64,000 bases of DNA from NCBI RefSeq assembly GCF_932294415.1, contig NC_065537.1, forward strand, positions 434,001 through 498,000. Direction: 5' to 3'. This DNA comes from Quercus robur (taxonomy: Eukaryota; Streptophyta; Magnoliopsida; Fagales; Fagaceae). Both the position numbers and the translations under genes were made by a program. Of this stretch, positions 1 through 64,000 are shown in pieces (positions within the stretch are counted from its first letter, which is position 1; the number at the start of each line of letters is the position of its first letter). Under the pieces are notes generated by a model. That model worked only from the letters and a program-made list of their open reading frames with translations, was not told the origin of the DNA and ran no database searches.

Positions 1-1240
1 ACTAACATCTTGGCACAAAGAAATGAGGTCAGGTGACATCTTGGCCCTAACCATTGGAGCAAAGATTGAAAAAGAAAGCCAAATTGATGAGTCTAGGCCC
101 CTAATCCGAATAGCTTCTGCATATCCCTTACTCCTAAATAGTTTTTGGCTTGAAATAAAGGTAGGTGACATGCCTTCCTCCCCTCTACGGATTTGGATCC
201 AGTGCAAATAACTAGGGTTAATTGAACCATGTAATAACCATTTTATGTAAGACATAAAAGTTGATGGGTAAATTTTTTTACCTTGTTAACTTTTTAACTT
301 TTTACTTTTTTGGCTTATTAACTTTTACATTTCACATAAGGTGGTAAACGCAAGATAAATATAATTTTTCTTTATTCTTCTTTCTTCCTAAGATGGTTCA
401 AAGATCACTATTCTTTACATTCTGCAATTGCAAATTTTAGATGATCAAATTAGTACCATCTGACAAAACTTAAGCAAAATATTAAAGTATACTTTTGATC
501 ATTGAAGTTTAGAGTTTATTTTTCGTTTTAACCCTTTACGTTATAAAAGTTTTCATTTTAATCCTTCATAATTGATTTTGTTTTTGTATGAACCCTATCA
601 TCCAATTTGTTGGTAATTTGATTGTTTAAGTACTAGATAAGTGGTATATATTAAGTCACTTCACCAATATAATGTTAGATATCACCAGAATATTGATAGA
701 AATTGGTGACAAGGACAATACGAAATAAAACATAAAGGGCTAAGATAAAATTTTTAAAACATAATTTTAGGGCTAAAAGTATATTTTAGTCTAAATTGAT
801 ATATTAAGATATCTAGACTATAAGAAGAACAAACTCTCTTTTAAAAAAAGAAAAAGAGGGCTGAGACTATATACTATATATATCAGAAAAATAACATAAA
901 AATAATAAGAGGGTGGAATAATGGAATAAAAGGGAATTGGGCTCATTCCTCTTTGACTCTGACCAATGACCATGCGTGTGTGCATAATTGAAGACAGATG
1001 GGTTACAATGGATAGAAAAAGACAGAAAATAAAAAAATAAAAACAAAGAGAAGAGATAGGAAAAATGGAGTTAAATTAGTAGTAATTGACAGTTAAGCAG
1101 ATTTTCTTCATCGTAATATGGCGATTTTCGGGAATAAGGTCTCCCATTCAACGAACATTTACCAATACAATTCCCTCATCAAAATACCCTCTTCACAACA
1201 AGACACATACATGCATAGCTCATACCCCTCCTCATCAATT
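1..1240. other. Upstream AT-rich intergenic DNA
   Basis: No convincing gene was seen here. The short open frame at 23-211 has no recognised domain. The only structure noticed is the MITE-like inverted repeat at about 481-795, listed separately. The rest is AT-rich spacer that leads into the NAC gene promoter. Confidence 0.5.
481..795. mobile_element. Possible MITE with long imperfect terminal inverted repeats
   Basis: The left end (about 481-575) and the reverse complement of the right end (about 715-795) share the order of words ATACTTTT, a T-rich stretch, TAACCCTTTA/TTAGCCCTTTA and TTTTATTTC-like runs, giving inverted repeats of roughly 75 bp with many mismatches. No coding capacity is seen between them. 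A short non-autonomous DNA transposon is the simplest reading, but low complexity could exaggerate the match. Confidence 0.4.
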
Positions 1241-1248
1241 CTATATAA
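1241..1248 (+). promoter_or_regulatory. Candidate TATA box of the NAC gene
   Basis: CTATATAA lies in a region followed by a CT-rich stretch (microsatellite at about 1379-1394) typical of plant leaders. If it is used, transcription would start near 1270-1280 and the leader would carry an intron. Inferred from sequence only. Confidence 0.35.
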
Positions 1249-1525
1249 CTACACCTTTCCTTAATTTACTTGTTTTCTTCTCTATCTTTATAATATATAA
1301 ATATATATTTTTCCTTTATTTCTGTGCCCATCTTGGGTTTTTAGTCAGTCCCAAAGATTTGCACTAATCCACATACCTCTCTCTCTCTCTCTCTTTAAAC
1401 TCAGGAACGTCGTGCCCTTGAAGCCAAGAAATTGGCAAACCTGAAACCACCGCTGTCTGCTTTTTTTCCTTCCTTCCTGCCTGCCCTGTTGTCTTTTTTC
1501 CTTTGTCTCAGAGGGAGCTGTACAG

Positions 1526-2559
1526 GTTTGCTTTTCTTCTTTATCACTCTTCTTTTTTTGCAGTTTATTATATCTTCTAACGGATACTTTTGGATTGGCT
1601 TCTCTCTACAATCTTGATTACTTACTACTACTTCATAAGATTTACACTTGTTTCTATGATCTACAGTAGTACTAGAAGAGATGAACTAAGAGCCTGCCTT
1701 TTTTTTCCTCCCACTCACACCCTACTCTCTCCTTCAACTTTGTTTTTTGGATGATATATCCATCTTATTTCAACTTCTTCTTTAGTTGGTTTCCTCAGCT
1801 GGAAACATAATAGATTTTTTGTTTTTTATTCAACTTAGTTTTGTTCTTCTTTATTTTCCCATCCTATGTATAAAGTGAGGATGGTGCAGGATCTGTATAT
1901 GTCTTTCAAGAAATAAGTGCTCTTGGTTTCTGAAATTTAGGGTTCTTTCTTATTCTGTTACATAGTTCTAAAAGAGCATCTCTTAAGCTTTTAGGATATA
2001 TATTAGCAGAGATCTTAACTCTAATTTATTTAATACTTATAGGTTTCCTTCTATTTGAATGTCAAAAAAACGTCATACACATGCATGAAAACTTTCAACT
2101 ATATAGTTACTTCCATATGATATCATCATTTAAAATAAAAATAAAATAAAAAACTTGGCTTTATTCATGTTCGGCCTTTCATCACCTACCTTCCATTTCT
2201 ATGTAAAAAAGAAGTCACTTTTATATATTTATTTATTTTTATTATTGTCCTTTCTTTGTACTTTCTGTTATATATCGGGTAGTACTAGCTAGGGAGATGA
2301 CTGCCAAGCTCCTTTTGGTTTCCATGTAATTTTTATGGTTTGTCATGAACAAATATATGAACATGATGTTTTAGGGCTCAAAATTTTAATAAAAGATCTA
2401 GATGAAAAGATAAATCTTTGGCCCTGAACCATGCTAGCTCTTAATTTGTACATCATATACATATAGTAGAAGACACGTCTTTCCAAGCTTGTCGAGTCCT
2501 AGACTGTGCATGCATGTAATTTGTCTTCTTATTGTGTCATGATTTCCTTTGATTTTCAG
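1526..2559 (+). other. Candidate leader (5' UTR) intron of the NAC gene
   Basis: A plausible donor (ACAG/GTTTGC) at 1526 and a strong acceptor (GATTTTCAG) ending at 2559 flank a 1.03-kb AT-rich stretch. The acceptor sits about 40 bases before the start codon at 2602. This would explain why the TATA-like box is 1.3 kb upstream. Inferred from splice signals only. Confidence 0.4.
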
Positions 2560-2601
2560 GGATCAGATTAAAACTAGAGATATAGTAAAGGGGGAGAGAG
2601 A

Positions 2602-4414
2602 ATGATGTCTGCTGCGGGAAATGGACAAGTGACAGTTCCGCCAGGGTTCAGATTCCACCCAACAGATGAAGAGCTTCTCTACTATTATCTAAGGAAGAAG
2701 GTCTCCTATGAAGCCATCGACCTTGATGTTATTAGAGAGGTGGATCTAAACAAACTCGAGCCTTGGGACCTTAAAGGTAATTACATTACATCACTTTTTT
2801 CCTCCTCCTCCTCCTCCTCCTCCTCCTCTGTTATAGCTAGCTAGTATATAATTAATATAGTTTCTTATATATACTATTTGGAGTTGAGTTTGGCAGGTAC
2901 TTAATTTGTCAAAGTCAAACCGCATATCTGGGGTTGAATGAACTTCATTTTAACTTAATTTCAGACAAGCATCTTACTGCAAACTTTTTGTTAGGTTTAG
3001 GGTTGTCATGGGATAAGGAAGACAAGATGGATATATATGGTTAATTCAGAGACATATATCTGAGGGAGAATTTTCATTTTCTCTCTCTCTAGTATCAACA
3101 ATGCATGATAAATAAACACTTGATCCTAAAAGTTTAAAAGGTTAAAAATTATTAATTTAATCATTATTCTAACTTTTTTTTTTTTTTAATTATTATTCTA
3201 ACACCTAGATGTTATATAATATGTCAGTCAAAATGATAACATATATTTTATTGGTTAATTAAGCATAAAATGATGAATATTGGTTTATCAATTTGCAGAG
3301 AAATGTAGAATTGGATCAGGTCCTCAGAATGAGTGGTATTTCTTTAGCCACAAGGACAAGAAATATCCAACAGGAACTCGAACAAATCGGGCAACTACAG
3401 CTGGTTTTTGGAAGGCAACAGGGAGAGACAAGGCCATCCATCACAGCAACACTAAAAGGATTGGAATGAGGAAAACCCTTGTCTTCTACACTGGCCGTGC
3501 TCCTCATGGCCAAAAGACTGACTGGATCATGCATGAGTATCGCCTTGACGATGACAATTCCGAGATTCAGGTAATTGCAATTAGGAAAAACTTAAAAAGT
3601 CATTACTGCTGGACAATAATGATGATGATAATGACTAATACAACCGTAATAAATAAATAGAAAATGGCAATGCTAATATCAATCTTATTACAAAAAGCTT
3701 ACAAACTTATGGCAACAATGTTCTTAATCGTCTTTTGTGTTGAATTTAAAAGTTAACATATCAATCAATTTGTAAATGTTATATAGTAAAAATTATAGTA
3801 TATTTGTCATATATTTTTTTTTTTTTTATGATAATAATAGTCTTCACTTTTTGCAGGAAGACGGCTGGGTTGTCTGTAGGGTTTTCAAGAAGAAAAATCA
3901 TAATCGAGGTTACCAATTACCAGAAGTAGCTGAAGAAGAACACCTGAGTAGTCATATGAAGGCAAGTGGTTCTGCACCACCACTACAGGAGCCAAAACAG
4001 AATAATATACAATCACTATATGATTATACGACCTTTGATGGCTCCATGCACCTCCCACAGTTGTTCAGTCCTGAGTCAGTAGTTGTTCCTCCATCCTTCA
4101 TATCACCAATGTCTTTAAACACCACGGACATTGAGTGTTCTCAAAACTTGTTGAGGCTAACAACTGCAAGCGGTTGTGGACTTATGCAACATGAGAGGTA
4201 CAATGGTGACTGGTCTTTCTTGGACAAGCTCCTTGCATCACATCAGACTCAGATGGATCATCATCATCAGCAGCATCATCAGCATCCCCAAACCAAATGC
4301 CACCCTTCATCTCTTCAACTTGCCGATCATGTGGGCACTTCAACTCATCATCATCAGAAATTCCCGTTTCAATACCTTGGCTGTGAGACTGACATTTTGA
4401 AATTTTCCAAGTGA
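2602..4414 (+). CDS. SMB: NAC transcription factor, SOMBRERO type
   Basis: Coding exons are 2602-2776, 3299-3570 and 3857-4414, joining in frame to 334 residues; Arabidopsis SMB is about 370. The N-terminal NAC domain (about residues 10-155) shows the five usual blocks, including [15 protein letters not shown], the WKATGRDK region and [12 protein letters not shown]. The intron positions are the usual ones for NAC genes. The C-terminal half carries short words shared with [43 protein letters not shown] and a terminal FPFQYLG...LKFSK, with a His/Gln-rich stretch between. SMB is a nuclear DNA-binding factor that drives lateral root cap maturation with BEARSKIN1/2. The start was chosen as the first ATG in frame with the NAC domain, where two ATGs stand side by side. 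BEARSKIN is less likely because the C-terminal words match SMB. Confidence 0.92.
2801..2828. repeat. (TCC)n microsatellite in NAC intron 1
   Basis: About nine TCC triplets follow the exon 1 donor by about 25 bases. The repeat lies wholly in the intron and is expected to vary in length. Confidence 0.9.
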
Positions 4415-6585
4415 ATTGGTCCACAGTTTTCTATCCTAAGCTGTACGTTCGATGGACATCTTTTTATATTAGCCATAGTCCTACTTTATATTTGGTTGAG
4501 ATTCTATCCCTTCTAATTTAATTAAGAGTTTTTATCAAAATGTATATACGCTAAGTTCGAATTGTTAAGAACTCAGTATTCATAATTATGCTTCTTTTTG
4601 TTTTCTCAGTTGCATTAATTAACTTGTTTATTTTCTATTTACTTTCTGAATTACAATCATGTTTAATACAAATAAAAATCTTTCATCTCACTCTTTAGAT
4701 ATTAGAATATGAGTTATAGCTAACATATCTTTTGCATGTTTTGAAACTCGAACTATTTAAAGAACCCAAAAAAAAAAAAAAGGATCTAAAGTTTTTAAAA
4801 TCAGATCAAAATTTAGTGAGAAATTGAACTATAATGACATAATAATTATTTTAATAATAATTGCTATGAAAACAAATAAAATAAGAGTGAAAAAAATTAA
4901 CAATTTGAACAAAAAAATAAGGGTATATAAAGATGTTAAAATATATCTTAATTTGAAGTTTAGATGATATTTCTTCTAATTTGTTGCAGAGATTAGATAA
5001 TTTATACAAAATATTTTAGTGAATTTGTAATTTATTAATATAATTAGGCAAAAGTAATACATTTAAAGTTTATTTCATTAAAAAAAGAAAGAAAAAAAAA
5101 GCCTAACAGTAACAGGGGGCGGGGCAGTTGTTCAATAAGAAATATAAAAATAAAAAAGCTAAAGTCATGGGGATAAGAAACAAGTGTGCGGCCTGGAATT
5201 ATTTGGTTTAAAAAAATAAAAAAAATATCTCAGTTTCCCATAACGGTCTTCCGTTCAAACGTACATCTTTTACAAACCAGTTATTTAGATGTATCATTAC
5301 ACGCGTTTTACGCGCGTGCGATTAGATTTTTTTTTAGAAAAAAAAAATTAGTGTTTTTATTTTATTTATATATATATATATATAATTTTTATTTTGAGAA
5401 TCTAATTTATAAATTGATAAAATAATTTGAAAATTAACAGGTAAGTGATCTTATTTTTTAGGCAATATTTTAGTAGGTATTAGAATTGTATTTTTACCGG
5501 ATTATTCTTTAATTTTGTCTCTACTTAAATATAAAGGTGTAGAGGCAATTTTAAACTAAAAAAAATGAGGAATCCAAATAGAAAAAGCTCATTAAATAAC
5601 AATATAGATAATCCAGAATAGTTACTAATAATTTGGATTTTTAAAAAATAAAATAAAAAATCAATGATCCACTTAAGAAAAAATATTTCCCCACACACAG
5701 CAAGGATTAATTTATTTTTAACATTTAATTAAATCAGGTAATCTCTCAAATTAAGAAAAGAAGTTTGTTTCTTTTTTTTTTTTTTTCCTTTTTTTTTTTT
5801 TTTGTTCCTTTTCTTCTTACCCATCTTCTTAAATAAAATAAAATAAAATAAATGATCCTAATCATATACCTCATATTTTCATAGATTCCCTCAAACATTT
5901 TATTGTTGCCGTTTATATTTCTTTATATATTCTCAAAAACTTTGTAATGTGGGACAAATCTTAAATCACATACCAATATCCTTCTATATCACAGTTTACA
6001 CAATAATTTTAACAATTAGGCCCTTTTTTCCACAAAACAATATAATGTTACAATTTGTTTAGAGAACCTCACCCTTTTAAGAAAAAATATTAAGCATTAT
6101 TTTTCTCCTTCACTTCCCTCTTTTAAATCTCTAAGTCATCTCTCTATTTATATAGCCAGTGTCCTATTATAGCATTCTATTACAAGACATATTTTCTTCT
6201 CTTGAACATTAACTTACAAAAATTTTGGCTATGGAACAAAGATCCTTTTCTGAAGGAAAGAAATAAGAGGCTATGTTTGGTAACAAATTTTACATGTTTT
6301 TAATTTTCCTCATAAATTAAGTTTTGAGAACAGTTTTTATTTTCTATTCATTATGGATTGTCAAACAAGATTTTTAGTTTTAAAAATAAAAAATTATTTT
6401 TTAAAATATAAAATAATGAGAAAAAAACAGTTACGAAACATGTTTATCATGACAGTTACAAAAAATAGTAAGTATTTTACTCATTATTTTATCATGACAG
6501 TCATCTTTCAGGCTCACGCACTTCTTGCTATTTTAACGAAGTTTTGATGTAGAATATGATAACAAACTTTAAGACAATGCATATC
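4415..6585. other. Gene-free AT-rich spacer
   Basis: This holds the NAC 3' UTR at its start and then AT-rich DNA with homopolymer runs (long T tracts at 5769-5803), a (TA)n run near 5368-5386 and AAAAT repeats near 5830-5855. No gene was recognised. Confidence 0.5.
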
Positions 6586-6589
6586 ATAC

Positions 6590-7435
6590 ACCTGGCTATG
6601 CCTTTAAGGCGATGCATTTCATAAAATGTTTCCATAAGAGATGCGTATGGACACATGGATATGTCTTTAATGCCATTCATTTCATAACTTAAAAAGCCTT
6701 TAAGGCAAACCAATTTCATAGGAAATGTTTTTAAAACACGTACATGAACACTTGGCTAAGTCTTTAAGGCAATACATTTCATAAAATGCTTCCATAAGAT
6801 ATGTGTATGGACACTTGGCTACCATGCATTTCATAGAAATTTTCATATAAAGCATGTATATGAACACTAGGCAAAGCCTTAGTTATGCATTTCAGAGGAA
6901 ATGTTTCCATAGAAGACGTGGATGAACCACTTGGCTAATTAAGCCTTTAAAGCCATGCATTTCATACACTTGGCTAAGCCCTTTAAGCAAGCTCATACAT
7001 TTGTCCAAGCCTTTTGCCATGCATTTCTTACACTTTAAAGTTTAAAGGGTAAGCATTTCATACACTTGGATAAGCCCTTTAAGCTCATACATTTGACCAA
7101 GCCTTTCAGCTCATGCATTTCATACACCTGGCTAAGCCTTTAAGGGGGCATGTATTTCATAAAATGTTTCCGTAAGAGATGTGTGTGGGCACTTGGCTAA
7201 GTCTGTAAGGCCATTCATTTCATACACTTTGCTACACCTTAAACACCAATAATATATTTCATAGGAAATTTTTTTTATAAAACTCATACATATATGAACA
7301 CTTGGTCTCTTCATAAGGCCATGCATTTCATAAAATGTTTTCATAAGATATGTGCTATATAGACTCTTGGCTATATATGAAGCATTTCATAGGAAATGTT
7401 TCTATAAAACATGTATATATATATATATGAACACT
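6590..7435. repeat. Degenerate minisatellite, unit about 60-70 bp
   Basis: Roughly a dozen diverged units begin near CACTTGGCTAAGCC, continue through TTTAAGGCCATGCATTTCATA and often end in AAATGTTTCCATAAGA plus a GTGTATG-like tail. Units differ in length through internal deletions. Partial minus-strand open frames arise because the unit length is often a multiple of three; no known domain appears in them. The array sits between the NAC gene and the DELLA-bearing element. Confidence 0.8.
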
Positions 7436-8400
7436 TTTTCGTGTAGACCCACTTGTTTTGGAGGATGCCCCCACCTCTGGCTTTTTCCTGGTTTCCTATA
7501 ACACTAACTACCATATTGATTGTAATAAAAGGTGCTTATGGATTGTTTGATATGAAAGCTGGGGATGTTAAGCACTTGTTTTCCCGAAAACATATTCATT
7601 TCTTGATTTCCAAACCTGTCAATTCCCAAACGTAAAAAAATCATGTTCCGAAGTATGTAAATATGACAATTGGAGTTTGCTAGTTAAATTGTTTTGGAGC
7701 CAAGTAAATAGAGGGAAATTGAAAAAGATCCAAGGAAAAAATGCCCGATAGAGATGTCTAGAATTCATGTGCCCAAGGGCAGTACCGGCCGGAGAACAAT
7801 GATTGTGGTTTCCGGTCTAGAGCATCGAGAACAAGAGTAAACTCACCTCACTTCTTAGCTAAACACTCCCTAGTGGGTAACTCAATTATTATTTACATGA
7901 TTGGTTTTTTAATTACTTTTTTCCTTTTTCCTTTTTCTTTCAAATTGCAATAAGAAATGAGTTTTGATGATTTAATTTAAAGAAAATCAACAACCAAAAA
8001 ACGAATAAATGTCATTTTGAGGGTTATTCACTGCGCTTTTTTACGAACACTAACAAGAGAACTAAATTGAATAAAGTTGAAACTTGGAGGATTAAATTGA
8101 ATAAAAATGAAGATAGAGGGCTGAATTGAATTTTAAGAAAGTTAGAGGATGCAATTTATAATTTAGCCTTAAGTAAATAAATTAAACGGTAAATTAGCAA
8201 ATAAAGTGAGAAAAGTGTGAGAGTTAGACATATGGTTATTGAAGAGTTAATATTTTAGTCTAAATCTCACATTGAGAGAGAGAGAATCATTATTTATAAG
8301 TGTGGAGATTTATTGAGTTTGTGTAATGTAGGAGAAAATGGGTCTAACCCTCGCACATTGGGGAATGTGAAGAGGAGGTATGAAAATACCATTTAGGCAC
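7436..8400. other. Intergenic DNA with no recognised gene
   Basis: The open frame at 7453-7635 has no recognisable domain. Around 8230-8400 words such as CTCACATTG resemble ends of short LTR-type elements, but no paired repeats were found. Nothing further can be supported. Confidence 0.4.
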
Positions 8401-8404
8401 TATA

Positions 8405-8925
8405 GTTAAGGGAGTAAATGACCATTGACCCGCTAATTAAACTAGTCGTTGGGCCTCTTAACTCTTTTGAAACTCTTGATCACACTCATTAATTAAAACG
8501 TGACCGTTGACCCACTAATTGGACTAGCCATTAAACCTTTTTAACTCCTATGAAACTCCTCATCAGACTCATTAAAACAAATAACTCCAACATCTAATTA
8601 ATTGGGTAATTAATCTTGGGAGGCCCATGATCTAAAAAAATAAACAACCATTGACCTAATAATTGGAGTAGTCATTGCGGGTTCCAGTTAACTCAACTGG
8701 TAAAGTCTCTGATGGTTGTATAAAAGATCTGGGGTTCAATCCCCGCTTACACCAAAAACTGATTGGTATCTTGGTCTGATGATAAAAAGCAATTATCAAA
8801 AGTGAACGCCATAGGTTAAAACTCTCTTAAAAAAATTGGAGTAGCCATTGGGTCTCTTAACTTCTTTAAAACTCCTCAAATCCATTATAACATGTAACTC
8901 CAACATCTAAATAATTACGCTATTA
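8405..8925. repeat. Three-unit tandem repeat, unit about 110-125 bp, split by a SINE
   Basis: Three diverged units carry the same word order: CATTGACC, CTAATT, GGACTAGCCATT, CTCTTAACTC, AAACTC and, in the second and third units, AACTCCAACATCTAA. The third unit (from about 8647) is interrupted by the SINE at 8678-8833. Origin unknown; it may be part of a decayed mobile element. Confidence 0.6.
8678..8833 (+). mobile_element. tRNA-derived SINE, Au-SINE-like
   Basis: An internal Pol III promoter is visible: A box TTAACTCAACTGG and B box GGGGTTCAATCCC. It is followed by a body with TTGGTATCTTGGTCTGATGA and a tail with ACGCCATAGGTTAAAACTCT plus a short A run. It is flanked by the 17-bp target duplication AATTGGAGTAGYCATTG at 8661-8677 and 8834-8850, with one mismatch. 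The body resembles the Au-SINE family as remembered. It is inserted in the third unit of a tandem repeat. Confidence 0.9.
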
Positions 8926-10135
8926 GTATCAAGAGACCTAATGAACCTATAAACAGACTACCTCAGACACATTTACACTAATTTTTGTGCCTCAGTTCAA
9001 TATTTTTGAGATATTCAATAAAATATTATTGCAATTCATATTTCCACATTTAAACCCTCCCCCATATAAAAATGCAATATTTATATTGATACAATTTTAA
9101 AAGCTAAAGGTTCAATTTAGAACAAACCAAACTATAAGAAGTAATATGTAATAGTCTTTTTCACGGTTTAATTTGATACTTTTAAAATTATAGTTCTTAT
9201 AATTTATAACCATCCTTAAAATATTGTTTAATTTTTTAGGTAGTTAACCTAAACCAAGTATCAAAAGAACATTTTAAAAAATCATACAATAATGATGAAA
9301 ATCAAAGCTTCGTATCAATTGAATTTTTCAATAAGATTTGATTAATAAAATATTCAACATAGAACTTGATAATGGCACATTCACTATCTTAAACTAATGA
9401 CTAATTTTGCAAATGCGCGTGGGTTTTTACTTTTTAGTTGATTAATAAAAGGTGAGATGAGATTTAGGATAGGTTTTTACATTAAAAATTGTCAATATAT
9501 ATTTTTTAAAAATATATTTTCTTTCAAGTAATAACTAAAGAAAAACTATTTGAAATTGAAGATAAGAAGTAAAAAACAGAAACAGGGAAGGCAAGGGCAA
9601 TCCAAATAGTTGCAAGAAAGAGGCACAAAAAAAATAGTATATAATATAAGAATATGATGTAACCTAAGTAAGGGATAATGTTAAAAATGGTAGAGAAAAT
9701 CATCGTTAAAAACTAATGTAAAATAAAAAGTAGGGCCTGGCAAAGCATGGGGTATGGCCTTTTTAGCTGATTGGGTTTTTTTTTTGGGTAGGCATCATGG
9801 ATTAGATTAGATTAGATAGGCAACAAGCCAACAATATTATATACTATATACTATATAGTCTATACTTTTTTTTTTTTTTGAGCAAATAGTCTATAATAAT
9901 ATAAAAAGTCTCTAGAGGTAACACTAAGGCATGGAATGGACTTCATGTGTTTGCCTTTTGTCCCGTGTGAATCAATGACTAATTGGTCTATGTGACTAAC
10001 ATAACATCCTCTAATTGTCTTTCTATGCAAACACTTAACAATATCTGCTTCCTTTTGTTTTGATTCTTCCAACTTTGAAAAATCTTTTTAGGAAAAGACC
10101 AATTATAGAAAAGCTATGAAAATATAAAATAAAAT
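8926..10135. other. Intergenic DNA with no recognised gene
   Basis: AT-rich spacer. A short run of GATTA repeats (about 9801-9818) and a T tract (9868-9879) are the only simple features. The minus-strand open frame at 9860-10072 has no recognised domain. Confidence 0.45.
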
Positions 10136-11272
10136 GGATAATTACAGTAAACCCACCTGTGGTTAGGCTCATTTTCACTTTGCCTACCCGTGGTTTAAAA
10201 CTTTATACTTTGCTCACCTGAACTTCAATCTGTTACCCATCCGTTACCCACCTTTCCCTTTGCCATTAGAAAAACATATTTTTAGGGAAAAACAAACATA
10301 ACAAAGATCAAAAAATTAGGGTTTCTTATTGCTTAAGAACTTCTATGAGAACAAAGTGGGGTACTCTTAGTTGTTCCTGGTTCTATTGTGTACCCATAAG
10401 CGAATATCAGTGAAGGAAGTCAAAAGCGATTCAAATCCTCAACTGGGTCTTGTTCGCTGTTACCGTCTTCTTCATCTTTGTCCTCGTCGAATGTGTGTGA
10501 GCAGACCCAGCCAGTGGTTCTTGTGGATTCGCAAGAGACCGGTGTTCGACTCGTGCACACACTCATGGCTTGTGCCAAAGCAGTCCAAAATGAAAACTTG
10601 GAGCTCGCGGGTGCTCTCGTCAAGATCATCAATTTACTCACGGCATCTCAAGCTCGTGCTATGAGAAAAGTCGCTACTTATTTTGCCGAAGCTCTAGCTT
10701 TTCGAATTTACAGAATTTACCCACAAGATTGCCTCGATGCTTCCATGCTTGATATGTTGCAGATGCACTTTTATGAGACCTGTCCTCACCTCAAATTCGC
10801 TCGTTTCACAGCTAACCAAGCGATACTCCAGGCATTCACTACTACTAGCAGTGTACACGTTATCGATTTTGGGTTGAAGCAAGGGATGCAATGGCCAGCA
10901 CTAATACAAGCGCTTGCATTAAGGCCTAGTGGGCCACCGATTTTTCGATTAACCAGAATTGGCCCATCTCAATCGGAAAACACTGATGCTTTACAGCAAG
11001 TGGGTTTGAAGTTGACGCAATTGGCCGAAACTATTGGCATCCAGCCGAGGTTGTTACTGTGAACTCAGTTTTTAAGCAATAAAAAACTCTAACTTTTTTA
11101 TCTTTGTTATGTTTGTTTTTCCTTAAAAATATGTTTTTCTAACGACAAAGGGAGAGGTGGGTAACAAATGGGTAACGGATTGAAGTTCAAGTGGGCAAAG
11201 TGTAAAGTTTTAAACCACGGGTAGGCAAAGTGAAAACGGGCCTAAACACTGGTGGGTTTACTGTAATTATCC
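10136..11272 (+). mobile_element. TIR DNA transposon carrying a host gene fragment (Pack-TIR/Pack-MULE-like)
   Basis: The two ends are long inverted repeats of about 205 bp (about 10136-10340 and 11068-11272), roughly 90% alike by eye. The outermost bases are GGATAATTACAGTAAACCCA, and inner shared words include TTTTCACTTTGCCTACCCGT and ACAAACATAACAAAGAT. The interior is a DELLA gene fragment and no transposase is present. A 9-bp direct repeat TAAAATAAA lies at 10125-10133 and 11278-11286, which would fit a Mutator-type target duplication, but it is low complexity and not flush with both ends. Long TIRs plus captured coding DNA fit a non-autonomous Mutator-like (Pack-MULE) element; another TIR superfamily is possible. 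Confidence 0.85.
10385..11085 (+). pseudogene. Captured DELLA (GRAS family) gene fragment
   Basis: The frame opening at 10478 (194 residues) reads as the start of a DELLA GRAS domain: [20 protein letters not shown], the [19 protein letters not shown] leucine-rich region, [15 protein letters not shown], and the VHIID-type motif [20 protein letters not shown]. It ends at LAETIGIQ. A further piece in another frame just downstream (about 11049-11076) reads VVTVNSVFK, a later DELLA motif, so about 40 residues between them are missing. The N-terminal DELLA/TVHYNP gibberellin-sensing motifs and most of the GRAS C-terminus are absent. Intact DELLAs repress gibberellin responses. This copy sits wholly between transposon inverted repeats, so it is a transduplicate and not the working gene. 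Confidence 0.85.
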
Positions 11273-11393
11273 CTTAATAAAATAAAGCCAAGAAAGAGCG
11301 AATCTGGAAGAAACCCTAGTAAGTAAAAAAAATGACAAATAATAATAATAATAATGCCATACTAGGAATTTTAATAGGTTTTTATTGGTTCTT

Positions 11394-11556
11394 AATTTTT
11401 ATTTAAGAAAGTTTCAACCTATAGCGTCCACTTCTGATGATAGTTCTTTTATCATCAGATCAAGACACCAATCAGTTTTTGGTGTAGGGAGGATTGAATA
11501 GCAAATCTTTTATACAACCATTAAAAATTTTACCAATTGAATTAACTGAAACCCAC
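11394..11556 (-). mobile_element. tRNA-derived SINE, same family as 8678-8833, reverse orientation
   Basis: Read on the minus strand it has GGGTTTCAGTTAATTCAATT at the head, a decayed B box, then CACCAAAAACTGATTGGTGT, a TTGATCTGATGATAAAAGAA region and GGACGCTATAGGTTGAAACT at the tail. It is flanked by the 13-bp repeat TTTATTRGTTCTT at 11381-11393 and 11557-11569, with one mismatch. It is older than the plus-strand copy judging by its decayed promoter boxes. Confidence 0.85.
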
Positions 11557-11569
11557 TTTATTAGTTCTT

Positions 11570-12494
11570 TTTTAGATCTATTATAGTATTATTTTGCCAT
11601 TTATATTAATAATAATAATGTTATGTTGGGAATTTTAATAAATTTTTATTAGTTCTTATTTAGATCTATTATTGTAGTAATATTTTTCCATTTATATTAA
11701 TAATTAGTCAATGAAATATTTTGTAGATATTTTTGTGGTTTTAGAGTTATTTAAGAAAAACAAAAAGGAGAAAAAAAAAATCAAGAGGTTGATATTGTTT
11801 TTTTTTTGTATTTATAAGAAAAAGAAAAAAGAAAAAAGAAAAAAGAAAAAAAAGAAAAGAGGAGGCATAAAAATAGAGCGAAGAGAGTTTAAGAGCTAGA
11901 GTTTGAGAGCCCGCCGCCTGAGAGAGATTGTGAACTCATCTCTGAACTCAAAAACTGAAAGACACAGAAACAAAGGTAACAAAGGTAGGTTTGGGTACTA
12001 ATGACAAACTCTTTCTTGGTACAATACTAAGCTTTAACACACAAAAAACGCGGTTCCAAAATTACTTTCATTGAATCCAATTCTACTTTCTTGTCTCAAT
12101 TCTTTCGTTTTTTGGTCTTTCTTTTTTATTAATCTTTATTCAAAAGCGGAATCTTTTTCTTTTTGAGAGAAAGAGAGAGAGAGACACGCTCCACAAATCC
12201 CCGCAAAGAAAAGAAAAAAAGTGTAGACTTTGTAAAAACCGCCATTGTGAACAAGGTTACATTTTTCTCTCCGTTCAGACTTTCTGTTTGATAATATTGT
12301 ATATAAAATCCCAAAGGGAGAACTGGGTCTTTCTGGATTACTTAAACCACCGCTATTCTAAACCAGTTTTTTGTTTTTTGTTTTTTGGGTTGTGTGCTTT
12401 TAGAGTTTGTGTAATAATTAATTTTGTGTTATTGTGATTGTTGTTGTTGTTTGGTTTCGTTTGGAAGGAATTGGTATAAAAAGAGAGAGAGAAA
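11570..12494 (+). other. Upstream region and leader of CTP synthase
   Basis: AT-rich DNA, a purine-rich stretch (11755-11890), GA-rich runs (about 12163-12184 and 12481-12492) and no recognised domain. A TATA-like GGTATAAAAAG lies just before the start codon (12473-12483), too close to serve as a normal TATA box for this frame, so transcription probably starts well upstream, near 11900-12300. Confidence 0.4.
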
Positions 12495-15400
12495 ATGAAG
12501 TATATATTGGTGACGGGTGGTGTAGTAAGCGGTCTTGGCAAAGGGGTCACTGCTAGTAGCATTGGACTTCTGCTTATAGCTTGTGGACTTCGTGTAACTT
12601 CAATTAAAATTGGTATACCACTCTTTCATTCTTCATTTTCTCATTTACAGTCATTGCTTTGCATTTGGATTTCAAACAAAAATGGGATTTTTTATATATA
12701 TTAATTATAATGGAAATATGGTGATTTTTGCCCCTTTTCTTATTTAACTTTTGATTGCTAATGAAGTTTTTTAATTAGTGGATTGGCTTAACAACCATAT
12801 TAAGCAGCTATAAGCTTATGCATACCAAGACCATCTATTTCCAGTAATCCTTTTCAGAGGTCTATGGTGCCATTTCCATCAAATAGATATTTTGCTTATA
12901 ATATAAACCAATGTTTCTATTGTAAGGAATCAAATTCTTAATTTTTCATAGAAATGGCAATCCTTTGAGTGCCATTATCTTGTTAAAAGTGTTGATGCTT
13001 AATTTAAATTTACCATCTTGAATGCCAAATTCTTGAAAAAAAAGGTTATGCAGGTCAAGCATGCTTAATGCACTCTCTCTTTTACATGTCACTAAAAGGG
13101 TCATTTCTCATTGCTGGTCCAAACCTTAGTGAGGTATTGGGAGGGAGGTGGCTTGAAAAGGTTCAAACTATATATTTGCATTATTCTTATTATGTTCTAA
13201 ATTGGTTCCATACATGCAGATCCTTACCTGAACACCGATGCGGGGACCATGTCTCCTTTTGAGCATGGGGAGGTATTTGTCTTAGACGATGGCGGTGAGG
13301 TAAGTTAAATTCTGGATTATTTTCTGTTCATCTATTATCATACAGGGTGGGAAAGAACAAATGCATACCAAATATCAGCTTTTCCTAAATAGAATTATAA
13401 ATGCAAGCCAAAGAGTGTTCTGATTCTACTTTGAACCATACTTTCACTGGTTTTATGGGTTATCTGTGTTCATCTCCTATTGTTGAAAGCACATGCATTG
13501 ATGTTCTGATTACTATGCTTTCTCTAAGGAGGGTGTGTGTGTTTCATGTTTTCATTTTATAGAAAGAATATGACTGATTTTTTGTTTTGTTTTGAAGGTG
13601 GACCTTGACCTTGGAAACTATGAACGGTTTTTAGACGTTAAGTTAACCCGTGACAACAATATTACAACTGGAAAAATATATCAGGTATACTGAAATGAAT
13701 TCTCCCACTGTTTGTAGTGAAGTCTACCAATTTGAGTTAGTATGAAAAATCATGTGAGCTCAGTATCCCAGAGAATTATTGCTGTCTTTAATTCTTTGTC
13801 TTGATGTTTAACAGTCTGTTCTTGAGAAGGAGAGAAAAGGAGACTACCTTGGAAAGACTGTCCAGGTCTTTTTGACATTCAACTTCTTTCCTTGTACTAA
13901 GCTTTCCATTTATTATATGGATTCTGAATTTTGTTTTTCCCTTTGCTTTACTCTAGGTTGTTCCACACATTACAGATGCCATTCAAGAGTGGATAGAGCG
14001 TGTTGCAAAAATACCAGTGGATGGACAAGAAGGTCCAGCCGATGTTTGTGTCATTGAATTGGGTGGAACTATAGGTATGTTAAAATATTTTATGTGTATT
14101 AAGATGAGCCCTTCCCTTGTTATTATAAATATTAAAATAAATTTGTCTTGATGCAGGTGACATTGAATCTATGCCATTCATTGAGGCGCTTGGCCAATTT
14201 TCCTACCGTGTAGGTAAGATCAATGAGAGCATCATCTAATTTTGCAGGTTCTTGTAAGTAAAATTGTTTTGAGTTTATTTGAGCTGGTTTTACCCAAGTG
14301 TTTCTGGTATTAGGCCCTGGTAATTTCTGCTTAATTCACGTCAGCCTCGTCCCTGTTCTCAATGTTGTTGGTGAGCAGGTATATAATACATCATTTTTTA
14401 TTTGTGGGGCATACTAGTTCTAAGTTTTGTAAATGTGAATTGCACTTGAGTATAGAATCATTGATTTTGCTGTCTTATATTTTCCAAAAACAGCATGGCT
14501 TTAATTAATAGAGTGCTCAAAATTTTCAATTTATAGAAAACAAAACCTACCCAGCATAGTGTTCGGGGACTTAGAGGAATGGGGTTGACACCAAATATTC
14601 TTGCTTGTCGTAGTACAAAGGTTTCCTTCTTTCCCTCACTTTATTTTTCTTTCAGCAACTTAATTTGACTGCAGTAGTCTCAAAGATCCTTTCTTTCTTT
14701 CTTTTTTCTGTTGTTATGGTTTTGACAGGCACTTGATGAGAATGTTAAGGGGAAACTTGCTCAATTTTGCCATGTGCCGGTAAAATCACCTAGATACTTG
14801 CACATATGCATATGCGCGTGTGCTGGATGTTCTTTCCTTTGCATTTCTCTAAACCATTAGTTACAATATTATTCTAAGAAGAACTGACTTATTTACAGGC
14901 AGAAAATATTGTCACTCTCTATGATGTTCCAAACATATGGCACATTCCCTTGCTATTAAGAGTAAGTAATTTCTTTTATCAATTCTGAAACTGGTTGTGG
15001 TTATAATTGTTGCACGGCAAGAAATTGAAAATCTCTCTCACTCTCTGTCTCTCTCTCTCTCTAAAATAGGATCAGAAGGCACATGAAGCAATCCTGAAAG
15101 AGCTGAACCTTCTAGGGTTTGTCTTTCTAACTCACTCTATTTTTGCTGTGTAATCTGTTTCTTGCTTCTTTCACTGCATCTCTTTTATGGGATTAAAATT
15201 TTGTCAACAATGTTTAAGAGTCTATCTTGTGGCCCATTAACGTTTCTATAATTTCCAGTGTTGCTAGAGAGCCTGCTTTAAAGGAATGGACTGTGAGGAC
15301 AAAAGTTTCTGACACGTTACACAAGCCTGTGGGTCTCAAGCGTCTCATATATGCTTTGGATTGATTTATTGAATAATGTGAAGAATAATGCTCTAACTTC

Positions 15401-18400
15401 CATCTATGTTACAGGTTAGAATTGCCATGGTTGGAAAATACACTGGCCTTTCAGATGCATACCTCTCTGTTTTAAAGGTAAGTTGCTTTATTGTTCGATG
15501 ATTTGGAAATCCAGTTTCCATTAATTATCATAATTATCTTTTTCAATGTCATATTTATGTGTTACTTATTTGTTTACCTCTCCTCTCCCATCTCCCTCCG
15601 TTCCAAACATACTCTTACATTTATCATAGTTCTGCATCCAATCTAATTAATTTAGAGCAATAGTATTTGCATTTCTACAACTTGCATTAACTACTTGTAC
15701 AATTTGAAATAACATATTGTGTATCTGCCCCGGTGTGTATGCATGTGCAAATTTGCCTTTTGATACATGACTATATATTTGTCTTATTTTCTATTTAGTG
15801 CTTGTTAATGTTGAGGGTATTTTTTTTTTCTTCTAATGAAGTTGCTCAATAATGGGTCACACATAATTATACTTTTAGAAAAGCTTGTAAACATTAAAGG
15901 ATAGATTATCATTTGAAGTTAATTGTTTCACATTTTGTATGGTCATATATTTATATTTAATATTTCAATATAGATACTTTCAACAGTTTAGTAACTATTA
16001 TATGCAACTCAAACTGTCTCATTGCAGCAGATGCGTGTTTAGGGATTATATGACTGTAGCTTTGTGGAACAATTATCCATGTAACACCATTTTGAAACAG
16101 CCTACTTGGTCCATATTTCAGATGTGTGTTTACGGTTTATATGCTCCCCACCTCCTGGTGCAGGATAGCAACCTTCTTAATTTTAACTGGACAGATTTGT
16201 CCTTCAATTTACACTTGAAATAAGGCTACTGGGCATATTTGTGCACGCACACAAGGGTTAAAGATATGTATAAACAATTTGCCTTAGTTATCTGGCTGCA
16301 AGGGTTAAAGATAAACCTTTACAATATACCATTCTTTCATGCTACATGGATGTCATGCATACATTTTGTATGTATTAAGTGTTCTTTATTTATTTTTTGT
16401 ACTCATCATGCCAATGAACGGAGCTATAGCTCATAATAATGGGATGGAGGGTGAAATCGTGGGTTCAAGAACCACTAGGTCTGTGCGTGACCAATAAAAA
16501 AACCATACATTTCATGCTTCTAAAGTTGTGACACTTCAGGTCATAATATATAGCTTCTTCTTCCAGGCTCTTTTGCATGCCTCTGTTGCTTGCCGCAGGA
16601 AGCTTGTTGTAGATTGGGTTGCAGCAGGAGAACTTGAAAACATTACTGCAAAAGAGGTGGGTACTGAATTGTACTTATCTTATGCTTGTTTATTGTAAAT
16701 GATTTACAAATTGACTATTATTTCCTAATACTTGCAGGCCCCTGATGTTTATAAGGCAGCATGGGATCTTTTGAAGGTGATTCTACTTGAAGAATTGATT
16801 GCCTTATAATAATCTTCTGTTTCTATGTACATTACATTGAATTTATAAATTAATGTAGATTTATTTTGCCCATTACCCTTCTAAACAGTCTTCCATTGCA
16901 GGGTGCTGATGGTGTTCTTGTTCCAGGAGGGTTTGGTGATAGAGGAGTGCAAGGGAAAATTCTTGCAGCAAAATATGCTCGAGAGAATAATGTTCCGTAC
17001 CTAGGTATCTGTCTTGGGATGCAAATTGCTGTCATTGAGTTTGCACAATCTGTTCTTGGTTTGCACGATGCCGACAGTACTGAGTTTAATACTGAAACAA
17101 CAAATCCTTGTGTAATATTTATGCCAGAGGTAAGTAATTGTAAAAGAGTTTAAGTTAAGTGTGTGTGTTTGTGTGTGTATAAATCTTTGTATGGTAATCA
17201 ATGTTCAATCTAGTTAAGCTAGTGTCTGTACTACTTACTAGGGTTCAAAAACTCATATGGGAGGTACTATGCGCCTGGGATCAAGGAGGACTTACTTCAA
17301 TGTTCCTGATTGCATATCTGCAAAGTTGTAAGGACTTCAGACTGACTTAAGATTGCATGAATTCATATGCCACTCACACTTCACAACTTGCTTGGGGTAT
17401 CCTTTAATAATGATAAATGTGCTTTGTATTCAATAATTTTTCTCCATATAGGAACTTATGATAACACCATATCACATGATTATATAAATGGATCCTCATC
17501 AAACATTCTCAGCTCTAACCTGGCAATATGATTTGGAATTATGTTTAGGTATGGGAATGTAGATTTTGTTGATGAGCGACATCGGCATAGATATGAGGTA
17601 AATTTCTCCACTGTCTTACATGGTCAAGGCTTACACTCTTTATCAAAAAGATGCAGTATATACTACACTCCTGATTGAGTAGTCACTAGAAATTATTGAT
17701 GGTGTACAGGTCAATCCAAATATGATATCACAACTTGAAAATGCTGGTCTATCATTTGTTGGCAAAGATGAAACTAGTCAGCGCATGGAGGTAAGTATTG
17801 TAGCAGGAGATGTCATACTGTATTCTATATAAATTAACTTTATGGGGTTGAACCAGATACTAGAATCTTCAGTTCTTCAACTTCATATTTATTTTTATTT
17901 ATAGTAAGTATGAGCATTTTATTGGTATAATGAATGCAGATTATTGAGTTGCCCAGTCATCCGTACTTTGTTGGTGTTCAGTTCCATCCTGAATTTAAGT
18001 CAAGACCTGGGAAACCGTCTGCACTGTTCTTAGGTACTTCTAAATCCCAATTGTTGATTTCATTAGCATCTCTCTCCCTTTTAACCAAGTGCTGATGCAA
18101 GGCAAGTACTAATAAAATTATTTGATAAGTTGGTGATTGTTACTAAAAGGTTGAGCCAGTACTTTATGTCAACAATGCATTGATTTATAGATTATTTCCA
18201 ACCTTCATCATCTACATAGTAAATATGCACCTTTGTGAACACTTGGCATATAAAATATGCACCTTTGTGCCTGGTCCCCAAAAATGGGACTATACTTGTT
18301 CATTTTTTCTCATGTAGCATCTGCAAATAGAAATATTTCCTCGTTATGTACTGTTAGTCATCATTTATGTTTGCTATAAAAGTATAAATATGCCCTATTC

Positions 18401-18761
18401 ACTAAATGGCTAGAATTCAATGGCTTTACTTCATGAATGTGCATCTGTAATAATGGGCTGATATAAATTCTATGTCATGTTTACAGGACTAATTGCAGCA
18501 GCATGTAAGAACTTGGAGAATTTTCTACATGATAATGGGCACATAAGAAAGTCAGTGACCAATGGGATGAGTAATGGACACTCAATGGTGAAAACCCACA
18601 TAAATGGAGGCACAATTAAGTCTTCCAATGGTCCTGTACATGGTGTGTATAGCAATGGTAATGGTCATGGTCATGGTCATGGTCATAGCAATGGTAATGG
18701 TCATGGTCATAGCAATGGTCATGGCAATGGTAATGGCGTGCACTTGGAAGGAAGTTACTGA
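12495..18761 (+). CDS. CTP synthase (glutamine-hydrolysing)
   Basis: It makes CTP from UTP, ATP and glutamine in the cytosol. Twenty-one exons join in frame to 631 residues: 12495-12612, 13220-13299, 13598-13684, 13815-13865, 13957-14074, 14157-14213, 14314-14378, 14537-14620, 14729-14779, 14899-14961, 15070-15116, 15259-15328, 15415-15477, 16567-16656, 16738-16776, 16902-17129, 17242-17327, 17549-17597, 17710-17790, 17940-18033, 18487-18761. The N-terminal amidoligase domain begins [20 protein letters not shown] with its P-loop. The C-terminal class I glutaminase has the nucleophile in GICLGMQ (about Cys398) and the His/Glu pair in FHPEF (about 525 and 527), so the catalytic set looks whole. 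The usual length is 560-600; the excess is a low-complexity Asn/Gly/His tail at about 595-625. Arabidopsis has several paralogues, so no symbol is given. It is convergent with the ABC transporter gene. Confidence 0.95.
16425..16505 (+). mobile_element. Short tRNA-derived SINE in CTP synthase intron 13
   Basis: It shows an A-box-like TATAGCTCATAAT, the word GGAGGGTGAAATCGTGGGTTC containing a B box, and an A-rich tail after GTGCGTGACCAATAAAAA. The same word order appears in the minus-strand SINE at about 38415-38545. No clear target duplication was found. Confidence 0.5.
18655..18737 (+). repeat. In-frame minisatellite coding the His/Gly/Asn tail of CTP synthase
   Basis: Repeats of GGTCAT and of AGCAATGGTAATGGTCATGG run in frame, coding runs of Gly-His and Ser-Asn-Gly. 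The repeat makes the last part of the protein low complexity and likely to vary in length. It is part of the final exon. Confidence 0.9.
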
Positions 18762-20345
18762 TTCTCTTATAGCAGTTTCTTCCGCACGCGTCCTTCTCTC
18801 AAAAGGGCTTTTTGGTAGCCATCGGTTTTGTCTGTACAGCTGTTGAGGATGGGTAGAAGTTTTAGCTTGGGAGATGTCTTTTGGATGAGGGGGGTGGTGG
18901 TGGTGGTGGTGGTGGTTAAGTCTTTTGAATGACGGCTTATGTTTCCAAGAAGTATATGCTGAAGTTGTAAAATTAATTTTGTTGGACTGAGTTTCCTATT
19001 TTCGCGAGGACAAAACTTGCTGGCTATGGAAAAGAAAAAGAGATGTATGGACTAGTTTCTAATACATGAGAGCAAATCGTTTTTTTTTTTTTTTTTATAT
19101 ATATTTTGTTATGCATCGACTATACGTTTTTGCCATGATTGAAAATCACTAGGAAGTGTACGTGCAAATGTGCAATAGTAACATTACTTGATTTTTAAGT
19201 CGCATGGCATAGAACAGTTTTTGCAACTTGAAGTTTTGTAAGAGAAACAAAAATTGGATATGGTTGTTAAAAGGGACCCCTTTTTTTTTCTTCTATAGAA
19301 ACTAGTTCCTAGGCCCTCTTTAAGGGCCAGTACCGCCAGTTTTGAAAGAGAAACATGAAGTGGATATATGGTTTGTTAAAGGGACATTTTTTCTAATAGA
19401 GTCCTTGTAAGGGCCACTAGTGTCAATTTTAAAACAGAAACATGAGGTGGATATATGGTTGTTAAAGGGACAGATTTTCTATAGAAAAAAGCTCCTAGGC
19501 CCCTCTAAGGGCCACCCTTTCATATTAAATTAGGACTAGTTATTGTTTCAGAGGCCGAGGAGCCATTAGGCCCCCCCTGCCCTCTATCCGTCAGGTAACC
19601 CCCCATACACATGGCGCTTGCAAGTTCGATACCATTTGTCTCGATATGAGAGAGCATCATATCCAAAAATGATTTTTCCTTCAAGAATTCATCTTAATCA
19701 CATATATATAAGCTTAAATGACCTATTGCTTGTCCGCCGCACGTGTTGCATTTATCCCACACTCACTCATTTCCAATTAGACAACCTAGTGCTTGTCCGA
19801 TGTGGGATCTAGCACATGACCACACAACTCATCCAATTAGACACTCACAATCTGGATATCATAATTAATGACCTGATTCATTGAAATTTTAACCTACAAC
19901 AGTACATGAAAAGACAGGATGGAAGAATTTGGGACCCCAAGTCAAGCCATCTCCCTTGAACTCGATGATACAGAATTTGCAATACCAAAAACTTGGCATT
20001 AGAATCTTGGACCAACCGTCCAAGAAAGGAATACGAAATCCTCACCCCACTTTTAAAAAGAACAAAGAAATAATGATAAAGGTGGGACTCCATCTAGGTC
20101 TCTGTTAAGCCACTAGAGACGTTAAGGTGGAAAATAGAGAATTCATTGAAAGTGGAAGAGGAAAATTTGAATAACTGCTTGAAAACATAGTGGCTATAAG
20201 TATATACAGGCATGGACGTATATGACCAGGTAATTCAACTGCCATTTTCAAGTACAAATCTCAATTTAGAATTCTCCTTCCCATTTTGGAGCATTGAAGC
20301 CACCTTACAAAAGACAGCAAACAACACTGAATAATTTCCAGGAAG
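18762..20345. other. Convergent spacer between CTP synthase and the ABC transporter gene
   Basis: Contains the CTP synthase 3' UTR with a (GGT)n run at 18892-18917, a T tract (19080-19096) and a three-unit tandem repeat at 19238-19520. Beyond 19540 there is short repetitive-looking DNA (for example GTCCGATGTGGGATC near 19796), but no element could be bounded. Confidence 0.5.
19238..19520. repeat. Three-unit tandem repeat, unit about 90-97 bp
   Basis: Each unit carries AGAGAAACA or a close variant, GGATATATGGTTGTTAAAGGG, a T-rich gap, CTATAGAAA or close variants, CCTAGGCC and TAAGGGCCA. Units begin near 19238, 19340 and 19430. Function unknown; it lies downstream of CTP synthase. Confidence 0.75.
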
Positions 20346-20493
20346 CCCACAATTATAGCTTCAATTTATTATACACTGTGTCACGATTAATCAATTCAAT
20401 GTGCCAGTTGTGCTGCGTACCCACAATTATAGCTTCAATTTATTATACACAGTGTCACGATTAATCAATTCAATGTGCCAGTTGTGCTGCATA
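20346..20493. repeat. 74-bp direct tandem duplication across the ABC transporter stop codon
   Basis: Two copies begin CCCACAATTATAGCTTCAAT at 20346 and 20420, with only about three differences. The second copy (20420-20493) contains the last 22 codons and stop of the minus-strand ABC transporter, so the first copy lies just downstream in its 3' UTR and repeats the end of the coding sequence. Confidence 0.95.
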
Positions 20494-23400
20494 TTATTGG
20501 GGTCTGTTGTGGATATACGTAAGTTCCTGTTGTGGTAGTCATAAAGAGTTCGCCGATGGCCAATGCTAATATATGTGATGCCTGCTGCTCCAATCTGCTG
20601 GTATAAATGAGCCTGCAAACAGAAGCACAACCATTAAAATCTCAAGTTGAATTGAAGAGGGATCATGCCATCTTAACTCAACTCAACAACCTCTTGGCTG
20701 CCTGAAATATTAGCAGCCTAGTAGTCTTGACTTCAAATGTACACACAAGTTTGATTTGCATGTGTGGAGTACAAGCAAACAGCAATTCCGCCACCATAAT
20801 TTCTTCCATACTTCCAGTGGATCCATATCTCCTTGTCTAGTATTTACACATATAGTAAAAAACTTGGAATCTCCTAAAAAATCACTTAACTAGTAGTCCA
20901 CAGGATCCATATTTACTGGACAGGAAAGGTATATTACTTTAAACAAAGACATCTTTCAATTCCCACATAGGGAGAATAAAGCAATGTGGTGCATTCCTTA
21001 ATCTAAAAATAAAACTTGCATTGTAAAATAGAAGATTAAAAATCCATGATACCTCATTGGCTTCATCTAAAGCACTGGTAGATTCATCCAATAGAACCAA
21101 TTTTGGTTTTGAAAGCAAAAGACGTGCAAAAGCAAGTCGTTGCTGCTCTCCAAGTGAAAGAACACTAGACCATTCACATGTTGAATCCAGACTACCAAAA
21201 CGAGGCAATATATAGCCAAGACGAACATCCTCTAAGGCCTGTATTAGATCATCGTTTGTGGGCTTAATAGGTTTCTCAATTTCATTTCCTGAGATTTGTG
21301 CACGCATCAAGAAAGGCAGTAAACCTGAAACAAATTTGATTACACTCAAAACATCAAACTTGAGAATGCTTAAACAAAAAGGACTTGATACATGGCAAAG
21401 ATGAGTAGCCAAAGGATATAAAATCACTCAATATAATAATTAGATAAATCAACATGGCATGTTTTTTGTCAATTAGTGTATAAGCTAATATAGAAAGCAT
21501 AGAGGTATCTGAACTCTTAAGGTCTTTGTTAGTACATCAATGTATGATGTGTTTGATATACATTGTTGGTCCACTTTCTAATAGCTTAAGCTTTTAGGAC
21601 AAGCGGTTTAAAACAGAGCATCGGAGCCTTGGCTATCAACGAAGTCTTCAGATTGAATCCTAATAATCGAAGTAACCGCTGTTTGTTCTAATTATTTTTC
21701 AGTGTTTATGACTCTGTGGAGGGCCCACATTTAGTTCATGGTGTTGGATGTGCTTGCACATTTAGGAGATGAATTATAATGTATAAGCTTAAAATGCATT
21801 GTTGAACACATTTCTTATCAAGGTAAGCTTTTTGTACAATCATTGTCTAACACTCTTTGATCATAATCCAATATCCTATAGCAAAGATCCATCAATTACC
21901 ATTTACCATATATATTTAACTAAGAATTTTTTATTTCCACTTTCTTGTTCAAATGTCCTTCAAATTACAAACGAATTGAGCAGAAAATGCTAGAGATATT
22001 ATCTACTATAGTTTTTAACATTTGAAATTAAAAAATAAAAAAATAATTACATACCAGTTGGTTTAGCACTATCTGAGTTGGCAACTGCATCTTCAGCCCA
22101 CATAGGATAAAGCAATTGCTGACGAAGTGTTCCCAAAACCATATACGGTCTTTGAGGAAGGAAAAATATGCCTCTAGAATTTCTATTTATGTGTCTTTTA
22201 AGTTCCCCATGTGTATCATGTATTGTATTTGCTTCAGGAAGATCCCCATCTGAAGAAATTGATGACTGAGGATATTGCCCATCATCTACATAGAATGTGA
22301 CTCTTCCTCTTCCAGTACTCCAAAGACCAGCCAAAGCTCTTAACAAGGAAGTCTTACCACTCCCGCTAGGCCCTGTTACCTGTTAGCACAGGTACATACC
22401 AGTATATGTCTTCAACACCCATAAGCTTGCAGAGGTTAGTCCCATCCCCCGCCCCCAACCCCCCCCCCCCCCCCCCCCCCCCAAAAATAAAAAAATAAAA
22501 TAAAACAAACCACTCACCAGCAAATGATCCTTCTCATTGATCACCAATGATAAGTCTCTAACCAGTGTAGCTTTGCTTGGAGTCCGTAGGGTCAAATTCT
22601 CTATATCCAGTAACTTGTCTTTGGGCATTGATCCATTAGACTCCAGTACAGGTGAACTTCTAACACTATTGTATACAAGACATATCTCTTCTGAGGGGTC
22701 AGAAAGACTTTTAGAGCTGCTGCTATCTAAAATGTCATCAAATTCACCTGCATATGTGGAGGGCCAAGTCTGTTATCATTAGGTAAATAAGCATTCAAAT
22801 TCAAAGATCTACGGCTACCCCATAGAGGATTCCCAATTTCACCAAGTCATGCGAAATGGATCGCACATTTGAGAATACCTTGAATCATTGATAAATTTAT
22901 GAATGTGTGACTTTTTTTTTTTCAGATAATAGCTGAAAAAAAAAAGTGTATAGGAAAAAAAAAATCTCACACGGTGACATTGACATGCTTTTATCCCATT
23001 ACACTAGATATCCATGGTGAACTCCAGGAACCCAAAGGGATAAGAATAAGCACAGCAAGCTTTCCAGACATGGTATATCTATAGCAGAGTAAAAAATGCA
23101 CCCATGTTTCCCCAAATCTTGTATCTTATCCCTTTTTCATTGAGATTTCCAAGCACTATGGGCCACATGGGTAGCTCACTTAACAGTGTTGTAATTGCTC
23201 AAAGATGTAATGGAGCCTAATTATAAAAGGAAAAAAAAGGACCAAAGTACAGCACCTAGTCGATCAATGACAGCTGAAAATGCGCTGATAGACTGAAACT
23301 GGTAAACAATGAGAGAGAAGTCTCCAAGGATATGATTGAAAGCAGATACTGACTGATTAATGACACCAAACTCAATTTTTCCTGAAAAGTACATGGGCGC

Positions 23401-26400
23401 AACAACAGCAGCAGGAAGAATTTGAATGAGGTAACGATAGCCATTGGTGAAGAAATCTAGATTTCTAGAAGATATCAACAATTGCTGCAAAGAAAAACAA
23501 TAAAAGTATTCCATCCTTTAGAGTGGACCACAGGTATCATTTAAATAATAGGACTTCAACATGATAATAAAAACTTGAATTAGTTGATAATCAATGAGAA
23601 GCTAGATGAGAACCAATAAAAAGGAAAGTAGGGAGAGTAAAATGTTTTGGCCCTGATTAGTGTCCATTTGGAAAAAAAGCAAAATGCTTTTTGCTTTTTG
23701 TCTATGTTTTAAAAAAAAAAAAAAAATTGAAATTAAGCCAACTTTTATCTTTTTGTCTCACATTTAGCAATAAGCTACCGAAAACCACAGGATACCAAAT
23801 GGACACTTAATGTTAAAGGTATTAATATCAAAGGAAATATCAATATCAATTTGATAATCTATGAAAATTAATAGCAAAAATCATAGATGCAAATATGGAA
23901 AACTTTATAAATAAAATGCATATGTGGTTAGTATATGAGTAGGGTACTTAACAGTACACATTGTCAAATAAATTATATCCAGCAATAAAGTTATGTGAAA
24001 TGAGTTCACAAATATTCAAAGTATCACAACATGATAACACACTACAAGTTTAATATTAGCTGCCTACAACCAGATAAGAGTTTTTGATCTCATTGAGTGA
24101 GGGTCACGAAAGTGTAACATGGTTTCTAACAATACTTATACTCTGTCACTAAATGTTCATAAAAGAAGAGAAATTCTCATCAAGAAATTCAATAAATAAT
24201 GTTGTTTTTATGGCAATATTGGGCATATAGTCACATTATGTATATACAAACATAGGGGAGTTGTGTGTGTATGGGCTGGAAAAGTCTATAGTTGTCGCTT
24301 CAAAGAGAAGCACAAATATGAGTTCTGTCTGCAAAGAGCTTTGCCGGCTGTAAACACTACCTAGTAAGATTGAGATCAAGTTCTCCAAAAATTAAGTTTC
24401 CCTCCGTGGGGAAGAAAGGCAATCAATACCAACTTAACAGTTCCATAAGATTAAGGCCAAAATTTGACCACAAAAAATTAACCAAAAGCTAGGTCACTTG
24501 AATAAAGCTGACCGTACCACTTGTATAGATGTTGAAGTCAACCAAAATGACCCTAACCTCAGTGGCGTTTTCTGTTATAAGAACTATCCTTTTTCTTTCT
24601 TTTTTTGGATAGGTAATCAAAGAAATATTATTAATGAAAATAGAAAGTAAAAATACAAGTTGTTCATGATGATGAACAACAAGAAAAGGATAAAACAAAC
24701 AACAAAAAAGAGGGAAATCAAGAAACTAATCTCAGAGAAAACAAAAACTCAAAGAGAGAAGAACAATCAATAAAACCCCAACAACAAGACCACTCAAAAA
24801 GACTACACTGGCACAAAACCTTTAACTTTTCCAAAGTCTTCCCAGTGTCCTCAAAGGAATGACATTTTCGTTCCAGCCAAGCAATCCACATCAAGCAACC
24901 TAGAATCAAATTCCAAATATTTGAAGTATGATTCACAAGCCATTGATGCCAACAAAATAAAAGTCTCACTACCAATCTTGGTATAACCCAATGAATACTG
25001 AAAGCCTGAAGCATAAAAGTCTAAAAGGTATATGTAACAGGACAATGAAGAAGAAGGTGGTCCACCAACTCCCCATCACAACGACACATACAACACCGAT
25101 TTGCCAAAGAGCGACCCCTAAGCATGAGATTATCCAAAGTAAAAATTTAACCATGACCAGCTGTCCACAAAAAGAAAGCCACTCGCTTAGGAACCTTTGG
25201 TTTCCCAACACCCTTCAAAGGAAACAAAGAATCCTGAGTTCCTCGAATCGCATGGTAGAAAGACCTAGTGTCAAACTATCCTTGATGTTGAAGTTAACAT
25301 CAATGATATCTTCAATCATGGAACTTCCTAGAGAATAATAGCATTCCCCCTCCCACAACCTCATGCAAGAATATATGATGTAAATCATGTAAGCATATAT
25401 TCAAGGTGTGAGACAAGCAGTTGTCAAATCAAAAGCATATGACTGCAATATAGCAAAACTTGGTTTGGAATTTGGGGCTAGTGGAAGTACATTCACATGA
25501 ACAATAAATAAAATCATCCGCATAAGACAATGAAATTTAACGTCATTTGGCAAACTCCATGTTTACATATACAACAACGCCAACCAAACTCCACTATCAA
25601 AAATATATATTACAACCACACTCAACCAAATCTCACAAACACAAACTAACTCAAAACCCCACATAAACCCAAACTAATTCAAATCTCAATATCTCACTCA
25701 CCCAAAAATAACTCTCAATACCAGCAAACTCACAAAAGACCCTCACAATTATAAAGCCCCAATACATTCAATTGGGCTCTCCCACTCAAACAATAGACAA
25801 ACTCTAAACTCACACATGCATTCATCTTTCAACCCCAAAAGAACTACCAAACTACTCTTCAAAGAAACCCACTCATGCTCTTTTAAGAAAAATCTCCTAT
25901 TCCTATATGAGAGAACCATATGAGCCAAAGCCACCAAAACCCTCAATATTAATGCTTATATCTAAGGCTCTAACTCCAATTCGTTGGTGAATGAGGAATA
26001 CAAAATTACTTTTTTTGACTGGTAACACAAATTACTTTTGCTATGGAATAAACTTTCCTTCCACTAAAAAGAAAACCCAAATAGGTAACCAGGCCAAAAT
26101 AGGAATTTGAGGCCATTTTTAATTATAGGAAAATGGAAACAGCATAAGGAAAAGAGTGAAAACATCCATACAGTCAAATTTTCAAAAGCACTTCTGAAGC
26201 GCTGCAGCAGAAGTTGCATTTCGTTATCTTCGCCACCATAAAAAGCAATTGATTCAGCATTTTCTCTAACGCGTACAAGTCCATAACGAAAATCTGCTTC
26301 TTTCTTCTCTTGCAAGAAATTTAGAGTCACCAAACCCTGAAATTAGTAGTGAAACAGTCTCCAGTCAGTCAAACTGGTATCTTCTTTATGGGAAAAATTC

Positions 26401-28268
26401 TACTGTATGTCGAAAACATAGGGTACTCACCTTTCCAAGAAAAACACTTAAAGCTGTTCCACCAATCGAATACACAAGAAGAATGATAAACAGTGGAGGA
26501 TAGATGCCATACAAGATGTTACTAAATGATATCAAGTCTACAGCAGAATTGAATAGTATCAAAGAGAAAGAAAGGGCTGTCCCAGTGAAGGAACTTAGAT
26601 CATCAACAATCCGCTGATCTGGGTTGTCAATAATTGATTGTGATTGAATTTTGTAAAATGTCTGATTCTTCAGATAGCGTTCCATGTAATATCTAGTCAT
26701 CCAAGACCTCCATCTCAAAGCTAGAGTGTCTCTTGCATAATCTCTCAATACAAAAAACTGTAAAACAACAACATATAATGGGACAATTATATAAATATGA
26801 TTAGATCAATGGTAAGGAAGGCAACGGCATTAACATAGCAAGATACTGCACACGAATTCTATGGTGGCAAAGAAAATGGATAGAAGTGGCTGCTCATATA
26901 TAGGAAAACCCCAAGGACCAATCGGTTCATTAATATTTTCAAACCGGTACTTCTATGAATATGTTTGATATATCCATTTATGTGTCATTCTCATCTCCTT
27001 TTCTAATAAAAAATTTTTACTTACCAAAAAAATATGTTTGATATATGTGGAATTGGATACTTATCTCTAATATGCAGCCAAACAAAAACTGCAAAATAAA
27101 CAAATCCCATGTTTCCATGATCTAATGGCAATTTCAAGTTCTATGTCTGTACTTGAATAATTTATGCAGATGGGTGTTAGAATTCATAAAGAGATCACTT
27201 AGAAAAAATAAGACTTTACTTTAAAATAATTGAGGAAGGAAGAGTAGATCACAAATTTGTTCAAAACAAGTAGTTATGATCAAAGCTCTATTTTTTCTTT
27301 TGTGTGGGGTGTTTGTAATGCATTCAAATAGCTAGAACAGAGGGCTGAATTGATGGGGTTTCCTAAGTAATGAAAAATGTCAAGTTAATTGAACTGTGTT
27401 TGACATTAAAAGTTAGGGGGAGTGTTTTTCCTTCTCACTCACATAACATTAAGTAATAGGCCAATAGGGTTTTGTTGACAAGTTAAGGTAAAACCAATCT
27501 CATGTTAAATTATGAACTATACTAAACAACATTGCAGGAAATCGTTTTTCAAAAGAAGACAGGTAGGTATTAGCAGAGGAAATGGAAATGGAAATGGAAT
27601 ACCTAAGAAAGTGGAGCAAAATTGTGCTCACCGGAATTCCACCAGCAAAGGCACCCAGGTAATACAGAAGTTGCTTCGTGAATTGTTCTTGGTCCTTGTC
27701 TAAAAAAGTTAACAAAAAACAGTTATAGTAATAATAGAGAAGAGAAGAAATGGTAGTTAAGTTAGAAAGTAGTAGTGAAAGTACTGGCAAGAGCATTGTA
27801 GAAGTCACGGCCGAGGAAGTTGAAGCCGACACTGATGCCTGTGGTTGCTAGAGTGAGAGCAAACACAGCCGCCAACTGCCATCTGGCTTGGACTTTGTCT
27901 TCTTCACAATACCAATATGGGGCTGCCACCTTCCAGAATCTCCTCACAAGCGTTTTGAGATCAGGGCCCTTTCTATTATTGTTGTTATCCACTTCTTCTT
28001 TTTCATTTGACTCTGGGGTTGAGGTTGAAGAAGAGTCATTGGATGATGATGATCTGGTGGCAAAACTGGTCCTCCTCCTACTTCTGGGTCGACTCCTAAC
28101 ATTGGTAACACTGGACATAATTGTTGATGAATGTCTAGAGAAACAGAAACCAACTTTTACTACTTTACTTTGCTTTTGGTTTTGGTATCGGTTTGTGCAA
28201 CTGCAACACATGGTTGACAGACTGTGTGCCTGTTGTGTCTGTACAACTCCAACTCCAACTCCCATCAT
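20427..28268 (-). CDS. ABCD2: Plastid-type ABC half-transporter, subfamily D member 2
   Basis: Nine exons on the minus strand join to 761 residues: 28268-27785, 27699-27632, 26757-26431, 26336-26172, 23484-23256, 22747-22518, 22379-22055, 21324-21053, 20612-20427. Arabidopsis ABCD2 (At1g54350) is about 706. The first 110 or so residues are Ser/Arg-rich, as expected of a chloroplast transit peptide. A transmembrane domain of the peroxisomal ABCD type follows (about 120-440, with GRDFYNALA and [10 protein letters not shown]). The nucleotide-binding domain has Walker A GPSGSGKT (about 504-511), a signature LSLGEQQ in place of LSGGQ (665-671), Walker B LVLLDE (685-690) and an H-loop His in ISIGHRR (719). 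All key residues are present. Half-transporters work as dimers; the substrate is not known from sequence. The upstream of two adjacent ATGs was taken as start; a later Met is possible. Intron 4 carries a LINE fragment and a MITE. Confidence 0.93.
22459..22482. repeat. C24 homopolymer in ABCD2 intron 6
   Basis: Twenty-four consecutive C on the plus strand, preceded by further C-rich DNA and followed by A-rich DNA. On the sense strand it is a G run inside a 138-bp intron, so it could form a G-quadruplex in the transcript. Runs this long are also prone to sequencing and assembly error. Confidence 0.95.
23660..23806. mobile_element. Tourist-like MITE (TTA target) in ABCD2 intron 4
   Basis: About 147 bp with ends GTGTCCATTTGG and CCAAATGGACAC in inverted orientation, flanked on both sides by TTA (23657-23659 and 23807-23809). 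Three-base TTA/TAA duplications are typical of PIF/Harbinger MITEs. No coding capacity. Confidence 0.75.
24592..25273 (-). mobile_element. 5'-truncated L1-type LINE in ABCD2 intron 4
   Basis: Minus-strand translation gives the end of a plant LINE ORF2: a zinc-binding reverse-transcriptase tail ([34 protein letters not shown]) and the closing part with [12 protein letters not shown] and LFEWS. Several frame breaks and an in-frame stop show decay. The 3' end is an A-rich tail (T-rich on the plus strand at 24592-24607). The 10-bp target duplication AACTATCCTT lies at 24582-24591 and 25274-25283. Only about the last 0.7 kb of the element was copied. Confidence 0.85.
25284..26171. other. Remainder of ABCD2 intron 4
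   Basis: Contains a C- and A-rich stretch (about 25560-25950) that looks repetitive. The small open frames here match nothing recognised. No boundary repeats were found. Confidence 0.35.
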
Positions 28269-29472
28269 TTTTCTTTTCTTTTTTCTTTTTCTTTTCTGGG
28301 TAAAACCTACAAAATTATAAGCAACTCATTTTAGCCATTCTTTGTTCTTCAACCAATACATTGTAAGATTGTCCCCTAGGCTAGGCTAGAAAGTACAAAC
28401 TCTCTCTCTCTCCTTCTTCCGGTTGCTTTCTCTGAGTTCTAGTTTGACTTTTTAAACTTTTTCTCTTCTGTTTATCTATCAACCAATTATCTTTATCTGC
28501 TACTACATGGGGGAAGTCTTGTCTTAACTCTTTGCGATCCTAGATATGCCACGCCACCCTCACATCTTCTCTACATTTTCAGCCTCTCTTTTTTTCCATC
28601 TATACAAATTTTCCCTACTTTGATTTGCTGGCCTGTCATTATTAAAATACATAAGATAACCTTTTAATTCTTGAAGGCCAAAAAAATGTATGATATTAGC
28701 TTAAAAAACCATCTTTTTATTATTATTATTATTTAATTTATTTTTATTACTATTTATAGATCTTATTACACTTTTTGTACTACTTATGGGCTCATTATAT
28801 TATTTCAGCTACTTTTTAACCTTATCTATAATACTTTTAGCAAAAAAAATTCAATTTCAATTAAATAAATTGTTCCTAAACATATTCTAAGAGAAGAAGA
28901 AAAAAAAAAGGATTACTACTGAGTGCAAGTAAAATGGAAAGATTACTGTAAAATAGTCTAAATAACTTTTGGAGACCTCACATTGATTAAACTGGTGCAA
29001 AAAAATTTTACAGATGGAAAGAAACTACACTTTCCTCCTCAATTATATGATTTAATTGCCAACCAATGAATTCAAAAATTTTACTTTATCCATCCAAAGA
29101 CTAATTGTAATTGCTTTTTAATACATGAGTTTAATACATTGACATTATAATAATATTGCTATGGATTTCTTTTCAACACATAATTTATACGTACAAACTG
29201 TAACTCTTTCGAACTGAAATCATTAAAGGAAAATCCAAGTTATAGAAAATCCAACTCAGCCCCAACCACATATTCACTAAATTTAATTAACACATCATAA
29301 TAAAAACTAAATTACGTCAATAAAGGCGTTTGGGTTCATCACTAAGGCTTACAGCAAAATCACACAATACAGAGTGCTAATAGAACAAGTCATTCATGTA
29401 CATTATCTGAATTACATTTGAGCAACACCAAAAAGAAAAAAGAAAAAAAGGGAGCCCTTCTTTTAAGTGACC
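28269..29472. other. Spacer between HUA1 3' end and ABCD2 start
   Basis: Both genes are on the minus strand, so this 1.2 kb holds the ABCD2 promoter and leader (near 28269-28600, with CT runs at 28401-28416) and the HUA1 3' UTR (near 29330-29472). AT-rich, with no open frame of note. Confidence 0.5.
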
Positions 29473-31610
29473 TCACTGTTGCTGTTCCTGCACCAATTCA
29501 GCCTCATTTTCATCCCCTTCAATAGCTGTGGATGTTCCTTGTGATGTTGCCATTGCCATTACCTCTCCAGGAGGTGGGTGGTCAAACTTACAGGTTGCAC
29601 CAAACTTGCATGTGCCGGTTTTCAAATAATACGGGCAGAGAACAGCACCCTGTCAGAGCGTATTGCCATATTAGTGCTCTCATATAGCAGCATTCATATG
29701 CATGTATAAAACACATGTAAACTACATATATAAAAAGAGGAAATTTTCAATTGTATCTCATCCCAATACCATTTCTTGCATATTTATATTTCCTAATGTG
29801 CCAGAACTCTTTGGCACCTGAGGCACTTGCCAGAGCACTTAAGTATCTACTAGTACAGTCTACTTGCCTGAGTGCAAAATTTCTTGCAAAGATTGAAGAG
29901 ACAAGAAATGTTTGTGTGAAATATGAGGATATACTACATTTAATTCTAAGAACATGTACATTGCCTACCTCTCTCCTAGGTAAACCTGCAAGAGTGAGCT
30001 TAACAGCTTGTTGCTGAGCTTGTTTTAACAGTGATGGTGCAGAACGGTCAATAGGGTGATGGAACTTGCAATTTTCCCCGAACTTGCACTCCCCAGTCTT
30101 CATATAGAACTACAACATTTTTAAAAAGACAATATAGAATCATCAAGGGAGCATTGGTTTATTAATAAATAAAAAACTGACTTTGACAAAGTAAACCAAA
30201 TCTAGATACAGAATGGAAATAAGAAATTCTGTAGACTGGATAAAACAGCCTTGACACCTGTCATAGCATTACAATACAAGCAGTGTAACAAGAACAAGCT
30301 AGATGGCCAGTTGGCCTCCAAATGTGTCAAAATCTAATTAATAATAATAACAACCCCCACCCCCCAACTTCTCTCCCAAACACTACAAAATCAGTTAAAC
30401 CCCCTAGAGCCTCAAAATTGATAATCCTAGCAACATTAAATAATCACAATTCGACAGAAGTTAATAATTATAATAAGGCACTATTTGCAATTTTGAGAAT
30501 TTAGCAGGTTGATAGCTCAGTTTTCAAGTTTAAGAGACACATGATACATCAGGTGGTAGTTTAGGGTGGTTTTTCTTGCGCAATTATTCTCATTAATAAT
30601 AGAAATAGTAGTAAATGTTTCTACCAGTGCATCAACAAACATCTTCATAGTTGAATTGCTTCTTAATAGTTGAACCCCCAATTTTCATTCCATTTCAAGT
30701 GATCATCTAAAACTCTAGGTCTGTGACAAGCCAAACATCATATGCATTCAAAACTCAACCCAACAATGTAGACCTCCATTATAACTAGAGTACAAGTCAG
30801 GAAAAAAATACACACATCACATTCAATCTGTCCAGGTCGTTGAGGGTAGATAGTTGGGCCCACCTGCAGCAAGCAAAACAAGAAACATTCATCAGTCTTT
30901 CTTTTCTTTTTTTCCTAAAGTAAAAAAATGCATCAGTTCTTAAGTAATTACGACCATAATCACAGTGTCTAAAAAGATTAAGAAAATTTGTATCTTTGCA
31001 CCAAATTATGTTTTTCTGGCAGGTAAAAAACTTGCAAAGCATACAAAGGACTGCTGGAACTAGAATTTCAAGAATGAGGGGGGCAAAGTAAAAACACTTA
31101 TAAAAATTTAACCAATTTAAGATCATTAAAAATATGAAGCAGTTTGGGGGGCCAACCATATATATATATATATATATATTTTAAATTTACATAAATATAA
31201 AAGTGAAAAATCTAATTCTTGAAAAGTCTTCTATGTAGTTCTGCTCCTGAAAGGAACTCTTGAACGACCCATGACACAAATTTAATACTAGAACATCTTT
31301 CTGTAATCATAAATTACACACATCAATTTGTAAAAGATGGAAGTACAGGGCATGTGCAAAGAACTTGATATAGGGTCCAGGGTTTGTCCTGAGCCTGTGT
31401 GCACAAGGCACAAGCTGGACATACCACGTCTCAGATGCACTTGTGATGCATCCAGCTTGCATCCTATGCACACAGGACATCGGATGCAAGCAAAGTATGT
31501 ATATGCTAAAGGAAAATCAGTAAAATGGAAAAATGAATCTGAACTTTGAGCCAAACCATCCCAATTCATTCTAGTGCAGAGAGAGAGCTAAATCTAACAA
31601 TAGACCATTT

Positions 31611-31641
<31 letters not shown>

Positions 31642-34600
31642 GGGTTGTGTGGGGAGGGGGCGAACAATAGTAACAATTTCCAATTTACCGTTGGCTGAGC
31701 CAATCTAGGGTCAATAGTCTGATAAATAGAAGCTGCTGGATTGACAACTCCAATGTTCAGATTGGTTGCTGGGGAGGCAACAATGGGAAGGCCTATTGCA
31801 GCGGCAGGTGGATTAATCGCTGCACAAAAATCTCAGTGAAACTTTGAATCACAAGTATTTAAATCAACAGTTGAATTAAGATAAATCATATATGCATCTG
31901 AAATCAGAAATAATGAATTTCAGCTTTGTAGGCATACCATGCCGGTCAGGATGGTTGTAGCGGCAAGTGGCACCATACTTGCAACTGATATACAAAAAAA
32001 TGAAAGAAAGTTAAGAACTTTTGCTATTCTATACAATCTTAAGTCAATTGGGCATATATATCCAAAAATAATTTTTTTTAAAATTGACCACAAATAGGCA
32101 AATAGTCACCTGCCAGTTTTGAGGTAGAATGGACAATCAGCTTCACCCTGTTAGAAGCAAACGAAATGTGAGTAATGGAAAACCAGATTTTACTACATTG
32201 CAGAACCAATGAAACGAATAAAAAAAGGAAAAGGTAAGAGTGTCAGCTAGCATTTTGATGGCAGAAAAATTCCCCCCTCTATGGGAGGCCATGAAGCAAA
32301 AAGAACAGAACACCAAATTGACACCCAAAAAAGCACGAGGAGAGAAGGGGAGGCAGAAAGGCATAAAATATGTCCAGAAATATACTCAGAGGTGAAGCTA
32401 ATAAACCATAATATCAAACTTCACCCAGAAATTAATATAAATTCACAAATTTAATTGAACATTACATATAAATAATGGCAGAATGAATTAAGCAATCCCT
32501 TAATAGTCAAAATTACATTACCGGTCTAACAGGAAGTCCCTTGGAGTTATATATTAATGCTGGGGTGTATGAAGCAAGACTATTAGCTAGTATTGCATCT
32601 GCAGTTGCTAGTGCCTTAATTGCTAATTCAGTCTGTTCACCATTACCATTCTCTTGCCCAAGCAAAGGTATCTGAATATCTTTTGGGTGATTGAACTTGC
32701 AGGTTGGACCAAATTTACAGTTTCCAGTCTTCATATAGAACTGTTTAACATTATACAGTATAAAAGAAAGCCAAATTAACAACACAAATAGACAACAATG
32801 CTCAAGAAGAAAAGAAGAGTTAAATATCTAACAGCACATGGGGGCTCAGATGGCCTCTCAGGTAATGCAGGCATGCCAGCATTCTCTAAAGCAACCTGAA
32901 ACCAGGCAATGCATTACATTACTATAAATAAGGGGAATCAATCCACAAAACAGCTAGATGTGGCAAATTTTGAGAGAATAGAACCTACCTCAGTCACCAA
33001 TTTATCTTTTGGATGATTAAACTTACACCTCAATCCAAACTTGCATCTTTGAGTTTTCAGAAAATACTACACATGGATGGGAAATGAAATAGTTACTTCA
33101 AATGATCAAGTGCATATAAAGAAAAAAGAGAACAATAGCTTAATGTACTACTCACTGGACAATCTGGCATCCCTGGTCTCTCAGGAAGGGATTCAGTTGT
33201 TGTAGCAAGAGGTGGAACCTGAATAAACAAGATATCAAATTATAGTTTCACTCTTTCAGAAATGATCAGCAAATAGGTAGAAACGTATAATCCAAAAATG
33301 ATGTGCCAACAAGGAAACAAAAGTAGACACACAAACAGATTTCTAATTACAACAACCAAGCCTTATTCCCAAAAAATTTGGGTTAGCTATGGATTCTCAA
33401 CAAACTAGTCAGGCTTCGTGATGTAGGAAGCATTAGCACCAAATTTATTTAAGATTTTCTTTCAAAATTTGAAATTATTTTTGAATTTGAATTTTGAATC
33501 TAGTTTTTAATGTTTAGGGTTTTAAGAGATTTGATTAAGCATTTTCCATATTGGTGTACTCCCTAAACCCTATTAAAATAGTGCTCTTGTAATTATGAAA
33601 GCGGTACTATTTGAATAAGAATTATATTATTATGATGAGTTGAGAATATGTCTCTTCCTTTGTTCTCTTTGTTTGGTGGTAATGTCAAACGTAGATTCTA
33701 GGTGGTAGAGCTTGTTATGTTGTTCCATTTTGCTACAATTTATTCTCTATTTTCCTACTGTGTTAAGAATCATTCTTTTCATCCATTCTATTCTATCCGA
33801 ATTCATACTCTCTATTACTTCCTTAATTGACAAGTCATTTTCACTACTTCTATTAATATTATTTTTGGCCTTCCTCTACCTCTTTTCATACCCACAACTT
33901 GAATCAACTCATTTTGTCATTGTTGCATTAATCACTCTCCTATGAACATAACCAAACAATCTCAAATAACTCTCCTTTGTCCTTTCATCAATAAGGGCCA
34001 CCCCTATCTTTTAGCAAAAATTTCTCATTTCGAATCCTATCTTTTCTTCTCAATAGGCCATAACCATAGGGCATAGTTAGCCTTAAAGCAGTCTAACAAA
34101 ATTTTCCTTTTAACATGCCAAGAGCCTTATAGCACAGTGCCTATGCGTGGTCTTGTTTATGAGGTGAATATAGGTCGAATCCCCCCTTGTGTAACAACTA
34201 GATTATATTAAAAAATAAATAAATAAAACCCTTTTAACTTAATAGGTATTCTACAATCACCTCAAATACTCCTAATGTAATTCTAAACTTCATCTACCTT
34301 GCTCTAATCTTATACTATGATTCATATCCTCTTTAATCTTTCCATTTTTTATGAATTATTAAATCCAAGATATCAAAAGTTTTCGCATGTTGGTATCTCT
34401 TTGTTTCTACTTTTACCAAACTTGCATTCCATGTACTTTGTTCTAGTCCTACTTTACCAAAAGCTTTTGGATCCTAAAGTATCTCGCCAAATTTCTAATT
34501 TTCATTTTTTTAAGGGCAAAACTTAGATACAATACCTTATATACTGTTCCTTAGGTTCCCCTTTTAAAATTTAGTCATCTGTCTAATTTAAATACTAAAG

Positions 34601-37600
34601 TAAATGGGGCTAAGAATAGTGTCTTTCTATTTTCTTCTTCTTCTTTTCCTCCTTGGCCCATGAGAAAACCCCATTCCCCCATGGCTTCACACACAATCTC
34701 TAAAGAAGAAAACCCCTTGGCTTCAAACTCTCAGATTTCTAACTGAAATTAAGCAAAGAATGACAAAGGGGCTGGAAGTCCTTGCTGGTGAGGATCTTCT
34801 CTATTAATCCCAATATTTTCATGAGAAGATAGGTCAATTTGTTCGTATGCTTGGTTGGTTCACAAGTTCGATCTGTTTGTCTCCATTAATCCGATTGTAT
34901 TCATTGGATCTCATCCTATTCATGCAAAAGATCAATTTTGCCCTCTTAGCTGCTAAGGTTCCAAAGATCTGTTCTTTGATTCATGTATTAGATAACCGTG
35001 ATTCTTTAGTTTGCTTTTAGTTAAATACTCAAAGATCAAATAATGGATCTAATGGATTGTTTATTTTACTGAATGGTATTCTTCTTCTAGAGTGTGTGTT
35101 TGAGAGGAATGAAGCTATGGTGAATGGGGTTTTCTCATGGGCCAAAGGGAGAGGGAGAAAAGGAAAAAGAAAAAAAAAAAGGTGCTTAATGCCGTTTGCT
35201 TTAATTTTTTAATTAGATAGATGGCTAAATTCTAAACGGGGAACCTAAGGAACAATATACAAGGAACTGTATCTAAGTTTTGCCCTTTTTTTATATGTAG
35301 TGCCTAGGCACTACAAGAGGTGCTAGAACCACTAGGTATATTTCTAATTGATATTAACTCCACGTCTATTTTGCATCTATTAAAACTATATTATCTGAAA
35401 AAACATACCTCGAGGGACTTTCTCTTGAATAGATTTAGTAAGCTCATCCATCACTAGTGCAAAAGATTTGAATATTTCCCTTGTTCTCCCTTGTTCTTGT
35501 AAATAGGTATTAGAGTACTTCTCCTCCACTCACTAGGCCATTTGCTATCGCTTAAGATCTTATTGAAAAGGTTTGTCAACAAACATACAGCCACATCACC
35601 AAAGCACTTCTAATTCAAGTGGCACTTCAACCGATCCCATGGCTTTTGTAATTTTCATCCTCCTCAATGCATCCTTTACCTCATTCATTCTAATTCTTTG
35701 AAAATACATAATCGTTTTTATCTACAATTCATTCTAATTCTTCAACCAAAAAAAAAAAAAAAACCTACGGTTTTTATCTTTATTTGGGTTACTCAATTCA
35801 ACATAAAAGACAAATCTTTTTATATACCTTCCACTCAAAAGTTTTTAAAATAACTTTCCCATCTCTCTTCAAAGTTCTATGTTTTTACTCTCTCTCTCTC
35901 TCTCTCTCTCATTATCATCTTTAAACAAGTGTGCTGTGCGGGCCTGTGTTGAATCCATATTGAGTGTTAACTCTAGGATCTTGAATTTATAAGTTATGTC
36001 AAGGAGCCCCAATTGCATAACTAGTCCTTTTGGGGTGTAACTAGATATGTGGCTACTGCTGTCCTTGGGTCGGCACAAATTGTATCAGAACAAACCTGGT
36101 AACACCATGTGGCTTAAGGCACTACAACACAACATGGGCCTTGGCAAGAATGTCAAGAATTTAAGTGGGGGAGATTGGGGTACCCCAACTTGTGCAAATT
36201 GGATTGGATTGGATTGTTTGAGTGCGTATTGTGTGGGGGTGTGCTAAGTCTCACATTGGTGTTTACTAAATGAATTTTAGGTTTATAAGTGATTATGAGG
36301 AGCCTTGATTGTAACTTAACTAGCCCTCTTGGGGTGTAAGTGCAAATGTGGCTAGCGCTTTCCTTAAGTCATTACATTAAGTCTCTTGTCTTCATTTTCC
36401 TTGACTTAGTATGTTTATAAATATTCTTTTCTCCTTCATTCGTCCCCAACTTGCTATATAATTCATTGTATGCCTTACATTCATCCTCTTGAAAAACCCT
36501 TTTTTGCTTTCCTCTTCACCACTTCTTAATTTTCATAACATCACCCCTACATCGAGGATGGCACCTATAACTCTCTCTCTAAACCTAATTGTTGCTTGAA
36601 ACTTTGCATTCAACCGTGAAGTCTCCTTACTTGATCGCCTAGGTCCTTTAGAATCTACAAGTACATCCTCAACTATTCTTTTAATACAATTAGCCATTTC
36701 ATTCTACATCTTATCAACATCTTTCTCCAAATTCTTGAGTTTCTTATTTCTACTCCTTCAAACCTCACCACCTAATCCTTAGATTTTTTTTGTCTAATAC
36801 TTCTTCTTTTTCATCTCTCACCAGCTACCACCTTACAATCTTTACAACATCTACTATTCGCTAACTTGTGCTTTTCGACCAAGTGCTTAATGTTTTGTTC
36901 CTTAATTGCTAAAAAGTACAAAGAACTTAGGCCATGAATGTTGCATGCATAAAATTCAATATGGGCAACACTCCTGCAACTTGACATTTCTAGAAGACAT
37001 AATTTCCCTCATAATTTGCAAGCAGTAAATTCCTGATTCCATTATGCAAATAATTAGAGGATTTGATCTATTGCTTCAGACTCACAAATATGGATTGAAA
37101 GATTACTAGTAGCTCAAACGTTGGCCATGACTAATACACATTACCGTGTCACAAACACAATTGGCAAAGAAAGAATTCATATAAACTAGAAGAATCCATG
37201 AAACAATATACAACAGTATACTAGTACTGCATGCACCACATACAGAAGAAATGCATCAGAGAGGCATCAGCATATCATTCTTTTAATTAAATATACTATG
37301 TTTTTTCAGGAATTCTATTCTAATTATTTTTTTAAAGTAAAAAAGTAAAATCCTTACCCTTCATAGAGAACATGCCTACAAAACTGTCATGGACTTAAAG
37401 TTAATTTGTGCAGAATAGATGTAATTACAAATGCACACTTTTCCATAATCAATATTCTAAGCTTGAGATGTTAGAAGTAAATTTAATGTTTTTTACAACT
37501 TTTATTTTCATCAGCTCCTTCTCTAAAAGATTTTTCGTCTTCTACATTATTCCTTCTCTGATACTCTACATCAATATCTTCCATATGAGGTTCTAATATG

Positions 37601-40600
37601 CAAAAGATCGTTAGGCATATCTTTCCATTGTACTTGGAGACATCTTACACCAATTTAACTGAGATTCCAAACAAATCCATAAAATTGATAACATAGGCTA
37701 ACTAAAACTGAGATGAACAACAGCACTTTGAACCATCCCCACATATGGCATATTTAATATAACAATAAGTACTCAACTCAACTCTAATCGACAAAGCCAT
37801 AATTCCAACTAGTTGGAGGAAATCTTGCAGACAATCTAGGGCATTTTGAACTTCTTGACCCACTTCTTCAATTAATTATAAAAAATTAAAAAAAATAAAA
37901 AAAAATAAAAACATAATCAAGTAAAAAGTAACTTCAAACCTGCCATTTAATAGAAAAACACAAATTATCAAACAAGAGAAACAATAGTGACTGGAGAAAA
38001 GTTACGTAAAACATATACCCCTCTTTCTTCCAAGTAGCTTGGGGACCATCCAGTATTTGATGATCAAATGAGTAAAACCAACTCACTGAAGTGAAATATC
38101 ATCTAATTATAGTTACAGCCAATCATTCAAAATAGAGAACCAAAAAAATAGAAAAGAGAAAAACTAGGAAAATTAAGTTATGAATTTATAAGATTTAATA
38201 TAATTATTGCTATATAGAAAATAGGACTTTTTTTTTTTAATGGGGAGGGGGGCAAGAGAAAACATGTATATAAAATTTTAATTTTTTTTTTCAAGCCCAA
38301 CTCTGATGCCATGCCAGGTTACTGGTTGCATGTCCAGTGGCCTCTATAACAGCATTGTATAAAGATGTTGGAATTGTAGGAAAGCAAAATTACATTATAG
38401 ATACAAAAGATAAGGTTTTATTTATTATCATCTGTAAGTTACACCCAATGGGTCCTGAGCTTACAACCTCACCCTCCACCTTGCTCTTACAAGGCAAGGA
38501 GATGCCATTTGAGCTAGAGCTCATTGGCTATAAGTTACACTTGATTAGCATACAACAAAATTATACCAAAGATGCAAATGATAATCATGAAAGCTATTGA
38601 ATACCAATTTAAAATAATTAAATAAAAAAAAAAACCGGAAATTCAAAATATAAGCAAATTAGTCTCATAATAATGTTTATCCATGCATTCAGGTAAAACC
38701 ATATAATTCTTGGTAAGGCATAGTTTACACCATTAATTCACTCATATATTAAAACATAGTTTATGAGAACATATAATTTACTAAGCCACTGTACTACTAC
38801 TACTACTATTGTATGATAGTGTTTATATTGGTATTCCAATAAAATAACATCATTAGAAGATAGCAAAAAATCGTCACCTCTTTCCAATCTGGGATTCCAC
38901 CCTCAGGAACCCAAATAGGATGGTCAAACCTGCAGCTATCTCCAAATTTACAGGTTCTTGTGAGCATATAGTGGGCACAATCCTTCTCTCCTGGCCTCTG
39001 TGGATATATAGGCAAATTGCTTGCACTGTCGAATCTAGGGCGCTTGCCTAAAGAGTTTGTAGAATACCAAGCTTCAGTTTGCCCAATTGTGTTATGGGCA
39101 CCCAAAACAGTCTGATGGTAGAGCACTATAGTACGTAGTAGACAAGTATATACAAGAAAACCACAGGAAACATATATGTTACTATATAATAAGTATGGCT
39201 TAAAAGCTAATTTGGTAATAAGAACATACATTTACTAGTAAGCTTACATAGAATAAATTTTGTAGCAAAAATAAAAGGAATTAAATGCAAAATTAAGCAT
39301 CATATTACTGGCTTTAAACAGCCATTTCTATGTAGTTCAATAGACATCTGAAAATATTGGATCTATCTAGTAAGATCATACACTTTTTATTTTTTTTTTT
39401 TAATCATAAGATAACTACAAGTTAAAATAGGGTGAGATGATTTCATATAAGCAAATACTGAAATTTATTAAATACAAAATTATGAAAATAAACGTAACAT
39501 TATTGGCATAAGTTTCTATATAAAGCAGCAATCAATCGGCCAAGTTAGAGGCCATGCCACACAGGTAAGTGAAAGACAGATTCTTTCAATCCACCTAGTT
39601 ATAAACCTAAGTGCCAATGTTACAAAAAAAAAAAATTTAAGGACTTGGAACTCTTATGCCCAGGTAATATTAGGCAAGCACCCAATATCTCCTTGACAAC
39701 ATTCCTTTAGTCACTTTTCTATGAAGAGGTCATGCATTTGATACATCACACCCAAAAAAAAATATATTTAATAATCTTACACATATGATTAGGAGCAAGA
39801 AAACTTTCAAAAAAGTAATCTCCATAACCAAACTATAACTTACAGAAAAGACCATTTCCTTAACTTACAGTGTCCTTTAATATCCATGATAAATAATGCA
39901 ACCACCACATTAGTACTGTTGCTACTAATAATGACTTGAAAAAACTTTCCAGCAAATGTTCTGGTGATTTCTGAATAGATTGCAGTCACAGATTGACTTG
40001 ATTTTTAGGCTCCTCAAAGGTATTTGCTTACTTGGAAACTTAATTTTAAGATTCATGAGTCATGACAACCCATAGTCTGATTGGGTTACTAGTTGGTACA
40101 AAAAACTCGAGCATAAACACATCCCTTATCATAAGCTTTTATTTTCTTTTCAGTAATCATCTCATGTGGCAAATTGCATGAAACCAACAAGGGTAACACC
40201 TAAGCTTCCTTTAAGCTGCACTTTTAGAATGCACACGCAAGTATCAATAAACGTTGTTGCGTAGGAAATGCTGTCTGGTAATTTCCTACATAAAAGTGAT
40301 CTAAACTACTAACCCAAAACACACAAAAAGGAAAACAAGAGCAGTGGTAGCGATACAAACTAATGTGGCACAAATCGCAAACAAAGAAACTCAAACATGT
40401 ATGTTGCCTGAGTGGCACCAATCACATTAATTCTAAACTCAAACAAGGAGTAACGCTAATGAGAATACAAATTGAAATGTCACCAATAAGCAATTCCAAA
40501 CATTTATTAATATTTCCAAAACAACAATTACATAAACGGAGAAGCACTACACACATAGATATGAAAAATGCATTTTGTATCAAATTAAATGAAATCTAGC

Positions 40601-41044
40601 TCTGCAAAACCTAATCGAAACAGCATAATTGAATTGAGGAGTACATTCTCTCAATAACAAAGGAGGAGACGATTATGTAGAGTGAGAGAGAGAAAGAGAG
40701 TAGGGCTAACCATCGGAGGAGCGTTTGAGGGCGGCGAGGGCGTCGGAGGCATCGGACCAAGAAGATTGGGAGGCCAAATGCGACGTGGCATTGGGAGTGG
40801 AGGAGGAGGTGGAGTAGTGGAAGCCGCCGTCGTACATGGCTGCGGAGGTGGAGTATTTAGCGGCGGCGGAGGAGGAGGAGGAGTATCGGATCAAGCTGGG
40901 TACGTATTGGTCGGAGTTTAGAGAACGGGAAGACGACGTCGTATAGGAGGAGGCGTTGGGTGTGGGAGTAGCGGCAGCTCCGTAGACTGAAGAAGTGGAA
41001 GATGAAGAAGACGAAGGGTTGTAGCCGTACAATTGATGAGCCAT
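29473..41044 (-). CDS. HUA1: Six-finger CCCH zinc-finger RNA-binding protein, HUA1/C3H37 type
   Basis: Twelve minus-strand exons join to 528 residues: 41044-40711, 39125-38878, 33218-33156, 33066-32989, 32895-32833, 32740-32522, 32147-32110, 31984-31938, 31819-31689, 30863-30816, 30109-29969, 29649-29473. Arabidopsis HUA1 is about 524. A Ser/Ala/Tyr-rich N-terminus begins [10 protein letters not shown]. Six C-x8-C-x5-C-x3-H fingers follow, starting at about Cys161, 214, 261, 340, 422 and 475. Between fingers 1 and 2 lies the family word [11 protein letters not shown], and after finger 3 [10 protein letters not shown]. The tail is acidic. HUA1 acts in the nucleus and promotes AGAMOUS pre-mRNA processing with HUA2, HEN2 and HEN4. 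An in-frame ATG six codons upstream is possible, but MAHQ is the likelier start. The exon 2 acceptor was chosen from two options because only this one keeps frame. Intron 2 (5.7 kb) is a nest of mobile elements. Confidence 0.93.
31157..31180. repeat. (AT)n microsatellite in a HUA1 intron
   Basis: About twelve AT units in the intron between the ninth and tenth HUA1 exons. No further meaning is visible. Confidence 0.9.
31621..31644. repeat. G24 homopolymer after a T tract in a HUA1 intron
   Basis: Twelve or more T are followed by exactly 24 G and then G-rich DNA. It is a near mirror of the C24 run in ABCD2 intron 6, flanked there by A-rich DNA. It lies about 40 bases from the exon ending at 31689, so near the donor of that intron on the minus strand. 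Confidence 0.95.
34115..34229 (+). mobile_element. tRNA-derived SINE inside the RTE LINE
   Basis: A-box-like TATAGCACAGTGCC, B-box-like GGTCGAATCCC and an A/T-rich tail with AAATAAATAAATAAAA. The 9-bp duplication CCTTTTAAC lies at 34106-34114 and 34230-34238. Insertion into the LINE is therefore secondary. Confidence 0.75.
34514..35285. mobile_element. Non-autonomous TIR transposon with about 170-bp inverted repeats
   Basis: The left end GGGCAAAACTTAGATACA and the right end TGTATCTAAGTTTTGCCC (one mismatch in the wider match) mirror each other. The mirror continues inward through GTTCCTTAGGTTCCCC, TTAGTCATCTGTC and TTGGCCCATGAGAAAACCCC to about 34682 and 35117. The flanking 8-mer TTTTTTTA is repeated at 34505-34512 and 35286-35293, but it is low complexity. 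The 430-bp interior has no transposase and no domain recognised. TIR length and 8-9-bp target size suggest a Mutator-like or hAT-like element. Confidence 0.8.
35888..35910. repeat. (CT)n microsatellite
   Basis: About eleven CT units in HUA1 intron 2, just outside the TRIM-like element. Confidence 0.9.
35930..36375 (+). mobile_element. TRIM-like (miniature LTR) fossil
   Basis: Two diverged direct repeats of about 145 bp (near 35930-36075 and 36225-36370) share GGTTTATAAGT-like, AAGGAGCC, AACTAG, TTGGGGTGTAA and ATGTGGCTA words. Just inside the first is TGTATCAGAAC, close to a tRNA-Met primer-binding site. Just before the second is a purine-rich tract (near 36160-36180). There is no coding region, as expected of a TRIM. 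It lies within the RTE LINE remains. The divergence between repeats suggests considerable age. Confidence 0.6.
36881..38414. other. Remainder of HUA1 intron 2 (distal part)
   Basis: AT-rich intron sequence with poly-A and poly-T runs (37880-37912, 38230-38238). No element or domain could be bounded. Confidence 0.4.
38415..38545 (-). mobile_element. tRNA-derived SINE in HUA1 intron 2
   Basis: On the minus strand it shows GAGCTCTAGCTCAAATGG (A box), GCAAGGTGGAGGGTGAGGTT, then a decayed B box near GTAAGCTCAGGACC and CATTGGGTGTAACTTACA. The word order matches the SINE in CTP synthase intron 13. Confidence 0.6.
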
Positions 41045-42120
41045 CCAAATCCCAATCCCCAATTATTATTTTATTTAAATCTTTAAAATCAAAAACCAAT
41101 CCTACCCTACCCTACCCTACATGTGTGATGCTGCTGCCTTTTTCTTTTTCTTTTTCTTTTTTTCTAGGTAAATGCTAGGTAAAAGCTAATGCCCTTCTCT
41201 CCCCCCCAAAAATTGAAAGAAGAAGGTAAAAACCAATGCAAAGCTGTTCAAAACTGATCAACTTAATCCTTAATTATCGTGACAAAAATTAAGATAAGTA
41301 ACTATTTAGGGACTAAATAGGATTTAGATGCCAAATTAATCACTTTTGAAATGCTTTTTTTATATATACAAGATAGAATTCTACTCTAACCTAATCTAAG
41401 TATATATGTGTGTAAAGCTCCCTCTTAAAGACTTGAACTTCGGCTCTTACTGTCCACACTCTACAAGTATTTATACTTGTAAAGTGATCATCGCACTAAA
41501 GGCATGTGGTGATACTTTTGAAATGCTTTTGATATAACTGATATTAGCTCAACTCTTAATGATACTTACTGTATTTTACCATTTTCCTAATATGTACTAC
41601 ACTCATTACTATATTTGCAAAAAAATAGTAATCATGATATATTATAATTTCTTTAAAATTTTACATTACTTTATCAATTAAATTCAATTGCCTATCAAAA
41701 AAAAAATTTTAATTCAACCAAGTACTTGAATTCACCAATAAATTATGTGAACATTAAAAATTGAGTAATTATAGAATACTTCTGAAATATCAAAAATGCA
41801 TATTCTTTTCTCTCACATAATAGTGGATTTCACATAATAGTGCGTATTTATAGTACTCTCAGAGTATTCAATAATTTTTCCTAGGAAAGGGTATCACTCC
41901 AATAGCACTCATCATATTTATGCTTTGCAAAATTATTAGGTGCTCCCAAGGTATAGTAACATGATACTCCTTTTAGATCTCACTATAGGATTCATCATAA
42001 ATGTGATAGAGGTGTGAGATACACGGCAAGCCTTAAGCCTATGCCACTTAAACCTATCATAAGTGAGCTTTAAAAAAAAAAAAAAAAAAAAGTGTGTTGT
42101 ACATTTTTTTTCCTCCACTT
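41045..42120 (-). promoter_or_regulatory. HUA1 upstream region
   Basis: Immediately upstream of the HUA1 start (minus strand) there is a run of the unit CCCTA (plus strand, 41100-41120), then a pyrimidine-rich stretch (41136-41165), as is common in plant leaders. Further out the DNA is AT-rich with no gene. Promoter function is inferred from position. Confidence 0.4.
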
Positions 42121-42134
42121 TTAAAAGGATCCAA

Positions 42135-42166
<32 letters not shown>

Positions 42167-42184
42167 AAAGAGACCATTATATTA

Positions 42185-45100
42185 TTACTGAAGGCTAGTG
42201 AAATCAGCCTCAAGTACAGATAAAAGGTCTGGTGGTACATCTTCCATCCAGATTGACATATGTGATAAAAATTGTGATTTTCTTGCTAAAGAGTGCGCTA
42301 AATTATTACCCTGTCTACGTACAAGAGATGTTTTAAACTCAGATAGGTGTGTACTGAAGAAAATAATATCTTGCACTAGATGCCCATACGTTGTAAAGTT
42401 CCTGCACTCCATCTTCAAGGCTTTATCCAAAGACTCAGAATCTCCTTCCAGAATGATCCGCTCAAAACCCAGCTCCAAAGCAAACTCTAGAGCCCGTCTT
42501 GCAGCTGGGGTCTCGACTTCTATAATTGAAGGTGGCAGTGGGATTTGTTGTGCGAGGGATGCCATGACGAGGCCATCACTGTTGCGCACCACGATCCCAA
42601 TTCCTACTGTGTCTTTGTCGGCAAATGTGGCACCGTCGAAGTTAAGTTTGTACCAATGATCCGGAGGCGGTGTCCACCTAGCTGGTTGCTTTGTCGTTGG
42701 CGTTGTTGATGTGAAGGGGCTGGAGTGGGACTCAAACCGTTGCTCCCGAGGGTGCTCCAGTACCTTATTCAGAGGTATTGTAGGTTTGCCCAAGCGAGGG
42801 TTATTCCTACGCCTCCACAAGTTCCATAATACCACCATGAGAAGCTCGGGTTCTTTCAAACCTGCAAAAACAGAAACAATAAATTCAGAGAAGCACGTGT
42901 TTTGCCTGAAGATAGCTTGGTTCCAGGATGGAGTCGCCGTCCATATGCTCTGTAAATCGGGGCAATGATACAGAGCATGGAGTGTGTCTTCTTCTTGCTG
43001 TTTACAAATCTCACAGAGGTTGTCGGGGACGATTTTACGTCGCATCAGATTTGCTTTGGTGGGGAGTGAGTCTTTACAAGCTCGCCATAACAGATGCTTC
43101 ACCTTATTCGGGAGATCAAGACTCCAGAGCTTCTTCCAGAGCTGTTGCAGGGGATTTGGCGTTGAAGAACTTGGCTGGCGGGCTAGGCATGTGTCTTGCA
43201 GAAATCTATAACCCGACTTGACCGAGTATACACCGTCCGGATTAAAAGGCCAGATCAGGATGTCCTCTTGTAAGGATTGGCACAATGGGATGCTTTTGAT
43301 CGTTGAGGCTTCAAATTCATAGAAAGTGCTATCAATTAAGTCTTCATTCCATGTCCTATTCTCTTGGTCAATGAGTTCTCCCACCCTATTTATCACACAA
43401 CCCTCTGCCATTGGTGTGATGATTTTCGGACATCCAGGTTTAGGCAGCCAGTTATCACCCCACACTTGCACCGAAAATCCAGCTCCAATACGCCATAGCC
43501 CACCCCGTTTTATCACCTCCCTTCCTTTGATTATGCTCTTCCAAGCATGAGATGCACTTTGTGGACATTTTGCTTCCAAAACCGTGGAGTTTGGGAAGAA
43601 CTTGGCTTTGAATACTCTATAGAAGAGAGATTGAGTGTCATGTAATAACCTCCATGTCTGTTTTGCTAGCAATGCATCATTGTACAAAGCGAGGTCTTTA
43701 AACCCCATACCACCCTGGTTTTTTGGTTTACATAAGTCTTGCCACTTGGTCCAATGAATTTTTCTACGATCACCCCTTTGACCCCAAAAAAACCTACAAA
43801 TCAAGGCTTCTAATTCATGACTTAGAGAAATAGGAAGCTTAAAGGAAGCTTAAAACAACTCATCGTATAGGTGGGTAGGGCTTGTGCAACGGCCTTAATC
43901 AAAACTTCTCGACCCGCTTGAGATAAAAGCTTTGCTTCCCATCCTTGTAGTTTCTTCCATATTTGTTGCTTGATGTGAGTAAAACTCTCCTTTTTATTCC
44001 TACCAACAAGAGAGGGGAGGCCCAAATACTTCTCATAATGTTGTATCACTGTAACACCAAGCATATCCTTGATTAGATTTTGCATTTCCCTTGATGTAGA
44101 TTTACTGAAGAAAAGTGTAGTCTTGGCCCTATTAATTTGCTGCCCCGATGCTCTTTCATATGTGGCCAATACCTGCAACAAACTTTGGCATTCACTCTCC
44201 TTAGCTCGACAAAAAATCAAGCTATCATCAGCAAAGAGGAGATGAGTTATTTTGAGTCCATTTTGGCAAATAGACACTCCTCGAATGTCGCCTTTGGTGG
44301 CTACCTTCCGTATCAAACCATGTAGCCCTTCCGTACACATGAGAAAAAGATAGGGGGAGAGGGGATCGCCTTGCCGAAGTCCCCTTGTGGGTGAGATCTC
44401 TCCTTGGGGTTCCCCGTTGATCAAAATAGAGTAAGATGCAGTAGTAATGCATAACATCATGAGTTGTACCCATCTCTCATTGAAACCCATTTTTACTAGA
44501 ACTTTCTCCATGTAGGCCCATTCAACTCTATCGTAGGCCTTACTCATATCCAACTTCAAGGCCATCAAACCGGTTTTGCCCTTAGTGTGATTCCTCATGT
44601 GGTGTAAAGTTTCAAAAGCCACTAGGATATTATCTGAAATCAAACGATCAGGTATAAAAGCACTTTGATGATCAGAAATAATATGGGGCATGATATTTCT
44701 CAGTCTATTAGCTAGGACCTTTGTAAAAATCCGATACAACACGTTACTCAAGCTTATGGGCCTAAATTATGTCACATGATCCGGGCTCTTTACTTTAGGG
44801 ATTAAAGTTATAAAAGAGTGACCTAGTGATTTAGGCAGAGTACCTGTGTTTAGATAATGCAGTATAGTTTGAGCAACATCTGACCCAATCAAAGACCAGT
44901 AGCTTTGGTAAAACAAAGGAGGCGTACCGTTGGGGCCAGGTGACTTCAAGGGCGCCATCTGCTACACTGCCTTTTCAACCTCTTCAATAGTAAAATCAGA
45001 GAGCAACATGTCATTCATGTCATCAGTGACCACATGAGGCATAGTCTCCAAAACTTCGTCCATGCCATCCGGACTAGCCGTTGTGAAAAGGTCTTTGTAG

Positions 45101-46269
45101 AAATTAACAATGATCTCATTCACTTCAGATTGTCTAGTGCACCACCTGCCTGTGGAATCATACAACTTTGTAATGTAATTACGGCACCGTCGTTGGGAAG
45201 CTCTAGTATGGAAAAATCTGGTGTTCCGATCCCCATCTTTCAGCCAAAGGATTTTTGCTCGTTGCGCCCACATTTTAGCTTCCTTGTCAAGAAGCTTATT
45301 AATCTCTTCCTCCAAAATTCTCATATTTCTTGAGTCCCCTGTACGTAGTGAGTCCCTCTCCGCTTGTTGTAAAGTTTTTCTTTTTTGTTGTAATTCTCGT
45401 TTCACACTTCCAAATGACTGCTTACTCCAGCGTGTTAATGCCATGCCACACCTATCAATCTTTTTCACTGCCCTTGTATCCCACGTGTCTGTCATTTGCT
45501 CTGCCCATACTGCTTCAATTGTATTAGTGCAGCCCTTTTCCGTCATCCACATCTGTTCAAAACGGAATGGTTTTTGAAAACCGGAATCCATGCCCTCAGG
45601 TGTAATCCATAGCGGTTTATGATCCGAGGTTGTTGTGTCTAAGTGATAAATTTTTGTATCCGGGAACATTGTGAACCACTCATTTGTCGCCACAGCTCTG
45701 TCCAACCTCTCCCACACAGTAAAATCCGGATAATGTTTATGCCAGGTAAATGGAAACCCCACAAATCCTAAATCCATAAATTCACATTCATCAAGGGTGT
45801 CCCTGAATAACTGCATTTGACTGTGAGGTCTTGCTCGTCCGCCCTGTTTTTCCGACTGTTGCACAATTTCATTAAAATCCCCGGCGCAAAACCAAGGAGA
45901 ACCACTCCTTCTCTTCAACTGTCTCAGCTTGGTCCAGGATTCATGCCATTTTTGTGTGTCCGGTTCGCCGTAAAATCCAGTAAATCTCCACTCATCTTCC
46001 TGGTTTTTGTTTATAATGGTATCAATATGATTGGAAGAGAAAGTTGCAATATCTAACTTAAAATCTTCCTTCCAAAACAGTACCAGACCCCCTGCCTTAT
46101 TCCTTCTTGGTACTTCAAACATATGCTTGAATTGAATTTTCCTCTGAACTAGTTCTAGCCTTGCTCTATCGGTCCATGTTTCGGCTATAAACACGACCGA
46201 GGGATCTTTTGCCCACACCAAGTCTGCGAGCTGATCTTCTGTGCGCAGGTTCCCAAGCCCGCGACAGTT
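42185..46269 (-). pseudogene. LINE ORF2: endonuclease, reverse transcriptase, zinc region, RNase H (broken)
   Basis: Read from 46269 down: an apurinic-type endonuclease (NCRGLGNLRTEDQL, IAETWTDRA, FCAGDFNEI, TSDHKPLW), the reverse transcriptase (KSPGPNGTPPLFYQSYW, FRPISLSNV, LDMSKAYDRVEW, GLRQGDPLSPYLF, and the catalytic FADD box in HLLFADDSLIF), a zinc-binding RT tail (WRACKDSLPTKANL ... CEICKQQEEDTLHALYHC), and a plant-type RNase H (KLNFDGATF, EGDSESL). In-frame stops lie at 44962-44964 and 44767-44769. A frameshift near 43830 comes from an 11-bp tandem duplication. The stop at 46270-46272 stands where LINE ORF2s usually have the Trp of a WNCRGL motif. Confidence 0.9.
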
Positions 46270-48138
46270 TCACACTAAGATACTCATTGCTTCTGGCAAT
46301 ATTTGGACAACAGCCTCTGCCAATATCTGGGTGTTTTCCTGATCAAAGTGAGAAACCGCAAGTTTCTTATTTGGTAACTCAGTCTGATGTGTGAGTGGTG
46401 GTGCTGCTCTTTTTTGCTTCACTGGTTCTGTCTTTTGTAATACATCTACTCTGTCAGTTCTGGTGAATCTCTTCCATGTACTTGGGGAGTGAGTGTTGCT
46501 ATGGAGTTTACTTGGATTGGGGGTGTCATGGAAGGTTTCGGAGTTGGAGATTGGTTGATGGGAAGGTATAATGGATTGTGTGTTTGACGTTGGTGCATGG
46601 GAGTGTAGTATGGGATGTGTGGGTTTCGCATGAGAAAATGTTTTGGTTTTGGTTTGTATTGTTGGCTTTATTGCATGGGAAAATATTTTGGGTTGTGTGG
46701 GCTCCATAGTGTTATTAAGAGGCAAGTATGATATATGGGAAGGTATAATGGGTTGTGTGTTTGACATTGGTGCATGGGAGTGTAGTATGGGATGTGTGGG
46801 CTCCACTTGAGAAAATGTGTTGGTTTTGGTTTGTGTTGTTGACTTTGTTGCATGGGAAGATATTTTGGGTTGTGTGGGCTCCATAGAGTTATTAAGAGGC
46901 AAGTATGATATTTGGGAGGATATTTCGGGCTGAGATGATATTTGAGTGGTCATGGGGGCTATTTCGGGATTAGTGGGATTATTTTGGGAAGGTGTATTTC
47001 CTGGCACTTTAGTGTGGATGTGATTTCCTCCTCCAGATATTTCAACATAATTCAGAGCGTCATCAATGTCATTAATCTGCTCCTCAAACGTATCAGTGGC
47101 TTTATGTGTGGGCGTCAACTCCAGGTTACATTGGCCTTGTACAGCTGGATTGATCTCAGTTTGGAAAGTTGATTTGAAATTTGAAACCGATGTATCCGCC
47201 TTTAATGCGCTTGTCTTTTCCATGTCAGTAGGTGTCTGATCAACCACCACTGTCTTTGTCGCCGGCGGCCACCGGGTGGGGCTATTCCGGCCTGTGGCTG
47301 CTTCCTTTCGCTCATAGAAACCAGGGACCATTATTACTGCCTTGCTTGACCCCCTGAACGGAGCAGCCCGTAGCCAAGCACCATAGTGTTTGTCTTTCTC
47401 CTCCAAAGTACCTGCACTATCAATCCACAAGTCACAGTCACAGTCAGAGTGTGTTAAACAGCCACACCAATAACAGAGATTAGGTAGGCGTTCAAATTTG
47501 AACGAAACCCATTGCTCCTTTTTGTCTTCAAGAGCCACCACTCTGCCTCGGCAAAGGGGTTTTGATATATCTACCCATATTTGGACTCGCATAAAGCCGC
47601 CTCCGTCCTCAGTTGGAGTGTTTGGGTGGCGTAATACTTGCCCCGCCGTTTCGCACAACCCTTCTGCCACTTTTGGATTCATGAATCTGATCGGGATGCC
47701 GTGCACTTGCACCCAGAAGTGAGTGTAGTTAAAAGAGAGGTTCTCCCCTTCTGATTCTTTACTATATCGCTGAAGCACCATAAGGTGTTTGTCAAACGTC
47801 CAAGGTTCATTTGCCATAATTGTTTCCACCTCTGTCTCATTGTCAAAAGTGAAAAGAATAATATGGTTGCCCAGATTTTTCACTTTGAACCCGTTTTTGG
47901 ATCGCCACAGTGGCTTGAAAGTTGCCGCTATCGCTTCAATATTGAGAGCTCGCTTTGTTAGGAATTTCGCAACAATAATATATTCCGTTGTTGCTAAGTC
48001 ATTTTTCAACTGAAACTTGGGTTCTTCTTGCTGTGTGAGTGAGAGTCCATTCCACTGTCTTGTGAGATCCTCCATGAGAGAAGTCAAGACGTAAGAGTCG
48101 TACCGTGAAAGTATGTCTTTTCTAAGAAAGCTAAACAA
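46270..48138 (-). CDS. LINE ORF1: nucleic-acid-binding protein (DUF4283 plus zinc knuckle)
   Basis: This 622-residue frame is intact. Residues about 35-190 match the DUF4283 type of plant LINE ORF1 (ATFKPLWRSKNGFKVKNLGN, FWVQVHGIPIRFMNPKVAE). It is followed by a CCHC-like knuckle (LCYWCGCLTHSDCDC) in the usual place, though its spacing is unusual. The C-terminal third is low complexity with two or more copies of a repeat around SQISYLPLNNSMEPTQPKI. ORF1 proteins coat the LINE RNA. The frame ends in a TGA directly in phase with ORF2. Confidence 0.9.
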   Translation of the reverse strand: MFSFLRKDILSRYDSYVLTSLMEDLTRQWNGLSLTQQEEPKFQLKNDLATTEYIIVAKFLTKRALNIEAIAATFKPLWRSKNGFKVKNLGNHIILFTFDNETEVETIMANEPWTFDKHLMVLQRYSKESEGENLSFNYTHFWVQVHGIPIRFMNPKVAEGLCETAGQVLRHPNTPTEDGGGFMRVQIWVDISKPLCRGRVVALEDKKEQWVSFKFERLPNLCYWCGCLTHSDCDCDLWIDSAGTLEEKDKHYGAWLRAAPFRGSSKAVIMVPGFYERKEAATGRNSPTRWPPATKTVVVDQTPTDMEKTSALKADTSVSNFKSTFQTEINPAVQGQCNLELTPTHKATDTFEEQINDIDDALNYVEISGGGNHIHTKVPGNTPSQNNPTNPEIAPMTTQISSQPEISSQISYLPLNNSMEPTQPKISSHATKSTTQTKTNTFSQVEPTHPILHSHAPMSNTQPIIPSHISYLPLNNTMEPTQPKIFSHAIKPTIQTKTKTFSHAKPTHPILHSHAPTSNTQSIIPSHQPISNSETFHDTPNPSKLHSNTHSPSTWKRFTRTDRVDVLQKTEPVKQKRAAPPLTHQTELPNKKLAVSHFDQENTQILAEAVVQILPEAMSILV

Positions 48139-48286
48139 AGAAACCTAAGTGCAAACTTGTTACGCAAAGGGACACCAGCACCTTCAAAGAGGGACGACAG
48201 TTCTACAGTCGAGGAGAGGTTTTGCAGACCAACCTTCACCAGTGACAGAGAAACATTGGCCCAAAAAACTTAAAAGGATCCAATAA

Positions 48287-48577
48287 ATTAAGTAATCATA
48301 GAAATATTACAAATTTTATTACATAGATAGGTCATACAAATTGTTGTGTCATCAATTACAATGGTTAATGGGTATTAAGAGAGAGAGAGAGAGAATGTCA
48401 GTTTTAAGCTAATTGCGCACACGTGTGTGAGTGTGTGTATAAAGCAAATTTGATTTCAAATTTGAATATAATTTTGCGCATGTGTTTCATTTAATTTTTA
48501 AATTGTTCATGCCAATTTTTTTTTGAGATAATTACAATATGCTGCTAACACCATAACTTTAATTCTTTCCCCCCTAG
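48287..48577. other. Spacer between LINE and fold-back MITE
   Basis: AT-rich, with a short (GA)n run near 48379-48394 and a (TG)n-like run near 48421-48440. No gene seen. Confidence 0.5.
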
Positions 48578-48763
48578 GAAAAAGTATTTTGTATCAAATG
48601 ATACTACGTCATTCGTATCAAAATCCAATAAATGAGAGACATGTATGCAAAAATAACTAACCCACCATTGTTAATGGTTTAGTTATTTTTTGCTTACATA
48701 TCTCACACTTATTGGATTTTGATACTGCTGGCATAGTATCATTTGATACCAAATACCTTCTCC
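48578..48763. mobile_element. Fold-back MITE, hAT-like
   Basis: The two halves are inverted copies of each other almost to the centre: GTATCAAATGATACTA, GTATCAAAATCCAATAA and GCAAAAATAACTAA on the left recur inverted on the right, meeting at CATTGTTAATGG. The flanking 8-mer CCCCCTAG is repeated at 48570-48577 and 48764-48771, the target size of hAT elements. It has no coding capacity. Confidence 0.85.
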
Positions 48764-48775
48764 CCCCCTAGAACC

Positions 48776-49219
48776 TAATGCAGGAGCATCTTCTAAGTTG
48801 TTTTAAGATGTCTTTGTTTGAGTTCTAGCTAGCAGCCTTAGCTATTAAGAGCAGTTAGTTACAATTATCTTTGTGTCTTAACAAGAGCCTTAAGGCAATT
48901 AGCTTATATAGTAGTCATTCTTATCTAAATTAATTAGTCTTGTTAATGAGTTACTTACTTTTATTAGATGTAACCAGTGTTAGTTTGACACTTGGCAAGA
49001 TACTAATGGTTGTTAGTTGTAAATCAGATTGTATAAGTACTCTTGTACTCTCATTTTGTAACCATTTTTTTTTAGAATTAGTGATTTTAAGTCTTTGTGT
49101 GCTTTTCTTTGGAACTTAGTGTTCTTGTAGAGGTGCCTAACCACCTACTAAGTGTTCTAAGCAATTATCATTGCTAAACAAACCCAAAACAGTTCATCCT
49201 ACACACATTCCCTACACTA
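48776..49219 (+). repeat. 5' LTR of the Ty3/gypsy fossil
   Basis: About 444 bp, matching 52694-53140 along its whole length, with shared words such as GTTTTAAGATGTCTTTGTTT, GACACTTGGCAAGATACTAA and ACATTCCCTACACTA or close variants. Confidence 0.85.
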
Positions 49220-51294
49220 GTTTGGTAGCAAAGCCTGTGTTAGGAGTCTATATAGTGTTTTATTTTGATGACATTTTAGTGTATTCTAAGAGCTTGAATG
49301 TTCATGTTGAGCATCCTAGAAGAGTGTTTGAGTTGTTAAGAGAGTATAAATTCTATGCAAACACAAAGAAATGTACTTTTGCAATAGATCAAGTGAGATT
49401 TTTGGGGTATGTCATTTCTGCAGAAGGTATCAAAATGGATTCTTCTAAAGTGCAAGCCATTCTTGAGTGGCCAATTCCCAAATCAGTCAGTGAAGTACAA
49501 AACTTTCATCTCTTTGCCACTTTTTACAAAAGATTTATCCAGAATTTCAATTCAATAGTAGCACCTTTGACTAATTGTTTGAAGCAAAAGAAACTAGTTT
49601 GGTCAGTTCAAGCCAATGGCAATTTTGCAGCACTCAAGAAGGCTCTTACTATAGCACCTGTTTTGCAAGTCCCAGATTTTGAGAATACTTTTAAGTTGGA
49701 TACAGATGCTTCAATCCATGGTATTGGGGAAGTTCTTAGTCAAGAAAAGTAAGCTTATAGCCTTCTTTAGTGAGAAACTCAGTGGTGCTAAATTAAACTA
49801 TTGTACTTATGATTTAAAGTTATAGTTCAAGCTATCAAGCATTGGAATTACTATCTTTCCTATAAAGAATTTATTCTTAATACTAATCATGAGGCACTTA
49901 AGCACCTACATAACTAGCTAAGTTTGCATAAAAGGCATGCCAAGTGGGTTGCCTATTTACAACAATTCAATTTCTACATAAGGCATAAGGCGGGTGTCTT
50001 AAATAAAGTGGCTGGTGGCCTAAGTCGAAGACAGCCCTTGCTTTCCCATATGCAAGCTTTGGTACCTGGCTCTGATGTGTTCAAGGAACATTACATGGGT
50101 GACAACAAGCTACAGCCTATTTTAGCTATAATCAAGCAAGGCAACTATGCAGCCTATCTTGGTTTTTATGAGAAGGAAGGCTTTCTATTCAAAGGAGTTC
50201 AACTTTGTGTTCCTAATTTTTTTTGTAAGGGATCAATTGCTACTTGAAGTGCATAATCAAGGGAGGGAGAGATATGACTTTATCTCTGATGCAACATAAG
50301 TACTTTTAGAAAGGCATGGAGGCAGATGTGTCTAAACTGGTTCAAAGGTGCTTGGTTTGTTAAAAATCCAAGGGGACAGCCACTAATTCAGGCATCTATC
50401 TTCCTTTGCCAGTGCCTACCAAGCCATGGGAGTGCATAAGCATAGATTTTGTATTAGGGTTGCCTCCAACCACAAGAAGGGCATATAGTATTTTTGTTGT
50501 ATGTGGTTGACAGATTTAGCAAGATGACTCACTTTATCCCTTCTAGAAAATTAAATAATGCTTCACATGTGATTGATCTCTTCTTTAGGGATGTCTACAA
50601 GTTGCATAGGCTACTCCATTCCATTGTTTCAGATAAGGACACTAAGTTCCTCGGCCATTTTTGGGGGACATTGTGGAAGAGTGGGAAGCAGCCTTGACTA
50701 TAGCACAACTTTTCATCTTCAAACTGATGGGTAGTTAGAAGTGGTGAATCGAAGTTTAGGGAACCTTTTCTAATGCCTAGTTGGGGACCATCCTAAATAG
50801 TGGGAGGGATTCTGCCCATAGCAAAATTTGCTTTCAATAGTTCTATCAATAGAAGTTCAAATTATAGCCCTTTTGAAATTGTGTATGGCAACAATCCTAG
50901 TAGTGTGACTGACTTGGTAGCTTTACCAATGCCCAAGAGAGTTCATCCAAAGGCTAAAGATATGGCAAATGTTATGCATCAAGTTCATCAACAAGTGAAG
51001 ATCAAGTTAGAAGTAACCAATGCGAAGTACAAAGCAATTGTTGACTTACGTAGGAAACATGTGGTATTTGAGGTTGGAGACTTAGTTTGGGTGTTGATTT
51101 CTAAAGATAGAAGACTAGAAGGATAGTATGCTAAGTTGAGACAAAGGAAGTACGGTCCTTGTAGGGTTTTGAAGAGAATCAATCACAATGCCCATGAGAA
51201 TGAGCTACCTTCCCACTTGTCTATCTTTGATATTTTCAATGTGTTGCACCTTACTCCTGTTGAGGTTCAAAATATTACAAGTATTGAAATCCAA

Positions 51295-52690
51295 AACTAA
51301 TGGGCCCTCAAAGACAAGAAAGGCCCAATCCGTGAGCTAAAGCCCATTTGAAATGGGTAAAAGGAAGCCCAAGCTCATGAATGGGTAAGCCATGGGCCTT
51401 AGAGAAGGAAGAAAAAGCAGAGGAAGTTTGACCCAACCTTTGTGAGAAGAGCTCCTAAGGAGCCTAGAAAGAGACTAGACTAGGATACCTTAAAGTTGCC
51501 AAAACCAGGGAGGGGAATCCTTGGGAAATGCAGGAAAGAATCAGCTGAGGAGTTGGACAGCTCAGGGAAGCACGCTCATGGACACGAGGGACGAAGAAAG
51601 ACATGTCCCATTAGCCACCTACAACTCAGAAGAAAAGGCTTTGAAAACAGATGATGACTTAGGAACCAGCACTTGATGAAGGGAGGCCTGGTACCTTGGG
51701 AAAAGCAAGAAGGTGAACTATGAAGGAAGGTGGTTGGGGATCTTTTAGTCTGACAGGGAGGAATCTGCCTATTTGAAGAAAAAAGACAAAGAATGAGGCA
51801 GCCAAAAAGGGGTTCTAAAAAGTCTCTCTAAAAGTATTGGAAAAGGGTATTAAAAGTCAACCTTGAGGACCCCCCGAAAAGAGAAAGGTCAGCTGGGGAC
51901 TTTTTGGGAGGAAACCTCAAAAGAAGAATATAGTGAGAAAATGAGGAAAGGACCAGCCACCAATGTTGCTGACATAACATTGGTTCTAGTACTCAGGGCA
52001 GCAAATAAAGGGAATCAATAGTACGCCAAAAACCTTAAAAATGTACTATAAAAGGGGGGTCAAGCCATCAGCAAAACTCATTCAGCAACAATTAATCAGA
52101 GAAAAAAAAGCATTAGATAGAGCCACTAAACCTCAGGAAAATAGAGAAAAGAGAGAAACACTGTAAGAGACCCTGTGATAAGTGCTTGAGGATACACTTG
52201 GAATCAAAGGGATTCAAACCTCACAAGTCTTGGAAGCCTACAAAGAGCTATCTAAGTTTGTGACATTTGAACTTATTTGAACCTCGTGACATATCCCAGT
52301 GAGAAATAGGGTCCAATGTACTAAAAATTCAATGTAATGAACATATCACTCTATTTTCTAAGGATCCCAGATGCCCTTATTTGCACCTTTTAAATAATCA
52401 TTTACTATTCCTCAACCACTTATTTTACAATATGTATATGTTTGCATATATAAATGTGTATGTGTTATAGGGCCCATGTTTTGTGCACAAATTGATTCGT
52501 AATCAGCACAATATAGCTGCAGTGAACCAAGTTTAGTCCACCAACAAACAAATATAAAACTTTTTGGAGGCCCAAGATTCCCGTTATCACTTGGGCCTAA
52601 GTACTGACCAAAACAAGAACCCACAACTCCTTACAATGATCCAAAGGAGGCCAAGAGCACTTTGAGGCCAAGTGTTTTCTAAGAAGGGCA
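51295..52690. other. Unassigned stretch before the 3' LTR
   Basis: Follows the integrase remains and precedes the 3' LTR. It is purine-rich, with a TATA-like TATAAAAGGGGGG near 52047. This might be the element's own 3' untranslated part or a decayed nested LTR-type insertion; no paired ends were found. Confidence 0.3.
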
Positions 52691-52693
52691 TCC

Positions 52694-53140
52694 TAATGCA
52701 AGAGCATTTTTTAAGCTGTTTTAAGATGTCTTTGTTTAAGTTCTAGCTAGCAATCTTAGTTGTTGAGAACAGTTAGTTACGTACAACTATCTTTGAGTTC
52801 AAACAAAAGCCTTAAGGTAATTAGCTTATATGACAGTCATTCTTATCTGAATTAGTTAGTCTTGTTAATGAGTTGGTTACTTGTATTAGATGTAATCAGT
52901 GTTAGTTTGACACTTGGCAAGATACTAATGGTTGTTAGTTGTAGAACATATTGTATAAGTATTCTTGTACTCTTATTTTGTAACCAATTTTTTGAGAACT
53001 AGTGATTTTAAGCCTTTGTGTGCTTTTCTTTGGAACTTAGTGTTCTTCTAGAGGTGCATAACCACCTACTAGATGTTCTAAGCAACTCTCATTGCTAAAC
53101 AAACCCAAAACAGCTTAGCCTACACATATTCCCTACACTA
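52694..53140 (+). repeat. 3' LTR of the Ty3/gypsy fossil
   Basis: About 447 bp, the direct-repeat partner of 48776-49219, with scattered differences throughout. Confidence 0.85.
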
Positions 53141-53591
53141 GACCCCCAAGCACTTTGTGCATGGGGATATGCCAATTCAGCTATAAGGCCATTAAATTTA
53201 TGCTAAAATGAATGATACATTAACACTAACACAGAAGTCAAGAAAACCACAATAATAACAATCCTCATTCACCTAAGCAAGAATATCTCACATGCACACC
53301 TCTATAGTTCTATGGGTGGAATCCAATTAGATTTTCAATTGAAGTCTAATTTTGCATCACATGTCCCATTTAATTTTTAAATATTTGTGCAAAATGTGTT
53401 ATTAGTACAAAAGCTGAAGAGTAAAAAAAAATGTTTAATCTAACTTTGATAGGGTATTGACGTAATTGTTGGCAATAGGAATTAGGAAAAATTAAAAATA
53501 AATAAATAAATAACTAAAATGGAATTTACATTTATATTAGACTTAGGTTATGTTTGGATCCGGTTGAAAATTGCCAGCACGTTTGTGTTGG

Positions 53592-53625
<34 letters not shown>

Positions 53626-55346
53626 CACGTGTTTTAGAGACAAATTTCACTGTTACGGCTATTGTTCATGAACAGTAGCCATAAAAGTTGACTTTTCAAC
53701 ACATCAGTAGGTCCCGTGCACTGTTCACGGGAGCCACAAACCTCACTTTTTAGCAATTTTTTCATTAAAAATGGGTCTCACAGTACTATTCACACATTTA
53801 AAAATTATTTTGCTACAATATTTTTCAGTATCAATTTTTTAAGTTTAAGTATCAATTTTATATTTTCAAATATACAAATATTATATTTAAACTTTACAAA
53901 CTTTTAATAGGCATTTAGTTATGCTTATTTGTAAATGTATCTCATGCCTATATACATAAGATTACATGCTAGTTACTAAATTTAAGCCCAATTGTTTTAG
54001 TAATTAGCCCATTGACTTTAACATGCATGCATGCATGAATAAACATAAAAATGAACACAACCACAAAAAATCATAGTCATAGTACACAAAGAGAAAAACC
54101 CCAAGTATTGTGCAAGAAAACCTCTTAGGGACATCACAACACCACATATAAAATTGGAAAATGGAAAGCATAACAACACTGAATGCACTATTATTTGGAT
54201 TTCTATGTGTTATACTCAAATCATTGAGAGGATTTGAAAGTGTCTTTGAAGTAACACAAAAAGACCATTCAACACTAAGTAGTATGAAGCTAAGAATTTA
54301 CGTTGGCCTAATAGGCATTGAAATTCAGGAATGACAACGAGATGGGTGTGGGGCAGGGAATAGGAAACTCGTCATGTCTTAGTGGGCACTCTTGGGTACC
54401 CGCTCCCACCCAACCATTTAATTTTTTTAAATAAAAATTTATTTAAATTTTATTTAAATTAAATCATACATTAAACTAAAACTCATAAAATAAAAACAAG
54501 TTTCAAAATTACAAAAACTTCTCATAGCATAATAATACAACAATTCAAGTATTAAAAAACACAAAAAAAACCCAAATTTGATTGACCAATTACAAATATA
54601 ACACCTCAATAGTTGTGGAAAAAAAATGTGTTCTTAAACTTCTTGGTTATGAATTATCACACACTCATTTGGTTGTGTAAAAGAATAAAAGTTGTCTTAT
54701 CAAAACTTGATAGTTTTAGTGTAATACTAAAATATAGTACATTAGGTTTCCAATTAAATTCAAAACACATAACTATAGTGAACTTAATTAAACTTGAAAA
54801 AGATAATTGTAATTATGTTTGACTATTCAAGATTGGGGCATCTTTTCCCATGAGGCTAATTTTCCAAACATATTAATTATGTGGCTGGTCTTGAAATATT
54901 TTTGTTTTGTAACCAATTTTGGATGTTGAGTAATTGAGACTCGAGTTCCAACGTGAAGAATTAGAGCTTTCGAAATTCGAGTTTCACTAGAAAATTTAAA
55001 AAAAATATATATATATATATATATATTATCTCATGATTTTTTTTTTCATAGAAATCTAGTCTCCGAGTTTTAAAAGTGGTCGCATAACATAATTATTTTA
55101 AAATTGGCCACATAAATAATATGTTGGGGAATTAGCTTAACGGGCAAAAAAGACTCCAGGACAACCATATATTTGAATTTAATTAAATAATATTTCAATG
55201 TTTGCACCTAAGATTATGTACTTTCACAGTAGCATGTTACAAAAGATTGAGATCATGTAATACATTTTTAAATGGGTGCGGCTAAAAGTTAAAAATATCA
55301 CTTTTAATATTTTTTTTGATGAAAAAAAAAAAGTTATAAAAAAAAA
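53141..55346. other. Gene-free AT-rich spacer
   Basis: Holds a T33 tract (53593-53625) inside a stretch with words such as CTGTTCACGGGAGCCAC and CATGAACAGTAGCCATAAAA, which recall common plant MITE debris but show no bounded ends. Near 54340-54410 there is another GC-richer repeat-like stretch. An (AT)n run lies near 55008-55026. No gene recognised. Confidence 0.45.
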
Positions 55347-55481
55347 GGCAAAACTTAGGTACAGTATTTATTTAACTAAATCCCAACTAAGTGCTGTATC
55401 TACATATTGCTAAAAAAATAAAAATAAAAAGACTTAAAATCGTTAGAAGAACCAATTGCAAATCCTGTACCTAAGTTTTGC
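55347..55481. mobile_element. MITE sharing termini with the 34514-35285 element
   Basis: About 135 bp with ends GGCAAAACTTAGGTACAG and CTGTACCTAAGTTTTGC in inverted orientation. The terminal motif GCAAAACTTAGRTACA is the same as in the larger TIR element in HUA1 intron 2. No coding capacity. It lies about 450 bp upstream of the PEX10 start. Confidence 0.8.
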
Positions 55482-55931
55482 ACAGTGATTATTACACCGG
55501 ATCCAAATCCTGTCACGGGAGTTTAAAAAAAAAAAAAAAAATCGATGTGCCTTGCGTGACAGTCGATGGTCAGAGGGAGTTTAGGCAATACGAGAGTCGC
55601 AGTGAGAGTTGTTTGTCGGAGCGCAATGCCAAGTTAGCTGTCACAAACAAACATCCTCTCAAACAGAACAGGTTCTATTTCACATGCTTCGCCTGTTTCA
55701 CAATTTTCCCTTTTTCCAAAACCCCATTTCGTTAATCAACACCCACTACCACTCTCAGTCTCAGCTATCATCCCATCCTATCTTTCCAACTTTAATTTTC
55801 TGCGCGCCAACTGTTTGCTTTGGTGTCTGTAAGAAAACTTTATTTCCCAAGAAACCCTTCTTTCTTTTCAGTTTTCAGAGATTCAGAAAATAATTGGTGG
55901 TTTCCAAATTCCCGTAAGTTGAATTTGAGAG
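55482..55931 (+). promoter_or_regulatory. PEX10 upstream region and leader
   Basis: Between the MITE and the start codon. Pyrimidine-rich DNA from about 55730 to 55870 looks like a plant leader. No sharp TATA box was identified. Function inferred from position. Confidence 0.35.
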
Positions 55932-58900
55932 ATGGGATTGGGAAGGGGTGATTTGTCAGGCGGAGAGAGCATGAGCATGAGCACGAGTACGAGTAGTAGC
56001 GAGGCTTCCTTACCACGAAGATTCCCAGTGGCAGCACAGCCTGAGATAATGAGAGCTGCCGAGAAGGACGACCAGTATGCCTCCTTCGTCTATGATGCCT
56101 GTCGCGATGCTTTCCGCCACCTCTTTGGTTCGTTTCTTTATTATATGTTTCCCTCAATTCCTTCCACTCCTTGCAATTTTTCACCTTATCCTCTTCAATT
56201 CTCTGGTTTAGGTACAAGGGTTGCTTTAGCTTATCAGAGGGAGGTTAGATTTTCGACTCTCAAAGCTTCTCATTTCAAAATTCACGAGTTCTCTAAAACG
56301 ATTTTTACAGCTAAGAAAATGATTTTTGTTGTTATGCATTGTGGACAACATATTGGTTGTTATATTGTATTTCCGGTTTTTCTTATTTTGCAGACAAAAC
56401 TTTTGGGGCAGATGCTTTATTATGTGTTAACCACTGGTTCAGGGCAACAAACATTGGGAGAGGAATACTGTGACATCACTCAGGTTTCTACCCATTATTT
56501 GCTTTCTTCATATTCATAAATTTTGATGTTTAAGTTGCACACACACACTTAGTCACCCTGCAGCTTTAACTTCTACTTGATACAACCATATTTGGATGAC
56601 ATGAACCTTGTTATATGATCATGATTAATAGGTCAATTGTCTAAATCTTCTACCATTATTTATTTAGTTTTTACTTCATACTGAGTGCATTGATGCCATG
56701 TGGTTGATATGTTACTACGTGTTCTATTTTTGATTGGTCAATAGTTGTTTTAACAGGTTGCAGGACCTTATGGAATTCCTCCAAACCCAGCAAGACGTGC
56801 TCTTTTCATTGTCTACCAGACAGCGGTTCCTTATATTGCAGAGCGGATTAGGTTCAACAGTTCCATCTCTTTGATTTCTATTTTTTACACATAATATTTT
56901 TATAATTGTTATTAAGTTTGAGCCTGCATTGAAATTTTACTCATAGAAAGTGCTGAATTTCTTGTTTTGACAGTTCTAGAGTAGTTTCCCGTGGCATTGT
57001 CCTGGCTGATTCACAGTCTGATGAGCCCTACAACAACGATGCTCCAGGAAGCAGTCATGTTCAATCTTCCACTGTGACTAATCTTCCACCCTCCTCCACA
57101 TCAGGGGTGTCTGTTTCTCTGATAAGGTTGAAAGAGAAATTCAATGGATTATGGTTGTATGCAGTTCAGAGATGGCCTACGGTATAGTTGATATTTAGGC
57201 ATCTTGCTAACTCCAGCCTTAATATGTGAAAATATGATATAACCTTTTGAAACTAAGTCATGTTTTTATATGTAGTTTAATTGAATTACAACTTTTATTT
57301 TTTATTTATTCTTAAAGAAAACCCATGTCTACAAGGTATATGATGAGATTGTTCCTTTTATATAATTTTTTTCCATGGAACAATGTCCATTCCCTCCCCC
57401 CTCCCCTCTCTTCTAATTCCCTCTCAGTTTTAGTGCTTTGTATTCAATTTAGCTTCCTTTAATTGGGTGTTAGAGCACATGGTGAACTGCTTTTCTTATT
57501 TAAGATTTATATGTCCAGGTGCTCCCTTTAGCTCGAGAATTTTTGCAATTGGTTCTTCGTGCTAACCTAATGTTCTTCTACTTTGAAGGTTATTCCTGTC
57601 TTTCAGAGTTTATTTAAGGGAGTAGAAATTCAAAATCTTACTGATTCAAAATTTTTTCTCTCCAGGCCTCTATTATCATATATCAAAACGTGCTGCAGGC
57701 ATTCGTTATGTGTTCATTGGAAAACCATCAAATCAAAGGCCCAGGTATGAGCTTTTAAATCTTTTTTTTGACAAGTAAAAAAAAAAAAAAAAAGAGCTTT
57801 TAAATCTGAATTCAATGACATAATGAATTTGACCCTTAGTTTGATGTTTGCTCTCTAAACTTTCGTCTTTTGTTTTTTTTTTTCCTTCCTTCTCAATCCC
57901 AGTTCACAGTTTTTTTTTTTTTAGTTCTTCAACAATACTGTATTTGGTTGTATAGATTTTAGAAGGACTAGAAGACTCGACAACACCGCCATACAAGTGC
58001 AAAACAAAACCGCTCAACTCTCCTTTTTTATATATAGTTATAAGAAATAGAGGAACGAAAAGGGTGGGGAGATGATGGTTTTTCAATTGTTTAGTACGAG
58101 AGAAAACTGTAAGGAGAGATTCAGTTTTATTTGTAAGGGGGGAGGGGGGGTGGGGTTCTTTTGGTTTTCTCGGGTGATTTCTCTTGTACGTTTTAGTGCA
58201 ACATTTTTTATCACTATCACCTTGTCTGTTGCAAAGAAATTTAATTGTCTTTAACCTCAAATGGTTTGAGACCACACCTCACCAAACAAGGTCACTAGTT
58301 TGAATCTCCCTTCTCCCTCTCCTTGATACTAAACTTACTTATCATGATAAAAAATTATGAGAAATTTGATTATCTTTAACCTTTAGTCATATGAGATCTT
58401 GCTAATCTAAAATATTCACTCTTCCAATTGGCTTCCTTGCAGATACCAAATAATAGGAGTTTTCCTACTGATTCAGCTATGCGTCATTGCTGCTGAAAGA
58501 TTGCGACGTAGCAATTTATCGTCTATTGCAAGTTCAGTCCACCATACTTCCTTTGGGAGCCGTCAAAACACAGCAGGTGGTTTTTTTTTTGGTAGTGCTA
58601 GTAGCTTTATCCACTAACCTTCTTTGTAGTCTATTAGTTTTGTAGGATCATACACTAGCTATATCTTGTTATACATGTATATTGAAGTTGTTAGCTATAT
58701 GTGCATACATAATGTATAGGCATTTATATATGCACATTGGCAAAAAAGAAAGAAAGAAAGAAAAGTGTGTATATATTAGATAGGTATTTATTTATGTATA
58801 TATCACAGGCCATATCTTAGCTTAACCACTAGATTGAACGAGAGATATCAACTTTATAAATTTAGTGAGATTCTGTTGGAGCACCTGAAAATTTCTGATG

Positions 58901-60773
58901 AGACAGCTATTTTATTTATTTATTTTAAACAAGACAAAGTTTATCTACAAACTTGGTTGTAACCAATGGTTACAACTCCCTTCAATATTTTTTTTTATTG
59001 GATGCGAATTTTGAGAAATTCACCATTGGATTATAGTTTCTTCTTATATCCTCCTTCCTTACAAATATTTTTGAAAATCAAAGGTTAGTAGTTATATTAT
59101 CAATCAAATGTTTAAATTTCAAATTTTTGTAGTATAAAATTATATATAAAAAATAAGTTTATGGGTCAAATAGTTACTAACATCTAATTAGCACAAAATT
59201 TGATATGCATATTAAGAACATAAAAGAACATACATGCAATCAAACAGTTAGATTTTCAAAATATGTAGTCATATTAATTTTTTTAGTAGAAGTTGTAGGC
59301 ATTGGTTATAATCAAGTTTGTAGCCAAATTTTGTCATTTTATGATTTAAATAATATTAGTTCTTGATGAAGATGAATTAGATCCAATCCTTTTCATTACT
59401 AGTTCCATGTGATAACTCTTTTGGCATGTCTATTACTATTTTGACGAATTGTGTTGCCATGCAGTTTACTATATTTAATTTCTCTCTTCCATTATTGGGT
59501 TTGCAGGACGTGGTTTGCCTGTTTTGAATGAGGAAGGCAATTTGATATCCACAGATAATAATAGAGGAAGTTGGTTGTCTGATTCTTCATCAACTTTGGA
59601 GGTATCTATTTCCAGTCTTCGCATTGGAGGGGTTTATTTTTATTTTTATTTTTATTTATTTATAAATTTTTAGGATGCTGAGGGTGGTTAGTTTAGGGGA
59701 GATACAAAATTAAAGTCTCTGAGGTAGGTTTACAATTCTTCTGTGATGCTCAGTAATTTCAGGGCCTGGCTCTCTAACTTCAATAACAAAGATTTAAAGC
59801 AAGAACATCCAAAAGTAATATCAAAGCACGGCACTAGAATTTAATGTGATTCCCTTTGCAGGAGCATTCCAAGGGTGAATATGGTTGAAGTGCTTCACTT
59901 ATTTTTTTGGTATGCTCATCCATCCAAGAGGAGATGCGATTTTAACTATGGAGCTCATTAGCCAAAGTGCTTCACTATTAATTATAATGCAGAGAACATG
60001 ATTACTGGTTTATAGTAATTGAATTCAACGCTTTTGCAGTGCACTCATATATTGACACTTGGATAAGTGGATAAGTCCTACTGTTAAAGAGTGGCCTCAT
60101 GGGGTGCCTAAGCATATATAATCATCACAAAACTTAAACGTACAAAATCTTCAAATGTTGGCCCTTGTAGTGAATTTTGAACTCATTGTGTATTAATTTA
60201 GCGGTTATTCCTGATGATTCCACCAACATAAAAGCAGAAAATTTGGACATATTACTCATTAAAAATTATAAGTCAGTGAGTATAGAAATGAGGGAGGAAA
60301 AAAAAAAGAGAGCCGGGGGTTCACCTCACTCTAATATCACGACTTCAATGTCAAACATCTAACTGGTTAGTATGATGGGAATTTCCTGTTTTCTTGTGAC
60401 CTTTTCCTAACAGCTTATGGATGTCTAACTTCATTTTGTAACTTCTCTGTCTTTTCCAGTCTCAAACGACAAGTGGAATTAGCAAATGTACACTCTGCCT
60501 GAGTAATCGCCAATATCCAACAGCCACATCTTGTGGCCACATATTTTGCTGGTACTGTTTCTTTAGATTGTAAAAATTCATGTACTCTGCTGGACCCCTC
60601 CTTTTTTTTTTCTTTGCCATCCCTCTTCTTCCTTTTTCTCACTCTATTATTTTGTTTCACTTTCTTGTAGGAACTGCATTATGGAGTGGTGCAATGAAAA
60701 GCCTGAGTGCCCTCTTTGTCGCAATCCCATAACTCATTCAAGCCTGGTTTGTTTGTACCATTCAGACTTCTAG
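55932..60773 (+). CDS. PEX10: Peroxisome biogenesis factor 10 (RING E3 ligase)
   Basis: Eleven exons join in frame to 397 residues: 55932-56127, 56212-56243, 56394-56483, 56757-56851, 56974-57181, 57519-57588, 57666-57744, 58443-58576, 59507-59601, 60460-60551, 60671-60773. Arabidopsis PEX10 is 381. The N-terminus has [20 protein letters not shown] and the Pex2/Pex12-type membrane region follows ([68 protein letters not shown]). The C-terminal C3HC4 RING uses Cys343, 346, 358, His360, Cys363, 366, 377 and 380, and the protein ends [11 protein letters not shown] as in other plants. PEX10 works with PEX2 and PEX12 in the peroxisomal membrane to ubiquitinate the receptor PEX5 and recycle it during matrix protein import. 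All RING ligands are present. Confidence 0.95.
58258..58360 (+). mobile_element. SINE in PEX10 intron 7
   Basis: About 103 bp, with a B-box-like TAGTTTGAATCTCCC and an A-rich 3' end. It is flanked by a 22-bp target duplication GAAATTTRATTRTCTTTAACCT at 58236-58257 and 58361-58382, with two mismatches. The A box is weak. Confidence 0.75.
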
Positions 60774-61089
60774 CATGTGATTATGGTCTATTGCACAGCC
60801 CTAAAGAATGAATAAAGAGAGGCTTCCTTTAATATATAGAAAAGAAATGGAAAAGAAATCAAATTGTAAATAATTTTTCCCCTTGGGTCATTCAGAGGAT
60901 GGCAAGGCCATTATTTATTAATCTATGAATAAGGGATTATTGACAATGGTGATTTTAGTTGTATCCTTTATCAAGTGTCAGGTATTTTTTTCAATCTCTA
61001 GCAGCAAAAATCAATGGAATCAATTCCCCGCCATGATTATAACATTACTCCCATATTTAGCAAGAGATTCAAAATGGAGAAAATATTTC
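60774..61089. other. PEX10 3' flank
   Basis: Presumed PEX10 3' UTR and spacer. No gene seen. The open frame at 60925-61146 on the plus strand is antisense to the synthetase fragment and has no domain. Confidence 0.45.
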
Positions 61090-62459
<1,370 letters not shown>

Positions 62460-64000
62460 TAGTTGAACGTTGCCCTGCTAGATGAACAAAGCCGTGAGGA
62501 CATTGCCGAAGCATGCCACCCAAAGGGTCGGACGTTGCAAAGCATGCGCAAAGCGGACAAACATGATTGAGGGTGGATTCTTCCCCCACATTTACTTTTA
62601 TAGTGTTCATGATTAACCTCGCAAATTTGGAGATAAATTATCAATGTTTGAGTTTGAGTTAAAGTATGAAAGGTTGCCCGTCTTTTGCCATTACTGTGGA
62701 CTTCTTGGGCATGATTTACAATACTATGCTCAGTATTTTAGTAAAACAAAAACTGGGGTTGATGTGGAATATGGCTACGGGGACTGGCTGAAGGCAATGG
62801 GTGGAAGGGCACGATCACCACAGAAAAGTGGATTTGTGAAGGAAGATCGCCGTGATGGAGATAAAGGAGTAATGTAGGGAATGAGTGCTTCACAGAGTAC
62901 GGTGGAAGGGGATGAAAACGGGTTTGGAAAAAGATGCAAGGGTGGAAGGGGAAGTTGCTTTCTAGGGCGGGAAAAGAGGTTCTGATAAAAGCAGTGACTC
63001 AATCCATTCCCACCTATAGGATGGGAGTGTTTCAATTGCTCGAGAAATTATGTGATGAATTGGATGCTATGTGTGCTAGATTTTGGTGGGGCCAAATTGG
63101 TGAGGAGAGGAAAATACACTGGAAAAGTTGGAGTTTTTTAATGCAGTCAAAGAAAGAGGGTGGGATGGGCTTCAGAGACATAAGATCTTTTAATTTAGCT
63201 ATGCTAGCAAAACAAGGATGGTGATTGTTGCAGGACAAAAGCTCTCTTTTGTATAGCTGTTTTAAGGCAAAATATTTTCCGTGGCGTGATTTCCTTGAGG
63301 CGAATGATTGTCAAAATAGTTCCTACGTTTGGAAAAGTTTGATAGTTGCTCAACCGATCTTGAGGAAAGGGTGCTTTTGGAGAGTAGGTAATTGTGCTTC
63401 CATCAATGTTCTGAAGGATTGTTGGTTACCTAATTAGCCAACAAAAAAAGTTCTTTTCCACCTGAGGAGGAAATTTAGGAGTGGAGGGTATCAGATTTGA
63501 TTGATTGGCAGAGCCACCAGTGGGATAGAGAAAGAATTCACTTCTTGTTCAATTAGTTGATGCTGAAGCTATTCTTCAAGTTCCTTTGAGAAGGCGGGTT
63601 GTGCAAGATGCCTTGATTTGGTCATTCACAAAGAATGGTACATATACTGTGAAGTTCGGGTACCATGTGGCTAAGCAATTGAGGAAGGTAGAGAGTAATA
63701 GTGGGGAGACCTTGGTGCAAAGGGCAAACGATTCATTCTAGTCATGGATATGGAAGGCAAAGGTCCCAAATAAGGTTAAAATATTTTCCTGGAGAGCATG
63801 TTAAAACATTTTGCCTACATAGGATAATTTGGTTCGTAGGAGGGTGATGGAGGATGCAAGATGCTGCTTCTGTCAAAGAGCCACTGAAACAGTATTGCAT
63901 GTGCTTTGGAAGTGTAGGGCTGCATAGAATGTATGGGTTGGTGGTGCAATCAGATTTCAAAAATTTGGCACTGAGCAAGATGATTTTACGCAGCTAGTAT
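62460..64000 (+). mobile_element. Internally deleted L1-type LINE, running off the window
   Basis: The plus strand first gives the end of a LINE ORF1: FEFELKYERLPVFCHYCGLL, a CCHC knuckle, then YGDWLKAMGG (62644-62877). About 50 bases later it reads directly into the late part of ORF2: MQGWKGKLLSRAGKEVLIKA, RFWWGQIGEERKIHW, GGMGFRDIRSFNLAMLAKQG and the zinc-binding tail region (about 63740-63920, PNKVKIFSWRAC and CRATETVLHVLWKC-type words). The endonuclease and the reverse-transcriptase core are missing. Several stops and frame changes occur. The upstream boundary is uncertain and the 3' end lies beyond the window. Confidence 0.8.

What the first reader, a model, noticed from the sequence alone, without database searches (positions are those of the whole stretch)
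10136..11272. A TIR transposon has captured a DELLA gene fragment
Inverted repeats of about 205 bp, roughly 90% alike, enclose part of a DELLA growth-repressor gene and no transposase. This is the form of a Pack-TIR/Pack-MULE element, here carrying a piece of a master gibberellin-signalling gene. I know of no description of this particular capture.
Basis: partly seen in the sequence, partly recalled or inferred. Interest (0 to 1): 0.8.

Follow-up and report, generated by a model that had tools for sequence, protein, structure and literature searches.

The report
Jumping-gene shell carrying broken DELLA fragment
A small plant transposon-like element carries a damaged piece of a DELLA growth-control gene between its two mirror-image ends; this is a well-known kind of event in plants, and this copy looks more like a decayed passenger than a working gene.

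Summary
Inverted repeats at 10136-10341 and 11067-11272 (206 bp, 19 mismatches) enclose 725 bp that encode part of a DELLA protein's GRAS region (Pfam GRAS, E 8e-53; best solved relatives are DELLA proteins). The piece lacks the DELLA motif region and the C-terminal half, and both its ends lie within about 30 bp of the repeats. It is damaged by a deletion of about 23 codons with a frameshift near 11045 and, in the less well matched linker, by a stop at 10397-10399. Pfam finds no other GRAS or DELLA sequence within 1.9 kb on either side, so it is unlikely to be a DELLA locus in place. Long repeats, an imperfect 9-bp target duplication (7 of 9), a 1.14 kb size and no transposase fit a Pack-MULE by published criteria. 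Most likely this is an old non-autonomous Mutator-like element with a dead transduplicate. Over 3,000 Pack-MULEs are reported in rice alone. My searches found no report of a DELLA capture, in an open-licence library. Ordinary: a new member of a known kind.

The parts
10126..10134 (.). left copy of candidate 9-bp target site duplication, AAAATAAAA
   Evidence: 7 of 9 match to 11274-11282; pairs of 9-mers from the two flanks reach 7 of 9 in 0.4% of 83,517 cases, but three boundaries and five lengths were compared
10136..10341 (+). left terminal inverted repeat, begins GGATAATTACAGTAAACCCACC
   Evidence: 206 bp, 19 mismatches to the other arm; outermost 22 bases identical in both arms
10367..11073 (+). 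captured DELLA-gene fragment (linker, LHRI, VHIID, start of LHRII), corresponding to DELLA protein 1 residues about 157-411; outer edges approximate, the right one overlaps the inner end of the right repeat by 7 bp
   Evidence: Pfam GRAS 8e-53; phmmer alignments. The linker part (residues 157-191) is weakly matched: it adds about 4 bits for DELLA protein 1 and is not matched in RGA. Region names recalled
10397..10399 (+). stop codon TAA in frame with the GRAS part, inside the linker part of the cargo
   Evidence: three-frame translation; sequence on both sides aligns to DELLA protein 1 from residue 157, weakly
10400..11062 (+). open frame of 220 codons holding the GRAS part; first in-frame ATG at 10565 (165 aa to the stop)
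11040..11050 (+). junction of an internal deletion of about 23 codons with a change of frame; the gene resumes as [10 protein letters not shown] in another frame (exact junction not fixed)
   Evidence: translation; without gaps, the 10 residues fall on DELLA protein 1 residues 402-411 (7 of 10 identical) when 23 X stand for residues 379-401
11067..11272 (-). right terminal inverted repeat (one more G at 11273 on the minus strand gives GGGATAATT)
11274..11282 (.). right copy of candidate target site duplication, TTAATAAAA

Best explanation
An old, non-autonomous Mutator-like TIR element (Pack-MULE type) of about 1.14 kb that copied roughly 0.77 kb of the coding region of a host DELLA gene (255 residues by comparison with DELLA protein 1) between its inverted repeats and inserted 1.2 kb upstream of a CTP synthase gene. 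Shown: the repeats, the DELLA-derived cargo cut at both ends, no match to the rest of the gene in the near flanks, and the frameshifting deletion. Probable: the in-frame stop in the linker. Inferred: capture by template switching during repair or replication, movement by a transposase supplied in trans, decay after capture, and lack of protein function. If the cargo does anything today, the likeliest route is as a weak source of small RNA with similarity to the parent gene; nothing here shows that it does.
For: Inverted repeats of 206-209 bp at 90-91% with identical outer 22 bases. Candidate 9-bp target duplication with 2 mismatches at 10135/11273. These meet working criteria in Ferguson and Jiang 2012 (PMC3310237, passages seen): repeats of 100 bp or more at 80% or more, and a 9-11 bp duplication with at most 2 mismatches; the same paper reports tomato Pack-MULEs as most abundant at 1000-1200 bp. 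Cargo is DELLA/GRAS. No GRAS or DELLA match at E up to 0.1 in the six frames of 1.9 kb on each side, 12 of 12 translations, and no second copy of the cargo DNA in the window beyond matches of 20 and 15 bp. Decay: a frameshifting deletion and a probable stop; 22 of the 127 residues shared by DELLA protein 1 and RGA are changed in the cargo, 9 of the 22 explicable by a single C>T or G>A; 16 of 20 arm differences are transitions.
Against: No second copy of the terminus in the window and no host genome to look in, so membership in a repeat family is unproven. The target duplication is imperfect and lies in A/T-rich DNA; an 11-bp comparison at 10136/11272 gives 8 of 11, and by eye an asymmetric boundary (10136 left, 11273 right) gives 8 of 10, so the boundary is not certain. 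The 220-codon frame has no internal stop: under unconstrained change at 5.2, 10.4 and 15% per site, 29, 7 and 3% of 2000 simulations each stay open, so some constraint, or a short time since capture, is not excluded. The cargo keeps a CpG ratio of 0.81 against 0.36 for the window, which does not point to long heavy methylation of the cargo. 13 of the 22 changed residues are not explained by one C>T or G>A, and some may have been in the parent gene.
Confidence: 0.86

Rival explanations
1. The cargo is a protein-coding novelty: a truncated GRAS protein without the DELLA motif, started at the ATG at 10565 (165 aa) and able to interfere with gibberellin signalling. (Not exclusive of the capture itself.)
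For: The GRAS part is open for 220 codons, with an in-frame ATG; at 10% change per site only 7% of simulations stay open. A piece without the DELLA motif would not be recognised by the gibberellin receptor (established knowledge, recalled).
Against: The frame ends at a frameshifting deletion, so most of LHRII and all of PFYRE and SAW are missing (region names recalled; last match at residue 411 of 593). 22 of 127 residues shared by two DELLA proteins are changed. At 5% change per site an open frame is not rare without constraint (29%). No expression data.
Confidence: 0.05
2. It is the relic of a normal or tandem-duplicated DELLA gene into which two solo MULE ends, or a hairpin, happened to insert.
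For: The DELLA piece is collinear with DELLA proteins apart from one deletion.
Against: The gene piece stops at a matched pair of repeats on both sides; Pfam finds nothing of the N-terminal DELLA region or of the C-terminal half of GRAS in the 1.9 kb flanks.
Confidence: 0.06
3. It is a TIR element of another superfamily (for example PIF/Harbinger or hAT) with unusually long repeats, still a Pack-TYPE element.
For: Passages of PMC8903248 report Pack-TYPE elements in all main plant TIR superfamilies; there is no perfect 9-bp duplication.
Against: Repeats over 200 bp and a near 9-bp duplication point to MULE; the 3-bp and 8-bp comparisons at the three boundaries tried match at most 2 of 3 and 5 of 8.
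Confidence: 0.08

Closest known systems
Pack-MULEs of plants (e.g. tomato PM-ZIBP in PMC3310237, passages seen)
   Same: Long inverted repeats, candidate 9-bp target duplication, about 1 kb, coding fragment of a host gene inside, no transposase seen. PM-ZIBP-1 is 944 bp with 87% TIR identity and the A/T-only duplication TTTTAAATT.
   Different: Here the cargo is a DELLA gene fragment; copy number and parent gene are unknown; the duplication is imperfect.
Pack-TIR elements of animals (PMC8277862, passages seen)
   Same: Same layout: TIR ends with foreign filler, explained there by gap filling or by template switching with transposition.
   Different: Animal hosts; the paper leaves open whether its models apply to plant Pack-MULEs.
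Transduplicated gene fragments in grapevine class II elements (PMC2528002, passages seen)
   Same: Captured host gene pieces in DNA transposons of a eudicot.
   Different: Their examples in the passages are other genes, such as a putative cellulose synthase; the word gibberellin does not occur in the text, and the one word beginning with GRAS was not among the passages shown.
DELLA proteins RGA (9lum) and DELLA protein 1 (9x5g)
   Same: The cargo is identical at 122 of 172 (DELLA protein 1) and 117 of 173 (RGA) positions over the GRAS part.
   Different: The cargo has neither the DELLA region nor the C-terminal half and is broken.

Membership tests
Pack-MULE | Long terminal inverted repeats (100 bp or more, 80% or more alike) | tested here: met
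   206-209 bp, 90-91%
Pack-MULE | 9-11 bp target site duplication with at most 2 mismatches | tested here: met
   AAAATAAAA / TTAATAAAA, 7 of 9, in A/T-rich flanks and after comparing three boundaries and five lengths, so weak
Pack-MULE | Carries a gene or gene fragment of the host | tested here: met
   GRAS/DELLA; that it came from this host is inferred
Pack-MULE | No transposase inside | tested here: met
   The only stop-to-stop frame of 110 aa or more between the repeats is the GRAS piece; shorter frames not scanned
Pack-MULE | TIR homology to a known or autonomous MULE | not testable with these tools
   No host genome held; no plant repeat library; exact terminus patterns not found in viral or prokaryote contigs, where they were not expected
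Pack-MULE | An intact parent gene elsewhere in the genome, without TIRs | not testable with these tools
   No host genome held
DELLA gene (functional) | N-terminal DELLA/TVHYNP region plus a full GRAS domain in one frame | tested here: not met
   GRAS profile positions 1-175 of 374 only; match starts at residue about 157 and ends at 411 of 593; frameshift and stop; no DELLA or GRAS match in the flanks

The most novel reading that the evidence does not exclude
The element is transcribed from its TIRs or from the neighbouring CTP synthase region and its DELLA sequence gives rise to small RNAs or a short GRAS protein that tunes the parent DELLA gene, so that a transposon carries a heritable modifier of gibberellin response.
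Probability: 0.04. Interest if true: 0.65.

Novelty: new member of a known kind. Interest (0 to 1): 0.2.

Why it matters
As an ordinary Pack-MULE it is one more example of how plant TIR elements scatter gene pieces, here of a key gibberellin regulator. It also warns annotators that the 220-codon GRAS frame should not be called a DELLA gene. It would matter more only if transcripts or small RNAs linked it to the parent DELLA gene.

Tried and rejected
Exact TIR terminus patterns in viral contigs and in the prokaryote genome collection gave 0 matches; the cargo protein in viral contigs gave 2 stretches that matched a pattern, 0 confirmed. This is as expected for a plant element and says nothing about it.

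Weak TIR matches elsewhere in the window: 35 bp at 80% at 24544-24578 (E 0.003, without the outer 5 bases) and 22 bp at 91% at 63123-63144 (E 0.003, inner A-rich part of the arm). The first was followed up: of 5 inverted repeats of 25 bp or more listed in 20500-28500, none has an arm covering it; one 26-bp, 73% arm (24568-24593) overlaps its edge. Taken as chance or a remote relic. The second was not followed up.

Rfam and tRNA scans of the window found nothing. TIR sequence strings in papers: one hit, a sheep genetics paper, seen as a listing only.

Literature. Pack-MULE with DELLA: 17 papers listed, 2 opened (PMC8758071 and PMC8211194, passages; 'della' was part of an author's name in one and a mention of DELLA proteins in the other). 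Pack-TIR: 1 paper, opened for passages. GRAS with Pack-MULE: 3, listing and abstract starts only. Pack-MULEs: 90 held, 30 listed, 4 of them opened for passages (PMC8277862, PMC3310237, PMC8903248, PMC13317346). DELLA with transduplication: 5, listing and abstract starts only. DELLA pseudogene or truncated DELLA phrases: 36 held, 20 listed, none opened. Pack-TYPE with GRAS: 0. Captured gene fragments, GRAS family, transposable element, Mutator (3 of 4 terms): 12 listed, 2 opened for passages (PMC2528002, PMC13317346). Mutator-like with 'DELLA gene' and captured: 0. Only open-licence papers are held and most were seen as listings, so this is weak evidence of absence.

Age: the arms differ by K2P 0.104 (209 columns), but arms of a MULE need not be identical at insertion, so no date is given.

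Full report
Observation. The window holds an inverted repeat with arms 10133-10341 and 11067-11275, 209 bp, 90% complementary, 725 bp apart. Counted from the shared terminus GGATAATTACAGTAAACCCACC the arms are 206 bp with 19 mismatches. It is the longest of the 5 gapless inverted repeats of 60 bp or more listed in the 64 kb, and far beyond chance: 288 bits against at most 42.8 in 100 shuffles of the 2.5 kb region (the shuffle moves non-overlapping two-base blocks and keeps composition only roughly).

Ends and target site. The right arm ends in GGGATAATT and the left in TGGATAATT. With the boundary at 10135/11273 the flanking 9-mers are AAAATAAAA and TTAATAAAA, 7 of 9 alike. Of 83,517 pairs of 9-mers from the two flanks 0.4% reach this, but I compared three boundaries and five lengths, and the flanks are A/T-rich, so this is supportive and not proof. 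Other boundaries do about as well (8 of 11 at 10136/11272; 8 of 10 by eye for an asymmetric boundary). Working criteria for plant MULEs accept 9-11 bp duplications with up to 2 mismatches and repeats of at least 100 bp and 80% identity (PMC3310237, passages).

Cargo. The frame 10400-11062 is open for 220 codons and matches Pfam GRAS (8e-53, profile positions 1-175 of 374). Its best solved relatives are DELLA protein 1 (1.1e-79) and RGA (2.4e-73), ahead of SCARECROW (1.5e-28) (no species is given in the output). Reading further upstream in the same frame, across a TAA at 10397-10399, the match to DELLA protein 1 begins at residue 157, that is, after the N-terminal DELLA region (placement of that region recalled). 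This linker match is weak: it adds about 4 bits (274.0 against 270.1 for 9x5g) and is not seen with RGA, so the stop lies in gene-derived sequence probably, not certainly. At the other end the frame leaves the protein near residue 378. The gene resumes in another frame as [10 protein letters not shown], which falls without gaps on residues 402-411 (7 of 10 identical) when 23 residues are left blank; RGA needs two more. So the cargo is one stretch of a DELLA gene, residues about 157-411, with an internal frameshifting deletion. Its left end lies about 26 bp inside the left repeat and its right end overlaps the inner edge of the right repeat by 7 bp.

Not a DELLA locus in place. The six frames of 8201-10135 and 11274-13208, read with stops as X, contain no GRAS or DELLA match at E up to 0.1; the only hit in 12 translations is the CTP synthase N-terminus. 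The cargo DNA has no second copy in the window; the only other matches are 20 and 15 bp long.

Decay. Over the GRAS part the cargo is identical to DELLA protein 1 at 122 of 172 and to RGA at 117 of 173 positions, while these two share 127 of 172. Of the 127 positions where the two agree, the cargo differs at 22 (173 columns from DSQETG on, one gap column set aside, the earlier columns left out). Nine of these 22 can come from one C>T or G>A change, 13 cannot. Differences between the arms are 16 transitions and 4 transversions. Against simple decay: the 220-codon frame has no stop, which unconstrained change at 5.2, 10.4 and 15% per site leaves so in 29, 7 and 3% of 2000 simulations each, and the cargo keeps a high CpG ratio, 0.81 against 0.36 for the window, 0.32 for the left and 0.69 for the right repeat. 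The parent's DNA is needed for a real test of selection.

How it most likely works. Non-autonomous TIR elements move with a transposase made elsewhere (stated in PMC8903248, passages). Capture of filler by gap repair or template switching is the model discussed for animals in PMC8277862 (passages), which leaves its use for plant Pack-MULEs open. Here both steps are inferred. A review (PMC13317346, passages) says that captured fragments are usually non-functional pseudogenes and that over 3,000 Pack-MULEs in rice carry fragments of more than 1,000 genes; it also describes captured sequences as siRNA sources that can silence donor genes. That is the main functional route I would entertain for this copy, at low probability.

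Setting. The element lies on the 5' side of a CTP synthase gene on the same strand (first exon in 12480-12704, likely ATG at 12495), 1.2 kb away.

What could not be tested. Other copies of the repeat, an autonomous partner, the parent DELLA gene, the empty site, and expression.

Verdict. It is a new member of a well-known kind, with broken cargo. My searches found no report of a DELLA or GRAS capture by such an element, in a library limited to open-licence papers and mostly seen as listings.

Noticed in passing
8679-8830 (+) and about 11403-11560 (-): Two copies of a tRNA-derived SINE-like repeat in opposite orientation (stretches GTTAACTCAACTGGTAAAG and GGGTTCAATCCC in the first, then a shared body), the second starting about 130 bp outside the element's right end. 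The SINE reading is from recall.
   Followed up: partly
42185-48144 (-): A LINE-like non-LTR retrotransposon in four consecutive open frames: DUF4283/zinc-knuckle ORF1, endonuclease, reverse transcriptase, and zf-RVT/RNase H-like part.
   Followed up: partly
49141-49752 (+): Fragment of a retrotransposon reverse transcriptase/RNase H, LTR type by its RT_RNaseH_2 match.
   Followed up: no
34512-34689 and 35110-35287: Second-longest listed inverted repeat of the window, 178 bp at 72%, 420 bp apart; perhaps an old TIR element or MITE.
   Followed up: no
48577-48653 and 48687-48763: Inverted repeat of 77 bp, 84%, with a 33-bp loop, about 430 bp upstream of the LINE ORF1 frame.
   Followed up: no
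24544-24578 (-) and 63123-63144 (+): Short stretches like parts of the TIR (35 bp at 80% and 22 bp at 91%, each E 0.003), the first without a partner repeat nearby.
   Followed up: partly
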